The notes under the pieces are model-generated. The model was not told where the DNA came from. It was given only the letters and a program-made list of their open reading frames with translations, and made no database searches. This document shows positions 1 to 64,000 of a stretch of DNA of 64,000 bases, in pieces. Numbering within the stretch: the first letter of the stretch is position 1; each line of letters opens with the position of its first letter. The position numbers and the translations under genes were made by a program. The DNA is from Salinibacter grassmerensis. GTDB lineage: Bacteria; Bacteroidota; Rhodothermia; Rhodothermales; Salinibacteraceae. The stretch lies in contig NZ_CAMTTF010000001.1 in assembly GCF_947077765.1 (NCBI RefSeq), forward strand, positions 842,818 to 906,817, given 5' to 3'.

Positions 1-33
1 GCTAGTCGGAAGTGGAGGCGGGCCCGGGGTGGG

Positions 34-1902
34 CTACTCGGCTGGCTCCAGGACCAGTGCTCCCAGCGGGGGAAGAGTCAGCTCCAGGGAATGGGAGTGT
101 CCGTGCCTCCCGAACGGATCGCTATGGACGGTTCTCTGATTGCCCACGTTGCTGCCGCCGTAGGCGTCGCTGTCGCTGTTGAGTTGTTCGTGCCACAGGC
201 CCTCGCCCGGCACGCCAATGCGGTAGTTCTCGCGAACGACCGGCGTAAAGTTGAGCACGAAGACGAGCGAGCGGTCCCCGTTGAGGCGGCGGTAGGTGAG
301 GACGCTGTTCTCGCGGTCGTCGTACGAGATCCATTCGAAGCCGTCTACCTGGTCGTTCCAGAGGGCCGGCGCGTTCTGGTAGAGGTGATTGAGGTCGCCG
401 AGCCACTCCATGAGGCCCTCGTGCAGGGGGGCATCGGTGAGTCCCCATTCCAGCTCCTGATCGTGGTTCCATTCGCGGTGCTGCCCGAACTCACCCCCCA
501 TGAAGAGCAGCTTCTTGCCGGGGTGGCCGAACATGTGGGCGTAAAGGAGCCGCAGGTTGGCCGCTTTCTGCCAGTCGTCGCCTGGCATCTTGCTCCAGAG
601 GGAGTTCTTGCCGTGGACCACCTCGTCGTGGGAGAGGGGGAGTGTGTAGTTTTCGGAGAAGGCCCAGCTGAGGGTCCAGGTCAGGTCGCCGTGGTGGTGC
701 TTGCGGTGAACCGGTTCTTTGCTTGCGTATTCGAGCGAGTCGTGCATCCAGCCCATGTTCCACTTGTAGAGGAAGCCAAGGCCGCCGTGCTCGGTGGGGG
801 TGGTCACGCCGGGCCAGGCAGTTGACTCCTCGGCCAGCATGATGGCCTCGGGGTACTCCTCGTAGACGTGCTCGTTGGTGTCCTGAAGGAGGCTGATGGC
901 GCCCAGGTTCTCGCGGCCGCCGTGCACATTGGGCGACCAGTCGCCCTCGCGCGAGTAGTCGCGGTAGAGCATGGAGGCGACCGCGTCGACGCGGAGGCCG
1001 TCCACGTGGTACTTGTCCATCCAGAAGAGGGCGTTGGAGAGGAGAAAATTGCGCACGCCGTTCTTGCCGAAGTCGAAGACGCGCGTGCCCCAGTCCGGAT
1101 GCTCCCGCATGAGCGGGTCCTCGTATTCGAAGAGGTGCGAGCCGTCAAAGTAGGTGAGCCCCTGCGGGTCCGTGGCGAAGTGGCCGGGCACCCAGTCCAT
1201 GATGACACCGATCCCGCGCTGATGCAGCGTGTCGATGAGGTGCATTAGGCCGTCGGGGTCGCCGTAGCGAAAGGTGGGGGCGTAGTACCCGAGAATTTGG
1301 TAGCCCCACGACCCGTAGTACGGATGTTCGGCAAGCGGCAGAAACTCGACGTGGGTGAAGCCCAGGTTCTGCACGTGGTCGGCCAGCGGCTCGGCGACCT
1401 CCCGGTAGCTGAGCGACTCGCCGTGCTCCTTGTGCCGCCAGGAGCCGAGGTGCACCTCGTAGATGGAGAGGGGGCCGTCCAGTCCGCTGGGGCCCTCCCG
1501 CTCGTTCATCCAGTTGCTGTCGCCCCACGTGTAGGTGTCGAGGTCGGTGACGATGGCCGAGAGGCCCTCGTATGTGTTCTGGGCAGGCGGCTCCATGCGG
1601 AAGGCGTAGGGGTCGGTCCGGTCGAACCAGTCGCCGTTGGCCTGGAGGTGATACTTATACTTGTCGCCCGGCTGGGCCCCACGCACGTACCCTTCCCAGA
1701 GTCCCCCCTCGCGCCGATCCAGTACGTCGGCTCCGAAGCGCCAGTCGTTGAAGTCGCCCGTTACCTCCACCCGGTCGGCATTGGGGGCCCAGACGCTGAA
1801 CCAGGTGCCCCGCTGGTTGGGATGTGCCCCCATCCGCTCGTAGCTGTGGGTATGGGTGCCTTGCCGCCAGTAGTAGAGGTCGTCGTCGGTGAGATGGGGC
1901 AT
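34..1902 (-). CDS. glgB: 1,4-alpha-glucan branching enzyme GlgB
   Basis: Creates alpha-1,6 branches in alpha-glucan (GH13, cytoplasmic). The 622-residue protein has an N-terminal CBM48 domain (about residues 30-110, with [17 protein letters not shown]) followed by the GH13 barrel. The predicted nucleophile is D306 in GLRVDAVAS and the acid/base is E358 in [17 protein letters not shown] supplies the third acidic residue. The reading frame stays open far upstream, but that part overlaps treS in another frame, so I chose the ATG at 1902 ([12 protein letters not shown]), 43 bases after treS ends. It is the last gene of the glgE-treS-glgB operon and probably branches the linear glucan made by GlgE. 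Family assignment is very secure. Confidence 0.97.
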
Positions 1903-1945
1903 GGGGGGCTGTGGGTGGGAAGGATCAATTGCGTGGAGAGAGGGA

Positions 1946-4900
1946 TCAGGCGTCGAGGCGGTCGGAGGCGGTCGCCTCGTGGGGGGCGAGCAGACGGCGA
2001 AGCCCGTGCAGCGGAAGCCAGGCCCAGTCGGGGCGGTGGTTGAGCTCGTAGCGGACCTCGTACAGGGCCTTATCGAGGAGAAAGGCCCAGAGGAATGAGT
2101 AGCGGGCCGGGGCCGCCGGGAGGAAGGCGGCGTCCTCGGTCGTATCGGCGTACGCGTCGAGGAACGTCGTCTCCGTCCAGTGGAGCAGCGCGTTGATCCA
2201 CGGCTCGTAGTCCGGGTCCACATTGGTGTGGTCCTGCCAGGAGGCGAGGACGGCGTACTCCAGAGACCGAAGCATGCCCGCGACGTCCCGCAGCGCGTTT
2301 TCGCGTTGGCGGCGCTCGTCGAGGGGGCGGGTCGGTTCGCCTTCGAAGTCGAGGACGTAGATGTCGCCCTCGGCCCGGAGAAGCTGCCCGAGATGATAGT
2401 CGCCGTGGATCCGGATGCGGTCGTGCGTGCCGGGCATGTCGTCGAGGGGCGCAAGGTGCTCCCGGGCTGCACTCCACGCCGGGGTGGAGGGCACGTCCTT
2501 AGGAGGGAGCCCCGATTGCCGATCGAGAAGGGCACGGGTCTCCTCCATCTCGGTTCTGATGCGTGCGCCCAGCTCCGCCCCTGCGTTCGCCGGCGCCTCA
2601 ACGGGGTGCATGTTGTCGCCCTTTGCCTGGGCCAGCGCGTAGTGCATTTCGGCGGTCCGCACCCCGAGCGTCCGCGCGAACGAAATCAACTCGGGGGCCA
2701 GCTCTTCCAGCCACACCGGCACCGTCGCGTCCACGAAGCGGTCCGCCGTCCAGCTGGGGCTGTCCGCCGATGGGTCTGTGCTCTTGGCCTGCTCGTACGG
2801 GAACGGCGAATTTTCGACGCGGTCGAGAAAGGTGGTCGTGCAGGAGAGGGCGTAGCTCCAGGCGTCGGTGTCTACCGCAAGGGCCTCTTGAAGCACCCCG
2901 AGGGTGTACTGGCGGCGGCGACGCCGAAAGTGGAGCGTGCCGTGGAGGCGGGGCGAAAACGTAAAGTCGACGTCCGTGAGGTGCTGCAGGAGCTCTTTCT
3001 CGGGGTTGGGGCCCTCCTCCAGGCGGCGGTAGAGCTTGAGGAAGTAGTCGTCGTTGACGATGGCGGAGGTGTTGCTCTGCTCGCCGGTGAAGAGGCGCAC
3101 GTCGTCGGGGGGCTCGTGGCCCATCGCCTCGGACGGCTCGGCCGTGTAGAGGCCCTTCAGCGAGCGCCCGGTGCCGCCCCGCTGCCACCAGCGGAAGAGC
3201 GTGGCCCAGAACTGAGGGTTGACCGTGGCGTCGTAGACGAGCCGTCGCTCTTCGGTGTCGTCCACCTCCAGCCACGCCAGCGTGGCAGCTGGGTGCTCGT
3301 CCAAGATGGTAGAGGCCTCCGGCTCGGGGGCTGCCATCAGGGGCAGGGTGTAGAACGACGTGTCCTCCGGGAGGTCGACCCGAAGCACCGACAGGTACAC
3401 CACGGGGTCGCTCTGGAGGCGCACCGCATCTTCGACCTCGACCTCTTCGATGACTTCGCCCTTGGCGCCGAACCAGCGCTGCTCGTTGATAAACTCCGGG
3501 AGGAGCGCCTCGATCTGTTCGGGGCCGCGGCGCTGCGCCATCGTGGGGACGAGCACATTCTGCAGGCCCTCGGCGACCGGCAGGACGGGACGGGTGCGGC
3601 CGTTTTCGCCCTCGAGGGGCTGAAGGCCACTGCGGCGCGTGTCGTCGCGCTGTACATCCTCTTTGGGCACGAGCTTGAACCAGTAGAAGTGGTGCGGCCC
3701 GACGGTCAGGTGGTAGTCGTCGGGGCCGATGGGCGGGAACGCGGACTGTCCGGACAGCTCGACCGGCGCGAGGCCCTGCAGGTCGTCTCGCGCGGGAATG
3801 TGGACCGACTGCGTGAAGCGGGAGAGGTTGTTCACCACGAGGATGCGTTCGCCCTCGTACTCACGGAGAAACGCGAGAATGGACTGGTTCTCCACGGGCA
3901 GCAGCTCAAAGCTGCCCCGCCCAAAAATGTTCTTGTGCTGCTGCCGGAGGGCGATGAGGCGGCGCATGAAGTGGAGCAGCGAGTACGGGTCCTCTTCCGC
4001 GTCCTCCACGTTTACGAACTCGTAGCTGTACTTGCCCCGGTTGATGGGGGGCATGAACAGCTTGTGGTGCGGGGCCCGTGAGAAGCCGCCGTTCTTGTCG
4101 GGGCTCCACTGCATGGGGGTGCGCACCCCGTTGCGGTCGCCGAGGAACGGATCGTCGCCCATCCCGATCTCGTCGCCGTAGTAGATGATGGGACTTCCCT
4201 TGAGGCTCAGCAGCAGCGCGTTCATGAGCTCGATGCGGCGGCGCTCGCCCCCGAGCAGGGGCGTCAGGCGTCGTCGGATGCCCACGTTGATGCGGAAGCG
4301 ATCGTCGGCGCCGTACTCGTGGTACATGTAGTCCCGCTCCTCGTCGGTCACCATTTCGAGGGTGAGCTCGTCGTGGTTCCGGAGGAAGAGAGCCCACTGC
4401 GCGTCGTCGGGGATGCCGCTGGTCAGGTCGAGCATCTCCACGACCGGCCGCCGGTTCTCGCGCCGCAGCGCCATATAGAGCCGCGGCATGACGGGAAAGT
4501 TAAAGGCCATCTGCACGCCCGTGCTGCCCCCGTCCGCGTCCTCACCGAAGTAGGGGAGCGTGTCCTCCGGCCACTGGTTCGCCTCCGCCAGGAGCACCTT
4601 GCCGGGGCCGTACCGCTCCTCCACGGCGGCGCGCAGCTCCTTCACGTAGTTGATCGTTTCGGGCAGGTTCTCGCTGCTGGTGCCCTCCCGCTCAAAGAGG
4701 TAAGGCACCGCGTCGAGCCGCAGGCCGTCCACCCCCATGTCGAGCCAGAAGAACATGACCTCCTTCATCTTTTCCCGGACCTCGGGGTTGTCGAAATTGA
4801 GGTCGGGCTGGTGGGAGAAGAAGCGGTGCCAGTAGTACTTCTCCGCCTTGGGGTCCCACGCCCAGTTCGAATCCTCCGTATCGGTGAAAATGACACGGAC

Positions 4901-5326
4901 ATCGTCGTATTTTTCGTCCGTTTCGCTCCAGACGTACCAGTCATGCTTGTCGGAGTCGGGGTTGCGCGCCTCCTGAAACCAGGGGTGCTGGTCGGAGGTG
5001 TGGTTCAGCACCAGCTCCGTGACGACCCGCATGCCGCGGGCATGGGCGTCGTCGAGAAACGCCCGGAAGTCGTCGAGGTCGCCGTGGATGGGCAGGACCT
5101 TGAAGTAGTCGGCGGTGTCGTAGCCGTCGTCCCTGAGCGGGCTCTCCAGGAAGGGGAGCAGCCAGAGGGTGTTGACGCCCAGCGATTCGAGGTAGGGCAG
5201 CTTTTCGCGGAGCCCTCGAAAGTCCCCGTAGCCGTCGTCGTTCGAGTCGTAGAAGCTGCGAACGTGCAGCTCGTAGATGACGGCGTCTTTGTACCAGAGG
5301 GGGTCGTCGAGGAAGTCGTCGGGCAT
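1946..5326 (-). CDS. treS: Trehalose synthase - maltokinase fusion (TreS-Mak)
   Basis: Bifunctional 1126-residue protein. Residues 1 to about 555 are a GH13 trehalose synthase that interconverts trehalose and maltose: the start reads [15 protein letters not shown], the nucleophile is D205 in GLRLDAVPY, the acid/base is E248 in LLAEANQW and the third acid is D319 in LRNHDE. From about residue 590 to the end it is a maltokinase of the aminoglycoside-phosphotransferase fold, with the Brenner-type motif IHGDYHLGQ and the metal-binding stretch [11 protein letters not shown]. It would convert trehalose to maltose and then to maltose 1-phosphate, the donor for GlgE encoded just upstream. Such fusions are known in many bacteria. 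It lies between glgE (90-base gap) and glgB (43-base gap) in one apparent operon. Confidence 0.96.
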
Positions 5327-5416
5327 ACGGCGCTGCGGTTAAACGGGGAAGGGTGGACCGTTGAAGGCAGAGGGAGGGGAAAGAGAGCCTCCGTCAACCT
5401 TCGGGCACTCCGCCGA

Positions 5417-7453
<2,037 letters not shown>

Positions 7454-7665
7454 GCTGAGATGGGGCGGGGGCAAAATGCAACGGCGGACACGCGACAACA
7501 ACGGATATACACGCTACGCACTGGGGGACAGAAATCCCAACGCGGGGGCCTGGATGCAACTGTGCGCAGTCGGGCTCATTGTATGGCAGGGTCTGCGGTC
7601 CAGTTTTTGTGGTTCATGTTGGACGATGCAGACCGCTCTGTACTTTTGAGCTGTACTCCTGCTGT

Positions 7666-9855
7666 ATGGACGCGCCTTCTCCCTCACCGGTCGACACAGA
7701 CACACCGAATCAGAGTGACCGTCACATTCAACCCGGGAAGCCCTACCCACGGGGGGCAACGTGGGACGGCATTGGGGTCAACTTCGCCCTGCACAGTGCC
7801 CACGCCGACCGGGTTGAGCTGTTGCTATTCGACGACGCCGACGACCGCGAGCCCAGTGTCACGTTCGAGTTGCCGGAGCACACCGGCCCCATCTGGCACG
7901 GCTACGTCACGAATGTCCGCCCCGGACAGCTCTACGGGTACCGCGTCTACGGGCCCTACGACCCGGCGAACGGGCACCGGTTCAATCCCAACAAGGTCCT
8001 GCTCGACCCCTACGCGAAGGCCATCGGGCGTCCCCTCCGCTGGAACGACAGCCTCTTCGGCTACGACGTGGACGCCGAGGAGGAAGACCTCTCGTTCAAC
8101 ACGCAGGACAGTGCCCCCCACGCGCCCCTTGCGGCGGTGGTGGAGGAGACCTTTGCCTGGGGCAACGACCAATCGCCGGAAATTCCGTGGCAGGACACCC
8201 TTATCTACGAGACGCACGTAAAGGGGATGACCCAGAAGCATCCGGACGTGCCCGAACGGCTGCGGGGGACGTACCTGGGAATGGCTTCCGAACCGGTCCT
8301 CGATCACCTCAAGAACCTCGGCGTCACCACGGTGCAGCTCCTGCCGGTACACGCCAAGCTGCATCGCCGTGAGCTGCTCCGAAAAGGGCTTCGGGAATAC
8401 TGGGGGTACAACACCCTCTCCTACTTCGCGCCGGAGCCCGAGTACGCCGCCAACGGGCCGACGAGTGCGGTGCGTGACTTCAAGATGATGGTCCGTGCGC
8501 TTCACGACGCGGGGCTCGAGGTCATCATCGATGTCGTCTACAACCACACCTGTGAAGGGAACCAGTTGGGCCCCACGCTCTCGTGGCGGGGCGTCGACAA
8601 CCAGACCTACTACAAGCTTAACCCCGACGACGAGCGGTACCACATGGACTACACCGGGACGGGCAACACGCTCGACCCCGGCGACTCGTACGTCCTACAG
8701 ATGATCATGGACAGCCTGCGCTACTGGGTCAAGGAGATGCACGTCGATGGCTTCCGGTTCGACCTTGCCTCGGCCCTGGCGCGGGAGCTGTACGACGTGG
8801 ACATGCTCGGTTCCTTCTTCAAGGTGGTCCAGCAGGACCCGGTGCTGAGCCAGGTCAAGCTCATTGCGGAGCCCTGGGACGTAGGGCCCGGCGGCTATCA
8901 GGTCGGGTCGTTCCCGTGGCAGTGGGCCGAATGGAACGGCCGCTACCGCGACACTATCCGCCGCTTTTGGCGGGGCGACCGTGGGATGAATGGCGACGTG
9001 GCCACCCGGGTCACCGGCTCCAGCGACCTCTACGAGCGGTCGGGGCGCCGCCCGTTTGCGTCCATCAACTTCGTGACGGCCCACGATGGGTTCACGCTGC
9101 AGGACCTCGTGAGCTACGAGCAGAAGCACAACGAAGAGAACAAGGAGGGCAACGAAGACGGTCACGACGACAACCACTCCACAAACTGCGGGGCGGAAGG
9201 CCCAACCAACGATCCGGAAGTGATCGAGCGCCGCGAGCGCCGGAAGCGCAGCATCATGGCCACACTCCTGCTGTCACAGGGCGTGCCCATGATTTTGGGG
9301 GGGGACGAGCTGTCTCATACGCGCCGGGGCAACAACAACCCCTACTGTCAAGACAACGAGATTAGCTGGTACGACTGGGACCTCGACGACCGCGAGCAGA
9401 AGTTTCTCGAGTTTGTGCAGCGGCTCACGGCGTTCCGGAAGGAGCATCCAAGCTTCCGGCGCCGGCATTTTCTGGACTCGGCCGACGAGTCGGACGGCTC
9501 CGGCGACGTGCTCTGGTGGCACCCCGACGGCCGCGAGATCACGGAAGGGGACTGGCACGATGAGGACCTGCATGCCTTCGGGTACCTGCTCCGCGGCCAC
9601 AACCTGGCGCCCGGCTCAAAGGGACAGCCCCGGACCGACGACTCCTTTCTAGTGCTCATGAACCAGGGCGGGGCACCGGTGGAGTTTGAAGTGCCGGCGG
9701 AGACCAATGAACTCGACGACGTGCACTGTGCAGCCTGGCACGTGGTGCCGGAGCTGGCCGATTTTCTGGACGATCCGGGCACCGTTGATGTTGAGCCGGG
9801 GGGCGTGCTGACCCTGCGTCCTCATCGACTGCTGGCCCTCCGAGCGGTGCGGTAG
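7666..9855 (+). CDS. glgX: Glycogen debranching enzyme GlgX / isoamylase type
   Basis: Hydrolyses alpha-1,6 branch linkages in alpha-glucan (GH13, cytoplasmic). The 729-residue protein has an N-terminal CBM48 ([28 protein letters not shown]) and a catalytic barrel with [13 protein letters not shown], nucleophile D366 in [12 protein letters not shown], acid/base E402 in [14 protein letters not shown], and [15 protein letters not shown]. Length and motifs fit GlgX/TreX. ATG 7666 is preferred because the open frame upstream has no domain character. It is transcribed divergently from glgE across about 210 bases that must hold both promoters. It probably remodels or mobilises the glucan made by the GlgE operon. 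Confidence 0.95.
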
Positions 9856-9995
9856 CACAGGGCCCCCCACGGGAGCGCGTGGTTCTGAGCGCCAAACACA
9901 TCCTGGCCGCGGCCCTTCATATCCATGTAAGGTTGTGCCCCATCGCTCCGAGTCCGACGGTGCCCGCTGTGTAGTTCAACCGACCTCTGCACGAC

Positions 9996-11093
9996 ATGTC
10001 CGAGCATACCCCCCGGCGAGAGTTTCTGAGGCGGGCGGGGGCCACCATGGTCGCGTCGACGGTGGGCTTCCCGTCCGTCATCCTTCCCGATCGGGACGCG
10101 GTCCTCGGGGTGGCTCTCTGTGGCCTTGGTAATTACGCCAGGACCCAGTTGGCGCCCGGTCTCCAAAAAACCGAGCACTGCGAACTGCGTGGCATCGTGA
10201 CCGGCTCCCCGGAGAAGATTCCGAGGTGGAAACGGCGCTACGACATTCCGGACTCGAACGTCTACAGCTACGACACACTGCCCGAGATCGCCAACAACGA
10301 CGCCCTCGACGTGGTGTATGTCGTCACCCCGCCTGGCCTCCATGCGCGAGATGCGATTAAGGCCGCCGAGGCCGGCAAGCACGTCTGGTGCGAGAAGCCG
10401 ATGGCCATGACGACGGAGGAGTGTCGAGCCGTGATTGGCGCCGCCAAGAAGAACGGGGTCCAGCTCACCGTCGGCTACCGGATGCAGCACGAGCCCAATA
10501 CCCAAACCCTCATCCGGTACGGTGAGAATGAGACGTACGGCGCGGTCACGTCCGTGGTAACCGGTGCGGGCTACGACGGAGCGCCCCCCGATCCGGACGA
10601 CTGGCGTCGAGACGCTGAGCTTGGGGGCGGTGCGCTCTACGACATGGGCGTCTATCCCATCAACGCGGCCCGCTACGCTACTGGCATGGAACCGGTCGCC
10701 GTAACGGGGCGCACCTGGTCTGAGCGCGAGGGAATATACAGCGAGGTGCCGGAGCACGCGGAGTTCACGCTGGAGTTTCCGGAGGGGGTGATGGCAACAG
10801 GAGAAACCAGCTTCGGTGCGTCGATGAACTACCTCGACGTGGAATGTACCGACGGGGGATATCAGCTGCGTCCCTTTCAGGCCTACTCCGGCGTGCAGGG
10901 CAAGACCAGCGACGGAACCCGGTTGGCCCCCGATCCAAACGACCAGCAGGCCCGGCAGATGGACAATGACGCCCGTGCCATCAAAAACGACAGCGCCCCC
11001 CTCGTCCCGGGCAGAGAAGGGCTCGCCGACATTCGGATCGTTCGGGCCATCATGGAATCCTCCGCGGACGACGGAGCAAGAATAAAGCTCTGA
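9996..11093 (+). CDS. Gfo/Idh/MocA-family oxidoreductase with Tat-like leader
   Basis: Probable NAD(P)-dependent sugar oxidoreductase of 365 residues. The N-terminus (RREFLRRAGATMVAS followed by a hydrophobic stretch) resembles a twin-arginine signal, so export to the periplasm with cofactor already bound is likely, as in glucose-fructose oxidoreductase. The Rossmann part reads VALCGLGNYARTQLAPGL, and the family motif EKPMAMTTEEC follows at about residue 132. The C-terminal sheet domain includes GGGALYDMGVYPINAARY. It stands alone in a 140-base/375-base intergenic setting after glgX. Substrate cannot be deduced. Family is secure; export is an inference from the leader. Confidence 0.88.
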   Translation: MSEHTPRREFLRRAGATMVASTVGFPSVILPDRDAVLGVALCGLGNYARTQLAPGLQKTEHCELRGIVTGSPEKIPRWKRRYDIPDSNVYSYDTLPEIANNDALDVVYVVTPPGLHARDAIKAAEAGKHVWCEKPMAMTTEECRAVIGAAKKNGVQLTVGYRMQHEPNTQTLIRYGENETYGAVTSVVTGAGYDGAPPDPDDWRRDAELGGGALYDMGVYPINAARYATGMEPVAVTGRTWSEREGIYSEVPEHAEFTLEFPEGVMATGETSFGASMNYLDVECTDGGYQLRPFQAYSGVQGKTSDGTRLAPDPNDQQARQMDNDARAIKNDSAPLVPGREGLADIRIVRAIMESSADDGARIKL

Positions 11094-11469
11094 GGGGCGA
11101 CTCCGTGGACCGGGCAGTCCACAGAGCTGTGAAAACGCGTGTGCACCTGGCCAGTGCCGCTGTTCCCCGCTTCTCCTTTCGTTCCGCACATGCACGTCTT
11201 CCGGACGGGGCCACACGGCCGCATCGAATCGTCAGGTACGCCCTCGTCTGTCCTTTGCAGCGGGCCCTGTGTCCAGTTGCCAGTGCGCGTCGCCGCACCG
11301 CGTGCGTCAGACAGTCCAGCCTGGCGTTCGTAAATTATGAAGATTTGATAAACCAAGGAGCGGCAGGTTATGAACGTCGTCTTCACGTGCCTAACACACC
11401 CCCGGCTCATGATTGGTTGAGCCGCACTTCTTTTCGGACATTCACCTCAACTGCCGTCCACTACGAGCC
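11094..11469. other. Intergenic region without recognised gene
   Basis: About 375 bases between the oxidoreductase and the next gene. Open frames here show no domain-like sequence. A short AT-rich stretch near 11328-11360 could contain the promoter of the downstream gene, but I see no clear consensus boxes. Confidence 0.5.
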
Positions 11470-13335
11470 ATGCGATATACGTTCTTCGGACACCTCTGCG
11501 GACAACTCTGTTCTGACTGTCAAGAAGACCTTGCAAATGCAACCCTCCGGCTCTACCGACCCGGGGAAGGGGGCGATGAGACCATCGCCCGTGCGACTGC
11601 AGAGACCAAACACACGCATCAGATTCTCGACGCGGAAGAGGCGGAGAACAAGTCTGACCGTCTCTTGACCGAGGCGGACCTCGATTCGGAGGGACGCTTC
11701 AATGTTGTACTTGGCGAGGAGGTCGACTACGACGGGGAGGCGATTGAGATCGATGTATATTTCGAATCGGTGCCCGGCATGCCCGAAGGGGCAAAGGCGG
11801 ACCCGTTGCAGGTGAGCATCACCACCCTCCAGCCCCAGTGGCGCAAGGGAGAAGAGGGCGCACGATTTGGCTGGGAGTACTGCATTCCCGAACGCTTCTG
11901 GTGCCAGGTCCGCGGGCAGTTTGGGGCCTGGACAATCTGCGGCGACGTGACCCTCTGTGAGACGGATGAACCTGTAGAAGGAGTGACGGTCATTGCGTTC
12001 GATCGAGACTGGATTCAAGACGATGAGGTCGGGGTCGCGACCACCGATGGAAATGGTCGCTTTCGCATCGATTATCTGCAGCAGGACTTCGAGCCCGGCA
12101 CTGTCATCGACGTTGAACTCGTGGGCGGGCCCGACCTGTACTTTCGGGTGGAGACGCCCGCCGGGCAACCGCTCCTTTCTGAAGACCCTTCCGAGGGACG
12201 AACGAGTAGCCGAGAGAATGCCGGGCCCTGCTTCTGTGTGGACCTCTGCATCGACGAGGAGCCGGATGACCCGGACCCCGAGGTCTACCCGGTCTTCACC
12301 AGCGTAGGGGGGTATGACTTTCAGACAGATATCGACAGTGGCCCGGCGGGCACGGGAGAGACGGTAGGCGGCGGAAGGGCCTTCCACCGCAGCCTTCGGC
12401 TGAACGGGATCATGTCGAAGACACTGAACGGGAATCCCCTGGAGTATAAATTTCAGTACCGAGAACGGGGGGCCTCGTCCTGGATGGACGTGACCCCTTC
12501 CCAACTCCGCAAGACGAAGATCGGGACGCTCGAGAAGGTCGACACCTCCACCTCGCCGCTGACAATCGACACCAAGGACTACATCGTCGGGGGCGCGCCT
12601 GATTCCGACGAGGTGGCCGTCACCCCCAATGGGAACTGGATCCCGATGCCGCAAAAGTCGGGGGTCTTCAGTAGGGATGGATCCTTCGTACCGAACCACA
12701 ACCAGATCCAACTGGACTCCCGAACGCTGGCGACGTTCACGCCCGCGATCGACCTGACCGGCATTGATGCGGGCGAGAGTGCCGAGGCTCCCTCCGGAGT
12801 GTCGCTTGTGCAGAACAAGCATTTCGAGATTAAGATGCTTGTCCGAGAAAATCCTCCCAACTCGAGTCCCAGCGCGTCTACGGAGGTAGGCCACCTCGAG
12901 AACATCGCCGTGAACAACCGTCTCTATGATTACGTCCGTCACCCGAACTGGATGAGCGAGACGGTAAACGGCGGACTCGCCGTGGCGATGGTCAACCTCC
13001 GAGAGCTGGGAAGCGGCGGGTGTGAGGAGATTCAGGACACCCTGAACGTCGAATTTACCGCGGCGCATCCAAACCTGGGAAATGTCGGGATCAAGGTAGA
13101 GGGGCCTGGAGGGCCGTACAGCACCACCCCGACCCCCAGTGACCCGAACGTAAACGGAAGCGCCGACGAAAACCTGCACGGATCCGTCGACTTCCAGAGT
13201 ATCTCTGGGGGCACGAAGGTGGAGGAGCTGAAAAACTGCGCGTATGTCGTGACCTTATCGGTGGGGGTGCTGCTCACGAATGGCGACCGGGGTCCGGGTA
13301 ACCGCCACGACCAGATCGCCTTCTGCAAGGGGTAG
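11470..13335 (+). CDS. Large protein of unknown function with a transthyretin-like domain
   Basis: A 621-residue acidic protein without signal peptide or membrane segment. The N-terminus has clustered cysteines (CGQLCSDC). The segment near residues 155-230 (VEGVTVIAFDRDW ... VATTDGNGRFRIDY) looks like a transthyretin/carboxypeptidase-regulatory beta-sandwich, and an earlier segment ending in DSEGRFNVVLGEEV may be a second copy. The C-terminal two thirds are beta-rich and low in recognisable motifs; cysteines recur (CFCVDLC, CEEIQ, CAYVV). An upstream ATG at 11413 is possible, but MRYTFFGHLCGQ at 11470 is the more natural start. Function unknown; the sandwich suggests binding or structural work rather than catalysis. 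Confidence 0.8.
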   Translation: MRYTFFGHLCGQLCSDCQEDLANATLRLYRPGEGGDETIARATAETKHTHQILDAEEAENKSDRLLTEADLDSEGRFNVVLGEEVDYDGEAIEIDVYFESVPGMPEGAKADPLQVSITTLQPQWRKGEEGARFGWEYCIPERFWCQVRGQFGAWTICGDVTLCETDEPVEGVTVIAFDRDWIQDDEVGVATTDGNGRFRIDYLQQDFEPGTVIDVELVGGPDLYFRVETPAGQPLLSEDPSEGRTSSRENAGPCFCVDLCIDEEPDDPDPEVYPVFTSVGGYDFQTDIDSGPAGTGETVGGGRAFHRSLRLNGIMSKTLNGNPLEYKFQYRERGASSWMDVTPSQLRKTKIGTLEKVDTSTSPLTIDTKDYIVGGAPDSDEVAVTPNGNWIPMPQKSGVFSRDGSFVPNHNQIQLDSRTLATFTPAIDLTGIDAGESAEAPSGVSLVQNKHFEIKMLVRENPPNSSPSASTEVGHLENIAVNNRLYDYVRHPNWMSETVNGGLAVAMVNLRELGSGGCEEIQDTLNVEFTAAHPNLGNVGIKVEGPGGPYSTTPTPSDPNVNGSADENLHGSVDFQSISGGTKVEELKNCAYVVTLSVGVLLTNGDRGPGNRHDQIAFCKG

Positions 13336-13485
13336 GCGGGTTTGCTGGAGGGAAGGGAGACCATTCGAAGTGCGAAATGAACGGGATGGGGGCCGGACGG
13401 CTTGCCGGCATCGGTGCCTTGCGACTGGAGACGCTCGTTCTCATCTTGTGTCCGGTCGTTATTGCTTTCAATAAGCGCCCCCACC

Positions 13486-16143
13486 ATGCCGTCTCCGTCC
13501 CGCCTCCTCCCGATCGTGCTGGCCGTCCTGTTCGTGGTTGCCCCTGCCGGGGCCCAGCCCGCCGACCTGACGCCGGAGCGCTTCTCGTTTGACCCAGACC
13601 TTGCCTACGACAGCAGCATCCCCTCGCCCGAGGACGCGCTCGGCTACGACATGGGGACGCAGTTTACCCTCCACGCCGACGCGGTGGACTACCTGCGCAC
13701 GCTGGCCGACGCGTCCGACCGTGTCCGGATGGGTACCTACGGCGAGACCTACGAGGACCGCACCTTGCCCTATCTCGTCCTCACGAGTGGGGCGAACCAG
13801 GGGCGTCTTGATCGGCTCAAGCGCAACAGCCGGCGCCTTTCGGACCCGGCGAGCCTGTCGGCGTCGGCCCGGGACCGACTGCTTCAGAACCAGCCGGTGT
13901 TCGTCTCCTACAGCTACAACATCCACGGCAACGAGCCAGCCTCGACGGAGGCGGCCCTGCAGGTGGCCTACCGCCTCGCCGCGGCCCAGGACGATAGTAC
14001 CCGGGCACTCCTGCGGGACGCAGTCGTGATCATGTATCCCACCGTCAATCCCGATGGCCGTGACCGCTACGCCTACTGGGCCCGCTCGATGCAGCGTGCG
14101 CAGGTGGCTACCGAGCCGTCCGACATCGTCCACGACGAGCCGTGGCCGCAGGGGCGGACCAATCACTACTGGTTTGACCTCAACCGCGACTGGGTGTGGA
14201 ACGTGCACCCTGAGATGGAGGGCCTGACCGGTGTGTACCAGGAGTTCATGCCGCAGGTGCACGCCGACTACCACGAGCAGGGCTACAACGACCACTACTT
14301 CACCATGCCCGGCACCACGCCGCGCAATCCGATCCTGCCGGACCGCTACGTGGCCCTGGCCGACACCTTCGGACGCGCCAACGTCGAGGCGTTCGACCAG
14401 AACCAGGTCGCCTACTTTACCCGCGAAGCGTTTGACTTCTTCTACCCCAGCTACGGATCCTCCTACCCCAGCGTGATGGGGGGCATCGGTATGCTGACGG
14501 AGCAGGCCGGCATTGGGGCGGGCCGGGCCGTCGAGAACAACGACGGCTACACGCTTACCTTCCGCCAGCGCGTTCACGATCACTATGCCACCTCGCTGGC
14601 GACGATCGAGGCGTCCGTCGAGAACCGGCGGTCGTTGTTGCAATATGACCTCAACGCCCACTCGCAGGCGAGCAACTCGATCGAAACCGCCGCCTACGTC
14701 TTTCCCGACGATCAGGGAACCGGCTACCTCTACGATGTGCTCGACATGCTCCGCCACCACGGCATCGACGTGGAACGCACGACGGAGGCCAGCCGCCTCG
14801 ACAATGCGCTCGACTACCGCACTGGCGAGCGAACGGATCGTCGGGTGGATGCGGGGGCGTACGTCGTGCCCACCGACCAGCCGCGCCACCTCTTCGTAAA
14901 CACGCTCCTACAGCGCCAGGTGGCGTTCCAGGACTCGGTGATGTACGACATGTCCACGTGGTCGGCCCCGCTGGCGTACAACCTGGAGGCGTACAGCACC
15001 CGCGAGTCGGTCGAGGCAGGAACGGAGTCTGTGGAGACCGCTCCCACACCGGAGGCCAGGGTTACGAATTCCGACGCGCAGTACGCATTCGTCGTGGAGT
15101 GGAACCAACGCCACGCCCCCCGCGCCCTGTCGGCCCTCTGGGACGCCGGGTATCGGGTGCGGGCGGCCCACGAGCCGTTCGGCACTGGGGCGCGATCGTT
15201 CGGGGCCGGCTCCCTCGTCGTCCTCCTGGGGCGCAATCCGGACCACGACAACCCCGCGGCCGACATGCGGCGCATCGCGTCGGAGGCCGGCGTCGAGATC
15301 GTCGGGTTGGATACCGGTCGGATGGCGGAAGGGCCCGATCTTGGCTCAGCCGACAACGCCCCGGTGAAGCCCCCCGAAGTGGGCATGCTCGTCGACCAGC
15401 CTTTCTCCACCTACACGAGCGGACAGATCTGGTATCTGTTCGACCAGGAGACCGAGCTGCCCGTGACTCGCATCCGGGCGTCCAACCTGGAGGAGTCGGC
15501 GACGGGAGGCGGACGTTATGCCCGCTACGGCAAGGCGTCCCTCGACGAGCTTGATGTGCTCATCCTGCCCGGCGGGTATGGGATTGACGCCGTCTTCGAC
15601 TCGGCCCGCGTTGAGGACCTGCGCGAGTGGGTGCGTGACGGCGGTACGCTCGTGGGCACCGAAGAGAGTGCCCGGTTCCTGACGGCGGACGCCTCTGGCC
15701 TGACCGGCGTGGAGGCAATGCCAGACACGACCAACAGTCCCGTCGGGCCGTACACCTCGTACGCGGCCCGGGACGATTCGAGTGGGCTCGACTACGTGCC
15801 CGGGGCGGCCCTTACCGGACGCCTTGACGCCACCCACCCGCTCACGTACGGGATTGGGGACGCGGTCTACACGCTGAAATACGGCGTCTCCGGCCTGGAG
15901 CCAAGCCCGGACCTCCAGACGGCCGGCCACTACGGGAGGGACGCCGAAGATCTGCTCGTGAGCGGCTACGCCTCGCAGGAGAATCTGAAACAGATGGCTG
16001 GCAAATCGTTCGCCGGTACCGTTGAGATGGGAGAGGGGCGGGTCGTGCTCCTCGTTGACAATACGCAGTACCGCATGTTCTGGCGCGGCCCGAGTCGCAT
16101 GATGCAGAATGCCGTGATGCTCGTGCCGGGGCTAGTGGACTGA
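13486..16143 (+). CDS. Exported M14-family zinc carboxypeptidase with amidotransferase-like C-terminal domain
   Basis: An 885-residue secreted peptidase. A clear signal peptide (about residues 1-24, LLPIVLAVLFVVAPAGAQP) precedes the M14 domain. Zinc ligands H147 and E150 lie in NIHGNEPAS, the substrate-binding region includes VNPDGRDRYAYWAR and DLNRDWVWN, and the third ligand is H259 or H263 in VHADYHEQG. A distal domain (about residues 685-725, LDVLILPGGYGIDAVFDS ... RDGGTLVGTEESA) resembles the class I glutamine-amidotransferase/ThuA fold often joined to these large M14 proteins. Periplasmic or extracellular protein breakdown is likely. The ATG at 13486 is chosen because it begins the signal peptide. 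Confidence 0.9.
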   Translation: MPSPSRLLPIVLAVLFVVAPAGAQPADLTPERFSFDPDLAYDSSIPSPEDALGYDMGTQFTLHADAVDYLRTLADASDRVRMGTYGETYEDRTLPYLVLTSGANQGRLDRLKRNSRRLSDPASLSASARDRLLQNQPVFVSYSYNIHGNEPASTEAALQVAYRLAAAQDDSTRALLRDAVVIMYPTVNPDGRDRYAYWARSMQRAQVATEPSDIVHDEPWPQGRTNHYWFDLNRDWVWNVHPEMEGLTGVYQEFMPQVHADYHEQGYNDHYFTMPGTTPRNPILPDRYVALADTFGRANVEAFDQNQVAYFTREAFDFFYPSYGSSYPSVMGGIGMLTEQAGIGAGRAVENNDGYTLTFRQRVHDHYATSLATIEASVENRRSLLQYDLNAHSQASNSIETAAYVFPDDQGTGYLYDVLDMLRHHGIDVERTTEASRLDNALDYRTGERTDRRVDAGAYVVPTDQPRHLFVNTLLQRQVAFQDSVMYDMSTWSAPLAYNLEAYSTRESVEAGTESVETAPTPEARVTNSDAQYAFVVEWNQRHAPRALSALWDAGYRVRAAHEPFGTGARSFGAGSLVVLLGRNPDHDNPAADMRRIASEAGVEIVGLDTGRMAEGPDLGSADNAPVKPPEVGMLVDQPFSTYTSGQIWYLFDQETELPVTRIRASNLEESATGGGRYARYGKASLDELDVLILPGGYGIDAVFDSARVEDLREWVRDGGTLVGTEESARFLTADASGLTGVEAMPDTTNSPVGPYTSYAARDDSSGLDYVPGAALTGRLDATHPLTYGIGDAVYTLKYGVSGLEPSPDLQTAGHYGRDAEDLLVSGYASQENLKQMAGKSFAGTVEMGEGRVVLLVDNTQYRMFWRGPSRMMQNAVMLVPGLVD

Positions 16144-16179
16144 AGGTTCATTGATGGCCCGGACGGGCCCAGAGTCGGT

Positions 16180-16563
16180 CTACGCGGCCGGCAAGGTATC
16201 CTCGATGGTGTCCACCAGTCGGTCACGGGTGAAGGGCTTGCCGACGTACTCGTCGAATCCCTCCTGGAGAAATTCGTCCCGATCGCCAGGCATGGCGAAG
16301 GCCGTGACCGCGACCGCCGGAATGTCGTCGATGTTCTCCCGGTTCCGGATCGTACGGAGCAGTTCCACGCCTCCGTTTTTCTCACTGAGGTTGATGTCCA
16401 GGAGGAGAAGATCGAACGAGTCCGTCGCGACGTGGTCCAGTGCCTCCTCTACACTGGAGACGACGGTGACGTCGTATTCGTCTTGCAGCGTGTGCTCTAG
16501 GAGAAGTTGAGTATCCGGATTGTCTTCGACTGACAAAATTCGTGGGAGATCGGATGTGCCCAT
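16180..16563 (-). CDS. Single-domain (CheY-like) response regulator
   Basis: A 127-residue receiver domain with no output domain. The acidic pocket is E13/D14 in ILSVEDNPD, the phospho-acceptor is D56 in LLLLDINLSEKNGG, the switch Thr is in AVTAFAMPGDRDEF and the conserved Lys is in EYVGKPF. It would pass a phosphate signal through protein contacts, or act in a relay. The DNA immediately upstream on the same strand (16719-17289) holds a decayed PAS histidine kinase, which may have been its partner. The receiver itself looks intact. Family assignment is secure; partner is inferred from position. Confidence 0.93.
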   Translation of the reverse strand: MGTSDLPRILSVEDNPDTQLLLEHTLQDEYDVTVVSSVEEALDHVATDSFDLLLLDINLSEKNGGVELLRTIRNRENIDDIPAVAVTAFAMPGDRDEFLQEGFDEYVGKPFTRDRLVDTIEDTLPAA

Positions 16564-16718
16564 GAAGTCGTTATAGTCCGGCCTTGTAAAATGTGAAATC
16601 TATAAGACGGAATATGTGGTTCGCAGGAATCGTTCCGTCGATGATAGACTCATAACTTTAAGCGGCCAACCTGAAAAAGTAACATCCACAACGAACTAAG
16701 GAACAGGGGACTGCCGGC

Positions 16719-17289
16719 TCACCACGCACGGCGCAGGGTTAGGGAAGGGCGTATGAATGGCGCGGGCAGGCGGTAAAGCACGTCCTGGGTCCTTTTCTGG
16801 GTCTCCACCTTGATCGTGCCGTCTACTTCTTCGGTGAGCCACTTCAGGATGGACAAGCCGAGTCCGCTGTTCTCGTACTTCCGATTTATGCCTACAGGTT
16901 CTCGCTTGAACGCACTGAGAAGGTCCGGCACGTGCTCCGGGCCCGTGCCGATGCCGGTGTCCTCGACCTCCATTACCGCGTCCTGGTCGTGCGTCACGTG
17001 AGCCTCGATACGACTATCCTGGAGGGCACTCGATTGCATGCCCCAACGGATCGCAACAGATATGGTGTGAGTCGTCCTCGCTTCAGTGCCCCTGCACCGA
17101 CGTGTCAGGCGCATGCGTCGCTCGGGTCCGCCCGTTTTCGACGGCGTGCTCACCCAGCCGCTGTCACATCCTGGACGATCTCTCCTCAGGCGACGGGGTG
17201 CGCACCAGGCCCGCCTGGCCGATCAGGGCGCTCTCGCGGTAGCCCACCGTTTCCCCAATGGCTGAGTTTGTGTACACGATACGGCGGCG
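16719..17289 (-). pseudogene. Decayed PAS sensor histidine kinase
   Basis: Two remnants lie in order on the minus strand. At 17164-17289 a 41-residue piece reads RIVYTNSAIGETVGYRESAL, a standard PAS core, then ends in a stop. At 16719-17153 another frame carries an HATPase piece: RIEAHVTHDQDAVMEVEDTG (N/G1 region, Asp-x-Gly partly kept), then SGLGLSILKWLTEEVDGTIK (G2 box). The phospho-His dimerisation domain that should lie between them is missing, so an internal deletion plus frame changes destroyed the gene. The intact response regulator 155 bases downstream was probably co-transcribed with it. I see this directly in translation; that it was one gene is an inference. Confidence 0.75.
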
Positions 17290-17330
17290 TGGACCCGGCC
17301 ACTACTTGGGCCCTCAGCCCATTGAAATAG

Positions 17331-17368
17331 CAAAAGCCCGCCTCGGGAGCACCCAAGGTGGGCTTTCG
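17331..17368 (-). terminator. Probable Rho-independent terminator of the tRNA
   Basis: AAAGCCC-G-CCT and AGG-T-GGGCTTT form an 11-bp near-perfect hairpin. On the minus strand the stem is followed by a T-rich run (TTTTGCTATTT). It lies 16 bases after the tRNA 3' end, in the right place to end the tRNA transcript. Confidence 0.7.
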
Positions 17369-17384
17369 AACGGAACGGCACCGG

Positions 17385-17458
17385 TAGCGTGGGAGGGATT
17401 TGAACCCTCGACCTCCGGGTTATGAATCCGACGCTCTAACCGACTGAGCTACCACGCC
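17385..17458 (-). tRNA. tRNA-Met (anticodon CAU)
   Basis: The minus strand folds as a 74-nt cloverleaf. Acceptor GGCGTGG pairs with CCACGCT (ending in G-U) with discriminator A; the D arm is GCTC-AGTCGGTTA-GAGC; the anticodon loop is TTCATAA; the T arm is GAGGG-TTCAAAT-CCCTC. The anticodon stem has one weak A-C pair next to the loop. CCA is not encoded. It lacks initiator features (C1-A72 mismatch, three G-C pairs in the anticodon stem), so elongator Met is preferred; a lysidine-modified tRNA-Ile2 cannot be fully excluded. Confidence 0.93.
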
Positions 17459-17545
17459 GTCAATACTGATAGCTTGTATGTCCGACTGCGCGTGGGGTGT
17501 TTCCGGCGCGCGGTGAAAAAAGAGTGGACGACACCGCACTCCTGT

Positions 17546-17806
17546 TCAGTTGAGATGGTCGACGTGGCGGAGGGTTGCCGGGTCCATGAGGCGGTTGATC
17601 TCGTGGCGCAGCACGTCGCGCAGGTGCCAGCCGCTGGGCAGCTCGCCGTCCGAGACCTCTACGAACAGCGTGATGCGTCCCCGGGTGGCCTGAAGGGCAT
17701 GCTTATCGGTGTGGGGGGCGTCGGGGCGGTACGCACGAAACTGAAAACCACGATGAGAGTCCACGGGGCAGAGAAGAAAGATGCACTGTTGAGCACGCGA
17801 AAACAT
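17546..17806 (-). CDS. Hypothetical small protein (possibly a remnant)
   Basis: An open frame of 86 residues between the tRNA and holB. The C-terminal half (RGRITLFVEVSDGELPSGWH ... NRLMDPATLRHVDHLN) has the look of real coding sequence, but I recognise no family. The start is uncertain because the first 30 residues are not domain-like. It could be the tail of a degraded gene. Weak support. Confidence 0.3.
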   Translation of the reverse strand: MFSRAQQCIFLLCPVDSHRGFQFRAYRPDAPHTDKHALQATRGRITLFVEVSDGELPSGWHLRDVLRHEINRLMDPATLRHVDHLN

Positions 17807-17947
17807 TGCCTCGTTTCACGGGGGCCGTGCGGCTGTGTTCGGGGCCCTGCCCACGCGCTCGGGCCCGGTCTAGGGTTGTCCTCGTAGCCCCTGGATCGTA
17901 CATTAAGTTCCCCGTTATTCCTTATACAGCCGCCACACACACCTCCG

Positions 17948-19135
17948 ATGGCCTGGAGTTCTGTTCTCGATCAGGACCGGGTTGTTCAAACGCTGCGCCG
18001 GGCTCTCGCCCAAGAGCGGGTGGCCCACGCCTATCTGTTGCACGGTCCGGATGGGGTGGGCAAGCGGGCCGTCGCCTACGAGATGGCCCGGGCCTTGCAG
18101 TGCCCCGAGCAGGCCGATGAGGCCTGTGACGCCTGCCCCACCTGCCGCAAGACCCGGCGCATGGTCCACCCGGATGTGCACGTCAACCTGCCGCACCCGT
18201 GGAGCCAGGAAAAGGATCGTGACGAGGAAGACATGGGGAAGCGGATCCGCCGGCTCGGCGACAATCCGTACGCGGCAATTGACTACGTGCGTCGTCCCTC
18301 GCTCTCCGACCCGTCTGAGACGTCGAACCAGCAGGTGTACTACCGCATCGACCAGGTGCGGCAGGACATCATCCAGCCCATGAGCCTGGCGCGGGGCGAA
18401 GGGGCGTACAAGGTCAACATCCTCATCGACGCGGAGAAAATGCGGGAGGAGGCGGCCAACACGTTTCTAAAATTGCTGGAGGAGCCGCCCCCGCAGACCG
18501 TCTTTTTGCTCACGACGAACCGGCCCGAGCAGCTGCTGCCGACGATCCTGTCGCGGTGCCAGCAGTTGCGGTTCGACCCGCTCCTGCCGGAGACGGTCGA
18601 ACAGGCCCTCGTCGACCGTGAGGACATGGCGTCGGACGAGGCTTCAATGCTATCCCGGATGGCGGATGGGTCCTACAGCCGGGCCCTTGAGCTGGCGGAG
18701 AACGAGGCCCTGATGACCAGCCGCGAGCTGGTGCTGGACTATTTCCGAGCAGCCTACACGCAAAAGGTGGAGTCGCTCGACCAGTGCATTCAAGAGCTTA
18801 AGAGCCAGGGCCGCGAGCGCGTGAAGAGTGTGCTTCGGCTCATGCTGCGCTGGATGCGCGACCTGCTCCTGTACCGCACGATGGGAGAAGAGGCTCCCCT
18901 GGTGAATGTGGACCAGAAGGAGGCCGTGGCCCGCTTCTGCAACAACCTGCCCGACGCCGACCTGGAGGGAATGGTGACGCTCGTCGAGGAGGCCATGGAA
19001 CTGGCCGAGCGCAATGTGCGCGTCGCGCTGGTCCTCACGGCCCTCGCACACGGTCTGGCCCAGGCGATGCGCGGCCAGGAGGTCGAGTCGTTGTACGTTC
19101 CGCTCTCTGAGGCTGAACGCCCACTGCCCGCCTAG
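17948..19135 (+). CDS. holB: DNA polymerase III subunit delta prime
   Basis: Clamp-loader ATPase-fold subunit of the replicative polymerase. The 395-residue protein has the P-loop-like GPDGVGKR at about residues 33-40 and four zinc-binding cysteines (C52, C60, C63, C66 in the CPEQADEACDACPTC region), then the sensor region AANTFLKLLEEPPPQTVFLL and TILSRCQQLRF. It carries an insert at about residues 82-125 before the Walker B region, which includes RIRRLGDNPYAAIDY. Starts at ATG 17948. The following gene begins 63 bases later, so co-transcription is possible. Confidence 0.93.
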   Translation: MAWSSVLDQDRVVQTLRRALAQERVAHAYLLHGPDGVGKRAVAYEMARALQCPEQADEACDACPTCRKTRRMVHPDVHVNLPHPWSQEKDRDEEDMGKRIRRLGDNPYAAIDYVRRPSLSDPSETSNQQVYYRIDQVRQDIIQPMSLARGEGAYKVNILIDAEKMREEAANTFLKLLEEPPPQTVFLLTTNRPEQLLPTILSRCQQLRFDPLLPETVEQALVDREDMASDEASMLSRMADGSYSRALELAENEALMTSRELVLDYFRAAYTQKVESLDQCIQELKSQGRERVKSVLRLMLRWMRDLLLYRTMGEEAPLVNVDQKEAVARFCNNLPDADLEGMVTLVEEAMELAERNVRVALVLTALAHGLAQAMRGQEVESLYVPLSEAERPLPA

Positions 19136-19198
19136 CAACAATCCGACTCTTTAGGAAGCGGGCTACGTTGACCCAGTCGTAGATGGTCTCTCCATGCC

Positions 19199-20020
19199 AT
19201 GAACCGTTCGTTTGGAACCCCACCGTCGGTGCTCTGGGCGCAGGTGTTTGGACTCGTCCTGGCGGGGGGGGTATTGGGAACCGTGCTTGTGTCGTCGGCG
19301 CGGGCGCAGTCTTCCGACACAGCCGACCCGGAGCTTGAGAGCGCCCTTGTCGCGGTCGATAGCCTCCGCCAGGCGGGTGCCTTTCAGGCCGCGCAGGAGC
19401 GTCTGCAGTCGCTGCGCGAGCAACACCCTGAGCGGGTCCCGGTGCTGTGGCGCCTCGTGTACACCTATACAGATCTCGGACGGTCCACCGACGACGAGGA
19501 CCTTCGGACTCAGCACTACGAGAATGCGCTCGACGCGGCAAAGGACGGCCTGGCGACGGACTCGACCAGCGCCCGGGCCCACCTGGCGATGGCGGTGGCA
19601 CAGGGGCGGGCGGCCCTGGATGCCGGCACCCGCGAGCGCATCGAACGGTCCCGCGCGGTCAAGCGCCACGCGGACCGGGCCCTCGCCATAGACTCGACGC
19701 TCGACGGGGCCTACCATACGCGGGGCCGCTGGCATCGCGAGGTAGAAGACATTGGCTTCTTCCAGCGGGCCATCGTCAAGACCGTGTACGGCGGGCTGCC
19801 CGAGTCCTCAATCGATCAGGCCGTTCGGGACTTTCAGCGAGCCCTGGAGCTACAGAACCGAATTTTCCATCACCTGGAGCTTGGCAAGACCTACTTGCAG
19901 ATGGATCGTCCGGACGCGGCCCGGCGCGAACTGCGGGCGGTCCTTGAGAGACCGGCCGAGGAGCCCTTCGACCCGGCGTACAAGAACGAGGCGCGCCGGC
20001 TGCTCGACGACCTTGAGTAG
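19199..20020 (+). CDS. Exported TPR-repeat protein
   Basis: A 273-residue protein with an N-terminal hydrophobic leader (about residues 12-36, ending in SSARAQS, a likely signal peptidase I site), so probably periplasmic. The rest is alpha-helical with TPR-like repeats: AGAFQAAQERLQSLREQHPE, YENALDAAKDGLATDSTSAR, and AVRDFQRALELQNRIFHHLE followed by GKTYLQMDRPDAARRELRAV. TPR proteins act as scaffolds. No catalytic motif is seen. It lies between holB and the vWA gene on the same strand. Confidence 0.82.
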   Translation: MNRSFGTPPSVLWAQVFGLVLAGGVLGTVLVSSARAQSSDTADPELESALVAVDSLRQAGAFQAAQERLQSLREQHPERVPVLWRLVYTYTDLGRSTDDEDLRTQHYENALDAAKDGLATDSTSARAHLAMAVAQGRAALDAGTRERIERSRAVKRHADRALAIDSTLDGAYHTRGRWHREVEDIGFFQRAIVKTVYGGLPESSIDQAVRDFQRALELQNRIFHHLELGKTYLQMDRPDAARRELRAVLERPAEEPFDPAYKNEARRLLDDLE

Positions 20021-20134
20021 AGGGCGTCAATCGTTTTTACATCGAGCGTTTTTAACAGTGCGTCTGGAACGTCGGCAGGGGCGGTCAATGCCACTTCTGA
20101 GTTATTGCTTGCCGTTGCCCAATCACCTGCCTGC

Positions 20135-21001
20135 ATGCCGTACTCCGCCGAAATTAGCCGTCAGCAGCCCACCGCCATCCTGCTTCTGCTCGACCAGTCG
20201 GCGTCGATGCAGGAGCCGTTCGGCGGGGCGGAGAAGACGGGCGACGCTGCTCCCAGCCGGGCCCGTGTGCTGGCCGATACGGTGAACGACCTCCTGCAGA
20301 ATCTGGTGCTGCGGTGCGCCAAGGAGGAGGGGGTGCGCGACTATTTCCATGTTGGTGTCATCGGCTATGGGCAGCGCGTACAGCGCCTGGTTCAGCCGAC
20401 GGAGGAGTACGACCCTGGCACCGGGCTCGTCCCCATCAGTCACCTCGCCGATCGTCCCCAGCGCATGGAGCAGCGGGTGAAGGAGGTGGACGACGGAGAC
20501 GGCGGCACGACGGAGACGCGGGTCAAAACCCCGATCTGGTTCGATCCGCAGGCCAAGAACGGAACGCCAATGTGTCAGGCGCTTGACCTGGCGGCCCAGT
20601 CCGTGCGCGACTGGATCGACCAGCACCCGCACAGCTTTCCGCCCATCGTGCTGAACGTGACCGACGGAGAGGCCACGGACGGCGACCCGCTCCGCTACGC
20701 CCAAGAGCTCCGCTCCTTTGCGACCGACGACGGGGAGGTGCTGCTCTTCAATATCCACCTGTCGGCCTCGGAAGAGGCGCCGGCGGAGCTTCCCTCGACC
20801 ACCGACGAGGTGCCGAAGGACGACGAGTACGCCGAGGTGCTGTTTCAGATGTCAAGCCGCCTGCCGTTCTCCATGCGATCCGCCGCTGAGCAGGAGGGCT
20901 ATAGCGTGACGCTCGACACGCGTGGGTTCGTCTTCAACGCCGATCCGGTTTCGCTCGTCACGTTCCTGGAAATCGGCACGCGGCCGAGCAACTTGCGGTG
21001 A
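20135..21001 (+). CDS. TerY-type von Willebrand factor A domain protein
   Basis: A 288-residue cytoplasmic vWA protein. The MIDAS metal site is DQSAS in ILLLLDQSASM near the N-terminus, with the distal Thr/Asp region in IVLNVTDGEATDGDPLRYA. No signal peptide or membrane anchor is visible. It is followed after 45 bases by a PP2C-type phosphatase, and that gene after 17 bases by a kinase with a helix-hairpin-helix tail. This order matches the TerY-P triad described in comparative genomics of tellurite-resistance-associated signalling. ATG 20135 begins the domain; an ATG ten codons upstream is less likely. Confidence 0.85.
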   Translation: MPYSAEISRQQPTAILLLLDQSASMQEPFGGAEKTGDAAPSRARVLADTVNDLLQNLVLRCAKEEGVRDYFHVGVIGYGQRVQRLVQPTEEYDPGTGLVPISHLADRPQRMEQRVKEVDDGDGGTTETRVKTPIWFDPQAKNGTPMCQALDLAAQSVRDWIDQHPHSFPPIVLNVTDGEATDGDPLRYAQELRSFATDDGEVLLFNIHLSASEEAPAELPSTTDEVPKDDEYAEVLFQMSSRLPFSMRSAAEQEGYSVTLDTRGFVFNADPVSLVTFLEIGTRPSNLR

Positions 21002-21046
21002 GGGAGGAACCGTTTCGCCCAGTCTATAGATTGGTGACGAGCGCCA

Positions 21047-21850
21047 ATGAGCGCCACCTCGCGGCCCGATTCGTCGGACGGAGACTCGCTGACGGTGGAG
21101 GCCCGTGTCTGGGCCGTCTCGAAGGGGGATGAGGACATGGACACGTACGAGGACGCGGCGTCCGTCCGGTCCGACGCGTGGCCGGTCCGGGCCGCCGTGG
21201 CCGACGGGGCGACGGAGTCGGCCTTCGCTGGGGCATGGGCCGAGCGCCTGACGCGGGGCGTGGTGGAACAGGACGCGACCACCCCCGATGCCCTTCGCAG
21301 CGCCGTGCCGGAGTGGCAGGCGGAGTGGCGGGACGCGGTTCGTGGGCGCGTCGAGGGGCGTCCCTGGTACGTGGAGGCCAAAGCAGAAGAGGGGGCCTTT
21401 GCCACGCTGCTGGGCCTATCGCTGCGGGCCGGGGGGCAGTGGCGGGCCGTGGGCGTCGGGGACTGCTGCCTCTTTCGGGTGCGGGGCGAGGCCCTCGTGC
21501 GGAGCTGGCCCTTCGACCCGGGCGAGACCTTTACGAATCGCCCTGCCCTCGTGCCCAGCCGCCCGAGCCAAACGCTGCCCACGCCCGAGGCTGCCTCGGG
21601 GGAGTGGAGTGCGGGCGATATCTTCGTGCTGGCCACCGACGCCCTCGCCGCATGGCTCTTGGGTGTGGAGTCCCCCGTCGGGCCCGCGACGGTCGGGGCC
21701 TGGGACGAGGAGCAGTTTCGGCGAGCCGTGGAGCGCGGGCGCACCGAGAACACGCTTCGCAACGACGACGCCACGCTTCTCGTCGCACACATCACCGAAA
21801 CGCCGCCCTCCGACCAGGACGCGGTGGCACCGCCGATAAACCACTCGTAG
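21047..21850 (+). CDS. PP2C-family protein serine/threonine phosphatase
   Basis: A 267-residue PP2C-like domain. Metal-binding motifs are VAVSKGDEDMDTYEDAA-like at the start (WAVSKGDEDMD), ADGATESAFAGAWAE (the DGxG region, here DGAT), VGVGDCCLFRV and FVLATDALAAWLL, then NDDATLLVAHI near the end. It would remove phosphate placed by the neighbouring kinase. The DGxG motif differs from the canonical form, which is common in the TerY-P subgroup. It begins 45 bases after the vWA gene and the kinase starts 17 bases after it, so the three are surely one operon. Confidence 0.85.
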   Translation: MSATSRPDSSDGDSLTVEARVWAVSKGDEDMDTYEDAASVRSDAWPVRAAVADGATESAFAGAWAERLTRGVVEQDATTPDALRSAVPEWQAEWRDAVRGRVEGRPWYVEAKAEEGAFATLLGLSLRAGGQWRAVGVGDCCLFRVRGEALVRSWPFDPGETFTNRPALVPSRPSQTLPTPEAASGEWSAGDIFVLATDALAAWLLGVESPVGPATVGAWDEEQFRRAVERGRTENTLRNDDATLLVAHITETPPSDQDAVAPPINHS

Positions 21851-21867
21851 GGACGAGACGCCCTGTC

Positions 21868-23691
21868 ATGTCGAGCTACCCCACCCCGAGTCAGTACCAG
21901 GAGGCGCTTCAGGCCCCCGCCGTCGCGTTTTCGGATTCCGAGCTTCAGGACAGCACGCCCCGCACCAATCCGCTCGGCCTGCCGCAGCCCATCACCGGGT
22001 CGTTTGCCGCCGTCTTCCCGGTGACGACGGCAACGGGAGGGCGGTATGCGGCCAAGTGCTTCCTGTCGGAGATGCCCGCCCAGCACGCCCGGTATGAGGC
22101 CGTCGCTGAGGCCCTGGAAGCGGCCGACCACGATGCGTTCGTTGAGTTTGCGTACCAGCCGGAGGGCATCTCGGTGCGCGGGAACGCGTATCCACTGCTC
22201 AAGATGGAGTGGACCGAGGGCACGACCCTAAACCGGTTCGTGGACGACCACCTCGACCGGCCCGGCGTGCTCGACCGACTGGTCGAGGCCTGGGCCCGCC
22301 TCATGGCGGACCTGGAGGGAATGGACCTGGCCCATGGCGACCTTCAGCACGGGAACGTACTGGTGGAGACGGCGGGCGAGGCGCTGCGGCTCCGGCTCGT
22401 CGACTACGATACCATGTATGTCCCGGCGCTGGAGGGACGGGCGAGTGCGGAGGTGGGGCACCGCAACTACCAGCACCCCGACCGCACCGACGCCGACTTT
22501 GGGCCTGCCCTTGATCGGTTTTCCGGCCTCGTCGTCTACACCGCCCTGCGGGCCTGTGCCGCCCGGCCCGAGCTGTGGGACGAGTACAATACCGGAGAAA
22601 ACCTGCTCTTCCGCGACGCCGACTTTTACGCCCCCGAAGAGTCGTCTCTCTTCGACGCCCTGGCCCAGACTGAGTCCCTTCGGGCACTGACGGACGCGCT
22701 GCGGACGGCCTGTTACGTGGAGCCCGCCGACGTGCCGCCGCTGGCGGACGTGCGGGAGGGACGCCTGGAGCCAAGCCAAGTCTCGGTCTCCCGGTCACGG
22801 GCGCGGCAGGGGCGCGACGCGGCCGAGCGGAGCACAGTCGCCCGCGTCTTCCTGCCCACGACGATTGGGGGTGGGGGAATTGCTCTTGGACTGGCCGCAG
22901 TGGGATGGTTCCTCGTCGCCGCCGGGGTGCTTCTGGTCGGGATGGGTGTGGGGGTGGGGGTAGTCGCGACGCGGTACCGTCGTCTCTCCCTCGTCCGGCG
23001 TCGGCGCCGGCTGGAGCAGGAGGCCGGCCGCTTCGCGTCTGCGATCCGGGAGCTCGAACGCGAGGTCGAGAGCCTCCAGGAGAAGCGCGCGGAGTTGCGC
23101 ACGTCGATGGACGAGCGGCGGCAGGAGCGGCTGCGGGAGATCCAGGCAAAGGTGCTCCACGACCGGCTGAAGCACCATTTTGTCGAGGAGGTACGGAATG
23201 TCGAGGGACTCACCCACAAGCACGTCGTGCGGCTGAAGGCCGCCAATCTCCGCACCGCCTCGGAGGTCACGCCGGAGGCCGTCGAAAAGGTGCGCCGCAT
23301 TAGCGACCGGGCCCGCGCTCGGCTCAAGATGTGGCGGGCGGCGCTGGAGGAGAAGTACACCGACGAGATTCCGGACGCGTTGTCCCCGGCCCAGGAGCGA
23401 CGCCTTCAACGCTACATTGAGCACCGGATCGAGGATCTTGACGAACAGATCGCCCGCACCCGTGAGAAGAGTCAGACGCAGCGGACGGAGCGCGAGCGCA
23501 TTGAGGAGCGGCTCGACGAGATGCCAGACCTGAGCGTCGGGCGCTACGTGCGCTACTTGCTTCGGATCGACACGCTACCGGACCGGGCAGAAGGGCCCCC
23601 CACGCCCGCGCCACGTTCCGAAGCCGACTCGCCTCCTGATCGCGCGCCGGTCCCGGAGCCAGTTGAGGACGACCGCCCGTGGTGGGAGTAG
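21868..23691 (+). CDS. Protein kinase with membrane segments, coiled coil and helix-hairpin-helix (TerY-P kinase)
   Basis: A 607-residue protein. Residues 1 to about 280 are a kinase fold: a likely ATP lysine K63 in YAAKCFL, catalytic loop AHGDLQHGNVLV (D158) and metal site LVDYDTMYVP. Residues about 327-370 form one or two membrane segments (GGGGIALGLAAVGWFLVAAG). Residues about 375-430 are a charged coiled coil. Residues about 440-490 (VEGLTHKHVVRLKAANLRTA) form a helix-hairpin-helix, followed by more coiled coil and a proline-rich acidic tail. The vWA, PP2C and kinase-HhH arrangement is the TerY-P triad. ATG 21868 directly follows the phosphatase stop. Confidence 0.88.
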   Translation: MSSYPTPSQYQEALQAPAVAFSDSELQDSTPRTNPLGLPQPITGSFAAVFPVTTATGGRYAAKCFLSEMPAQHARYEAVAEALEAADHDAFVEFAYQPEGISVRGNAYPLLKMEWTEGTTLNRFVDDHLDRPGVLDRLVEAWARLMADLEGMDLAHGDLQHGNVLVETAGEALRLRLVDYDTMYVPALEGRASAEVGHRNYQHPDRTDADFGPALDRFSGLVVYTALRACAARPELWDEYNTGENLLFRDADFYAPEESSLFDALAQTESLRALTDALRTACYVEPADVPPLADVREGRLEPSQVSVSRSRARQGRDAAERSTVARVFLPTTIGGGGIALGLAAVGWFLVAAGVLLVGMGVGVGVVATRYRRLSLVRRRRRLEQEAGRFASAIRELEREVESLQEKRAELRTSMDERRQERLREIQAKVLHDRLKHHFVEEVRNVEGLTHKHVVRLKAANLRTASEVTPEAVEKVRRISDRARARLKMWRAALEEKYTDEIPDALSPAQERRLQRYIEHRIEDLDEQIARTREKSQTQRTERERIEERLDEMPDLSVGRYVRYLLRIDTLPDRAEGPPTPAPRSEADSPPDRAPVPEPVEDDRPWWE

Positions 23692-23739
23692 AGGCCGGAG
23701 CGAGGGGGAACGCACCGCCAGGGGGACGGTCCTCCCGAA

Positions 23740-24156
23740 CTACTCATCCTCGTCCCAGAGGTCCTCTAGGTCGTCGATTGTCGTATCCGACGGTTCTTCC
23801 TCGGGGGTGTCGTCGCCGCGCACGAGGGCAAGAATGGCGTTGTGCTGGACGATCATGTAGTTCGTGTCCTCGTAGCGCAGGTCGATCGCCTCGTTGCCCA
23901 TGAAGAAGGCATAGTCGCCCGGATCGGCCTGGAGCGGCAGGTACCGGACGGGCGTTTCGGACTCCTTCCAGGTTTCGCTCTCGCTATACTCGGGGTTCTG
24001 GGTCAAGTAGCCCGGGCCGGTTTTTACGACCCGCCCGCTCAGCACTTCTCCTTGCTGAGATACCGACGCGGGGAGAACAAGACCAGTGTCCGTCTTGTCT
24101 TCGCCAGTCTGTGGCTCGATGAGAACGCGATCGCCGACGACAAGCAGGTCCGCCAT
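23740..24156 (-). CDS. GroES/Cpn10-like co-chaperonin homologue
   Basis: A 138-residue protein whose first part has the Cpn10 pattern: VVGDRVLIEPQTGEDKTDTG, the mobile-loop-like TGLVLPASVSQQGEV, then SGRVVKTGPGY and later MIVQHNAILALV. It carries an insertion (about residues 47-85) rich in aromatic and acidic residues and a very acidic tail ending in EDLWDEDE. True GroES is about 95 residues and is normally beside groEL, which is not here, so this looks like a divergent paralogue. ATG 24156 is chosen because it starts the domain. The gene converges with the kinase gene. Confidence 0.78.
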   Translation of the reverse strand: MADLLVVGDRVLIEPQTGEDKTDTGLVLPASVSQQGEVLSGRVVKTGPGYLTQNPEYSESETWKESETPVRYLPLQADPGDYAFFMGNEAIDLRYEDTNYMIVQHNAILALVRGDDTPEEEPSDTTIDDLEDLWDEDE

Positions 24157-24306
24157 AAACAAAGGCGTGAACTCGTAGAGGGAACGGAGCAAAAAATACG
24201 ACAGACCTAACGAGGCCGTCGGGCGCAGGTTCATGCTCCCACAGGGTTTGCACAAAAACCATACGTACCCTTGGCGCCGGACCCGGACGAACCGAGATGT
24301 CCTTCG

Positions 24307-24399
24307 CTAGACGAACTGAAAAACGGCGTAGACAAGAAGGCTCACAACGCCCGCAGCAATGGCCATCAGCCGGATCGTGCGGTCAATCGGGTTCTCCAT
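24307..24399 (-). CDS. Very small single-span membrane protein
   Basis: A 30-residue frame, MENPIDRTIRLMAIAAGVV..., with a short basic/polar head and one hydrophobic helix of about 18 residues (MAIAAGVVSLLVYAVFQF). A longer in-frame start exists at 24489 but adds non-domain sequence. Small single-span proteins are easily missed. Support comes only from hydrophobicity and start position. Confidence 0.45.
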   Translation of the reverse strand: MENPIDRTIRLMAIAAGVVSLLVYAVFQFV

Positions 24400-24608
24400 G
24401 GTGGAGGTGGAGGGACCAGAAGTGGTGGGGAAAAATGGGTTTGTCAGTTCCAAACGTACAAGCCCGTCGTGTTTATTCAAACTGGGCACATTGTAAGTTC
24501 ATAGCTTATTCTGAAGAGATATCGCGTCTCACGAGAGGGTCGCAGCGGAGTGCGAAGGGCAGTGGGCGAGTCCGAAGGGCATTAAAGCGGACGAGGCTGC
24601 GCTGGCCC

Positions 24609-25358
24609 TCATCCTGAGGATTGAGGGCGTGCCGCCGCATCCACGTACCAGAGCAGCGTGGCACGGGGACGCACCTGAGCGGCCGGCAGGGAGGAGTCGT
24701 CCCGGTCGAGCACGCGGGTGAGGGCGTCTTCTTTTCCTTCGCCGGCGACGAGAAAAACAGCGCGCCGAGCGCCGTTGAGCACCGGCAGGGTGCACGTCAG
24801 ACGGCGGGAGATCTCGTGGCGGGGCGGAGCGGTGACGGGCCGGACCCATTCCTCGTCGGCGCGTCGCTGTTCGGGTGTGCCGGTCTCGGGGAAGAGGGAG
24901 GCCGTGTGGCCGTCGCCCCCGAGGCCGAGAAGAATAGTATCGAACGTCGTGGAGCGGTCGGGGAAATGGCGCCGAAGCGTCTCCGTGTAGGCTGTGGCGG
25001 CCGCGTCGGGGGAGTCCAGGTGGGTCGGCATGGGGTGCACCTGGTCGGCCGGAATGGGAACCGCATCAATGAGGGCGTCGGTCGCCATTCGGGCGTTGCT
25101 GTCGGGATGGTCGAGAGGGACGACCCGCTCGTCCCCCCAGAACAGGTGAATTTGGGACCAGGGCAGGGGAGCCTCGGCCTCCGCCGCGAGAAGCTCGTAG
25201 AGGCGCCGCGGCGTACTGCCGCCCGCCAGGGCGAGGGCATAGCGGTCCTGAGAGCGGAGGGTCTCCCGGATGTCTGCCGTCAGGTCTTGGGCCGCCGCCC
25301 GACTCAGGGCTTCGAGGTCGGGAAACCGGTGAACGACAGACGCGGGCGATTGAGACAT
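24609..25358 (-). CDS. pgl: 6-phosphogluconolactonase
   Basis: Hydrolyses 6-phosphogluconolactone in the oxidative pentose phosphate pathway (cytoplasm). The 249-residue protein has the DevB/SOL family signatures LALAGGSTPRRLYELLA near residue 45, HLFWGDERVVPLDHPDSNAR, and ILLGLGGDGHTASLFPETG. Length is normal for the family. Zwf and Gnd are not in this window. The gene stands alone on the minus strand. Confidence 0.93.
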   Translation of the reverse strand: MSQSPASVVHRFPDLEALSRAAAQDLTADIRETLRSQDRYALALAGGSTPRRLYELLAAEAEAPLPWSQIHLFWGDERVVPLDHPDSNARMATDALIDAVPIPADQVHPMPTHLDSPDAAATAYTETLRRHFPDRSTTFDTILLGLGGDGHTASLFPETGTPEQRRADEEWVRPVTAPPRHEISRRLTCTLPVLNGARRAVFLVAGEGKEDALTRVLDRDDSSLPAAQVRPRATLLWYVDAAARPQSSG

Positions 25359-25455
25359 GCAGATGTGCGGATTTAGGAAAACGAAGGGCTGGACTCACTC
25401 GGCAGCCTGGCGGCAGGCCTCAGTCGGCCCGGATGAGTACAGCATTCGGGACGAC

Positions 25456-26514
25456 TCACGCCGGCTGCAGGCTGGGCTGGGGCGAGGTCGGCAGGGTAAA
25501 ATGAAACGTGGAGCCCTCTTCGGGGGCGCTCTCGACGTGAAGTTCGCGATCGTGGGCGGCCAGGATGTGTTTCACGATGGCGAGACCCAGCCCGGTTCCG
25601 CCTTGATTGCGGGATCGGCTCTTGTCCACGCGGTAGAAGCGCTCGGTGAGGCGGGGAAGATGATCGGGCGAGATGCCGATGCCGTCGTCCACGACGCGGA
25701 TCACGACCTCGTCGTTTTGAACCTCGGCCTCCAACTGTACCGTGCCGTCCTCTTCGTTGTACTTGATGGCGTTGTCCACCAGGTTCACGAGCACCCGGCG
25801 GAGACGGTCGAAGTCGCCGTAAACCTGGGGAAGGTCCGGTGCGACCTTCTGGCGGGGCATGATGCCCTTCTCCTCGGCTCGAATCTCGACCGACTCGACC
25901 GCGGCGTCGAACAGCTCCATCACGTTAAACGCCTCGTTCGACATGTCCAACTCGTCCGTCTCGATTTTGGTAATGGTCGAGAGGTCACGGGCCAGGTTGT
26001 CCAGGCGGTTGGCGTGGTGGAGGATTTTTTTGAGGAACGTGCGGTTTACCGACTCGTCGTGGAGGGCGCCGTCCAGCAGCGTCTCGGCGAAGCCCTGAAC
26101 GGAAAAGATCGGGGTCTTGAGTTCGTGGGACACGTTCCCGATAAACTCGCGCCGGTAGCTTTCCATCTCCTTGAGCTCCTGGATTTCGGTCTCCAGGCTC
26201 TGGCCCGTGCGGTAGACCTCCCAGAGAAGCGTGCTGAGCTCATCGCCGTGGGGGCCGGAGGGCGGTGTCTGGGCGTCAAACTCGTGGGTGCGGATCTCGT
26301 GCAGCACGGACTGGAGGTGACGGAGGCGGCGGTGGAGCCAGATGTGGCTCGTGGCGTAGACGAGGACGGCGGTGCCCAGTCCGAGAAGGGCGGCGCCCTC
26401 GACCGAGAGGTTTGTCCCCAGCACCGCGCCCCCCCCGGCAACGATGCCCGCCGCGCCTCCAATTTTGAGGCCCAGGCGACTCACGAATGGAGGAAGCCGT
26501 GGAACGAACGACAC
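25456..26514 (-). CDS. PhoR-type sensor histidine kinase
   Basis: A 352-residue membrane-bound kinase. Two hydrophobic segments (about residues 15-33 and 38-58) are joined by a very short loop, so there is little periplasmic sensing domain. The HAMP-like linker leads to the phosphorylated His H130 in FIGNVSHELKTPIFSVQGFAE. The ATPase domain shows LVNLVDNAIKYNEED (N box), VVDDGIGISPDHLP (G1), ERFYRVDKSRSRNQGGTGLGLAIVKHI (F and G2). The sequence around H130 resembles PhoR/ResE kinases. No response regulator gene is adjacent, so its partner must be elsewhere. Confidence 0.93.
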   Translation of the reverse strand: MSFVPRLPPFVSRLGLKIGGAAGIVAGGGAVLGTNLSVEGAALLGLGTAVLVYATSHIWLHRRLRHLQSVLHEIRTHEFDAQTPPSGPHGDELSTLLWEVYRTGQSLETEIQELKEMESYRREFIGNVSHELKTPIFSVQGFAETLLDGALHDESVNRTFLKKILHHANRLDNLARDLSTITKIETDELDMSNEAFNVMELFDAAVESVEIRAEEKGIMPRQKVAPDLPQVYGDFDRLRRVLVNLVDNAIKYNEEDGTVQLEAEVQNDEVVIRVVDDGIGISPDHLPRLTERFYRVDKSRSRNQGGTGLGLAIVKHILAAHDRELHVESAPEEGSTFHFTLPTSPQPSLQPA

Positions 26515-26642
26515 GGACTCTGTGGAGCTGTCGGAAACCCAAAATGAGATCGGTTCGGGTCATACTTCCTTGCCCCAGCTTCGCGTTCCGCTGTTTCGGG
26601 GCCGGAGGCGTTAACAAACCGAAAACCGTTTCCGGCGAGGCG

Positions 26643-27392
26643 TTACGGGGTGGTGGGGAGCCCTTCCTCCTCGTCGCGGGTAGGTAGGCGGTCGACGAGT
26701 GAGGACAGGGGCGGATCGTGGGCCTCCGCGAACAGCTCGAACGACACGTGGTCGCCGACGGTGTCGAGGGGGCGGTGCTCCTCAATGACGGGGCGGTAGG
26801 TTTCGTAGCAGTGGAGGGCTTCGCGTCCCGTCTCCAGGTCCTCGTCCCGGATTGGAAGCTGGCAGTCGATGAGCGCCGGGGGCGAGTGCCCGAGGTGAGG
26901 AGGCCGATCCGTGTCCTCGGGGGCAGGGGGGAGCGTGTAGAAGGCAAGGCGGCGGGGAAAGGCCGCCCCGTCCCGGCGAAGGGCACACACTGCGCGCTTC
27001 ACAACAGCGTGGGACACGAGGTGGTCGGGGTGTCCACTGATGCCGTGGACGGGATACGTGACGACCACGTCCGGCTCATGGGCGTGGATGTGGGCGATCA
27101 CCTCGTCCTCCAGCACCAGCGGATTGAGCTCGGCGAGCCCGCCGTCCGGGTACTCCAGGACAGTCAGGGAGCTGACGTCCAGGGTGGCCGCCACCCCCTG
27201 CATCTCCTGGTAACGCGCCTCCGCCATTTCCTCTTTTGAGTACCCGAGGCGCTCCCGTTGCGACGTTGCCTCGCCCCGCGTGAGGGTGAGCAGGTGCACC
27301 TCGTGTCCCGCGCGGCGCTGTTGGGCGAGGGCGGGCACGGGGCCAAAACACTCGTCGTCGGGGTGCGGAAAGACGTACAGCAGGGATGCCAT
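26643..27392 (-). CDS. PIG-L/LmbE-family N-deacetylase
   Basis: A zinc-dependent deacetylase of N-acetylglucosaminyl-type substrates, 249 residues. The metal motif HPDDE (H10, D12, D13, E14) in YVFPHPDDECFGP is at the N-terminus, with the second region VVTYPVHGISGHPDHLVSHAV. Related enzymes act in bacillithiol, mycothiol or glycolipid synthesis; the substrate here is not evident. ATG 27392 places the motif at residue 10, as is usual. It is the last gene of the leftward group that follows the B12 genes, 88 bases after the ferredoxin-like gene, so it may or may not share their transcript. Confidence 0.88.
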   Translation of the reverse strand: MASLLYVFPHPDDECFGPVPALAQQRRAGHEVHLLTLTRGEATSQRERLGYSKEEMAEARYQEMQGVAATLDVSSLTVLEYPDGGLAELNPLVLEDEVIAHIHAHEPDVVVTYPVHGISGHPDHLVSHAVVKRAVCALRRDGAAFPRRLAFYTLPPAPEDTDRPPHLGHSPPALIDCQLPIRDEDLETGREALHCYETYRPVIEEHRPLDTVGDHVSFELFAEAHDPPLSSLVDRLPTRDEEEGLPTTP

Positions 27393-27480
27393 CGGGGCAG
27401 GAGGGGGTTTCAAGAGACAACACGCGTTCTCCTATGCACGAGTTGCTCGCTTGGTTGCCGCGGGGGGCACGCAGACTATA

Positions 27481-27711
27481 CTAAGAAGAGGCGGGCCCTG
27501 TACCGGAATCTTCGTCCTCCTCGATGACCTCGTGGAAAACAGTCTGGTCCGTCTCCAACATGCGGCGCACGTAGGGATGGCAGAGCTGGCAGTTTTCGCC
27601 GAAGGTTACGTGGGCCTGAAGCTCGCCGATGGAGTCCGCCCCCGTTTCTTCCGCCACGGTCTTCAGGGCCGCAAACGTCTGCTCGTAACAGTAGCAGCGG
27701 TCGATGGTCAT
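27481..27711 (-). CDS. BFD-like [2Fe-2S]-binding small protein
   Basis: A 76-residue protein with the spacing of a BFD-type [2Fe-2S] domain: C6-x-C8 in DRCYCYEQTF and C41-x-x-C44 in ENCQLCHPYVRRML, 32 residues apart. The tail is acidic. BFD proteins hand electrons to bacterioferritin or other partners. It begins 27 bases after the BtuF-like gene, so it is probably co-transcribed with B12 uptake. A role in cobalamin reduction is speculative. Cluster binding is inferred from cysteine spacing only. Confidence 0.78.
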   Translation of the reverse strand: MTIDRCYCYEQTFAALKTVAEETGADSIGELQAHVTFGENCQLCHPYVRRMLETDQTVFHEVIEEDEDSGTGPASS

Positions 27712-27738
27712 CGTAGAAGAGACGAGGATAAGAAAGAA

Positions 27739-28683
27739 TTACTGAGTCGATGAGGGAACCGGGGCCGGGTCGTTCCGCCAGGCCGTTTCTCGATAAGAGC
27801 GATCGAACGCGGCGTGGAAGCGGTCCGGGTGGAGGATCTCGGCCAGAATGTCCAGCGAGGTCGCCAGGCGCGGGCCGGGCCGGTTGAAGAAGTGATTCCC
27901 GTCGGTCAGGTATACGTGCCCCGCCTGGACGGCTCGGAGGGTGGCCCACCGCCGGTCGGTCCGGAGAACGTCCATCTCCGTGTCAGTCCGGGGCAGGCCG
28001 AACCCACAAGCCATCACGACGACGCGGTCCGGGTCGGCGTCGTGCAGGGCGTCGAGGTCGCCGCGGCGATGGGCGAAGACCGGCGTCCCACCCGCCGCCT
28101 CCAGGAGCGTCGGGACCCAGCCCCCGGCCCCCATCAACGGATCGATCCACTCCAGGGCCGCGACCGTGGGGCGGTTGGCCGTGTCGGCGGGCGTCACTGA
28201 GTTCGAGGTCGTCTGCATCCGGTCGCGCATCCGGCGGACGACCCGGTCGCCACGCTCAGGGCAGCCAAGCGCCTCGGCCACGCGCCGGATGTCGTCGCGC
28301 ACGTCCGCCAGGGACCGCGGCTCCAGGGCCACGACCGTCGGGTCGCCCTCCATGCGGTCGGCCACCGCCTGCTCGACCGTTGGCAGGGACACGGCGCACA
28401 CCTCGCACTGCGACTGGGTAAGGATGAGGTCCGGGCGCAAGGCGTTCAGCCGCTCCTCGTCCACGTCGTAGACCGACATGGCCTCATCCAGGAGGGTGCG
28501 CACCCGGTCGTCAATCTCCCGGCTCGACCCCTCGAGCGGCACCTTCGGGGCAGTGAGGGCGGGCAGTGCCTCCACTCCAGGAGGATGGTCGCACTCGTGC
28601 GAGCGCCCCACCAGGTCGTCCCCGTAGCCGAGGGCGTCCACGATCTCGGTGGCACTGGGAATGAGCGATACAATCCGGGGCAT
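27739..28683 (-). CDS. btuF: BtuF-like cobalamin-binding protein without signal peptide
   Basis: A 314-residue periplasmic-binding-protein fold of the BtuF/FepB group: it opens directly with RIVSLIPSATEIVDALGYGD, then LVGRSHECDHPPGV, and later WIDPLMGAGGWVPTLLEAAG and HVYLTDGNHFFNRPGPR, typical of corrinoid-binding members. Oddly there is no signal peptide: the domain starts at residue 3, and an in-frame TAA lies ten codons upstream, so the start cannot be moved. No btuC or btuD is nearby. It lies between a small membrane protein gene and the BFD gene. Family is secure; location and ligand are inferences. Confidence 0.88.
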   Translation of the reverse strand: MPRIVSLIPSATEIVDALGYGDDLVGRSHECDHPPGVEALPALTAPKVPLEGSSREIDDRVRTLLDEAMSVYDVDEERLNALRPDLILTQSQCEVCAVSLPTVEQAVADRMEGDPTVVALEPRSLADVRDDIRRVAEALGCPERGDRVVRRMRDRMQTTSNSVTPADTANRPTVAALEWIDPLMGAGGWVPTLLEAAGGTPVFAHRRGDLDALHDADPDRVVVMACGFGLPRTDTEMDVLRTDRRWATLRAVQAGHVYLTDGNHFFNRPGPRLATSLDILAEILHPDRFHAAFDRSYRETAWRNDPAPVPSSTQ

Positions 28684-28704
28684 GGGAAAAAGGGGCAGTG
28701 AGGG

Positions 28705-29247
28705 TTACGCCGGGGCGGTCGCCGAGTCCAACTGGAGCGACGGCACTCCTCGTTTCAGCAGAGCCACACCGCCAAACAGGACCCCCACGTACACGGCATT
28801 TCCCGCGAGACTGTTGGCGAGGTACGGCAGTCCGGCGACGTAGCAGGCCCAGAGGCCGGAGGCCGTCGGGGGATAGGTGTCGAACAGCCACCACATCCCG
28901 AAATTCGTGACCAGAAAGAACAGCAGCGACCCGGCCACGGTGGCCCCGGCGACGCGCCCCATGCTTCGATTCGCCCGAAGCCCAAAGCCGAGCACGCCGA
29001 TGGCCGCGAATCCGCCGTACACAAACGGCACCATCGCGTGGAAGCCAATCACGAGGTCGCCCAGCAACAGGGCCACGAGCGACACGCCGAGGCCGACCCA
29101 CCGGTTCGCAAAGTGCGCCCCGCCGAACAAGGCCAGCGCGGCGATGGGCGTGACGTTGGGCGGGTGCGGCACCAGGCGGGCGGCTGCGGCGAGCAGGACG
29201 ATGCCGGTCAGGACGGCGAAGCGAACCAGACGATCGCGAGTTAGCAT
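28705..29247 (-). CDS. Small polytopic membrane protein (DUF6580-like), possible B12-related transporter
   Basis: A 180-residue protein with about five membrane helices and few charges: RFAVLTGIVLLAAAARLVPH, NVTPIAALALFGGAHFANRW, VSLVALLLGDLVIGFHAMVP, GATVAGSLLFFLVTNFGMWW, and a final helix near LAGNAVYVGVLFGGVALL. Size and topology resemble ECF-type substrate-binding subunits and the DUF6580 group of putative transport proteins. It sits between the BtuG-like lipoprotein and the BtuF-like gene (21-base gap). A role in moving corrinoids across the inner membrane is an inference from position. Confidence 0.75.
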   Translation of the reverse strand: MLTRDRLVRFAVLTGIVLLAAAARLVPHPPNVTPIAALALFGGAHFANRWVGLGVSLVALLLGDLVIGFHAMVPFVYGGFAAIGVLGFGLRANRSMGRVAGATVAGSLLFFLVTNFGMWWLFDTYPPTASGLWACYVAGLPYLANSLAGNAVYVGVLFGGVALLKRGVPSLQLDSATAPA

Positions 29248-29305
29248 GGGAGCCTAGTAGATATTTGCCGACAGAAGCAGAGGCACACTAAAACGAGCAG
29301 AGAAC

Positions 29306-30496
29306 CTACTGCCGGTCGCGCAGGAAGATGATATGGGCTGGAGCGATACCCGTCTCGAAGCGAGTGACCTGATTCCCTTCCCGATCGAGTACTATTGCTG
29401 CACCTTTTGCCTCAAAATCGGGGCCATCGTCGGGGCCTACGGGAAGACGCGTGACGTAAAGATTCTGATTCACGTCGTCGTACCCGACCGCAGTGATATT
29501 GACTAATCCGTCATCCTGCGGAACCTCCAAGGTCGCATCCAGCGTGTTGGTGTTCGTATTTACACGGAAGATTTCACCCGTGCCCGGTAGCTCGCTGTTT
29601 CCGAACGTCTCGACACCACTGACGGCGTACAACTCTTCAGCCTCCTCTGAGTAGTAGGCTGACTGGGTGGCATTCGCCGATCCAACAGGGGCACCGAGCT
29701 CCGCTCGATTTACGACTTGTTCGGCGCTCGGATCGAGGAATAGAACCTCGGAGGACCGATCTGCGCTCCCCTGGCAAACCACGGTCACCTCATCCTCACC
29801 GTCCACGAACACGCTCTTCGGACTAGGGCAGCCTTCGAGAGACAGAGTGCTCGTCGCGGTGTCCGCTTCCGTATCCAGAACCGAGAGAGTACCGTCCGCA
29901 GAATTTGCCACAAACGCCTTTCCGGAAACTACGGCAATTCCCTCTGGCGACCGTCCAACATCAATCTGTTTCGTCACTGAGTTATTCTGCAGGTCGAGCA
30001 CGGACACGGTGCTCGTATCAGGAACGAAAGTCTCGTCATCGAAGAGGCTCAGGTTAGGAACGTATCCCTTGTTCTCAGTCGAAAAAGCGATGCGCCGAGG
30101 TGCGCGCGGATTTGAAAACTGGCCGAGCGGCTGCAACCGGTCATCGCCGAAAGTCGTAATCCGGCCAGAGGCGGGACCGGTGTTGTCAACCACGAAGAGA
30201 CGATCGTCATGCAGAGCCAGGCTATTGATGAAGCCCACTTCAATATCGTAAGGTGCGGCGGTAGAGTTGGCGCGATTGTACAGTGTAAGAGAGCCGTCCG
30301 CAGCGTCGACGCCGGGTCCAGAATTGCCAATCACCACGTCTGGGTCTACAGGGAGAGCGTCGTCGTTCGAGCCGAAGAGGTCACAGCCCGTCAGCGAGAG
30401 GGCGGCGACGGCCAGAAATGCGATCCAGACGGCGGGGCGGCGCAGCCGCGCATTCAGAAGAGACGTGAGAACGGAAGACGAGGAAGAAGAACGCAT
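29306..30496 (-). CDS. BtuG-like beta-propeller surface lipoprotein
   Basis: A 396-residue lipoprotein: the lipobox is LSLTGC with C38, followed by acidic residues as in surface-exported lipoproteins. The mature part is made of repeated beta-propeller blades of YncE type, for example VSVLDLQNNSVTKQIDVGRS, KAFVANSADGTLSVLDTEAD, IFRVNTNTNTLDATLEVPQD and IVLDREGNQVTRFETG. It begins 12 bases after btuB, whose leader holds a cobalamin riboswitch. In Bacteroides, BtuG is such a propeller lipoprotein that binds B12 tightly on top of BtuB. Homology to BtuG is inferred from fold, lipobox and position; ligand binding is not shown. Confidence 0.82.
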   Translation of the reverse strand: MRSSSSSSVLTSLLNARLRRPAVWIAFLAVAALSLTGCDLFGSNDDALPVDPDVVIGNSGPGVDAADGSLTLYNRANSTAAPYDIEVGFINSLALHDDRLFVVDNTGPASGRITTFGDDRLQPLGQFSNPRAPRRIAFSTENKGYVPNLSLFDDETFVPDTSTVSVLDLQNNSVTKQIDVGRSPEGIAVVSGKAFVANSADGTLSVLDTEADTATSTLSLEGCPSPKSVFVDGEDEVTVVCQGSADRSSEVLFLDPSAEQVVNRAELGAPVGSANATQSAYYSEEAEELYAVSGVETFGNSELPGTGEIFRVNTNTNTLDATLEVPQDDGLVNITAVGYDDVNQNLYVTRLPVGPDDGPDFEAKGAAIVLDREGNQVTRFETGIAPAHIIFLRDRQ

Positions 30497-30508
30497 CGTC
30501 GATTGAGT

Positions 30509-32485
30509 TCAGGAAGAGGGAAAAGAAAAACGAAGTCGAAGGGTCGCGTGGCGGGGCGGCATGGGGTAGAGCCGGATGATCTCGTAGCGGCGGTCGAGCA
30601 CATTCTTAACTTGCGCCTCTAGGGCGAGCCGCCCCGCATCGAAGGCCCATTCATAGGCAGCCCGGACGTCAACCGTTCGGTACGGTGCGAGCGATTTAGA
30701 TTCGTCGGAGGAGTAAAAGCGGGGACCTACGAGCCGACCCGTCGCGGAGACAGACAGCCCTTGCCATTCCGCACGGGTCCACAGCTTCCACGTCTGCCGG
30801 GGGACGTAGGGCAACTGAGCCCCGTAGGCCGGCGAGTTGGGATTTGCCCGGTTTTGGGCTTCGGTGTGGGTGAAGTGGCTGCCGCCGGACAGAGACAGGT
30901 CAGAACTCAGTTGTCGCCTCCCCCGCAGGCTCAGCTCCAGGCCCTGGCTGTGGACGCGGGACACGTTGGACGGGCTCCATACCTGGACGCCGCTCACCAC
31001 GTAACTGGGCCGCCACACGATCTTATCGGTCAGACGCGTCGAAAACACGGTCGCCTCTGCCGTGAGAAGGGCGTTGGGACGTGCGAGACGGAAAGACACG
31101 CCGCCCTCCGTGGTCCAGCCGTCTTCGGGCTGGAGCCCAGGGGAGCCCCCCGGCTCATAGTAGCGCTCGCTGAAGGTGGGGTAACGGAAGGCCCGCCCCA
31201 CGAGGCCGCGGACCGTAAGGCCGATCTCGTCGAACGGACGCAGGCGGACGCCCAGACGAGGGCTTGGTACGACCGTGGGCTCGCCGTTCGCCCCGATGGC
31301 GTCGAGCCGCATCGCTGGCTGGAGCTCAAACGGAGCGAGAGAGAGGGTTGCGTCCACGAACGTGGCTCCAGATAACCGATCAACGCCCCCGTCCAGCGAG
31401 GCGTGGTCGTAGCCGACCGTGGTGCCTGCCGTGATCGACCCAAGGGACGAAAGGGGATAGCGCAGTTCGGCGCTCGCGTCCGTGGCCGTCGTGACGGTCG
31501 TGCGGTCGGTTTGAGTTGGGGGGTTGCGGTAGCGCAGGCGGGAGCGCTGTCCCTGTGCCGAAAGATCGAGGGTCCCCGCTCCTAGGGGGAGGGTGCCCTC
31601 TGTCCACACCCGCCCCAGTTCGTCCCACTGACGGGCCCCGCCGCTGCGTGCGCTGGCCGGGCCCGGAAGGCCGCGCCGCGCCTTTGTCCACCACCCGGAC
31701 AGGTGCCACCGCTGTTCATCCCCCCGCCAGGTCCCCCGCCCGAAGAGAGTCATGGTACGGGCGCCGGCTCCGTTCCGCCGTAGCGTCTGCGTAGGCACCA
31801 GAAACGAGTTGCGGTACTGAAAGTCGTCGTCCGTGCGGTAGTAGCGGCCCGCCACCAGCCCGGACCAGGCGCCCTGCCCGCCCGACGCGAGGGCCGACAC
31901 GTGCCGTTCGTCGTATGCGCCCCCGCCGCCCGCCACGCGGAGGAGCGGATCGGTCTGTGGACGCAGCGTGCGGAGGTGGACGGTGCCTCCCAGACTCCCC
32001 GAGCCGTGCCGGGCCGATCCGGCCCCGTGCTGCACCTCGACCGACTCGATGAGGAGAGTGGGAAGCAGCGACAGGTCCACCTGCCCCGTCTGCGGGTTGG
32101 CGACGCGCAGGCCGTCAAGCAGCACCTGCGTCTGCGTGCCGCCCATGCCCCGCATCGAGAGGCTGGCGAGGCCCGTGCTCCCGTACTGCTTGACGAACGC
32201 CCCGGAGCGCATCGACAAGAGATCGGCTACCGACTGCGCGCCGCTTTCGGCCACGGCGTCCGCGTCGATCGTCGTGACGTGGGCGGCCGTCGGGATGGAG
32301 GCGGAACGGTCCAGCACGCCCTCCACCGTCACTTCGGGAAGGGTCACGGACATCGCGATGGACGAGTCCGGCGGTTCCGACACAACCGGCGGACGCCGTG
32401 TCGTGTCGACGGGAGCGGGCTCCTGGGCCCACCCAGAGAGGGGCAGGAGGAACGCCGAAGCGATAAGCAAGATGAATGCAGCCAT
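30509..32485 (-). CDS. btuB: TonB-dependent outer membrane receptor, BtuB type
   Basis: A 658-residue receptor for TonB-driven import. A signal peptide (MAAFILLIASAFLLPLSGWA) is followed by a TonB-box-like segment (VTLPEVTVEG), the plug (AESGAQSVADLLSMRSGAFV ... GTQTQVLLDGLRVANP ... HGSGSLGGTVHLRT) and a 22-strand barrel ending in HATLRLRFSFPSS. The cobalamin riboswitch upstream and the BtuG- and BtuF-like genes downstream identify corrinoids as the likely substrate. I chose ATG 32485 because it begins the signal peptide; the open frame upstream overlaps the riboswitch leader. Confidence 0.92.
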   Translation of the reverse strand: MAAFILLIASAFLLPLSGWAQEPAPVDTTRRPPVVSEPPDSSIAMSVTLPEVTVEGVLDRSASIPTAAHVTTIDADAVAESGAQSVADLLSMRSGAFVKQYGSTGLASLSMRGMGGTQTQVLLDGLRVANPQTGQVDLSLLPTLLIESVEVQHGAGSARHGSGSLGGTVHLRTLRPQTDPLLRVAGGGGAYDERHVSALASGGQGAWSGLVAGRYYRTDDDFQYRNSFLVPTQTLRRNGAGARTMTLFGRGTWRGDEQRWHLSGWWTKARRGLPGPASARSGGARQWDELGRVWTEGTLPLGAGTLDLSAQGQRSRLRYRNPPTQTDRTTVTTATDASAELRYPLSSLGSITAGTTVGYDHASLDGGVDRLSGATFVDATLSLAPFELQPAMRLDAIGANGEPTVVPSPRLGVRLRPFDEIGLTVRGLVGRAFRYPTFSERYYEPGGSPGLQPEDGWTTEGGVSFRLARPNALLTAEATVFSTRLTDKIVWRPSYVVSGVQVWSPSNVSRVHSQGLELSLRGRRQLSSDLSLSGGSHFTHTEAQNRANPNSPAYGAQLPYVPRQTWKLWTRAEWQGLSVSATGRLVGPRFYSSDESKSLAPYRTVDVRAAYEWAFDAGRLALEAQVKNVLDRRYEIIRLYPMPPRHATLRLRFSFPSS

Positions 32486-32711
32486 AGAAAAAGCCCTTAC
32501 CTCAGTACGGAGGCTCGGGCGGCTGCACAGGACCCACGGAGGATGCCCCAGCGTCCGCTGTAGAGGAGGGCGAGGCGATACCGGCGTCCGATACGGATGG
32601 GACGCGCCGGGAAACGAGGGCCATGATCGGGGGCAGACACGCCACAAGCCTCGGGTCCCGGAGGTTGTTGGCGGTGAGAGAATCCGCGATGGCGGTCGGG
32701 ATTCTCGTCAC

Positions 32712-33045
32712 GCACACAGGCAGGTCTCCTGGCTCGTCGAACCCACAGGTCGCAAAGAGGGCGACCCATGGCTGACGGATGCGCTCGGCGGCTCCCCTTC
32801 CCGCCACGACGAGCTGTCCCGATAAGGGTGGTCGGGGTCACTCGGCCGGGCAGTGGCGGATCGCCTCTGGCGCGCGTCCGTCGTTCGATTCACAGTTGCG
32901 GGTACAGCCCCAGACTGGCCGCGACGGCGGACTGAAGAGCAGTCGTCGAGACGACCTGACCGCTTCAGCGCGCGTCGTGGCAGCACTGGTGTTCCCTTTT
33001 CATCCCGCCCGGCAGGTGCCCGGCGAGAACCTGTGACGTGTGTGA
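32712..33045 (-). promoter_or_regulatory. Cobalamin riboswitch
   Basis: On the minus strand the conserved elements occur in order: GATGAAAAGGGAACACCAGT near 32985-33005, GTACCCGCAACTGT near 32890-32905, GCCACTGCC near 32850, GGGAAGGGGAGCC near 32790-32805, and the B12 box AGCCAGGAGACCTGCC at 32719-32734. All fit the adenosylcobalamin aptamer. It lies 230 bases before btuB and should repress the B12 uptake genes when cobalamin is abundant. The outer limits are estimates. The stretch 32486-32711 between aptamer and gene probably holds the expression platform; I could not identify it. Confidence 0.93.
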
Positions 33046-33146
33046 AAGAACGAGTTTCAAATACAGTCTCAATGTAGACGCTCGACGCGGCAAAGCACAA
33101 TCCCTTCACGGGATCTTTTGTGTGCTTGTCCAGGCCGCGGAAGGCG

Positions 33147-33536
33147 TCACCGGCCCCGGAGACGTCGGGCCAGTTTCGCGGTGTTCTCCGTGTCGCCCGG
33201 GGTAGTGTCTTCGTCGTCGGGGGCCTCGAGAAGGACGTCGCCCGTATCGCCCAGAGACGAGAGGTCGGCGGACTCGTCGTGCTCGGCGATCCAGGCCTCG
33301 CTGGTGACGATTGTTTCCAGGTTCTGCACGCGCTCCTGAAGGGCATCCCGTTCCTCCTCCAGGCGGACGAGACGGTCCTGCAGCCCGTCGATTCGGTCCT
33401 CGACCTCCCGCGTGGAGCTGCCCAGCTCCCGGTGCTTGGTCTTAAATTTGAGCCATTCCTTGTATCCGGCGAGGGCGATGCCCAGGATGGGGATGGCAAA
33501 AACCATGATGACCGCAACGAGGGGAACAAGGGCCAT
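33147..33536 (-). CDS. Small membrane-anchored coiled-coil protein
   Basis: A 129-residue protein: one N-terminal membrane helix (LVPLVAVIMVFAIPILGIALAGY), then about 60 residues of heptad-rich coiled coil (REVEDRIDGLQDRLVRLEEE, RDALQERVQNLETIV), then an acidic tail. The arrangement recalls the phage-shock protein PspB, but length and tail differ, so I do not assign that name. ATG 33536 starts the membrane helix. It lies just upstream of the riboswitch leader on the same strand and probably has its own promoter. Confidence 0.72.
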   Translation of the reverse strand: MALVPLVAVIMVFAIPILGIALAGYKEWLKFKTKHRELGSSTREVEDRIDGLQDRLVRLEEERDALQERVQNLETIVTSEAWIAEHDESADLSSLGDTGDVLLEAPDDEDTTPGDTENTAKLARRLRGR

Positions 33537-34177
33537 GGGCACAGGGCCGGGTTTGGGGCGTCGGGACGCCAACACTATATGCCGATGACTTCACTCCTGT
33601 TGCACGAAGGGCAGCGTGCGAGGGGGCGCTCCTGGCGGACGCGCCTCGAGGCGACGGGGGCGGACACTTGATTTCGACGAGTGCCCGCTTCGCTTTTAGA
33701 GTTGGAAAACTAAACGGGCACGTCTGCCCACCTCCCACCAACTAAGCATCTGTCGTGTCTCGAGCGCTCGCCTGGCACCTGCTGTTTATCGGAGGGGGGA
33801 TTCCTATGGATTACTGGTCCGGCATGGGGCACCGTCCGTCCGACCTCTGAGGATAGCCTCCGGCTGGGGCCGGCGGAGTCCATTGCCGATGTCCGAACTG
33901 AGGCAGACGAGGACCATGTGCCAGACCGGAGGGGAGATGCTGTAACGGTGGCGGGGCGGGCCACAGCGGGGCGCGGGCGTCTGGCCGTGTCCCTGCCCGG
34001 GTTCGGCCTCGCCCTTACGAAGCGCCTGGTGGATCTACTCGGGGGTGCCATTGAGGTGGAGAGCGCAGTGTGTTTACGGTCGAACTGCCGTCGTTAACGG
34101 GAAGTGCGGAGCCCAGCCCGGCCGTTGCCGAGGGGCAGACGTCCTGATGGGAGAGGGGCCACCCCGACGCGAGGGGG
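33537..34177. other. 640-base region with no intact gene
   Basis: No intact frame with domain character is visible. The only recognisable content is a histidine-kinase C-terminal fragment on the plus strand near 33990-34097, listed separately. The rest looks like decayed coding sequence. Confidence 0.6.
33990..34097 (+). pseudogene. Fragment of a sensor histidine kinase ATPase domain
   Basis: The plus strand reads GFGLALTKRLVDLLGGAIEV (G2 box and following helix of a HATPase domain) and ends soon after in a stop at 34095-34097. Upstream sequence in the same frame is open but scrambled and lacks the N and G1 boxes and any phospho-His motif. This is the 3' end of a degraded kinase gene. It is the second kinase ruin in the window. 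Confidence 0.6.
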
Positions 34178-35026
34178 CTAGGAGGCGAGAAATGGGCGTA
34201 TCACGTCAACGAGCGCGGGGCCCAATTCCTCCGGCACGTAGTGACCAATGGAGGGATGGCGGTGCACCACGGCGGGCCCCACGGCATCCTGCCAGCGCCG
34301 CAGACACGCCTCGGTGCCGAATGCCGGATCGGCCATGCCCCAGCAGAGAAGGGCCGGGCATTCCCGGAGTTGGTGTCGCTGTGTCCACAGTGCCCGGAGC
34401 CAGTCGGTTTCGGTCCGGAGGGCCCGGGCGAATGCCCAGCAGGCGTGTCGCCGCGTTGGGGAGTCCAGGGCATCGGCGTACGCTGCGATCCAGTCGCTCT
34501 GACGGCCGGCGCCGGTGGTGGCGGGCATGACGAGCCGGGCGAATGCATTGCCGTGCTCGACGGCGAGGCGGCCCGGGGGAGTGGCGAGCAGCCGGCTCGC
34601 CCCCTGAATCAGCGGTCGGTGCGTAAGCGGCCACGCCCAGGTGTTCATCAGCACGAGGCGCCGGACGGCATCGGGGTGGCGGAGGGCGTAGGCCATGCCG
34701 ATCGGCCCGCCCCAGTCGTGCAGGACCAGGGTGAGATCCGAAAGCCCCAGCGAGCAAAGGAGTTGCTCGATCAGGGTTGCGTGTGCCGGGGGACGGTACG
34801 AGAAGGCCCGCGGGGCGGCCGAGCGCCCAAATCCGAGGTAGTCGGGGGCGATGCACCGGTGGTCCCGTGCCAGGTCGCGGAGGAGGTGCCGGTAGAGGCG
34901 GGCGCTCGTGGGGTTGCCGTGGAGGAAGACCACCGGCGACCCCCTGCCCACGTCGGTGTAGGCAAGGGGGCCACTCGGAGTGCGAACGGTTTGTGTGGGG
35001 ACCGGAGCGGCTGGGGCGGAGGGCAT
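34178..35026 (-). CDS. Alpha/beta hydrolase, haloalkane dehalogenase-like
   Basis: A 282-residue hydrolase. HGNPTSARLYRH carries the Asn next to the nucleophile pocket (N38), the nucleophile is D104 in LVLHDWGGPIGMAYA with W105 beside it, and the catalytic His is in SIGHYVPEE near the C-terminus. An Asp nucleophile with HDWGG and the HGNPTS motif is the pattern of haloalkane dehalogenases and close relatives rather than Ser hydrolases. Actual dehalogenation is not proven. The gene starts 31 bases after the WYL regulator stops, suggesting co-transcription. Confidence 0.85.
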   Translation of the reverse strand: MPSAPAAPVPTQTVRTPSGPLAYTDVGRGSPVVFLHGNPTSARLYRHLLRDLARDHRCIAPDYLGFGRSAAPRAFSYRPPAHATLIEQLLCSLGLSDLTLVLHDWGGPIGMAYALRHPDAVRRLVLMNTWAWPLTHRPLIQGASRLLATPPGRLAVEHGNAFARLVMPATTGAGRQSDWIAAYADALDSPTRRHACWAFARALRTETDWLRALWTQRHQLRECPALLCWGMADPAFGTEACLRRWQDAVGPAVVHRHPSIGHYVPEELGPALVDVIRPFLAS

Positions 35027-35056
35027 GGGACAAAGATTGTTGGCCCGGCGGCGTGC

Positions 35057-36016
35057 TTAGTCGAGCAGCGTGGGGGCCGACTCGTACTGGTCGGCCACGG
35101 CGCGGGCCTCCGTGGCGATCCGTTCGCGGAGGGCGCGCGGCTCCAGCACCTGCGCGTGGCTTCCCCAACTCAGGAGCCACGGCATCACCTCGAGCACGTG
35201 GTCGACGGTCAGGGTGAGCAGCAGGCGGTCGTCGGAAAGATGCTCGCGGGACTCCACATTAATGGACGAAGGGACCCGCACGTCCGCGGCCGCCTCGTCG
35301 GTGAAGACGACCTGGACGCGTCGCCGGGACGGGGCCGCTGGGCCCTGTGAGCGCGCTCCGTAGCTGGCCGGACGCTCGAAGGTGGCGCCCGTCATGTCCA
35401 GGCCGCGAATCCGTTCGAGGCGAAGGTGAACCACCCGGTCGCGGTCGTGGCCGTACCCCACGAGGTGCCACGCGCTGCCCTGCTGCACCAGCCCGTACGG
35501 ATCGATTCGCCGTGTGGTGGGGCCGTCGTCGGGCGTGCCGGCCAGCGTGGCCGTTAGGGTCCGCTCTTCCACGAGGGCGTGGCGCGCCTGTCGCAAGAGG
35601 CCGTCCTCGGTCGAGTCGCCAAAGACGTTGGAGGGAACCAGGGATACGCTTCCCCGCAGGGAGAGCGCGCGGTCCCGGTCGTCGGGCGAGAGCACGTCCT
35701 CAATCTTGTGCCGGGCCGCCCGGGCCGCGGCCTGGTAACGCCCGCCGAAATTTCGGGCGGCGTAAGCGCTCCCCAGAACGAGCATGACCGCCTCGTCGCG
35801 CGTGAGTCGGATTGGGGCACGCAGATAGTCGTCCGGCAGCCGATAGCCCTTGCCCGGCACCCCTTGCAGCGGCACCCCGGCCTCCACCATCGCCTGTACG
35901 TCGCGGTACACGGTCCGCTCGCTGACGCCCAGGGCGTGGGCCAGATCGGTCGCACGCGTCCAGGCGTCGGGCTCCAGCTGCAGCAGGATGGCGGGCCAGC
36001 GTTCCGACGGGGTCAT
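35057..36016 (-). CDS. WYL-domain transcriptional regulator (YafY type)
   Basis: A 319-residue regulator. The N-terminal helix-turn-helix reads ATDLAHALGVSERTVYRDVQ, with the winged part VPLQGVPGKGYRLPDDY. The central WYL domain includes RRIDPYGLVQQGSAWHLVGY followed by HDRDRVVHLRLERIRGL. WYL domains bind nucleic acids or small ligands and control repair, metabolism or defence genes. ATG 36016 (MTPSERWPAIL) is preferred over the in-frame ATG at 36088. It precedes the dehalogenase-like gene on the same strand and may control it. Confidence 0.9.
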   Translation of the reverse strand: MTPSERWPAILLQLEPDAWTRATDLAHALGVSERTVYRDVQAMVEAGVPLQGVPGKGYRLPDDYLRAPIRLTRDEAVMLVLGSAYAARNFGGRYQAAARAARHKIEDVLSPDDRDRALSLRGSVSLVPSNVFGDSTEDGLLRQARHALVEERTLTATLAGTPDDGPTTRRIDPYGLVQQGSAWHLVGYGHDRDRVVHLRLERIRGLDMTGATFERPASYGARSQGPAAPSRRRVQVVFTDEAAADVRVPSSINVESREHLSDDRLLLTLTVDHVLEVMPWLLSWGSHAQVLEPRALRERIATEARAVADQYESAPTLLD

Positions 36017-36094
36017 GGCGGGCCGAAGGGGAAGGGGCGTAGATGGTGCGGACCCGCCAAGATAACGAACCCGAGACCGGAGTGTCACCCGGGG

Positions 36095-36862
36095 TCATAG
36101 GCGTTCTTCGGAAAGTCGGACGCCCGTGGCCATGTAGGGGCGGGGCACTTCCGAGGGCGAGAACGTCTGTTCGGTGAGGCGCCCCACCCGCTCTGCGATC
36201 GCCTCCCCCAAGGGCTCCACATGCAGCCGCTCGCGGGCCGTTTCGAGAAAGCGGATGCGAGATTGGTGGAGCGACGCCACGTGATCGGGCATTTGCCTAG
36301 ATGAGGCGTCGCGTTTTGCCTCCAGCGTCTCCAGCGTCTCCCGGGTCGCGACGAGGGCCTCCACCAGTTCCTGGGCACGCAACACCGTCTCGTCGTCCAG
36401 AAACGCGGTGGCCCGCGTGAGGGCGTTCGCACACTCCCGAATGTGCCGGTCGGCGTCCCGTTTGATGTCCAAGAGCGTCTGGCCGTCCAGGGGCTCCTGG
36501 GGACGATGTCGACCGGGGGCAACGGACGGTGGGGATGGTATGCCTCTCGCAGGCCCCGGATCTGACCTGGTCTCTTTCGTCGACGCCTGCCCATTCTGGT
36601 CGAGATGGCGTCCCACCAGTATTCGCTTCTCGTAGGTTTGCAGCGACGCCATGGCCGAAGACACAAGCCGGTCGATCTCGCAGATGTGGTCGATGTGTCG
36701 TTGGGCAGTTGCGGCCTGGGGCGACGTGCGTTCGGACTGCCTACGGATGAACCACCCAATTAGGACCCCAGCCAGTGGGCCCGACACGGCAAGAAATGTG
36801 ATCACGAGTGCAATTGCGTATATGTCGGAGCGAGGACGAAAAGAACGAGCGTTTTGGGGCAT
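36095..36862 (-). CDS. Membrane-anchored protein of unknown function
   Basis: A 255-residue protein with one N-terminal membrane helix (IYAIALVITFLAVSGPLAGV) and a basic cytoplasmic flank (IRRQSER). The remainder is charged and probably helical (ELVEALVATRETLETLEAKR), with a loop rich in Pro and Gly at about 100-130. I recognise no family. Lower GC and a less acidic composition than its neighbours hint at later acquisition. The 230 bases upstream to the next gene hold nothing I recognise. Confidence 0.65.
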   Translation of the reverse strand: MPQNARSFRPRSDIYAIALVITFLAVSGPLAGVLIGWFIRRQSERTSPQAATAQRHIDHICEIDRLVSSAMASLQTYEKRILVGRHLDQNGQASTKETRSDPGPARGIPSPPSVAPGRHRPQEPLDGQTLLDIKRDADRHIRECANALTRATAFLDDETVLRAQELVEALVATRETLETLEAKRDASSRQMPDHVASLHQSRIRFLETARERLHVEPLGEAIAERVGRLTEQTFSPSEVPRPYMATGVRLSEERL

Positions 36863-37092
36863 TCACCCCAGTTTTTGATGCGAGACTGCTCCAACGTACA
36901 ATAAAATTTGGTTGAACTGTCAAGGGGAGCCCGTGAAAGATTGATGGAGAGGGGCCTGGAAGCGCTTGTGCGTCGTCGATGGGTCCGTCGCACCAGACCC
37001 AGAGGTGTGCCCGTCGCAGGAAAGGAAAGGGGCAGGGTGCGTGGCGAGTGGCGCGTCGGGGGATGGGCCGGAGCCGTGCGCCCCGGCGGCAT

Positions 37093-37740
37093 CTACCGAG
37101 AAAGGTCCATCTCGTCCACAATGTCCTCGATGCCCGCCTCAAATTTGTTGGCCCCACCCTGGGATGGGTGGCGCACATAGGTAGGCTCGGCGCCGATCTC
37201 GTCGAGGGCCCGTTCACCCTTTCGCCCGACGCCCACCGTGCGCTCCGGGGCGAGGACGTCGAGGAGTGCGCGGAGCGGCTCGTGCCAGTCCCGTACCTCC
37301 GAGCGGCGGGGCGTGCGGATCGAGAGCGGGTCGTCCGGGTCGTGGGGGTGGAGGGGAAGGCTGTTCCAGACGAAGAAGTGGGGGAAGACGGGCTGGAGCA
37401 CCCGCCAGAAGATGGAGGCGCTATACTCGGTGATCGGCACGTCCTTCTGGCTCGTGGCGGTGCCCCCGATGGGGAAGTCGGGGTCGGTGAGCTGGGACTC
37501 GCTCGTGACAGGCACGCCGGAAAAGCGGCAGCCCCATGGGCCGGGGGCCTCGAGCAGGAGGAAAAGGGGCGGGGCGGTGTCGAAGCACGACAGGTAGGCC
37601 CGCAGGTTGTCGCGGCGATGGGTGGGCGCGTCGGGGACGTCGAGATCGTCCCGGCGGTTGCGGTAGGGATTGAAGCGCTCCTCGGTGGAAGAGGCCGGAA
37701 AGACGTGCGTCTCGAAGAGGTCCCAGACAGCAGGGAGCAT
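37093..37740 (-). CDS. Uracil-DNA glycosylase-superfamily protein
   Basis: A 215-residue protein of the UDG fold. The N-terminal catalytic-type segment is LLEAPGPWGCRFSGVPVTSE, the middle includes FFVWNSLPLHPH (the WN motif region), and the C-terminal DNA-contact motif is YVRHPSQGGANKF, equivalent to the HPSP loop. It probably removes damaged or mispaired bases in DNA, but the substrate is unknown. ATG 37740 begins the domain; the upstream in-frame ATG at 37803 adds non-domain residues. Confidence 0.82.
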   Translation of the reverse strand: MLPAVWDLFETHVFPASSTEERFNPYRNRRDDLDVPDAPTHRRDNLRAYLSCFDTAPPLFLLLEAPGPWGCRFSGVPVTSESQLTDPDFPIGGTATSQKDVPITEYSASIFWRVLQPVFPHFFVWNSLPLHPHDPDDPLSIRTPRRSEVRDWHEPLRALLDVLAPERTVGVGRKGERALDEIGAEPTYVRHPSQGGANKFEAGIEDIVDEMDLSR

Positions 37741-37860
37741 ACGGGGGGCGGAGGCGTGCGGGAAAAGCGAAAAAAGAGAAGCAATGGGGGGCGGAGTGCC
37801 CAAGAACTGGCCGCCTCGGAGTGCCCCCTGATTCCCATTCAGGTTCAGGGCGCCCCCGAG

Positions 37861-38997
37861 TTACGCGGAACCGGAGGGGTCGCCAACGCGGGGAAAGGCG
37901 AAGTCGGCGTAGCCCATCTCGGCGGTCCCGAACCACCGGTAGGCATCCTCCCGGGCGTCCTTGTAGGCCTCGTAGATCTTGCGGTACTGCGGATTGCCGG
38001 AGGCGTTGTCCTCCAGGAGTTGGGTCGTCACCTCCTGCGCGCGCTCCATCACGCCGTCGGGAAAGCGGCGGACCGTGGTCCCTTCGTCGAGCAGGCGGTC
38101 CAGGGCCGCAGGGTTTCGGTGGTCGTATTCGGCCATCATCCGGACGTTCGCCTCGGCGGCGGCCGTTTTGAGGGCCTCCTGGTACTGTGTCGGAAGGCTG
38201 TCGTAGGCGTCCCGGTTCACGTAAAACGTGAGGGCCGGCCCGGGCTCCCACCAGCCGGGGTAGTAGTAGTACTGGGCCACCTCGTGGAAGCCGAGTTTTT
38301 CGTCGTCGTAAGGCCCCACCCACTCGGCCGCGTCGATCGCGCCCCGCTCCAGCGATGGGTAGATTTCGCCGCTTGGCAGGACCTGCGCGTTAACGCCCAT
38401 CTCGCTCATTACGCTGCCCCCCATCCCGGGGATGCGCATCTTGAGGCCGTTCATGTCGGCGAGGGCGTCCACCTCCACGTTGAACCAGCCGCCCATCTGC
38501 GTGCCCGTGTTGCCGCCGGGCAGGTTCAGAATATTAAAGTCGGCGAAGAGGTCGCGCAGCAGGTCCATCCCGCCCCCGGAGTAGACCCAGGCGTTGTACT
38601 GGCGGGCCGTGAGGCCGAACGGGACGGTGCAGTCGAACGCCAGCGCGGGGTTCTTCCCGATGAAGTAGTAGCTGGCCGAGTGGCCCATCTCCACGGTCCG
38701 GTTCTGCACGCTGCCCAGCACCTCGAGCGGGGGCACCAGCTCGCCCCCCGGGTAGGAGAGGATCTCGAAGTTGCCATCCGTAAGCGCCTTCAGGCGCTCG
38801 GAGAGCACCTCGGCCGCGCCGTAGATGGTATCGAGGGAGCGGCTGAAGCTGGAGGCGAGCCGCCACCGCACGTTATTGTTGGTCTGAACGTTGGGGGCGC
38901 CGTCGCTCGCCGAAGATTCGTCGTCGCCACAGCCGGTCAGGAGGCCGGCCCCGGCGGCACCGAGCAGGGCTTTCCGGGTAAAGTCGCGCCGTTCCAT
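37861..38997 (-). CDS. TRAP transporter substrate-binding lipoprotein (DctP family)
   Basis: A 378-residue solute receptor. The leader is MERRDFTRKALLGAAGAGLL with lipobox Cys C23, and also carries an RRDFTRK motif, so export could be by Tat. The mature protein shows WRLASSFSRSLDTIYGAAEV, a conserved ligand-binding Arg region MNGLKMRIPGMGGSVMSEMG, and GAIDAAEWVGPYDD. This matches TRAP receptors for alpha-keto acids and related carboxylates. The membrane subunits DctQ and DctM are not in this window. Ligand unknown. Confidence 0.9.
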   Translation of the reverse strand: MERRDFTRKALLGAAGAGLLTGCGDDESSASDGAPNVQTNNNVRWRLASSFSRSLDTIYGAAEVLSERLKALTDGNFEILSYPGGELVPPLEVLGSVQNRTVEMGHSASYYFIGKNPALAFDCTVPFGLTARQYNAWVYSGGGMDLLRDLFADFNILNLPGGNTGTQMGGWFNVEVDALADMNGLKMRIPGMGGSVMSEMGVNAQVLPSGEIYPSLERGAIDAAEWVGPYDDEKLGFHEVAQYYYYPGWWEPGPALTFYVNRDAYDSLPTQYQEALKTAAAEANVRMMAEYDHRNPAALDRLLDEGTTVRRFPDGVMERAQEVTTQLLEDNASGNPQYRKIYEAYKDAREDAYRWFGTAEMGYADFAFPRVGDPSGSA

Positions 38998-39150
38998 GGA
39001 GGGACGAGATCAGTGTGTGGGGCCTGTGAGGGGGCCGTTTAGTATAGGAGCCAGCCCACCCCCTCGCAACCACATTTTTGCGCCGAATCTCCCGCGGAAG
39101 CAGTGGAGGCGGCAACGCTCCGCGCCGTCTGAGGGGCGGCAACGGGCCAA

Positions 39151-39606
39151 TTACGACGAGGAAAAAGAAGAGGGGCCGGGGCGCCAGCGATGGAGGAGGG
39201 CGTCCAGCCCCACGGTCAGAAAGAACGCGAGGGCACTGGCCAGGAGGACGTCGCCCCGAACCGCCCCGGAGAGCGCCTGGAGCGACAGCACCAGCTCGCC
39301 CAGCCCCCGCTGAAGGCCCGCGAAGCGGGGCGGCATCCACACGAGGCCGGCGCCCGCCCCCGCAATAATGAGGAGCAGGAGGGCGATTTCGGTCCCTCCC
39401 ATGCTGGGCTCAGGAGTCAGCCCCGCCCGGTCGGCCACCTGCTCGGCAAACTGGTCCGGCAGGGTGCCCTCGGGCGCCTCGCCCAGGGCGGCGTAGACCG
39501 CCTCGTAGGCCGACGCCTCCGGATCGCCGTCCGTCTCCGGCGGCGAGGCATCCCCACGGAGGTGCCGATCGAAGGCATCCTGTAGGTCTCGATCGCGGTC
39601 CGTCAT
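39151..39606 (-). CDS. Putative membrane anti-sigma factor
   Basis: A 151-residue protein whose ATG overlaps the sigma factor stop (ATGA), a standard sign of translational coupling and functional pairing. Residues 1 to about 68 are acidic and cytoplasmic (LQDAFDRHLRGDASPP), followed by two hydrophobic segments near residues 70-90 (TEIALLLLIIAGAGAGLVWM) and 115-135. It has no zinc-binding anti-sigma motif. Its job as the partner that holds the sigma factor is inferred from the coupling and topology. Confidence 0.78.
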   Translation of the reverse strand: MTDRDRDLQDAFDRHLRGDASPPETDGDPEASAYEAVYAALGEAPEGTLPDQFAEQVADRAGLTPEPSMGGTEIALLLLIIAGAGAGLVWMPPRFAGLQRGLGELVLSLQALSGAVRGDVLLASALAFFLTVGLDALLHRWRPGPSSFSSS

Positions 39607-40217
39607 AGTATGAGTTCCTCGCGTTGGTAGCGTTCCAGTAACCACTCCTTCAGCTTCTTGCGGCCCCGGTACAGGTGACTCTTCACCGTGCCCTCAGGGT
39701 TCTCCATGGCCGTGCTGATCTGGGATACGCTCATCCCCTCCAGGTGGTACAGGGTGAGGGCCGTCCGGTAGTGCTCCGACAGGGCCTGGATCCCCTCGCG
39801 CACCCGGTCGCGCTGATGCCGGCCCTCCGTGGCCGCGGCCACGTCCTCGGAGGAATCGGGCACGCGGTTGAGTGCCGCACGGGCGTCGGGCGTTCCGCCA
39901 TCGGGGGCGCAGGCCTCGTCGGCGTAGAGGGGGACCTCCTTCTTCTCTAGATGATTCAGGCACGTATTGCGGGCGATGCGGGCCAGCCACGTCGAGACCT
40001 TGGACTCGAACCGAAACCCGTCGAGGTAGCGGTGGGCCCGCACGAACACATCCTGGCAGAGCTCCTCGCGGTCGCGGTCGTCGTCGACCATGCGGAAGAC
40101 GACATGCTTCACGAGCCGCTCGTAGCGGTCGATGAAGGCGAGAAAGGCCTCGCGGTCCCCCTCAAGGATTCGCTCGACCAGCTCGCGCTCGTCAATGTCA
40201 GAGATACTGTCGGCCAT
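39603..40217 (-). CDS. ECF-type RNA polymerase sigma factor
   Basis: A 204-residue sigma factor. Region 2 is RYERLVKHVVFRMVDDDRDR ... ELCQDVFVRAHRYLDGFR with FESKVSTWLARIARN; region 4 is LSEHYRTALTLYHLEGMSVS ... ISTAMENPEGTVKSHLYRGR. Length and layout are those of the extracytoplasmic-function group. It directs transcription of an envelope- or stress-related set of genes, probably including its own operon. The anti-sigma gene follows with an ATGA overlap. ATG 40217 is chosen over one six codons upstream. Confidence 0.94.
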   Translation of the reverse strand: MADSISDIDERELVERILEGDREAFLAFIDRYERLVKHVVFRMVDDDRDREELCQDVFVRAHRYLDGFRFESKVSTWLARIARNTCLNHLEKKEVPLYADEACAPDGGTPDARAALNRVPDSSEDVAAATEGRHQRDRVREGIQALSEHYRTALTLYHLEGMSVSQISTAMENPEGTVKSHLYRGRKKLKEWLLERYQREELIL

Positions 40218-40439
40218 GGCGTCCCCAGGAGACAAGGGGAAGGGCGAATGGGTTGCACCGCGTCGGCCGAGGGCCGTCCGGGGTCCTGTTGTCCTGAAGG
40301 GTAGCCGACGCGCGGGGGCCAGGCAACCGGTTCATCGCCCCGTGCAACCGATCCGTCGATGGGCCTGTCCGCTACGGGTGCAGCGCCAGAAGATTTGTGC
40401 GCAGCGTCTCGATTTGTTGACTGATTTCTCCCACTGCCC

Positions 40440-40850
40440 ATGGAAGAAGTCCTCGTTCCCCTCGGCTTTTTCGCCCTGGTTGCCTACATCGCCAAGCTGA
40501 TCCGGGACACCCGCATCCGGCGCAAGGCGCTCGACGCCCCACTCTCAGAGGAGGCCGCCGAGGCCTTCGTGCAGGGTGGGCCGTTCGAGCCCAGCACCAA
40601 GGCGGCCCTAAAGTGGGGCCTCGTGGTGCTTGCCATCGGAGCAGGCCTTCTGTTCGTCGACCTCCTCGCGATCTCGTTCGAGTCGCCGGTGGCCTATGCG
40701 ATTCTGCTCGTGGGGGCCGGCGTCGCCCTGCTCGGCTACTACCTCATCGAGCAGGACGACCAGGACCGGCCCGGCGGCGTCTATACGCCCCGTGACGCCC
40801 CGACGCGTGAGACAGTTGGGGAGCAGACAGTTGGGGAGCCGGACCTGTAG
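40440..40850 (+). CDS. Small two- or three-span membrane protein
   Basis: A 136-residue protein with an N-terminal helix (VLVPLGFFALVAYIAKLI), a polar loop (about residues 20-55) and two further helices (LKWGLVVLAIGAGLLFVDLL and AYAILLVGAGVALLGYYLIE), then a polar tail. The layout resembles small proteins often found near ECF sigma genes in this phylum. It is divergent from the sigma factor across about 220 bases. Function unknown. Confidence 0.75.
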   Translation: MEEVLVPLGFFALVAYIAKLIRDTRIRRKALDAPLSEEAAEAFVQGGPFEPSTKAALKWGLVVLAIGAGLLFVDLLAISFESPVAYAILLVGAGVALLGYYLIEQDDQDRPGGVYTPRDAPTRETVGEQTVGEPDL

Positions 40851-40909
40851 CGGGAGGCCGGGATGTATGAAGAGGAATTCCCCAAACGCTAGGGGCTCTG
40901 TATTCTGCC

Positions 40910-41635
40910 TTACTCCTCACGGTGTGGGCGAAGCGGGCGCATCACGACTTCCGAGATGAGGTGGTTGGCCGGGGCCTCCACCACGTGCTGGACCGTTGCG
41001 GCGACGTCGTCGGGGTCGAGGGGATTTTCGGTCATGTCGACCCCCGCCACGTCGAAGAAGTTGGTCTCGACGGAGCCGGGGTAGAGGCACGTCACGCGGA
41101 TGCCGTCCTCGCGCACCTCCTTCATCACCGCCTCGCTAAAGCCGCGCACGGCGTACTTGCTGGCGTTGTAGGCGCTGATGTTGGGGTTGCCCAGGAGGCC
41201 CGCGATGGAGGCGATGTTGACGATGTGCCCGCCAAAGCCGGTCGCCTCGTTCTGCTCGCGCATGCGGGGGACCGCCTCGCGGGTGCAGAGATAGACCCCC
41301 CGCACGTTAGTCTCCATCTGCACGTCGAAGGCGTCGGTGTCGAGGTCGTCGACCGGGCCGAATTGCCCAAGCCCGGCGTTGTTGACGAGCACGTCCAGCC
41401 GCCCGGCCTCGTCGTCGACGGTCTCGAAGGCCGATTCGATCTCGTCCTCGTTCCGGACGTCGCACGAGACGGGAACGAAGGCGGAGCCAAGGTCGTCGTG
41501 CAGGGCCTGGAGCGAGTCGGTGCTCCGGGCAAGGCCGTAGACGGTGGCGCCCTGGGTTACGAGTGTGCGGGCGATGCGGGCACCAAGGCCCTTGCTGGCG
41601 CCGGTGACGACGGCGACGGCGTCGGTCAGATCCAT
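40910..41635 (-). CDS. Short-chain dehydrogenase/reductase
   Basis: A 241-residue NAD(P)-dependent oxidoreductase of the classical SDR type. The cofactor motif TGASKGLGARIA is at residues 11-22, DVLVNNAGLGQFG at about 81, and the catalytic set is S143 in NIASIAG with Y156 and K160 in YNASKYAVRGFSE. Residues CLYPGSVETNFF follow. Substrate cannot be deduced from sequence. It is close to YdfG-type and 3-ketoacyl reductase-type SDRs. Confidence 0.92.
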   Translation of the reverse strand: MDLTDAVAVVTGASKGLGARIARTLVTQGATVYGLARSTDSLQALHDDLGSAFVPVSCDVRNEDEIESAFETVDDEAGRLDVLVNNAGLGQFGPVDDLDTDAFDVQMETNVRGVYLCTREAVPRMREQNEATGFGGHIVNIASIAGLLGNPNISAYNASKYAVRGFSEAVMKEVREDGIRVTCLYPGSVETNFFDVAGVDMTENPLDPDDVAATVQHVVEAPANHLISEVVMRPLRPHREE

Positions 41636-41803
41636 GGGGGACGAAGGATTGGGACACAGTTGATGAGACAGTCTCCTTCTATCGATCGGGTCCGGGCGGG
41701 GTTGCCGGTTGGAGAGTGATTACTTCGGGAATGGATGGTGTGGGGCCCGCGGCCTGTACGGCACGAGGCGGGGCCGAACCGGTTTGCCCGCGCCGGGCCG
41801 TCG

Positions 41804-42598
41804 CTAAAACACGCCGTCCGGCACATCTGCGTTCACCTGTACGCTCTGCACCTCGATGGCAATCGGGTCGCCGGACATCATTTGCCTCATCATCTCCATC
41901 TGGTCCCCCATCATCTCTTCCATTTGCTTGCGCTGTTGCTCCGGCAGCTGCTCCATCTTCTTCATCACCCGCCGCATCTGCTGGCGCTGTTCGTCGGAGA
42001 TGTTCGCGTTGAGATGGATCTCCATCCGATGCGGAAGGGTGAGGCCGTCGGTCGTCTGGTAGTTCCGAAAGCGGATGGCGACGGACGACGGGCCCGGGCC
42101 CCCCTGCCCGGACGCGGCGGTTTCTGTGACCATCCGGACGGGCACGTGCCGCTCGGCGTCGACGTAGTAGGTCATGCTCGTCGCGTTCTTGCCCATGTCA
42201 GGGTTTACCGCCGAGGGGTCGTCCACCCGCAGGACGTGGCAGCGCAGGCCGTCGATCGTGTTGGTGCCCGCGTAGGTCGCGTGCTGCCGAAGTCGGTCGA
42301 ACTGCATGCCGTAGGCCGCCGACGGCGTGGTGTTGGCGGTGACCGAGGAGGCCTCGCTCCCTTTCATCTGCGTCTGGGTCCGGTAGGTCGGGCGCCCGTC
42401 CTGCATGACCTTCTGGTTGTAGGCGGTGTAGAGGTTGGTCTCCACGATGTACGTATCGACCGTCTCGATCTGACGGTCGTAGACGGACTGCATGTCGTCG
42501 ACGACCGACGCGACGGACTGGGCCGATGCCGGCAGGGCCCCCAGGAGGAGAGAAAAAACGAGAGAAAGGGCGACGGCGAGCGAGCGACGGTGCAACAT
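41804..42598 (-). CDS. Exported outer-membrane-lipoprotein-sorting-like protein
   Basis: A 264-residue protein with a signal peptide (SLAVALSLVFSLLLGALPASA) and a periplasmic body. The stretch VYDRQIETVDTYIVETNLYT, then MTYYVDAERHVPVRMVTETA and DGLTLPHRMEIHLNANISDE, resembles LolA/LolB-like half-barrel proteins. A Met- and Gln-rich helix follows (QLPEQQRKQMEEMMGDQMEM). A role in lipid or lipoprotein handling is only suggested by the fold. ATG 42598 begins the signal peptide. Confidence 0.72.
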   Translation of the reverse strand: MLHRRSLAVALSLVFSLLLGALPASAQSVASVVDDMQSVYDRQIETVDTYIVETNLYTAYNQKVMQDGRPTYRTQTQMKGSEASSVTANTTPSAAYGMQFDRLRQHATYAGTNTIDGLRCHVLRVDDPSAVNPDMGKNATSMTYYVDAERHVPVRMVTETAASGQGGPGPSSVAIRFRNYQTTDGLTLPHRMEIHLNANISDEQRQQMRRVMKKMEQLPEQQRKQMEEMMGDQMEMMRQMMSGDPIAIEVQSVQVNADVPDGVF

Positions 42599-42719
42599 GG
42601 CAGCGTAGAAGTGAGTCAGGGGAGGTGTGTCACGAACAGCTTGTCCGAGGGGCCTGAGGATAAGACTCAGAGAGGCTTCTCGACATGATCTCAATACGCC
42701 CGGTTGCATTCCAGGATTC

Positions 42720-43496
42720 ATGAGTCACCACGACGTGGACGCGGAGAAAGAGATGAACCGGCTGCTGGCAGCGGGGGGGACGCCGCCGGTCCAGGGCGAT
42801 CCCTTCACGATCGGCGACGTGCGCCTGTCGCCCGAACGCATCGTCGGACTGCTCCGGCCCCACATGCGGGAGCGGCGGCTGGACCGCATCCAGACCGTCG
42901 TGGGCAACCGGACGCGCAGCGTGGTGCCGGTGGTGGAGGGGCTCGTGAACACCGGCAACGTAAGCGCCGTCATGCGCTCGGCGGAGGCGCTGGGGCACCA
43001 GGACATGCACGTGGTAAGTGGCGAGCACGACCGGTACAAGCACTCCCAGCGCACGGCTCAGGGGGCGCAGCACTGGCTCGACGTGTGGCGCTGGGACGCG
43101 CCGACGGCCTGCGCGACGCACCTCCAAGACGCCGGCTACCGCGTCGTGGCCATGCACCTGCACGCGGACACGGTGCCGATTCGGGATCTTGACTTCACGC
43201 GGCCCACGGCGCTCGTCTTCGGAAACGAGGATGCGGGTGTGACCGACACGATGCTCGAGGCCTCGGACGCAGCGTGCGAGGTGCCGCTACCGGGCTTCAC
43301 CGAGAGCTTCAACGTATCCGTGGCCGCGGCCGTGGCGCTCTATCACGCCCAGCAGGATCGCCTCGACCGCCAGGGCCACCACGCTGACCTCAGTGACGAG
43401 GCGCGGGCCCGACTTGAGGCCCGCTTCTGCCTCCGCAGCGTCAACAACGCAGAGCAGATTATCGAGCGGAAGCTCGGAGACCAAGAGCAGCCCTAG
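42720..43496 (+). CDS. SpoU/TrmH-family RNA 2'-O-methyltransferase
   Basis: A 258-residue SPOUT methyltransferase that would methylate ribose in tRNA or rRNA. Motif 1 is VVPVVEGLVNTGNVSAVMRSAEAL, motif 2 LVFGNEDAGVTDTMLEA, and motif 3 PLPGFTESFNVSVAAAVALY, which forms the knotted SAM site. The N-terminal RLDRIQTVVGNRT resembles TrmH (tRNA Gm18). The exact substrate is uncertain. ATG 42720 is chosen; an ATG 93 bases upstream lacks domain support. Confidence 0.9.
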   Translation: MSHHDVDAEKEMNRLLAAGGTPPVQGDPFTIGDVRLSPERIVGLLRPHMRERRLDRIQTVVGNRTRSVVPVVEGLVNTGNVSAVMRSAEALGHQDMHVVSGEHDRYKHSQRTAQGAQHWLDVWRWDAPTACATHLQDAGYRVVAMHLHADTVPIRDLDFTRPTALVFGNEDAGVTDTMLEASDAACEVPLPGFTESFNVSVAAAVALYHAQQDRLDRQGHHADLSDEARARLEARFCLRSVNNAEQIIERKLGDQEQP

Positions 43497-43529
43497 GCGG
43501 TGGGGCACCGTGCCGGGCGGGCAATGCGG

Positions 43530-45152
43530 CTACCTGGACTGCGACGCCTCCGCGTCGGCTGTGCCGGCGAGCGACCGCAGCTGGCGACGGACGGAGGCGT
43601 CGGCGTCATCCCACTGCGACGCGAGGGCCGCCCGGGCCGACTCAGCCACCGCGGGCGCGTCGGCCTGAGCCGCGGCACGCGCCTTGCCCCAGAGCGAGCG
43701 GGCCCGCTCCGGATAGCGCTCCAGCGTCGTCTCGAACTGCGTCAGGGCGTCGGCCGGTCGGTCGAGCGAAAGAAGGGCCTCGCCGTACAGCTCGGGGGCG
43801 GGCTTCGCCGGAAAGGGCGGGCCGAAGTTTAGCGGCCGGTCCGTTTCGAGGGCCGTGGCCTCCTCCAGGTGCGAGAGGGCCTGCTCGTTGTCGCCGGCCT
43901 TCAGCGCGATCAGGCCCTCTAGCTCGAGCACCTGAATCCGAAGCGCCTCCGACGGATCGTCGCCCAGGGCTGACTGTGCCTTCTCCAGCGCCGAGCGAGC
44001 GGCCGACAGGGTGCCCTGCTGCGCGGCGGCGAGGCCCCGACCCGCGTGCAAGGTGACGGCACCCCGCGCGTCGAGGGCGGAGGTGTCCACGCCCATCGCC
44101 TCGGCGAGGGCGTCGTACCGGTCCCAGTGCTCCGTCTCGACGACGTAGGCGACCGGCATGTACCAGCGCATGTAGTCCGCGTAGCCGGTGCCTACCCGCG
44201 AATCGGTGGCATGCACCTGGGTCGTGTCGAGGACGGCCCGGGCGTCCGCGTGGCGGCCCTGCTGGAGGCGCGCGTAGTGGAGCCAGTGCAGGGCGTGAAA
44301 GCCGCTGCCGCTCAGCCCCTCGCCCGCCGCGTCGCTCTTTTGCCGGGCGGCCCGGTACGAGTCGACGTTCGACGAAGCGCCGCGGGCCCACTGCCCGAGG
44401 GCAAAGAAGATGTGGGACGGCATGTGCAGGGCATGGGGGGCCGCCGGGGCGATGTCGGCGTACACGCGGGCCGGGCGTCGACCGAGCGGGGCGTGAACCG
44501 GGTCGTCGTAGGCGTGAATCAGGTAGTGGGCCGCCCCGGGATGCTGCGGGTTCGCGTCGAACACCTCCTCCACGATCGACGCGGCGCGCATGTACGTGGC
44601 AAAGTCGCGCCCTTCGTGGGCCGTGCCCAGGATGGACAGGGCGTGGAAGGCCTGTGCGTCGAGGTCGTCGGGGTACTGCGCGGCCAGATCCGCCATCGCG
44701 TCCTCGTAGGCGTCGTCACGTGCTTCCTTGCTCCTCGGATCGTCGGCGCCGACGCCGTACAGCACATGTAGCGTGCGGAGGTAGGCCGTCTCGCGGTCGG
44801 TGGCGGCCGCGTCCAGCTGGGCGTCAGGCGTGGGGCCTAGGCCGCGGAGGGCTTGGAGCGCTGCCTCGCGGTCCTGCTCCATCCACACCGGGTGGTTGTG
44901 CGTCATTGCCTCGCCCCAGTGCGCCATGGCGAAGTCGGGGTCGATCTCCTGGGCCTCCTGGAAGGCCGCGCGGGCATCGTCGTACTCGAAGCTGTGCAGC
45001 ATCAACAGGCCGCGCAGGAACGGCTCCTGGGCCGCCTCGGCGCCCGAGTTTGTAAACTCGGTGGTGCCGTACTCGGTCGGCTGGGCGAGGGCCGGACCGG
45101 CGAGGAGGCCGAGGAGGAGGAAGAGGGCAGCGCTGCGGGCGAGACGACGCAT
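43530..45152 (-). CDS. Exported TPR-rich protein
   Basis: A 540-residue periplasmic protein. The signal peptide is MRRLARSAALFLLLGLLAGPALA. Repeats of the TPR type begin with LLMLHSFEYDDARAAFQEAQ and continue through AGDNEQALSHLEEATALETD and LDRPADALTQFETTLERYPE. The middle (PHALHMPSHIFFALGQWARG, HALHWLHYARLQQGRHADAR) is a conserved pattern seen in a family of TPR proteins with His-rich helices. Function unknown. The ATG at 45152 is supported by the signal peptide; the open frame continues upstream without one. Confidence 0.85.
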   Translation of the reverse strand: MRRLARSAALFLLLGLLAGPALAQPTEYGTTEFTNSGAEAAQEPFLRGLLMLHSFEYDDARAAFQEAQEIDPDFAMAHWGEAMTHNHPVWMEQDREAALQALRGLGPTPDAQLDAAATDRETAYLRTLHVLYGVGADDPRSKEARDDAYEDAMADLAAQYPDDLDAQAFHALSILGTAHEGRDFATYMRAASIVEEVFDANPQHPGAAHYLIHAYDDPVHAPLGRRPARVYADIAPAAPHALHMPSHIFFALGQWARGASSNVDSYRAARQKSDAAGEGLSGSGFHALHWLHYARLQQGRHADARAVLDTTQVHATDSRVGTGYADYMRWYMPVAYVVETEHWDRYDALAEAMGVDTSALDARGAVTLHAGRGLAAAQQGTLSAARSALEKAQSALGDDPSEALRIQVLELEGLIALKAGDNEQALSHLEEATALETDRPLNFGPPFPAKPAPELYGEALLSLDRPADALTQFETTLERYPERARSLWGKARAAAQADAPAVAESARAALASQWDDADASVRRQLRSLAGTADAEASQSR

Positions 45153-45256
45153 CACACGGGAGGCGGAAGTGAGAAGAATTACGCGTGCACTGCCTACATC
45201 CGCCCTTCGCAAAGGTTCGAGGGGACGAGTGGCGCGTCGGACGGCGGGGACGGCCC

Positions 45257-45748
45257 CTATCCGTTGGCGTCGTCCACCCGTACCCACGTCAGCTCGTCGC
45301 GCGAGACGGCAATCCGCCCCTTCGCGTCTACAAACTGCTCGGCGCCGTCGGCGGGAACGCGGAAGAGGTCGATCGGCGCCGTCCGGTCGGTCGTCTGGAG
45401 GGCGCGCTCCACCGGGGCCCGCACCGCGTCCAGGGACCGGTCCCACTTGCTGAAGGCGAGGTGCGTATCGGGGTAGGCGGTGACGAGGTGCTCGGTCTTG
45501 TCCGGGCCCACGGCCCCGGCCTCGCCCCAGAATTGCGGCCGCCCCCGCCGCCGGTCCATCGCCACCACGTCGGGCTTGTACTTGTCGTCGACCGCGACCT
45601 CCACGTCCAGGTCCGGATAGTGGGGGAGGTGGAGGGCCCACAGGAAGGCCTTCATCCAGACGTGCTCGATGCGCTCCTGCTTGCGCTTGACGAGCACGAT
45701 CTGCTCGTCGTGGGCACGCAGCGTTAATTTGCGGCGGAGGTGGCGCAT
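45257..45748 (-). CDS. Hypothetical protein with YaeQ-like nuclease-fold hints
   Basis: A 163-residue protein. The segment YPDLDVEVAVDDKYKPDVVA ... PQFWGEAGAVGPDKTEHLV resembles a restriction-endonuclease-like core (D, then E-x-G with a following K), as in the YaeQ group. The start is uncertain: ATG 45748 or 45760 are both in frame and neither has a clear ribosome binding site. Nuclease activity is not implied; YaeQ-like proteins often lack it. Assignment is tentative. Confidence 0.55.
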   Translation of the reverse strand: MRHLRRKLTLRAHDEQIVLVKRKQERIEHVWMKAFLWALHLPHYPDLDVEVAVDDKYKPDVVAMDRRRGRPQFWGEAGAVGPDKTEHLVTAYPDTHLAFSKWDRSLDAVRAPVERALQTTDRTAPIDLFRVPADGAEQFVDAKGRIAVSRDELTWVRVDDANG

Positions 45749-46012
45749 CGGCAGAAGCACAGGAGAAGAAGAGCACGGGGCGTCGCGGGGCCGGTCTGGA
45801 TCGCCGCCGCGCTCCCGTTGCTTGGGGCCGCTGATGGGCGAAACGTGCCCTCAGGACGGGACACTGAGACATTTGGCCGGTACCGCTGCGGCCAGGCGGG
45901 GTTCAGTGCGCGGGGACGGTCCTCGCTTCGTTTTCCAGGCGTGTGACTTTTTGGCCGGGCCGGACGGCTCACGGGACAGACGCAGTCTTTTTCACGGCCC
46001 CAGCGGTTCGCC

Positions 46013-46474
46013 ATGCGTGCCACTCCCGTCGCAATTCGCCGGCTCATCGGCCTCACGTCGGTGCTCCTCCTCGCGGGGTGTTCCCATTTGCACCCGGGGG
46101 CGACCGACCGGGCCATCGAGGGAACGTACGATCAGGTCTTTCGGGCCACCCTCGAGACCCTCGAACGGCGGCAGTTTCCGATCACGGAGGCCGACCGGGA
46201 CGCAGGGCGCATCATCACGGGCACGCGGCCGGTGCAGGGGATTGAGGCGCGGCGTCGGGTCGAGAGGGCACGGGCCCGCGTCGAAGACAAAGGGGGAGAG
46301 GTGGACGTGCGGCTGTTTCTCACGTTCAGGGATCAGGGCCGCACCACGTGGCAGCGGGGGTTGGATGACGAGGACGAAGCGGTCGTCGACAAGGCCCTCC
46401 GCAGCAGTGCCATCTACGATGCGTATCTGGACGCCATCGAGAACCGGGTTGCGGGTCTGCGGGGCGGCGGCTGA
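46013..46474 (+). CDS. Small lipoprotein of unknown function
   Basis: A 153-residue protein with a type II signal (LIGLTSVLLLAGC, lipid Cys C23). The mature domain (IEGTYDQVFRATLETLERRQ ... AGRIITGTRPVQ ... VDVRLFLTFRDQGRTTW) follows a pattern of small alpha-beta lipoproteins with no known activity. It lies 76 bases before rsmB. The 264-base region before it (45749-46012) holds only low-complexity GC-rich sequence and presumably its promoter. Confidence 0.75.
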   Translation: MRATPVAIRRLIGLTSVLLLAGCSHLHPGATDRAIEGTYDQVFRATLETLERRQFPITEADRDAGRIITGTRPVQGIEARRRVERARARVEDKGGEVDVRLFLTFRDQGRTTWQRGLDDEDEAVVDKALRSSAIYDAYLDAIENRVAGLRGGG

Positions 46475-46550
46475 CGGCCCGGAAAACGGCCGCGGGGGTT
46501 GTGCGTTAGACCCCGTGTACAATTACTCCCCTCAAGGCTCCCGACCGTCC

Positions 46551-47897
46551 ATGGACGTCACGATCGACACCGTCTCGCCCGCCCGCGTTCACGCCCTCGA
46601 CCACCTCGAGCGGGTGCGCGAGGACGACGCCTTCGTCGACAAGCTGACGATCGAGGACGCCGAGGCCCGCACCCGCCGGCAGGCCCGCGAACTGGTGGCG
46701 GGAGTCACGCGGCAGCGCCGGTGGCTCGACTTCGTACTGGGGGAGGCGTACCACGGGGACTACGAGTCGATGGAGCACAGGCTCCAGGAGATCCTGCGAC
46801 TTGGGCTCTACGAGCTGCTGTTTCAGTCCACCCCCACCCACGCGGCCGTCGACGAGTACGTGGAGCTTGCCAAGCAGGCGCTCCGGCCCGGCGCGGGCAA
46901 CCTCGTCAACGGCGTGCTCCGCACCATCGACCGCGACCGCGAGCACATCCCGATGCCCGACACGGGCGACGACGCGGAGGACCTTGCCCTTCGCTACTCG
47001 CATCCCACCTGGATGACGCAGCGCTGGCTGGACCGCTTCGGGCTCGACGAGACGACCGAGCTGCTCCGCGCCAACAACCGGCGGCCCATGTACAGCGTGC
47101 GCATCAACCCGTTGCGCACGAGCGAGGACGAGGTGGCAGCGTGGCTCGACGAGCACGACGTGGTGAACGTGGACTCGCCGTACCTCGACCAGTACCTGCG
47201 CCTGAAGCGCCTGCAGGCCCTCATCGCGGGCGACCTGCTCGACGACGGGCACGTGGCGGTGCAGGACGAGAGCGCCGGCCTCGTGGTGCAACTGCTCGAC
47301 CCCCAGCCCGGCGAGACCCTGATCGATGGCTGCGCGGCGCCGGGCGGCAAGGCGATGCACGCGGCGGCCCGGATGGAGGGGACAGGGACGATCTACGCGG
47401 TCGACCGCGACGAGCAGCGCCTGGAGCGGGTCGAGGAGGCGGCGGAGGCGCAGGGCGCGTCCGAGATGGTCGAGGTGGAGACGGCCGACCTGCGCGCCTG
47501 GGCCGCCCAGCCGGAGCCGCCCCAGGGCGATCGGGTGCTGCTGGACGTGCCCTGCACGGGGATCGGCGTGCTCGCGAAGCGGGCCGGCCTGCGGTGGCGG
47601 CGGTCGATGGAGGACCTGGAGGAGATGGCGGACCTGCAGGACGAGCTCCTCGACGCGGCGGCCCAACTCGTGCGGCCGGGGGGGCTCCTGGTCTATAGCA
47701 CCTGTACCACCGAGCCCGAAGAGAATGAGCGGCGCGTCGAGGCCTTCCTGGCCCGCCACGACGGCTTCACGGTCGAGTCCGCAGACGGCCACGTGCCGGA
47801 CGAGATGGTCTCGGACGCGGGCTTCCTCGCGACCTTCCCGCACCGCCACCGAATGGATGGAGCGTTTGCGGCCCGGCTGCGACGGGCCGACGACTGA
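46551..47897 (+). CDS. rsmB: 16S rRNA (cytosine-967-C5) methyltransferase RsmB
   Basis: A 448-residue RNA m5C methyltransferase. Residues 1 to about 140 are a NusB-like RNA-binding domain (RQARELVAGVTRQRRWLDFV ... HAAVDEYVELAKQALRPGAG). The catalytic domain has the SAM motif LIDGCAAPGGKAMHAA, the DVPCTGIGVLAKR motif IV and the nucleophile Cys in VYSTCTTEPEENE. It should methylate C967-equivalent of 16S rRNA. Start ATG 46551 directly precedes the NusB domain. Confidence 0.93.
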   Translation: MDVTIDTVSPARVHALDHLERVREDDAFVDKLTIEDAEARTRRQARELVAGVTRQRRWLDFVLGEAYHGDYESMEHRLQEILRLGLYELLFQSTPTHAAVDEYVELAKQALRPGAGNLVNGVLRTIDRDREHIPMPDTGDDAEDLALRYSHPTWMTQRWLDRFGLDETTELLRANNRRPMYSVRINPLRTSEDEVAAWLDEHDVVNVDSPYLDQYLRLKRLQALIAGDLLDDGHVAVQDESAGLVVQLLDPQPGETLIDGCAAPGGKAMHAAARMEGTGTIYAVDRDEQRLERVEEAAEAQGASEMVEVETADLRAWAAQPEPPQGDRVLLDVPCTGIGVLAKRAGLRWRRSMEDLEEMADLQDELLDAAAQLVRPGGLLVYSTCTTEPEENERRVEAFLARHDGFTVESADGHVPDEMVSDAGFLATFPHRHRMDGAFAARLRRADD

Positions 47898-47941
47898 TCG
47901 GAGCGCCCCGTCTGCTCTTCCCTAGATGTGCATGCCTCGCC

Positions 47942-49135
47942 ATGCCTGTACAGCGTCTCGGGCGATCGGTGCTGGTCCTACTGCTGCTCGCGGCCCTCGG
48001 GGCCGGGCCCGCCCACGGGCAGCGCATCGCCAAGTACGGGGCCGAGTTTCTGGCCGGCGGCGTGGACGCGCGGGCCCTCGGGATGGGCGGGGCGTACGTG
48101 GGCCTGGCGGACGAGGTGAGCGCGGGGTACTGGAACCCGGCGGGCCTGCACGGCCTGTCCTACCCCGAGATCAGCTACATGCACGTGGAGCGCTTCGCCG
48201 GGGCCGTCTCGTTCGACTACGGCGGCGTCGCGATGCCGGTGACGGCGCGCTCCACGGTCGGCGTGTCCGTCTTTCGGAGCGGGGTGAACGACATCGTGAA
48301 CACGCTCGCGGCCTGGAACCCGGACCGGGGGCAGCCGCTGCCCGACTACGAGAGCCGCATCACGCGCTTCTCCGCGGCCGACTGGGCCCTCTTCGTGAGC
48401 TACAGCCGGGCGGTGAGCGATCGCCTCGCGGTGGGCGTCAACTTCAAGGGCATCCACCGCTCGATCGGCGACTTCGCCAACGCCTGGGGCTACAGCATGG
48501 ACGTGGCGGCGCGCTACCGGGCGGGGCCGTACCGCGTCGGCGCCGTGGTCCGCGACGTGACGACCATGCTGCAGAGCTGGAGCATCACGCCCGGTGCCTT
48601 TGAGGTCAACTGCATCAACCCGATCGATGAGCAGCCGTTCGACGCGTGCCTGGACGACACTGGGACCCTCATCGAGGGGAACGCGGCGCGCTATCAGGCC
48701 GTGTTTGACCAGCGCATCCCGCAGGGGGGGACGGCGCTCGTGCTGCCGGTGGCACGCCTCGGCTCGGGGGCCGTCTGGCCGGTGGGCGACGGGCACACGC
48801 TCACTGTGGGGCTCGACGTGGACGTGGCGGTGGATGGGCGGCGGGCGTTCGTGCCCAACATTGGCGACGTGTCGTTCCGGCCGCGGCTGGGGATGGCCTT
48901 CCGCTACGCCGGTGTGGTGGAGCTGCGGGGCGGCGTGCAGCGCCTCCAGGTGGGCGACCCGATCGGGGTAGACCTGACACCGTCCGTCGGGGCGGGGCTC
49001 GACCTGGAGCAGGTGTCCGTCGACTTTAGCTTTGGCGACTTTGCGGGGATTGTGGCGGACGACCTGGGCTACTCCTACCGCATCTCGGCCCAGCTCCGCC
49101 TCGAACAGCCCGGCCTGGAGCGGCCGGAGGAGTGA
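47942..49135 (+). CDS. PorV/PorQ-family outer membrane protein
   Basis: A 397-residue beta-barrel protein. The signal peptide is SVLVLLLLAALGAGPAHGQ, followed by AKYGAEFLAGGVDARALGMG and AYVGLADEVSAGYWNPAGLHGL, the hallmark N-terminus of the PorV/PorQ (UPF0164/FadL-like) group in Bacteroidota. Repeated strand pairs end with SVDFSFGDFAGIVADDLGYS and ISAQLRLEQPG. Members act in type IX secretion or as channels, but no other T9SS gene is in the window. It starts 44 bases after rsmB. Confidence 0.88.
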   Translation: MPVQRLGRSVLVLLLLAALGAGPAHGQRIAKYGAEFLAGGVDARALGMGGAYVGLADEVSAGYWNPAGLHGLSYPEISYMHVERFAGAVSFDYGGVAMPVTARSTVGVSVFRSGVNDIVNTLAAWNPDRGQPLPDYESRITRFSAADWALFVSYSRAVSDRLAVGVNFKGIHRSIGDFANAWGYSMDVAARYRAGPYRVGAVVRDVTTMLQSWSITPGAFEVNCINPIDEQPFDACLDDTGTLIEGNAARYQAVFDQRIPQGGTALVLPVARLGSGAVWPVGDGHTLTVGLDVDVAVDGRRAFVPNIGDVSFRPRLGMAFRYAGVVELRGGVQRLQVGDPIGVDLTPSVGAGLDLEQVSVDFSFGDFAGIVADDLGYSYRISAQLRLEQPGLERPEE

Positions 49136-49210
49136 TGCTGCCCCGATTACTGCTTTCCGACGGGGAGCCGCCCGGGAATGGAAGCGGTCCTGAGGGATAA
49201 AGAAGGAGCG

Positions 49211-49729
49211 TCAGCCCGTCGGCTCCGCATCGATCAAGGGGGTCAGGCGCTCGGCCCTCCGAACGTCTTCGAAGGCCCACCCGGAAACCGGTTCGTTCCG
49301 GGGGATGACGGAGACATCGCCCGTCGTCTCGGGCACCACGGCCAGCACCTGCGCCGGGTGGGCGATGCCGTGCTGGCGCAGCTTCGACCGGAGGTCGTCC
49401 TCCGTCACGCGTGCGGCGTCGAGGTGGTCGGACAGCACTTCCTCCCCGGCCATGATGAGAAGGGGTTCATTGTCGACGAGCCGTTCGACCAGGGCGGCGG
49501 CCCGGCGGAGGGTCGAGACGATCCACTGCATGCCGTAGAGCACGGCGAGGCCGGCGGCCCCGACCAACAGCGACGGCCGCTTTGCGAGCAACGTCGAGGC
49601 CACGACGGAGCCGATGGCCACGGTGATCGCGAAGTCGAAGCTCGACATCTTCGAGAAGCTCCGCAGCCCCGTCAGGCGCGTCAGGACGAGCAACGCCGCG
49701 TAGATGCCGATCCCTGTGAGCAGGATCAT
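49211..49729 (-). CDS. DUF421 (YetF-type) membrane protein
   Basis: A 172-residue protein with three N-terminal membrane helices (MILLTGIGIYAALLVLTRLT, MSSFDFAITVAIGSVVASTL, LLVGAAGLAVLYGMQWIVST), the conserved KMSSFDFAITVAIGS pattern and a cytoplasmic domain (LLIMAGEEVLSDHLDAARVT ... LRSKLRQHGIAHPAQVLAVV) typical of YetF/YcaP. Function in bacteria is unclear. It is the last chromosomal gene before the cassette array. Confidence 0.9.
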   Translation of the reverse strand: MILLTGIGIYAALLVLTRLTGLRSFSKMSSFDFAITVAIGSVVASTLLAKRPSLLVGAAGLAVLYGMQWIVSTLRRAAALVERLVDNEPLLIMAGEEVLSDHLDAARVTEDDLRSKLRQHGIAHPAQVLAVVPETTGDVSVIPRNEPVSGWAFEDVRRAERLTPLIDAEPTG

Positions 49730-49985
49730 CGGGAGGGATCACTGCCGGTCATCCATGTCCAGTCAATCATTGTACGGGCGTACTCAAGGAATGGGGAGCG
49801 GGGGCGGCCGCAGTTCCAACCGCGGCGACGTGGGGCTCCGTCCGGCGCCTGCAGAGACCCGCCATCGGTGCCGTCCGGGAGGTGCTGTTCGTTGACGGGG
49901 GCACCGACCCCGAGGAGGGAAGATCACAGCAGGCGTGGGGGATCCGGCGGGACATTGGAGGGCGAGCCTGCGGGCGTTTGGTCGC
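49730..49985. other. Chromosome/integron boundary region
   Basis: No gene is recognised. The sequence stays GC-rich and host-like up to the last attC site at 49986. It marks where the array ends; I see no second integrase or direct repeat here. Confidence 0.5.
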
Positions 49986-50173
49986 GATAACGTGGAAACT
50001 CACCTGATCCGGGTGGGAAAACGTTTCACTTCAACTACCACTGCTCGGACTGCAACGTACGGCGAAGTATCCATCCGTTCGCTTGGTCACTCTTGATCAA
50101 CAAAGTTGAACACCTCTACTGCAATCACACGCAAGTGGCAGCAGCCCGGGTTCAGGTGCAGTGGTGGTTATGT
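49985..50173 (-). repeat. attC site of cassette 11 (array end)
   Basis: GATAAC at 49986-49991 and GTTATG at 50167-50172 bound it. Inner arms CTCACCTGATCCGGG and CCCGGGTTCAGGTG pair imperfectly. It is close kin to the cassette 8 attC (52632). It is the last site of the array, and its R' core reads GTTATC rather than GTTATG. Confidence 0.8.
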
Positions 50174-50324
50174 GAGCCAGTTAAAGCACGAATTGGACAT
50201 CAAACTCGTAGCGAAGTATTCTCGACTTGTTGTAACAGATCGACGCCCGTATGGGCCCTATCGAAAATCCAGGAGGAGTCGTTCTAAACTTATCGGTTCA
50301 GTTCGCAACAGCGCCTGCGACATG

Positions 50325-50879
50325 TCATTCTGAATATCTAGGTATTTCAGAATGAGGGACTGGTACAAACTCGATAGAGCCTCTCGTTTTCTCCAGCGAT
50401 CCGATGTATTTCCCCCGTTCCACCTTAGATTTGGAAAAAGTATCCGCTATAGGTGGGTTTCCTCTAGTGAGGCTAACGCGATAGGTCTGTTTCCGACTCT
50501 CGAAATAGAGTTCACGAGCGGCAAGATCGGAATCTGGGTTCATATATACCTTCATCGGGGTAACCCTCATCTTGCTATTCTCTAAAATTACCGTCTCGTC
50601 ATTTCTAATTTGGACCCTAAACCCTGGCGGAATAAGATATGAAATGCGTGGAAAGTAGTGAAAATAAATATTTTCTCCCGACTTAATCTTTAACTTTTCC
50701 GAACTCTACTGATAATTATGGTACAAAGCGTAGGCCGGATAGGACAACATTAAAAACGCCAAAATAGCCGCCATACTAAACGACCCCACCCATCCACCCA
50801 ATTTATGTATTGCGAAAACAGATAAAATGGATGCTATACAGAGAAAAGCCACTCTCGATATAAAAAGAAGGAAGAACAC
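50325..50879 (-). pseudogene. Cassette 11 gene interrupted by an in-frame amber codon
   Basis: The minus strand holds one continuous frame apart from a single TAG at 50706-50708. Upstream of it, from about GTG 50879, are two hydrophobic helices (LCIASILSVFAIHKLGG and MAAILAFLMLSYPAYALYHN). Downstream, still in frame, a soluble domain reads KIKSGENIYFHYFPRISYLI ... ETVILENSKMRVTPMKVYMN ... SRKQTYRVSLTRG and ends at 50325. The ATG at 50570 lies within the domain, so it is unlikely to be the true start. The gene would encode a membrane-anchored protein of about 184 residues. Either it is a dead cassette or the amber is read through; family unknown. Confidence 0.65.
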
Positions 50880-50903
50880 GATTAGGAGATTTTTCCGAAG
50901 TAA

Positions 50904-51029
50904 ATATAACGGACGAGATTAGCTCGTGAAAAGTCGTGGCAGATCTGCCGCCCGAGCACAAGAAATGACCTCTGTCCCAAGGAGGCAAAACAGATCCAAC
51001 TTTTCGTCATCTACATCGGGGATTATGTG
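50904..51029 (-). repeat. attC site of cassette 10
   Basis: TATAAC at 50905-50910 and GATTATG at 51021-51027 bound it. AGCTCGTGAAAAG (left) pairs with CTTTTCGTCATCT (right). Same family as the cassette 1 attC (58716). Confidence 0.78.
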
Positions 51030-51041
51030 CGTCGTCACCGA

Positions 51042-51473
51042 TCAGTCGGATTCCGAAATAGGAAGTAGCACAAAGGCAGTAAGAACCATGAGGGCCAGAC
51101 CAGCCCCGAAGAACGTAGGATCTCCAACGAGCATCAAATAGATTCCCCCGGAAAGAGCCGTGAAATTAGCAAGCGCCCAGCCGGCGAGGTTGATCTGCCG
51201 TTCCGCTTCGAAATCTTCGGCGGCTTTCCAACGTGATCGGAGTGCAATCACGCCACCGAAGACGCCAAGAAACGTAAGAACGAACCCGTACTCTACGTAT
51301 GCTCCAATCTCCTGAACCAGACCAGCCGCCAGTGGCGGCGTCGCTGGTCCTGGTAGCACGACCCGACCAAGAATCCAGGTAATGACTCCAAAGACCACGA
51401 TGCCCGTCAGCAGCGCAATTCGAACGATGCGAAGGCCCCGTCGCTGATTTTGTGTGTTCGCTGAACCTGACAT
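51042..51473 (-). CDS. Cassette 10 membrane protein, unknown function
   Basis: A 143-residue protein with four hydrophobic segments: IALLTGIVVFGVITWILGRV, VEYGFVLTFLGVFGGVIALR, INLAGWALANFTALSGGIYL and TFFGAGLALMVLTAFVLLPI. A ribosome binding site GAGAGG lies six bases before ATG 51473. The gene ends 13 bases before its attC. It starts 375 bases from the cassette junction, far more than in most cassettes here, because a possible transposase remnant lies between. No family recognised. Confidence 0.78.
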   Translation of the reverse strand: MSGSANTQNQRRGLRIVRIALLTGIVVFGVITWILGRVVLPGPATPPLAAGLVQEIGAYVEYGFVLTFLGVFGGVIALRSRWKAAEDFEAERQINLAGWALANFTALSGGIYLMLVGDPTFFGAGLALMVLTAFVLLPISESD

Positions 51474-51611
51474 CGTACCTCTCAGTGAGTGTGAAGAATG
51501 TGAAGGCGAGCACCATCTAGAACACCGTTGACTTGAGTAGTCAAGCTACTGTGTGGTCCACTTCCCAGTAAGCCCCGACACGCGAGATTGACCGTGCGAG
51601 AAGGTGTGGCA

Positions 51612-51846
51612 TCACTCATCACACAGCAAGTAACCTCGATTAGAATAGCGATACATCTTGAACCACCCTGCGCTGTCACTATTTTGTACTAAGAAAACCC
51701 TGAAGGAGATAGCTATCAAACGTTGAATTGCGGTTTCCGAACGGAACCACTTGACGGGAATCGCAATCTTCGCCCATTCCAGTTCAATTAGATTCAGGCT
51801 TGGACTATGGCGAGGAGACGAAGGAGAGTTCGCTCCTACTGAATAC
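51612..51846 (-). pseudogene. Possible IS630-type transposase C-terminal fragment
   Basis: The minus frame reads SPSLNLIELEWAKIAIPVKW just inside cassette 10. This resembles the last DDE motif of IS630/Tc1 transposases (YSPDLNPIE-x-x-W), with the usual Asp changed to Ser. It continues through LIAISFRVFLVQNSDS to a stop at 51612. The N-terminal catalytic parts are absent and no inverted repeats were identified. Assignment rests on one motif. Confidence 0.4.
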
Positions 51847-51847
51847 A

Positions 51848-52037
51848 CATAACGATTTAGCTGAGGTGCGGAGGGCGAAAAAACGCTAACCGAAGCGCTT
51901 ACCGACAAAAATAACAACGCCAGACGGAGTTTCCATTCTCCGGAATCGCTACTCCTGACCAGCGAAGTTGAGACTGCTCAACAGACCTCGATCGATGACA
52001 GCCTCAGCCCTCCGTCACCCCTAGCGGGGGTTATGTG
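51848..52037 (-). repeat. attC site of cassette 9
   Basis: CATAAC at 51848-51853 and GTTATG at 52030-52035 bound it. GCTGAGGTGCGGAGGGCG (left) and CAGCCCTCCGTCACCCCTAG (right) are the inverted arms. Same family as the cassette 2 attC (58035). The cassette 9 stop codon lies inside the right core. Confidence 0.85.
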
Positions 52038-52606
52038 TCCTCCTTGTCCAAATATGGAGCAAGCTCATCTCGGAGGTGTTCGGTGACCATTTCTTTTTCT
52101 TCAATTGAGACGTGAACGAAATCAGGATGCGTTTCCCCATTGGTGACACCGTGCCACTTCATGAAAAAGCACTGGCTAAATTCTTTCCTCAACCTTACGT
52201 CTAAGTATTTTATCCCCAATACGACGAAGTGAGGGGGAGTCTCGTTAGGTAGATGTAATCCATCATTGTACCAAGGGGTTGGAGCGTTTGCGTCGACAAC
52301 ATTACCTATTGAGAACTCAAAACTATAGTCGGGGTCACCTGAAAGATCGCTCTCTACGAAGAGAAGTATTCCCTTCACATCAGTTGCTGAGTAGACTCCT
52401 GTATTCTCAAGCGTAATTTGGACTCGAAAGGGAGGACTGTCAGGTAGGGGCTTGATTCCCGGCTCCGAAATAGTGAAGAAGACTCTCTTATTTTTTCGCT
52501 CCTCCTCAGCAGATTTCCGTGCATTCCATACCGTGAACAGAGCTGCAATTGCCGAGATGGCTCCCGCGACTGCGGATACGGCTGTCCATACAATTTTGGG
52601 TTCCAT
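52031..52606 (-). CDS. Cassette 9 membrane-anchored protein
   Basis: A 191-residue protein with one N-terminal helix (VWTAVSAVAGAISAIAALFT), a basic stretch (NARKSAEEERKNK) and a soluble beta-rich domain (RVQITLENTGVYSATDVKGI ... LLFVESDLSGDPDYSFEFSI). It resembles bacterial single-span proteins of unknown role. The start is 26 bases from the junction, and its TAA stop is formed by the attC R'' core (CATAAC). Family unknown. Confidence 0.78.
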   Translation of the reverse strand: MEPKIVWTAVSAVAGAISAIAALFTVWNARKSAEEERKNKRVFFTISEPGIKPLPDSPPFRVQITLENTGVYSATDVKGILLFVESDLSGDPDYSFEFSIGNVVDANAPTPWYNDGLHLPNETPPHFVVLGIKYLDVRLRKEFSQCFFMKWHGVTNGETHPDFVHVSIEEKEMVTEHLRDELAPYLDKEDT

Positions 52607-52631
52607 AGACGACTTGATTCATCAGAGACAC

Positions 52632-52819
52632 ATAACGAGAAAACTCACCTGACCCGGGCGAGGAACCGTTCAGTTGCGCCCGGTGCCGCTAGAACTGAAA
52701 CGTACGACGCGGTATCCATTCGTTTGCATCGTCACTCTCGGTCAGCGAAGCCGAACTGCTCTACCGTGACCGCTCGAAAGCGGCAGCAGCCCGGGTTCAG
52801 GTGTAGTGGTGGTTATGCC
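52632..52819 (-). repeat. attC site of cassette 8
   Basis: CATAAC at 52632-52637 and GTTATG at 52812-52817 bound it. CTCACCTGACCCGGGC (left) pairs with GCCCGGGTTCAGGTG (right). Very similar to the array-end attC at 49985. Confidence 0.87.
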
Positions 52820-52861
52820 GCAAATATTGGGAAAATCTTGAGTCCCCCTTTGGCTTCTTAC

Positions 52862-53458
52862 TCAAAACCCGTACGTGAGAGTTGCTTCAAACATGAGTGC
52901 ATGCAGTTGGCGGTTATAGGGCGTATCCAGTGCTTCCTCTGGCTCTTCTAGAAAGGATGCCTTGTAACCGAACGAAACCCCAATATCGATTGAGGGACTA
53001 ATGCTCAGCGTGGGGGTGAGTGCTACCCACGTAGAAATGCTGTTGCTTCCCATAGCGTCTTCCGAGGCTTGGAAGCTGAATCGGGTATAACCAATCCCGG
53101 CTTCCGGAATTACACTCAAAGAGCGCGTCAAAGAAATATAGTATCCAAATCCTGATCTAACCGAATATAGGTTTGCTGTCACATCAGTACGGTCGAGGTT
53201 GAGGCGTCCGTATCTAACAGCGGGGCGAAATATTAACTGCTGTGAGAGGGGATAGTTATAGATAAGTTCGCCTCCCACGATTCCGTCATACTCAGATAGG
53301 AATGTATCTCCAATAGTCAACGGATAACCAGCTTTCAGCGTCAGACTCCTCTTTTGAGCTGCGGTGTCCCCAGGTGTAGCAAGAAAAGGTATTGACAATA
53401 TTGTGATTAAGAAGGTGGTCCTTTTTAGGACTATACCTAATCTAAAAGACTGACTCAT
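52862..53458 (-). CDS. Cassette 8 outer membrane beta-barrel-like protein
   Basis: A 198-residue exported protein. A signal peptide (RTTFLITILSIPFLATPGDTAAQ) leads to alternating strands: SLTLKAGYPLTIGDTFLSEY, GGELIYNYPLSQQLIFRPAV, RSGFGYYISLTRSLSVIPEA, ISTWVALTPTLSISPSIDIG, ending in LMFEATLTYGF with a C-terminal Phe. This is the pattern of small porin-like beta-barrels of Bacteroidota. Start 84 bases from the junction. Family unknown. Confidence 0.8.
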   Translation of the reverse strand: MSQSFRLGIVLKRTTFLITILSIPFLATPGDTAAQKRSLTLKAGYPLTIGDTFLSEYDGIVGGELIYNYPLSQQLIFRPAVRYGRLNLDRTDVTANLYSVRSGFGYYISLTRSLSVIPEAGIGYTRFSFQASEDAMGSNSISTWVALTPTLSISPSIDIGVSFGYKASFLEEPEEALDTPYNRQLHALMFEATLTYGF

Positions 53459-53540
53459 GGTAGCTAATGTGTTTGGTGCATCTATTGAACCCTCATTGAA
53501 AGGCCGCTCAAAGCAGAGGAGAGGTAACGCCTCATATGCG

Positions 53541-53645
53541 GCATAACGGAAGAGCTCAGCTGAAATGGGTAGGAAAAGGCTCGACAGAATTTGACTCGAC
53601 CGACACGGACTCAGCCCATTTTCAGCTGTAGCGTAGGGTTATGGC
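53541..53645 (-). repeat. attC site of cassette 7
   Basis: CATAAC at 53542-53547 and GTTATG at 53638-53643 bound a short site of about 105 bases. CTCAGCTGAAATGGG (left) pairs with CCCATTTTCAGCTG (right). Same family as the cassette 6 attC. Confidence 0.87.
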
Positions 53646-53650
53646 GCACA

Positions 53651-54487
53651 TTACGTTGTGTAGCGCCCAAACATGCACAACGACTCCAGCTCTTCAAGTT
53701 CTGAATGAGGAATATTTCCTAGCTCCATAAGCGTGTATAGCCGCTCGCCTAACTTCGAGACTGCATATTTGCGTGGTTCATAAGGATAATCCAAATATGC
53801 TTCTACACCCATTAGAATTCTCATGCGCTGGGCTTCTGCAGCCTCATGCAGGAAATCGAAAGGGGGCGATTCTAAATCCTGCAGGTTAGCAGAATCAACC
53901 TCAGGGGTATCTCTCCAGCCAAGCGCGAATTCTGACAGGCGATTTAGATACGACAGCAACGTCATCTGCCTCCAACTCATGCGCTCTGCTGCCTCAACTA
54001 GCACATTAGCTCTGGATTGGTCTATGGAGGAATCGAAACAAATATTAGCTAGAAGATAACCAATGTATTCAATTTTTCTTTCCTCATGTTCACGCTGGGC
54101 CGCAATTATTCCGCCCTCAAGTACTTCCTCACCAGAGGATCTGTCCGTTTCCTCGTCAAAAAAATTATCTGACCGAAGCGTGTCACCACTATCTCGTCGT
54201 TGTTCTATTCGCTGCGCAGCATAGTATAATGCGGAAACAACACGCTTCTCTTCTCGACTACTGAGAAAACGACTATTGAACTCAAGAACTAGTCGATGAA
54301 GAGCATCGGTTAACCATGGTCCTAATGAAGCTCCGAGCACAGCTCCTGCTGGATCACCTTTAGTTAGTGCGCCTCCGAGAAGAACCCCAACGCCTCTTCC
54401 AGTACTCCGAACACTAGTTTCTATAATTTCGGGAAGCGGTGAGTCACTGCTATTTGCATCCATATTCGACACTCGACTGTGTGCCAT
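53651..54487 (-). CDS. Cassette 7 protein of unknown function
   Basis: A 278-residue protein if translation begins at ATG 54487, which is created by the integron core site itself (GTTATGG). The alternative start is ATG 54463 (270 residues, MDANSSDSPLPEI). The N-terminal part has a Gly/Ala-rich amphipathic stretch (VGVLLGGALTKGDPAGAVLG, possibly membrane-associating), the rest is helical and charged (REEKRVVSALYYAAQRIEQR, NVLVEAAERMSWRQMTLLSY). I recognise no family; the middle resembles uncharacterised helical proteins found in accessory regions. It ends eight bases before its attC. Confidence 0.75.
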   Translation of the reverse strand: MAHSRVSNMDANSSDSPLPEIIETSVRSTGRGVGVLLGGALTKGDPAGAVLGASLGPWLTDALHRLVLEFNSRFLSSREEKRVVSALYYAAQRIEQRRDSGDTLRSDNFFDEETDRSSGEEVLEGGIIAAQREHEERKIEYIGYLLANICFDSSIDQSRANVLVEAAERMSWRQMTLLSYLNRLSEFALGWRDTPEVDSANLQDLESPPFDFLHEAAEAQRMRILMGVEAYLDYPYEPRKYAVSKLGERLYTLMELGNIPHSELEELESLCMFGRYTT

Positions 54488-54673
54488 AACGACAACGCTC
54501 AGCTGAAATGGACACAGAAATGCCTGACAGATTCTGATCGCTAGAACGATTTCGCCGGGCGCAGTTGCCATCCACCAGCGTCGTTAAATTGGACCCGTGG
54601 AGGCGAACGCGCTTGACTGGACTCGATCGAAAACGGCACCAGTCCATTTTCAGCTGTAGCCGTGGGTTATGGC
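54484..54673 (-). repeat. attC site of cassette 6
   Basis: CATAAC at 54485-54490 and GTTATG at 54666-54671 bound it. GCTCAGCTGAAATGG (left) pairs with CCATTTTCAGCTG (right). The left core also forms the start codon of the cassette 7 gene. Confidence 0.87.
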
Positions 54674-54722
54674 AAATGCCTGGTGAGATAAATATTCCGT
54701 ACACTATCCCATGCGCGTATTT

Positions 54723-55115
54723 TTAAGTGCCGCTAAGCACAACAGTTAACCAGAGTATTGACATACCGGAGTATGCGACGTACGACTTTGAGATAACTTT
54801 TTTCGTACTAAAAACAAAGTTCTTTATATCGCTTCTTACATCTTTATCAAGTTCATCCTTAGCTTCGAGATTAGTTCCCTCCGTTGTACTATAGGGTAAC
54901 TTTGCACAGAAGCAAGCAGTGAGAGTCAGGAAAATGAGTGAGAGCTGTCCCCATATCCAGCCTCCATTAGCGAAGTGTATCGCGGTGGCTATCATGAATG
55001 CGGGCAGGCCAACGCGAAAATTCAGCAGTCGCGCCTGCTCAGTGTGCACCGTCTGAAGCGCCTCGAGGTACCGGCTGTACCGTACGGCCCTCTTATAAGA
55101 ACCTGAGATTCCCAT
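54723..55115 (-). CDS. Cassette 6 membrane protein
   Basis: A 130-residue protein with two central helices (LPAFMIATAIHFANGGWIWG and LSLIFLTLTACFCAKLPYST) and a third near the C-terminus (SYVAYSGMSILWLTVVL). The N-terminus is basic (YKRAVRYSRYLEAL). The gene starts 340 bases from the cassette junction because a hairpin element lies between. It ends about 50 bases before its attC. No family recognised. Confidence 0.72.
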   Translation of the reverse strand: MGISGSYKRAVRYSRYLEALQTVHTEQARLLNFRVGLPAFMIATAIHFANGGWIWGQLSLIFLTLTACFCAKLPYSTTEGTNLEAKDELDKDVRSDIKNFVFSTKKVISKSYVAYSGMSILWLTVVLSGT

Positions 55116-55194
55116 AGCTAGGTGACAACCTGTGAATGAGCCGAAGCGAGAGTTTACAACATTAGTATACGGTACTTCTGAGACAAAAGTTTAC

Positions 55195-55420
55195 TAAACC
55201 ACCCTCGACTGGAAGTCGAGGGGTTTTGTGGAGGGTGTGACGACTGGAAGTCGGCTAAAGGCTCAACCTTCAAATGTGGGTGCCGACTTCTCTCTTGCCT
55301 TTCGATCCAATTCTCCATCCAGCTGTCGAATGCGAAAGACTCGGTCTCTCAGCAAGACCTCGTCTTCCATACAGCGATGCTAAAGCGGCTCGTCTGAAAG
55401 ACGAGGGTTTTGAACCAGGT
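55195..55420 (-). mobile_element. IS200/IS605-like palindrome-bounded element without transposase
   Basis: Two hairpins with 3-nt loops bound it: CCCTCGACT-gga-AGTCGAGGG (55202-55222) and CTCGTCT-gaa-AGACGAG (55389-55405); each is followed by GTTTTG on the plus strand. A third, CGACT-gga-AGTCG, lies at 55240-55252. Subterminal hairpins with tiny loops are typical of IS200/IS605 ends and of their transposase-less derivatives. A 35-codon frame (55263-55370, minus, MEDEVLLRDRVFRIRQLDGE) lies inside. The element fills the expanded leader of cassette 6. Confidence 0.55.
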
Positions 55421-55453
55421 ACGTGGAAATAAATTTGGTAGTAAAGTGCTTCT

Positions 55454-55645
55454 CCATAACGGACGAACTTAGCTCGCGAGCGGCCAGGAAGAGGTCAGCA
55501 ATATTGCACTCCGGTAGACCAATATAGATGGGGCAATGTCCATTCGCTCATAAGGCCGGTACCGATCAACGAAGACGAATTGCATCACCGAAAACACTTG
55601 ATAATTAGCACAGGCCGCTCGTCAGCTACAGTGATGGTTATGGCG
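55454..55645 (-). repeat. attC site of cassette 5
   Basis: CATAAC at 55455-55460 and GTTATG at 55637-55642 bound it. TTAGCTCGCGAGCGGCC (left) pairs with GGCCGCTCGTCAGCTAC (right). A second GTTATG at 55669-55674 lies inside the cassette 5 gene. Confidence 0.82.
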
Positions 55646-55649
55646 CGTC

Positions 55650-55898
55650 CTACGGCCTTTGGCGTCGGGTTATGCCTGACATTTTCTCGTCCTCTTGGGC
55701 TGAGCTTCCATGCACGTAGTTGACCCGGACGAGAATTCCAAACTGCACAATTAGTGCAGCAATTCCCACTGGATCATTCAAGCCGGTGCGAAGCATAACA
55801 AGGGTCATGGTGAAAATGAGAAGAGACTGGACTACTAGGTCGTCTCCATTTCCTGCCCTGGTGAACCAGTCTGACATCTTTGCGAACCAATTTGACAT
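55650..55898 (-). CDS. Cassette 5 small membrane protein
   Basis: An 82-residue protein with two hydrophobic helices (VVQSLLIFTMTLVMLRTGLN and VGIAALIVQFGILVRVNYVH) after an aromatic N-terminus (MSNWFAKMSDWFTRAGNG). Its tail is basic. The start lies 36 bases from the junction and the stop five bases from the attC, so cassette boundaries fit the gene tightly. Function unknown. Confidence 0.75.
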   Translation of the reverse strand: MSNWFAKMSDWFTRAGNGDDLVVQSLLIFTMTLVMLRTGLNDPVGIAALIVQFGILVRVNYVHGSSAQEDEKMSGITRRQRP

Positions 55899-55932
55899 CG
55901 CCCTCTGGAATCAATTCAGAATGCTAGACGCG

Positions 55933-56046
55933 CGATAACGGGGACATTCAGCCGCGACGGGCTTCGAAACCTAGGAAAACAGCAGAGTAGACGCCAACTA
56001 TCAAAGTGGCACCCGCCCGTCGTCGGCTGTAATAGGGGGTTATGCC
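55933..56046 (-). repeat. attC site of cassette 4
   Basis: GATAAC at 55934-55939 and GTTATG at 56039-56044 bound it. ATTCAGCCGCGACGGGC (left) pairs with GCCCGTCGTCGGCTGTAAT (right). A family of its own in this array. Confidence 0.83.
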
Positions 56047-56056
56047 TACATTAACA

Positions 56057-56896
56057 TCAAATCACTAGCAACTGGTATAGACCGATTCCCGCAGCTGTAC
56101 AGAATCCCCCCACCACTAGCGTGGCCACGTATGAGGCGATAGTCTTCCATGCGGTATGCCAGACAGCTTCTCGGTAGAAAGCCCGCCCTGCCCAAACGAC
56201 GTAAGTAGTGAACACTCCCAGCCAAGTGAGTCCCTCCACGTCACCGCTCAATTCAGCACCCGTGCCAACTATCGCAAATACGTCAATAATTGCCACCACA
56301 AGAATGCTTTGCGCCAGAAGATACAGCAAGAAGGCGTAGTGCTCAGCAAGGGTCAAACGACCACTGCGGTGGAGCAGCCATTGGCTCGCGGCAATAGGTA
56401 TTGCGATGACCGCATACAAGAGGCTAATCTGGAGAGCCACGAAATGAGCGTCCCAGAACCCGTTTCCGCTGTTCGCGCTGGCCGAGGCAACATCTAACAT
56501 GCCGAATAGAGCCGAGAGACCGATGTTTAGGGCAACGATGAGAACGTAGTAGCGCAGTGGATTCAGGTAAGTCACGCGGTTTCCCTCCACGTAATCCCGA
56601 ACCATCGAGCCGGGACGCGTGAACAGATTCCATGCAGTTTGGAGTGTCTTGAAGTCCAGATCGAAGAGCCCCTGTAGGAGGCTACCCACAAGTTGTGAGA
56701 AACGTAGGCGCTGAGTCTGAGCCGACTGGCCACAACGATAGCAGTAGTCGCCCTGTAGCGGGGCCTGGCAATTCATGCACCGATTCGAAGCGGCAGATGA
56801 GGACAACTCAGTCTCCATCCTGCCACCTGGTTCTGCATCAGCCTCGTGGGGCGGAGTACCGGGTGACGTGCTTGTTTCTGAGGCTGAAGATGACAT
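56057..56896 (-). CDS. Cassette 4 zinc-ribbon membrane protein (DUF3667-like)
   Basis: A 279-residue protein. After a low-complexity Ser/Pro/Glu head, a zinc ribbon (CMNCQAPLQGDYCYRCGQ, four Cys in two CxxC pairs) precedes several helices: YYVLIVALNIGLSALFGMLD, LQISLLYAVIAIPIAASQWL, YAFLLYLLAQSILVVAIIDV, and YVATLVVGGFCTAAGIGLYQ. The ribbon plus LDFKTLQTAWNLFTRPGSMV and EGNRVTYLNPLRYYV is the DUF3667 pattern common in Bacteroidota. The start is 30 bases from the junction. Function unknown. Confidence 0.85.
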   Translation of the reverse strand: MSSSASETSTSPGTPPHEADAEPGGRMETELSSSAASNRCMNCQAPLQGDYCYRCGQSAQTQRLRFSQLVGSLLQGLFDLDFKTLQTAWNLFTRPGSMVRDYVEGNRVTYLNPLRYYVLIVALNIGLSALFGMLDVASASANSGNGFWDAHFVALQISLLYAVIAIPIAASQWLLHRSGRLTLAEHYAFLLYLLAQSILVVAIIDVFAIVGTGAELSGDVEGLTWLGVFTTYVVWAGRAFYREAVWHTAWKTIASYVATLVVGGFCTAAGIGLYQLLVI

Positions 56897-56924
56897 GGGT
56901 TACAACCTTTTGTTTTCCACGTAG

Positions 56925-57049
56925 GCATAACGTGAAGCTCACCTGCGAAAAGTCGCGGCGCTTCCATTATCGAAGGCAACGGAAGCACCAACGTTCGTAG
57001 AACGCAAATCGGCCTCCTCTTTTCGTCAGGTGTAGCGATGTGTTATGCC
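56925..57049 (-). repeat. attC site of cassette 3
   Basis: CATAAC at 56926-56931 and GTTATG at 57042-57047 bound it. AGCTCACCTGCGAAAAG (left) pairs with CTTTTCGTCAGGTGTAGC (right). It combines elements of two other families in the array. Confidence 0.83.
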
Positions 57050-57069
57050 TCTACAGTTCTAGAAATCAT

Positions 57070-58011
57070 TTAGACACCGACGCTACTCCGATAGTGGGAT
57101 AATTCCATCACATAATTACTAGCTCCCGCCTCATCCGCAGCGTCAAGAATATCGCCGTCGTCAGTAACGAGAACCAGGTGTTCTCCCTGAACATGATTAT
57201 TCGGTCCAAGGAAAAATGAAATTTGCATATCCCACAGCCAGTTTGCCCTATTCTTTTTGGTCAGGTCACATCCAGTTTCGACGATGCGCTTCAGTATCTC
57301 TTTGTACATCTTCATTGGCACCTTGTAGTTCTCGGCAAGATACTTTCCTTTAGCACGAATTTCATCAGGTGATTCTTCACCTACTCCAGCAGCATCTCTA
57401 AACCGTAGCGCATTAGAAATACCTATTATTACGTCGGAATCTTCGCTATTTAGAAAAGACAATATTTCGCTTTTTGCCTCCTCGTCATCTTCAAAAATTT
57501 GCCAATTGGAGGCGTTCGGATCTGTATGGTTTACCACCTGCCTCAAAACATCGTCGACGAAATTAGCTTCTGACATTTCGATTGCTCTACTAACTTCGCT
57601 CAGATTACCCCTAATATCGGTTAATTCGTCGCTTTCTCCTCTCTCATTCACCTCTTTGCAGAGGTACATCACGTTGTTATAAAGCGCCCCATATTGGTCA
57701 TCAATTTCTCCGTAAAACTCTTTCGCAAACTGGAGTTCGGGATCTGGAATGAAGCGCATCATCTCCTTGGACTCCTGCAAGCAGTGATTCCATAAGCCCA
57801 AAATAGCATGTCGGCAGTCTCCGAAGGCAGGATCACTTGTATCCGCGAGATGGGAAAGGAGCTCACATACAACGTACAGCTGAGCGTACGAGGTATCCCC
57901 CTGTTCCGACTGCTTTTTTGAAAGCTTGGTGCCTAAATCTCTCGCCTCTTCGAAATCGAGCTCTCGGAATAGATTGCGATACACATTGCTGTCGAAGACG
58001 AGGGCACTCAT
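57070..58011 (-). CDS. Cassette 3 PIN-like domain protein
   Basis: A 313-residue soluble protein. The start ALVFDSNVYRNLFRELDFEE has an Asp after a hydrophobic strand, as in PIN nucleases, and the end has EHLVLVTDDGDILDAADEAG, matching the final PIN strand with paired Asp. Between them is a long helical insert (SEVSRAIEMSEANFVDDVLR). This could be a toxin-like or RNA-cleaving PIN protein, but no antitoxin frame is seen in the cassette and the middle acidic residues are not well placed. The start lies 25 bases from the junction. Moderately sure of the fold only. Confidence 0.72.
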   Translation of the reverse strand: MSALVFDSNVYRNLFRELDFEEARDLGTKLSKKQSEQGDTSYAQLYVVCELLSHLADTSDPAFGDCRHAILGLWNHCLQESKEMMRFIPDPELQFAKEFYGEIDDQYGALYNNVMYLCKEVNERGESDELTDIRGNLSEVSRAIEMSEANFVDDVLRQVVNHTDPNASNWQIFEDDEEAKSEILSFLNSEDSDVIIGISNALRFRDAAGVGEESPDEIRAKGKYLAENYKVPMKMYKEILKRIVETGCDLTKKNRANWLWDMQISFFLGPNNHVQGEHLVLVTDDGDILDAADEAGASNYVMELSHYRSSVGV

Positions 58012-58034
58012 TCGTTCTGAAAGTTTATTGGTGC

Positions 58035-58225
58035 GTATAACGATTTAGCTGAGGTGCGGAGGGTGGAAAAATGTCAAACGGAAATCCAGCTGGCTGAAAT
58101 GACAACGCCGGATGTAGTTTCCAGTCTCCAGCATCGTCACTCCCGACCAGCGAAGGCGAAACTGCTTACTAAACCTCGATCGATGACAGCATCAGCCCTC
58201 CGTCAGCTCTAGCGGGGGTTATGCC
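58035..58225 (-). repeat. attC site of cassette 2
   Basis: TATAAC at 58036-58041 and GTTATG at 58218-58223 bound it. TTTAGCTGAGGTGCGGAGGG and CCCTCCGTCAGCTCTAG are the arms. Same family as the cassette 9 attC. Confidence 0.85.
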
Positions 58226-58362
58226 TCTTCGACTTTTCTCTTCTCACCTATGAAAGGTTGCTTCGACGAAGCTTTTTTTAGCATCGTGTCGATCTTTTCG
58301 CTCCCTCCTATCTTTTCTACAACGTCCTATGGCTTCAGCCCAGCGTTTTCACTTCACGTAGT

Positions 58363-58608
58363 TTATCCTTCATCTCGTCCCTTTTGAACCTCCGACCACA
58401 CCACTACTACGAGTCCGCTAATCGCAAATACTATTGACAAAATATAAAACCCTACTTCTGTGATTGTGAATCCGACCACTCGTATTCCATCTCCTAAAGA
58501 TGATCCTATCATAGACAATGAGATCGATATTATAATCAGCGGAAGTCCTATATTTCTAGTACCTTTACGGTTACTCGCCGTATTACTCGTACAGTCGCTT
58601 TGTCCCAT
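58363..58608 (-). CDS. Cassette 2 small membrane protein
   Basis: An 81-residue protein with two helices (LPLIIISISLSMIGSSLGDG and VGFYILSIVFAISGLVVVVW) between a polar head (MGQSDCTSNTASNRKGTRNI) and a short charged tail. The gene starts 109 bases from the junction and ends 138 bases before its attC, so the cassette has unused sequence on both sides. Function unknown. Confidence 0.68.
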   Translation of the reverse strand: MGQSDCTSNTASNRKGTRNIGLPLIIISISLSMIGSSLGDGIRVVGFTITEVGFYILSIVFAISGLVVVVWSEVQKGRDEG

Positions 58609-58715
58609 CTTATTTGCTTCAGCCGATTAGAATAAATGAAAGTGGTTCGCGTCGCCTATCCATTTCGATCACACAGAGCCGAAATGTCGATGCAAAACAG
58701 AGTTATTTTTAAGAG

Positions 58716-58842
58716 GCATAACGGAATCGATTAGCTCGCGAAAAGTCGCGGTAGATCTGTCGCTTCAAGCATTAGAAACGTCATTCGCCTGAAGGGGGCA
58801 AAACGGTCCGAGCTTTTCGTCAGCTACATCGAGGGTTATGCA
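58716..58842 (-). repeat. attC site of cassette 1
   Basis: CATAAC at 58717-58722 and GTTATG at 58835-58840 bound it. TTAGCTCGCGAAAAGTCG (left) pairs with CTTTTCGTCAGCTAC (right). Same family as the cassette 10 attC. Confidence 0.85.
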
Positions 58843-58848
58843 TACCCA

Positions 58849-59322
58849 CTATGCCGTCAGCAATGTACGCAGCATGTTTTCCCTTCGGACGAGTTGCCTT
58901 CCGATTTCCTGCTGCCACAATTCAAGTACTTTCTCTATAGTCTCGTTCTGATCAAATGCCGGAGTGGTCGTGACGACGTATCGGTCCCGTCCCTCCGCGA
59001 CATACTTCACGATTAGAAGCGGTGGCCTATGCTTCCACGCAGCCAAGCGTTTCACCCGTTTCCACGGAATCATGCGTCCGCCCGCATAAAGACCATCCTC
59101 GTCGATCTCGACGTGGACGAGCTTGAAATATATAATCGAAAGAAGAAGAACCAACCCACTGAAGAGTAGCGCTGCGATGAGTGCCTCTACAGCGAAAGAA
59201 CTTCCTTTCTGAAGCTCTGGAAGTATCGCAGCAATCCCAACAAGCAGGAAAAGCAACAGCGGCGGGTAGCCCCACCGAATCGCCCGATAGGTTCCTAATC
59301 CTGTGAGAGACCCACGAGACAT
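58849..59322 (-). CDS. Cassette 1 membrane protein with PH-like tail
   Basis: A 157-residue protein, the cassette nearest attI and so the one best placed for transcription from the array promoter. Two helices (YPPLLLFLLVGIAAILPELQ and EALIAALLFSGLVLLLSIIY) are followed by a soluble part (HVEIDEDGLYAGGRMIPWKR ... VKYVAEGRDRYVVTTTPAFD) that resembles a bacterial PH-type domain. ATG 59322 lies about 15 bases beyond the core site. It ends seven bases before its attC. Function unknown. Confidence 0.75.
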   Translation of the reverse strand: MSRGSLTGLGTYRAIRWGYPPLLLFLLVGIAAILPELQKGSSFAVEALIAALLFSGLVLLLSIIYFKLVHVEIDEDGLYAGGRMIPWKRVKRLAAWKHRPPLLIVKYVAEGRDRYVVTTTPAFDQNETIEKVLELWQQEIGRQLVRRENMLRTLLTA

Positions 59323-59350
59323 AGAATAAAACGAGTATGCATAACCTACA

Positions 59351-59359
59351 ATTATATCA
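59351..59359 (-). promoter_or_regulatory. Candidate cassette promoter Pc (extended -10)
   Basis: The minus strand reads TGATATAAT, an extended -10 hexamer, about 10 bases before the attI core and pointing into the array. No good -35 lies upstream at 17 bases, which is normal for an extended -10. Transcription would start near 59344. Confidence 0.4.
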
Positions 59360-59418
59360 GAGCACTCAACATATCCACGCACTCGTTTCGTAACTCCGTG
59401 AAACCAACGCAGTTGGGC

Positions 59419-59432
59419 GAACAGGACTGTTC
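59419..59432. promoter_or_regulatory. Palindromic operator-like site upstream of intI
   Basis: GAACAG-GA-CTGTTC is a perfect 6+6 inverted repeat between attI and the intI promoter. Its half-sites recall LexA-type boxes (GAAC...GTTC), but the spacing differs from both the Escherichia and Bacillus consensus. SOS control of intI is known in other integrons; here it is only a suggestion. Confidence 0.35.
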
Positions 59433-59473
59433 ATATGTCAAGCAGGTTCGATCCACGGAATATCGCCTACCGC

Positions 59474-59501
59474 TTGACATACTCAATATTGGCAATATTA
59501 T
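59474..59501 (+). promoter_or_regulatory. Candidate promoter of the integrase gene
   Basis: TTGACA (59474-59479), 16 bases, then TATTAT (59496-59501), about 41 bases before the intI ATG. This is a close match to a sigma-70-type promoter in an AT-rich pocket. Confidence 0.5.
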
Positions 59502-59542
59502 TTTCAAGCCATACGTCGTGTCGGAGCCAACTGCCGGTCGCC

Positions 59543-60538
59543 ATGCCCGATGCCCCAGACCAGTCGCCCAAACTCCTCGATCAGGTGCGGCAGACCTGCC
59601 GGCGCCGCCAGTACAGCTACCATACGGAAAAAGCGTACGTGCGCTGGGTCACCCGCTTCGTCCGCTTCCACGACACCACCCATCCCCGCCACCTCGTCGA
59701 GGATGATATCCGGGCCTTCCTGAACCATCTGGCATCGACCCGCAACGTGGCGGCCTCCACTCAGAATCAGGCTCTCAATGGGCTGATCTTCCTCTACGAA
59801 CAGGTGCTCGGCGTGGAACTCGACGACGTTGGTCCCCTTGACCGTGCTGACCGGCCCAAGCGGCTCCCCACGGTGCTCTCCCGCGAGGAGGTCCATCGCC
59901 TGTTCGACGCCATGTCGACAGGTCCGAATCGCCTGATCGCGCATCTTCTCTACGGAAGCGGACTCCGACTGTCCGAAGCCCTTCGCCTCCGGGTCAAAGA
60001 ACTCGACGTTGGAACCAGCCGCCTTCATGTGCGGGACGGCAAAGGCGGGAAGGACCGGACGACGGTGCTGCCCGAGCGCCTCCACGGCCCGCTCCGGCGC
60101 CACCTGCGGAAGGTGAAGGTCCAGTACGAAGAGGACTGCGCCGACGGCGTGGGCGGCGTCTACCTGCCCGACGCCCTGGCGGAAAAGTACCCGAATGCGG
60201 CGACGGAGTGGCGCTGGCAGTACGTGTTTCCCTCTACGAAGCTCTCGGAAGATCCACGCAGCGGGGCCGTCCGCCGCCACCACCGCTCCGACTCCGCCGT
60301 GCAGCGGGCCGTCAAACAGGCCGCCGACGCGGCGGAAATTGAAACGCACGCCACCTGCCACACTCTTCGACACTCCTTTGCGACGCACCTGCTGCAGGAC
60401 GGCACCGATGTCCGGACCATTCAGCAGCTCCTGGGCCACGAGCAGCTGCGCACCACCATGCAGTACGTCCACGTTCTGGAACAGAGCGGCGCGGACGTGA
60501 CGAGCCCGCTCGACACGTTGCCCAAGGACTCAACATAG
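59543..60538 (+). CDS. intI: Integron integrase (tyrosine recombinase)
   Basis: Inserts and excises cassettes by attI x attC recombination. The 331-residue protein has an N-terminal SAM-like core-binding domain (RRQYSYHTEKAYVRWVTRFV), then the catalytic domain with R142 in LLYGSGLRLSEALRL, H273 and R276 in ATCHTLRHSFATHLL, H299 in LLGHEQLRTTMQY and nucleophile Y308. Between about residues 206 and 246 lies the extra segment found only in integron integrases (VYLPDALAEKYPNAATEWRW ... YVFPSTKLSEDPRSG). All catalytic residues are present. Its GC content matches the chromosome, unlike the cassettes. ATG 59543 is chosen; an in-frame ATG at 59435 would add attI-region residues. Confidence 0.97.
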   Translation: MPDAPDQSPKLLDQVRQTCRRRQYSYHTEKAYVRWVTRFVRFHDTTHPRHLVEDDIRAFLNHLASTRNVAASTQNQALNGLIFLYEQVLGVELDDVGPLDRADRPKRLPTVLSREEVHRLFDAMSTGPNRLIAHLLYGSGLRLSEALRLRVKELDVGTSRLHVRDGKGGKDRTTVLPERLHGPLRRHLRKVKVQYEEDCADGVGGVYLPDALAEKYPNAATEWRWQYVFPSTKLSEDPRSGAVRRHHRSDSAVQRAVKQAADAAEIETHATCHTLRHSFATHLLQDGTDVRTIQQLLGHEQLRTTMQYVHVLEQSGADVTSPLDTLPKDST

Positions 60539-60625
60539 CGCTCCCCCGCCTTCTCGACGCGTGCCCCACGTCGCGCGTCCGACGTACCCGCTGGCTCTGC
60601 TCACCTGCTTTGACAAAAACCGTCG

Positions 60626-60656
60626 CTCCAGGTAGGCTCCAGCGCGGGGCCTGGAG
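60626..60656 (-). terminator. Possible ligA terminator
   Basis: CTCCAGG and CCTGGAG form a 7-bp stem just after the ligA stop. On the minus strand a run of five T follows about seven bases later. Its loop is long (17 bases) and contains a shorter competing stem. Confidence 0.4.
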
Positions 60657-60661
60657 GGACT

Positions 60662-63804
<3,143 letters not shown>

Positions 63805-64000
63805 GGCGGAGACGGAATGGGGGGCTGGGCCGGGCGGCGCTCGAATGGCGCACGGAGAGGTGTCCGCCCTATCAGGGGCATTTTTGGGGAATTTCGGAAG
63901 GTATCTCAAACGTACCCAGGCCGGAGCGCGGTCACGTTGAAGAACGATCGGATTATCGGGGGCCGCGCCGCCGGACGCAGGGAACGGCGGGTTGGTCGTC

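Follow-up and report, generated by a model that had tools for sequence, protein, structure and literature searches.

The stretch of DNA analysed here (the window) comprises 64,000 nucleotides of Salinibacter grassmerensis, and its positions 49985-60538 can with high confidence be described as a complete sedentary chromosomal integron with 11 gene cassettes. Systems of this kind are known, but have hardly been described in this lineage. An open integron integrase gene (intI, TIGR02249) lies beside an attI core at 59345 on the minus strand, from which 11 cassettes run leftward, all of them closed by a foldable attC; the left edge is 49985, which corrects an earlier 49986. The integron is complete in that it has an IntI above the family cut-off with the added domain and the catalytic R-K-H-R-H-Y residues, an attI, attCs and their GTT triplets, and sedentary in that it has a fixed chromosomal site, a vertically inherited intI and a lineage-specific attC family. 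The G+C content is 48.8% in the cassettes, 65.4% in IntI and 66.3% in the remaining window, in agreement with the AT-rich cassettes and host-like integrase of the initial annotation.

Integrase, attI and cassettes

The features are the following; all 11 attCs are matched by the covariance models R1 and R2 described below.

49211..49729, minus strand: left-hand neighbour, which we take to be a YetF-like gene; common to the relatives G004 and G005
49985..50173, minus strand: attC11, terminal, 189 nt, R' core at 49991; the chromosome starts to its left (junction alignment)
49991..50909, minus strand: cassette 11, 81-aa ORF 50325-50570
50904..51028, minus strand: attC10, 125 nt, R' core at 50910
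50910..51852, minus strand: cassette 10, 143-aa membrane-like ORF 51042-51473
51847..52036, minus strand: attC9, 190 nt, R' core at 51853
51853..52635, minus strand: cassette 9, 191-aa ORF 52031-52606
52630..52818, minus strand: attC8, 189 nt, R' core at 52636
52636..53546, minus strand: cassette 8, 198-aa beta-barrel-like protein 52862-53458; also in the congener G006
53541..53644, minus strand: attC7, 104 nt, R' core at 53547
53547..54489, minus strand: cassette 7, 278-aa ORF 53651-54487; a S. altiplanensis cassette gene is 52% identical
54484..54672, minus strand: attC6, 189 nt, R' core at 54490
54490..55459, minus strand: cassette 6, 130-aa membrane-like ORF 54723-55115 with a long leader
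55454..55643, minus strand: attC5, 190 nt, R' core at 55460
55460..55938, minus strand: cassette 5, 82-aa ORF 55650-55898
55933..56045, minus strand: attC4, 113 nt, R' core at 55939
55939..56930, minus strand: cassette 4, 279-aa DUF3667 protein 56057-56896 (PF12412, E 1e-14)
56925..57048, minus strand: attC3, 124 nt, R' core at 56931
56931..58040, minus strand: cassette 3, 313-aa ORF 57070-58011 with no family above cut-off
58035..58224, minus strand: attC2, 190 nt, R' core at 58041
58041..58721, minus strand: cassette 2, 81-aa ORF 58363-58608
58716..58841, minus strand: attC1, 126 nt, R' core at 58722
58722..59344, minus strand: cassette 1, 157-aa membrane-like ORF 58849-59322
59339..59345, minus strand: attI core GTTATGC, adjoining intI where the array begins
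59351..59359, minus strand: candidate cassette promoter Pc with the extended -10 TGATATAAT, seen by eye directly ahead of attI
59474..59501, plus strand: likely intI promoter Pint, TTGACA-16-TATTAT, 11/12 consensus
59543..60538, plus strand: intI, encoding the integron integrase, with ATG 59543 as the probable start (331 aa)
60662..62734, minus strand: conserved right-hand neighbour in the comparison with relatives, presumably ligA

The longest intI ORF (59435-60538, plus strand) scores 436 bits against TIGR02249, 171 bits above the cut-off of 265, and among solved structures the closest in sequence is that of V. cholerae IntI4 (2a3v, E 3.5e-85). The catalytic residues R178, K203, H309, R312, H335 and Y344 and the tryptophans W259 and W261 of the added domain peculiar to IntI (367-aa ORF numbering) are invariant in all 50 IntIs compared. 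The intact-looking IntI with an extra domain that had been annotated is thereby confirmed, the added domain being aligned to 2a3v. The start is probably ATG 59543 rather than 59435, because Pint lies downstream of the latter, although the 36 codons upstream of ATG 59543 are open and alignable in the relatives too. Among six aligned loci the TTGACA of Pint is exact in three and has a single mismatch in the remaining three; the second hexamer is weaker in the relatives.

The extended -10 of the candidate Pc, which would drive the cassette array, is found in five of the six aligned loci. It was not reported by the consensus promoter scan, whose sole minus-strand site is CCGACA-16-AATAAT (59524-59497, 9/12). 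No exact LexA-like box CTGT-N8-ACAG, the motif of the E. coli type, occurs within the 64-kb window. In the aligned loci conservation among the relatives begins at the attI core and vanishes on the cassette side.

By the mechanism we propose, IntI would bind the folded bottom strand (plus strand of the window) of the attC hairpins and recombine an attC, at its G/TTATGC core, with the double-stranded attI adjoining intI. Every new cassette would therefore enter at 59345, beside the likely Pc, and each insertion would displace the older cassettes leftward.

The cassette functions are putative. When IntI and nine of the 11 cassette ORFs (cassettes 1, 3, 4 and 6 to 11) were searched against Pfam and NCBIfam, DUF3667 was the one family above cut-off outside IntI, and a PADLOC defence-gene search of ten ORFs (cassettes 1 to 10) gave weak matches at most (best E 0.0045). 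No relatives of cassette 8, the sole query, were found in viral contigs.

Structure and spread of the attC family

That the 11 attCs arose by chance is excluded both by pair counting and by the independent model R2. In pair counting over the 11 sites, all on the minus strand, 97.1% of cells were paired (shuffles 78.3%) and 13 of 22 stem pairs had changed on both sides (shuffles 7.6); none of 500 shuffles reached the observed value of either measure. When the structures were slid by one to three columns the paired cells fell to 29-47%. R'' and R' are complementary, with 93.9% of the R helix cells paired. This covariation test took over from folding of single sites by minimum free energy, which was weak for several of them (z -4.4 to -0.2), missing the R helix of attC2 and attC4 as well as the entire R/L stem of attC10 and attC11.

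At the gathering threshold Rfam listed no attC in the window, just a tRNA and a cobalamin riboswitch, and own covariance models were therefore used. R1 was trained including the window's own sites and so matches there by construction; the fair test is R2, made from 26 attCs of other genomes, which had been found using R1, with the structure given by RNAalifold itself. In the 64 kb, with default filters, R2 returned exactly the 11 attCs and nothing else up to E 1. This search, proposed with the initial annotation and able to overturn it, thus recovered the annotated sites, and an attI core with 11 attC-bounded cassettes in one orientation stands as first described. A rough check of R1 specificity on 42 of 65 loci (593,647 bases; the other 23 comprise four Salinibacter-lineage loci and 19 further ones) gave three weak matches in two loci; arrays may be missing in many of these loci because the contig ends near IntI.

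GTT is present in all 12 cores (attI and the 11 attCs) and the fifth core base is T in all 12, so the full GTTRRRY consensus of class 1 type attCs is absent, which bears on the likeness to class 1 and not on integron membership. In the wider set of 104 matches, 102 sites have a length of 90 nt or more; GTTAT is found in 80 of these, and 12 of the 102 are without GTT at the expected position. In the bottom-strand layout all 37 aligned attCs have an extrahelical T, exactly six bases and a second extrahelical base, which is T in 19, C in 16, A in two and never the G of T-N6-G. Six of the window's 11 attCs measure 189-190 nt. The whole genome has 17 attC sites.

At E<=1e-6 R1 found the attC family in 18 of the 20 genomes sampled from the bacterial family and in two of 79 others of the order. 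TIGR02249 at E 0.001 proved uninformative as an integron marker, since it had matches in all 14 control genomes; the search was therefore made at 1e-40, where 16 of 27 genomes of the family and none of the 14 controls matched, 13 of the 27 being over the cut-off. In a tree of 50 IntI rows the eight of the genus form one clade (98, starred; SH-aLRT). The rows are near-full-length and without stops, sequences with stops or under about 290 residues having been dropped and seven duplicates removed; S. altiplanensis IntI, with one TAG, was left out. The tree comes from a quick search, does not include the other genera of the family and carries SH-aLRT support only.

A haloarchaeal link was considered and rejected: the 82-nt IntI piece on L093 is accompanied by no attC match and is 96% identical to L120, which has the same sample prefix; a chimeric assembly is likelier than transfer.

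The orthologous site in relatives and cassette exchange

In G004 and G005, about 90% identical to the window in the flanks, an integron is likewise found between YetF and ligA, but with two attCs and two unrelated cassettes. IntI is interrupted in both genomes, which makes loss of function a common event in this lineage. The comparison of relatives suggested with the initial annotation thus finds differing cassette content and not the identical content that would have spoken against that annotation, and no gene or protein match to the window's cassettes was found in these two orthologous arrays. In G001 the integron is absent from the YetF/ligA site and IntI is located elsewhere.

Cassette 8 is also present in G006, a distant congener, with 93% DNA identity from the core to the end of the gene. 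The 31 nt before the GTTATGC core (5' side) are 74% identical, and a core gene of both genomes 78%. Identity is 89% through the first arm of attC8 and 71% in the remainder, so that the stretch of high identity stops short of the 3' core. The idea that a gene and half an attC move as a module was dropped, as two cases (cassette 8 in G006 and a cassette 4 copy on contig C6) are too few. Cassette gain and exchange are supported by comparison of genomes, through the shared cassette 8 and the two orthologous arrays without a cassette match.

One alternative has the same anatomy as the explanation we prefer and conflicts with it solely on present activity: IntI would be in frame and no longer expressed or active, and the array differences between species would be old events together with deletions by homologous recombination between similar attCs. 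The broken IntIs of G004 and G005 speak for it, as do the decayed IntI copies elsewhere in this genome and the distal divergence of attC8 from its G006 relative, which attC-attC recombination would leave. IntI is, however, open here with every catalytic residue kept, and the lack of cassette matches in the orthologous arrays requires gain as well as loss, so that we consider this alternative rather unlikely. We prefer a sedentary integron that gains and exchanges cassettes, and infer that its IntI is active today.

It is very improbable that the integron is a mobile one recently brought in by a transposon or plasmid. Cassettes far more AT-rich than the host would suit such an origin, as would the G006 integron, which lies on a 287-kb contig, possibly a plasmid, separate from the 4.3-Mb contig; but the composition of IntI fits the host (65.4% versus 66.3%), the IntIs of the genus form one clade, and two other species have the same chromosomal site, which largely refutes this origin. 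The general abundance of tyrosine recombinases, seen in the 14 of 14 controls matched at the loose threshold, is all that speaks for an unrelated recombinase of this class lying next to palindromic repeats of chance or other origin. That reading has practically no probability left, being already refuted by the 171 bits above the integron-integrase cut-off, the added domain, the pair covariation and the independent model R2.

The resident integrase of the initial annotation is borne out by the single genus clade and the site shared with relatives. That it captures foreign genes is partly shown: this agrees with the AT-richness of the cassettes and sits less well with their attCs, whose family is nearly confined to this bacterial family. 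We tentatively suggest, as a possibility with less than even chances, that the halophiles of the Salinibacter family form a closed cassette economy, in which the structure of the attCs would keep a separate integron dialect isolated. The attC family of these halophiles occurs across their genera and is almost absent outside; several of its L-box types recur from one species to another, and two genus IntI clades work beside the same attC family. On this reading the extrahelical G that most attCs have at the second position was dropped (T-N6-T/C/A) and half of the attCs grew to about 190 nt. Cassettes would then move freely within the family and poorly to or from other bacteria.

Comparison with known integrons

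The platform is, as annotated, seldom discussed in this lineage, but it is not unknown: a complete integron is named in Salinibacter ruber M1 (Neron et al. 2022, PMC9024848). It resembles the present one in lineage, in completeness and in having IntI and attCs. In the accessible part of that paper the account takes one sentence, without locus, attC anatomy, spread in genus and family or cassette exchange; the same part states that the IntegronFinder authors had earlier found in Bacteroidota just integrases without cassettes. attC models tailored to single taxa have been made for 11 taxa, none of them Bacteroidota according to the portion available of Ghaly et al. 2021 (PMC8352920). Together with its relatives, the present locus forms a set of clearly delimited chromosomal integrons that can be compared with one another, both within Bacteroidota and among cultured extreme halophiles.

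With the sedentary chromosomal integrons of Vibrionales and Xanthomonadales it shares a resident IntI and a lineage-specific attC family, whereas the arrays at the YetF-ligA site are small (11 cassettes in the window and two in each of two relatives), a series that allows cassette turnover to be measured between species. The alignment to VchIntIA/IntI4 (2a3v) covers residues 48-361, in which the catalytic residues, W261, two stacked histidines and a nearby proline are kept. W157 of VchIntIA contacts the second extrahelical base and IntI1 has R168 there (PMC3053210, available part); the Salinibacter IntI has R200 at this position, as in IntI1. Unlike in the VCR, the second extrahelical base of the Salinibacter attCs is T, C or A and not G.

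The R and L boxes and the extrahelical T with six bases after it (T-N6-) are as in class 1 attCs, and the same part of that paper reports that the four integrases tested excise best at this spacing. It quotes, in 2011, an attC size range of 57-141 bp and a GTTRRRY core, from which the Salinibacter attCs depart by the 189-190 nt of six of the 11 and by GTTAT in place of GTTRR. The locus is a complete integron, but not quite the textbook one first annotated, since its attCs deviate from the published norm in length, in their core and in the second extrahelical base. An attC family that departs in these three points from the class 1 and Vibrio rules could show how far those rules reach.

The integrase and its array

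The open reading frame at 59435-60538 encodes an IntI integrase which scores 436 bits against TIGR02249 (cut-off 265) and whose best sequence match among solved structures is V. cholerae IntI4 (2a3v, alias VchIntIA; E 3.5e-85). In the numbering of this 367 amino acid frame, R178, K203, H309, R312, H335 and Y344, the catalytic set as read from the 2a3v alignment, are identical across all 50 compared IntIs, as are W259 and W261 of the added domain. The alignment with 2a3v also shows preserved counterparts of the two histidines and the proline that, in VchIntIA, are described as gripping the first extrahelical base (PMC3053210). The following features surround the start of the gene:

59345, minus strand: attI core GTTATGC
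59435-60538, plus strand: IntI open reading frame
59474-59501: promoter TTGACA-16-TATTAT, 11 of 12 consensus bases, downstream of the first ATG of the frame

The initial annotation's intact-looking integrase with its extra domain and attI core is borne out by the profile score, the conserved residues and the GTTATGC at 59345. Since the promoter sits 3' of the first ATG, and since the aligned loci pass through a variable stretch and agree again near the ATG at 59543, translation would probably start at 59543 and give 331 amino acids. Three of six aligned loci have an exact TTGACA and the other three differ from it by a single base; the second hexamer is weaker in the relatives. The start at 59543 is tentative, because the 36 preceding codons are open and alignable in several relatives too.

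Beyond attI, eleven core sites on the minus strand delimit eleven cassettes of 479-1110 bp, whose attCs (five of 104-126 nt, six of 189-190 nt) all lie on one strand. Their bottom-strand alignment gives an R helix of 6 pairs, a spacer and an L helix of 16 pairs. Pairing holds in 97.1% of cells versus 78.3% in shuffles, and both-side changes occur in 13 pairs versus 7.6 (none of 500 shuffles as high), in a test partly circular in that the structure was drawn from the same eleven sites; sliding the partner by 1-3 columns lowers pairing to 29-47%. To lessen this circularity 26 attCs solely from other genomes were aligned, and RNAalifold, unaided, returned the same stem (22 pairs, 14 with compensatory cells). 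The eleven attCs in a single orientation claimed from the sequence were recovered exactly, on the same strand and with no others up to E 1, by R2, the covariance model built from those 26 sites, themselves located with R1, a model including the window's sites; the weakest match reached 41.6 bits (E 2.9e-8). By eye, the attCs (49985-59345, alignments A1 and A3) sort into several L-box types, e.g. CAGCTGAAATGGG, CACCTGACCCGGG and GAGGTGCGGAGGG, each found again in several species of the genus.

Cassette content and exchange

The cassettes are AT-rich, as had been noted, at 48.8% G+C where the remainder of the window has 66.3%. The product of cassette 4 is a DUF3667 protein (1e-14), and that of cassette 8 has a weak likeness to outer-membrane barrels (E 0.0093 and 0.028, under the cut-offs). 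Family searches of the proteins of cassettes 1, 3, 6, 7, 9, 10 and 11 gave nothing over the cut-off, and no convincing defence gene was found among ten of the eleven cassettes. The long leader of cassette 6 (55116-55459) contains several short hairpins, ctcgtctttcagacgag and alike, seen by eye. Elsewhere in the window lies a cobalamin riboswitch (32702-33048, minus strand, 58 bits).

Positions 52775-53578 are 91.7% identical over 806 nt to contig C5 (11697-12502) of the genus genome G006, whereas the two genomes' copies of the left-flank core gene agree at 78%. In the cassette 8 region, identity to G006 is 23/31 (74%) before the GTTATGC core and 637/686 (93%) from the core through the end of the gene, so the 5' edge fits IntI cutting. 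The 3' edge lies inside the attC8 hairpin, not at the core: the first arm is 39/44 (89%) identical and the remainder 94/133 aligned (71%), with 12 unaligned. A hybrid attC formed by attC x attC recombination would explain this edge. A relative of cassette 7 (52% identical), flanked by two attCs, is found in S. altiplanensis (L110). Locus L143 (G000:C6:88641-89126) holds a 76% identical copy of the 3' part of the cassette 4 gene with the first attC arm; neither R1 nor R2 gives an attC there, and the copy is apparently decayed.

The chromosomal site and the wider lineage

All 13 genus genomes, the window's own included, were searched for the left flank (48000-49984) and for the flank on the side of a gene presumed to be ligA (60610-62900). 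Both flanks are 93% identical in G005, with 3.2 kb between them versus 10.6 kb in the window; in G004 they are 91% identical (87% in the 500 bases adjoining the array). The left array junction is at the same host position in both, and each carries two attCs and an IntI split across frames (loci L104 in G004, L106 in G005); the L106 copy also lacks the stretch containing the catalytic lysine. The comparison between relatives called for in the initial annotation shows a shared site with no match to any window cassette: the eleven proteins had no tblastn match in L104 or L106 (1e-6), the array's DNA resembles L106 only in one attC and around attI, and at 1e-8 it shows no similarity to L104. The IntI frame changes at about the same spot, near residue 117 of the window's IntI, in L104 (5841-6939), L105 (7740-8884) and L106 (6120-7153), copies from G004 and G005, the latter with two loci; it is as if one old insertion had been inherited and copied.

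In S. altiplanensis (G001), other genes, with no IntI and no attC, lie between ligA and a gene we take to be PorV-like; its IntI, with one TAG, is at a different location. G011 has one attC adjoining ligA in the 12 kb examined (L122); its left flank is matched just weakly, at another place. Both flanks are present on separate contigs in G008 and G012; G002, G003, G006 and G010 have a good left-flank match and only short or weak pieces of the ligA side, G007 has just a weak ligA match, and in G009 neither flank was matched.

R1 finds attC sites in all 13 genus genomes at E 0.01, counts being lower bounds because at most 150 candidates were scored per genome. In an order-wide draw of 99 genomes (26 candidates each) at E 1e-6, 18 of 20 family genomes match versus 2 of 79 others, these two with one site each; 42 of 65 loci of a wider IntI set gave three weak matches in two loci. 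IntI itself (E 1e-40) is found in 16 of 27 family genomes, 11 of 13 genus genomes and none of 14 controls. The eight genus rows of a 50-row IntI tree form one clade (98, starred) of two subclades (100 each), the window in one.

The window genome has 17 attCs, the array's eleven included: contig C4 has a decayed IntI with an attC, C1 has an IntI fragment plus an attC near 84 kb, and three attCs on C3 and one on C2 have no IntI nearby. R2 found 16 genome-wide, missing attC10, which the window searches with R1 and R2 recovered. G006:C5 (287,103 bases; L108, L109) has an IntI near one end and, in the same orientation, a long attC array starting at the other, so the integron may span the cut point of a circular replicon, a megaplasmid. 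A haloarchaeal MAG contig (L093, 10001-10081) carries an 82-nt Salinibacter-type intI piece, 96% identical to L120, just upstream of what by eye is an archaeal aIF2-gamma-like gene; an assembly chimera is the probable explanation, a relic of transfer a possible one.

Comparison with described integrons

The lineage had been called seldom discussed for integrons. No paper devoted to Salinibacter integrons was found in a literature search whose coverage left out most subscription journals; S. ruber M1 has, however, already been reported to carry a complete integron (Neron et al. 2022, PMC9024848). Bacteroidota is listed as an integron-bearing phylum in a 2021 review (PMC8618304), and the genome note of a relative, Rubricoccus marinus, places two genes under the RAST 'integrons' subsystem (PMC5609423). 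In the portions consulted, the main text of Sonbol and Siam (2021), who mined 104 halophilic genomes for integrons, makes no mention of Salinibacter (PMC7923331), Bacteroidota is absent from the 11 taxa with attC models in Ghaly et al. 2021 (PMC8352920), and the word 'integron' is absent from a paper on S. ruber genome variation (PMC6060240). That the locus is an integron of ordinary kind in an under-described lineage is well supported.

Its attCs depart from the published norm. All twelve window cores (attI and eleven attCs) read GTTAT, with T at the fifth base instead of the purine of the consensus GTTRRRY given in PMC3053210. Among 102 sites of at least 90 nt, from 104 in 35 searched sources including the window, 80 read GTTAT, 7 GTTAC and 3 another GTT form; 12 lack GTT where expected, some perhaps through imperfect end placement. 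All 37 aligned sites (11 from the window, 26 from relatives) have T as first extrahelical base, with the second exactly 6 bases further along. At this second position there are 19 T, 16 C, 2 A and no G, whereas most attCs are described as carrying G, with one cassette with C known (PMC3053210). R200, at the W157 position of VchIntIA, is like IntI1 and unlike VchIntIA, and does not explain the changed base because 48 of the 50 compared IntIs have R. Six of the eleven window attCs are also longer than the 57-141 bp quoted in 2011 (PMC3053210). The attC dialect, which is worth testing, is unusual in an otherwise ordinary kind of system.
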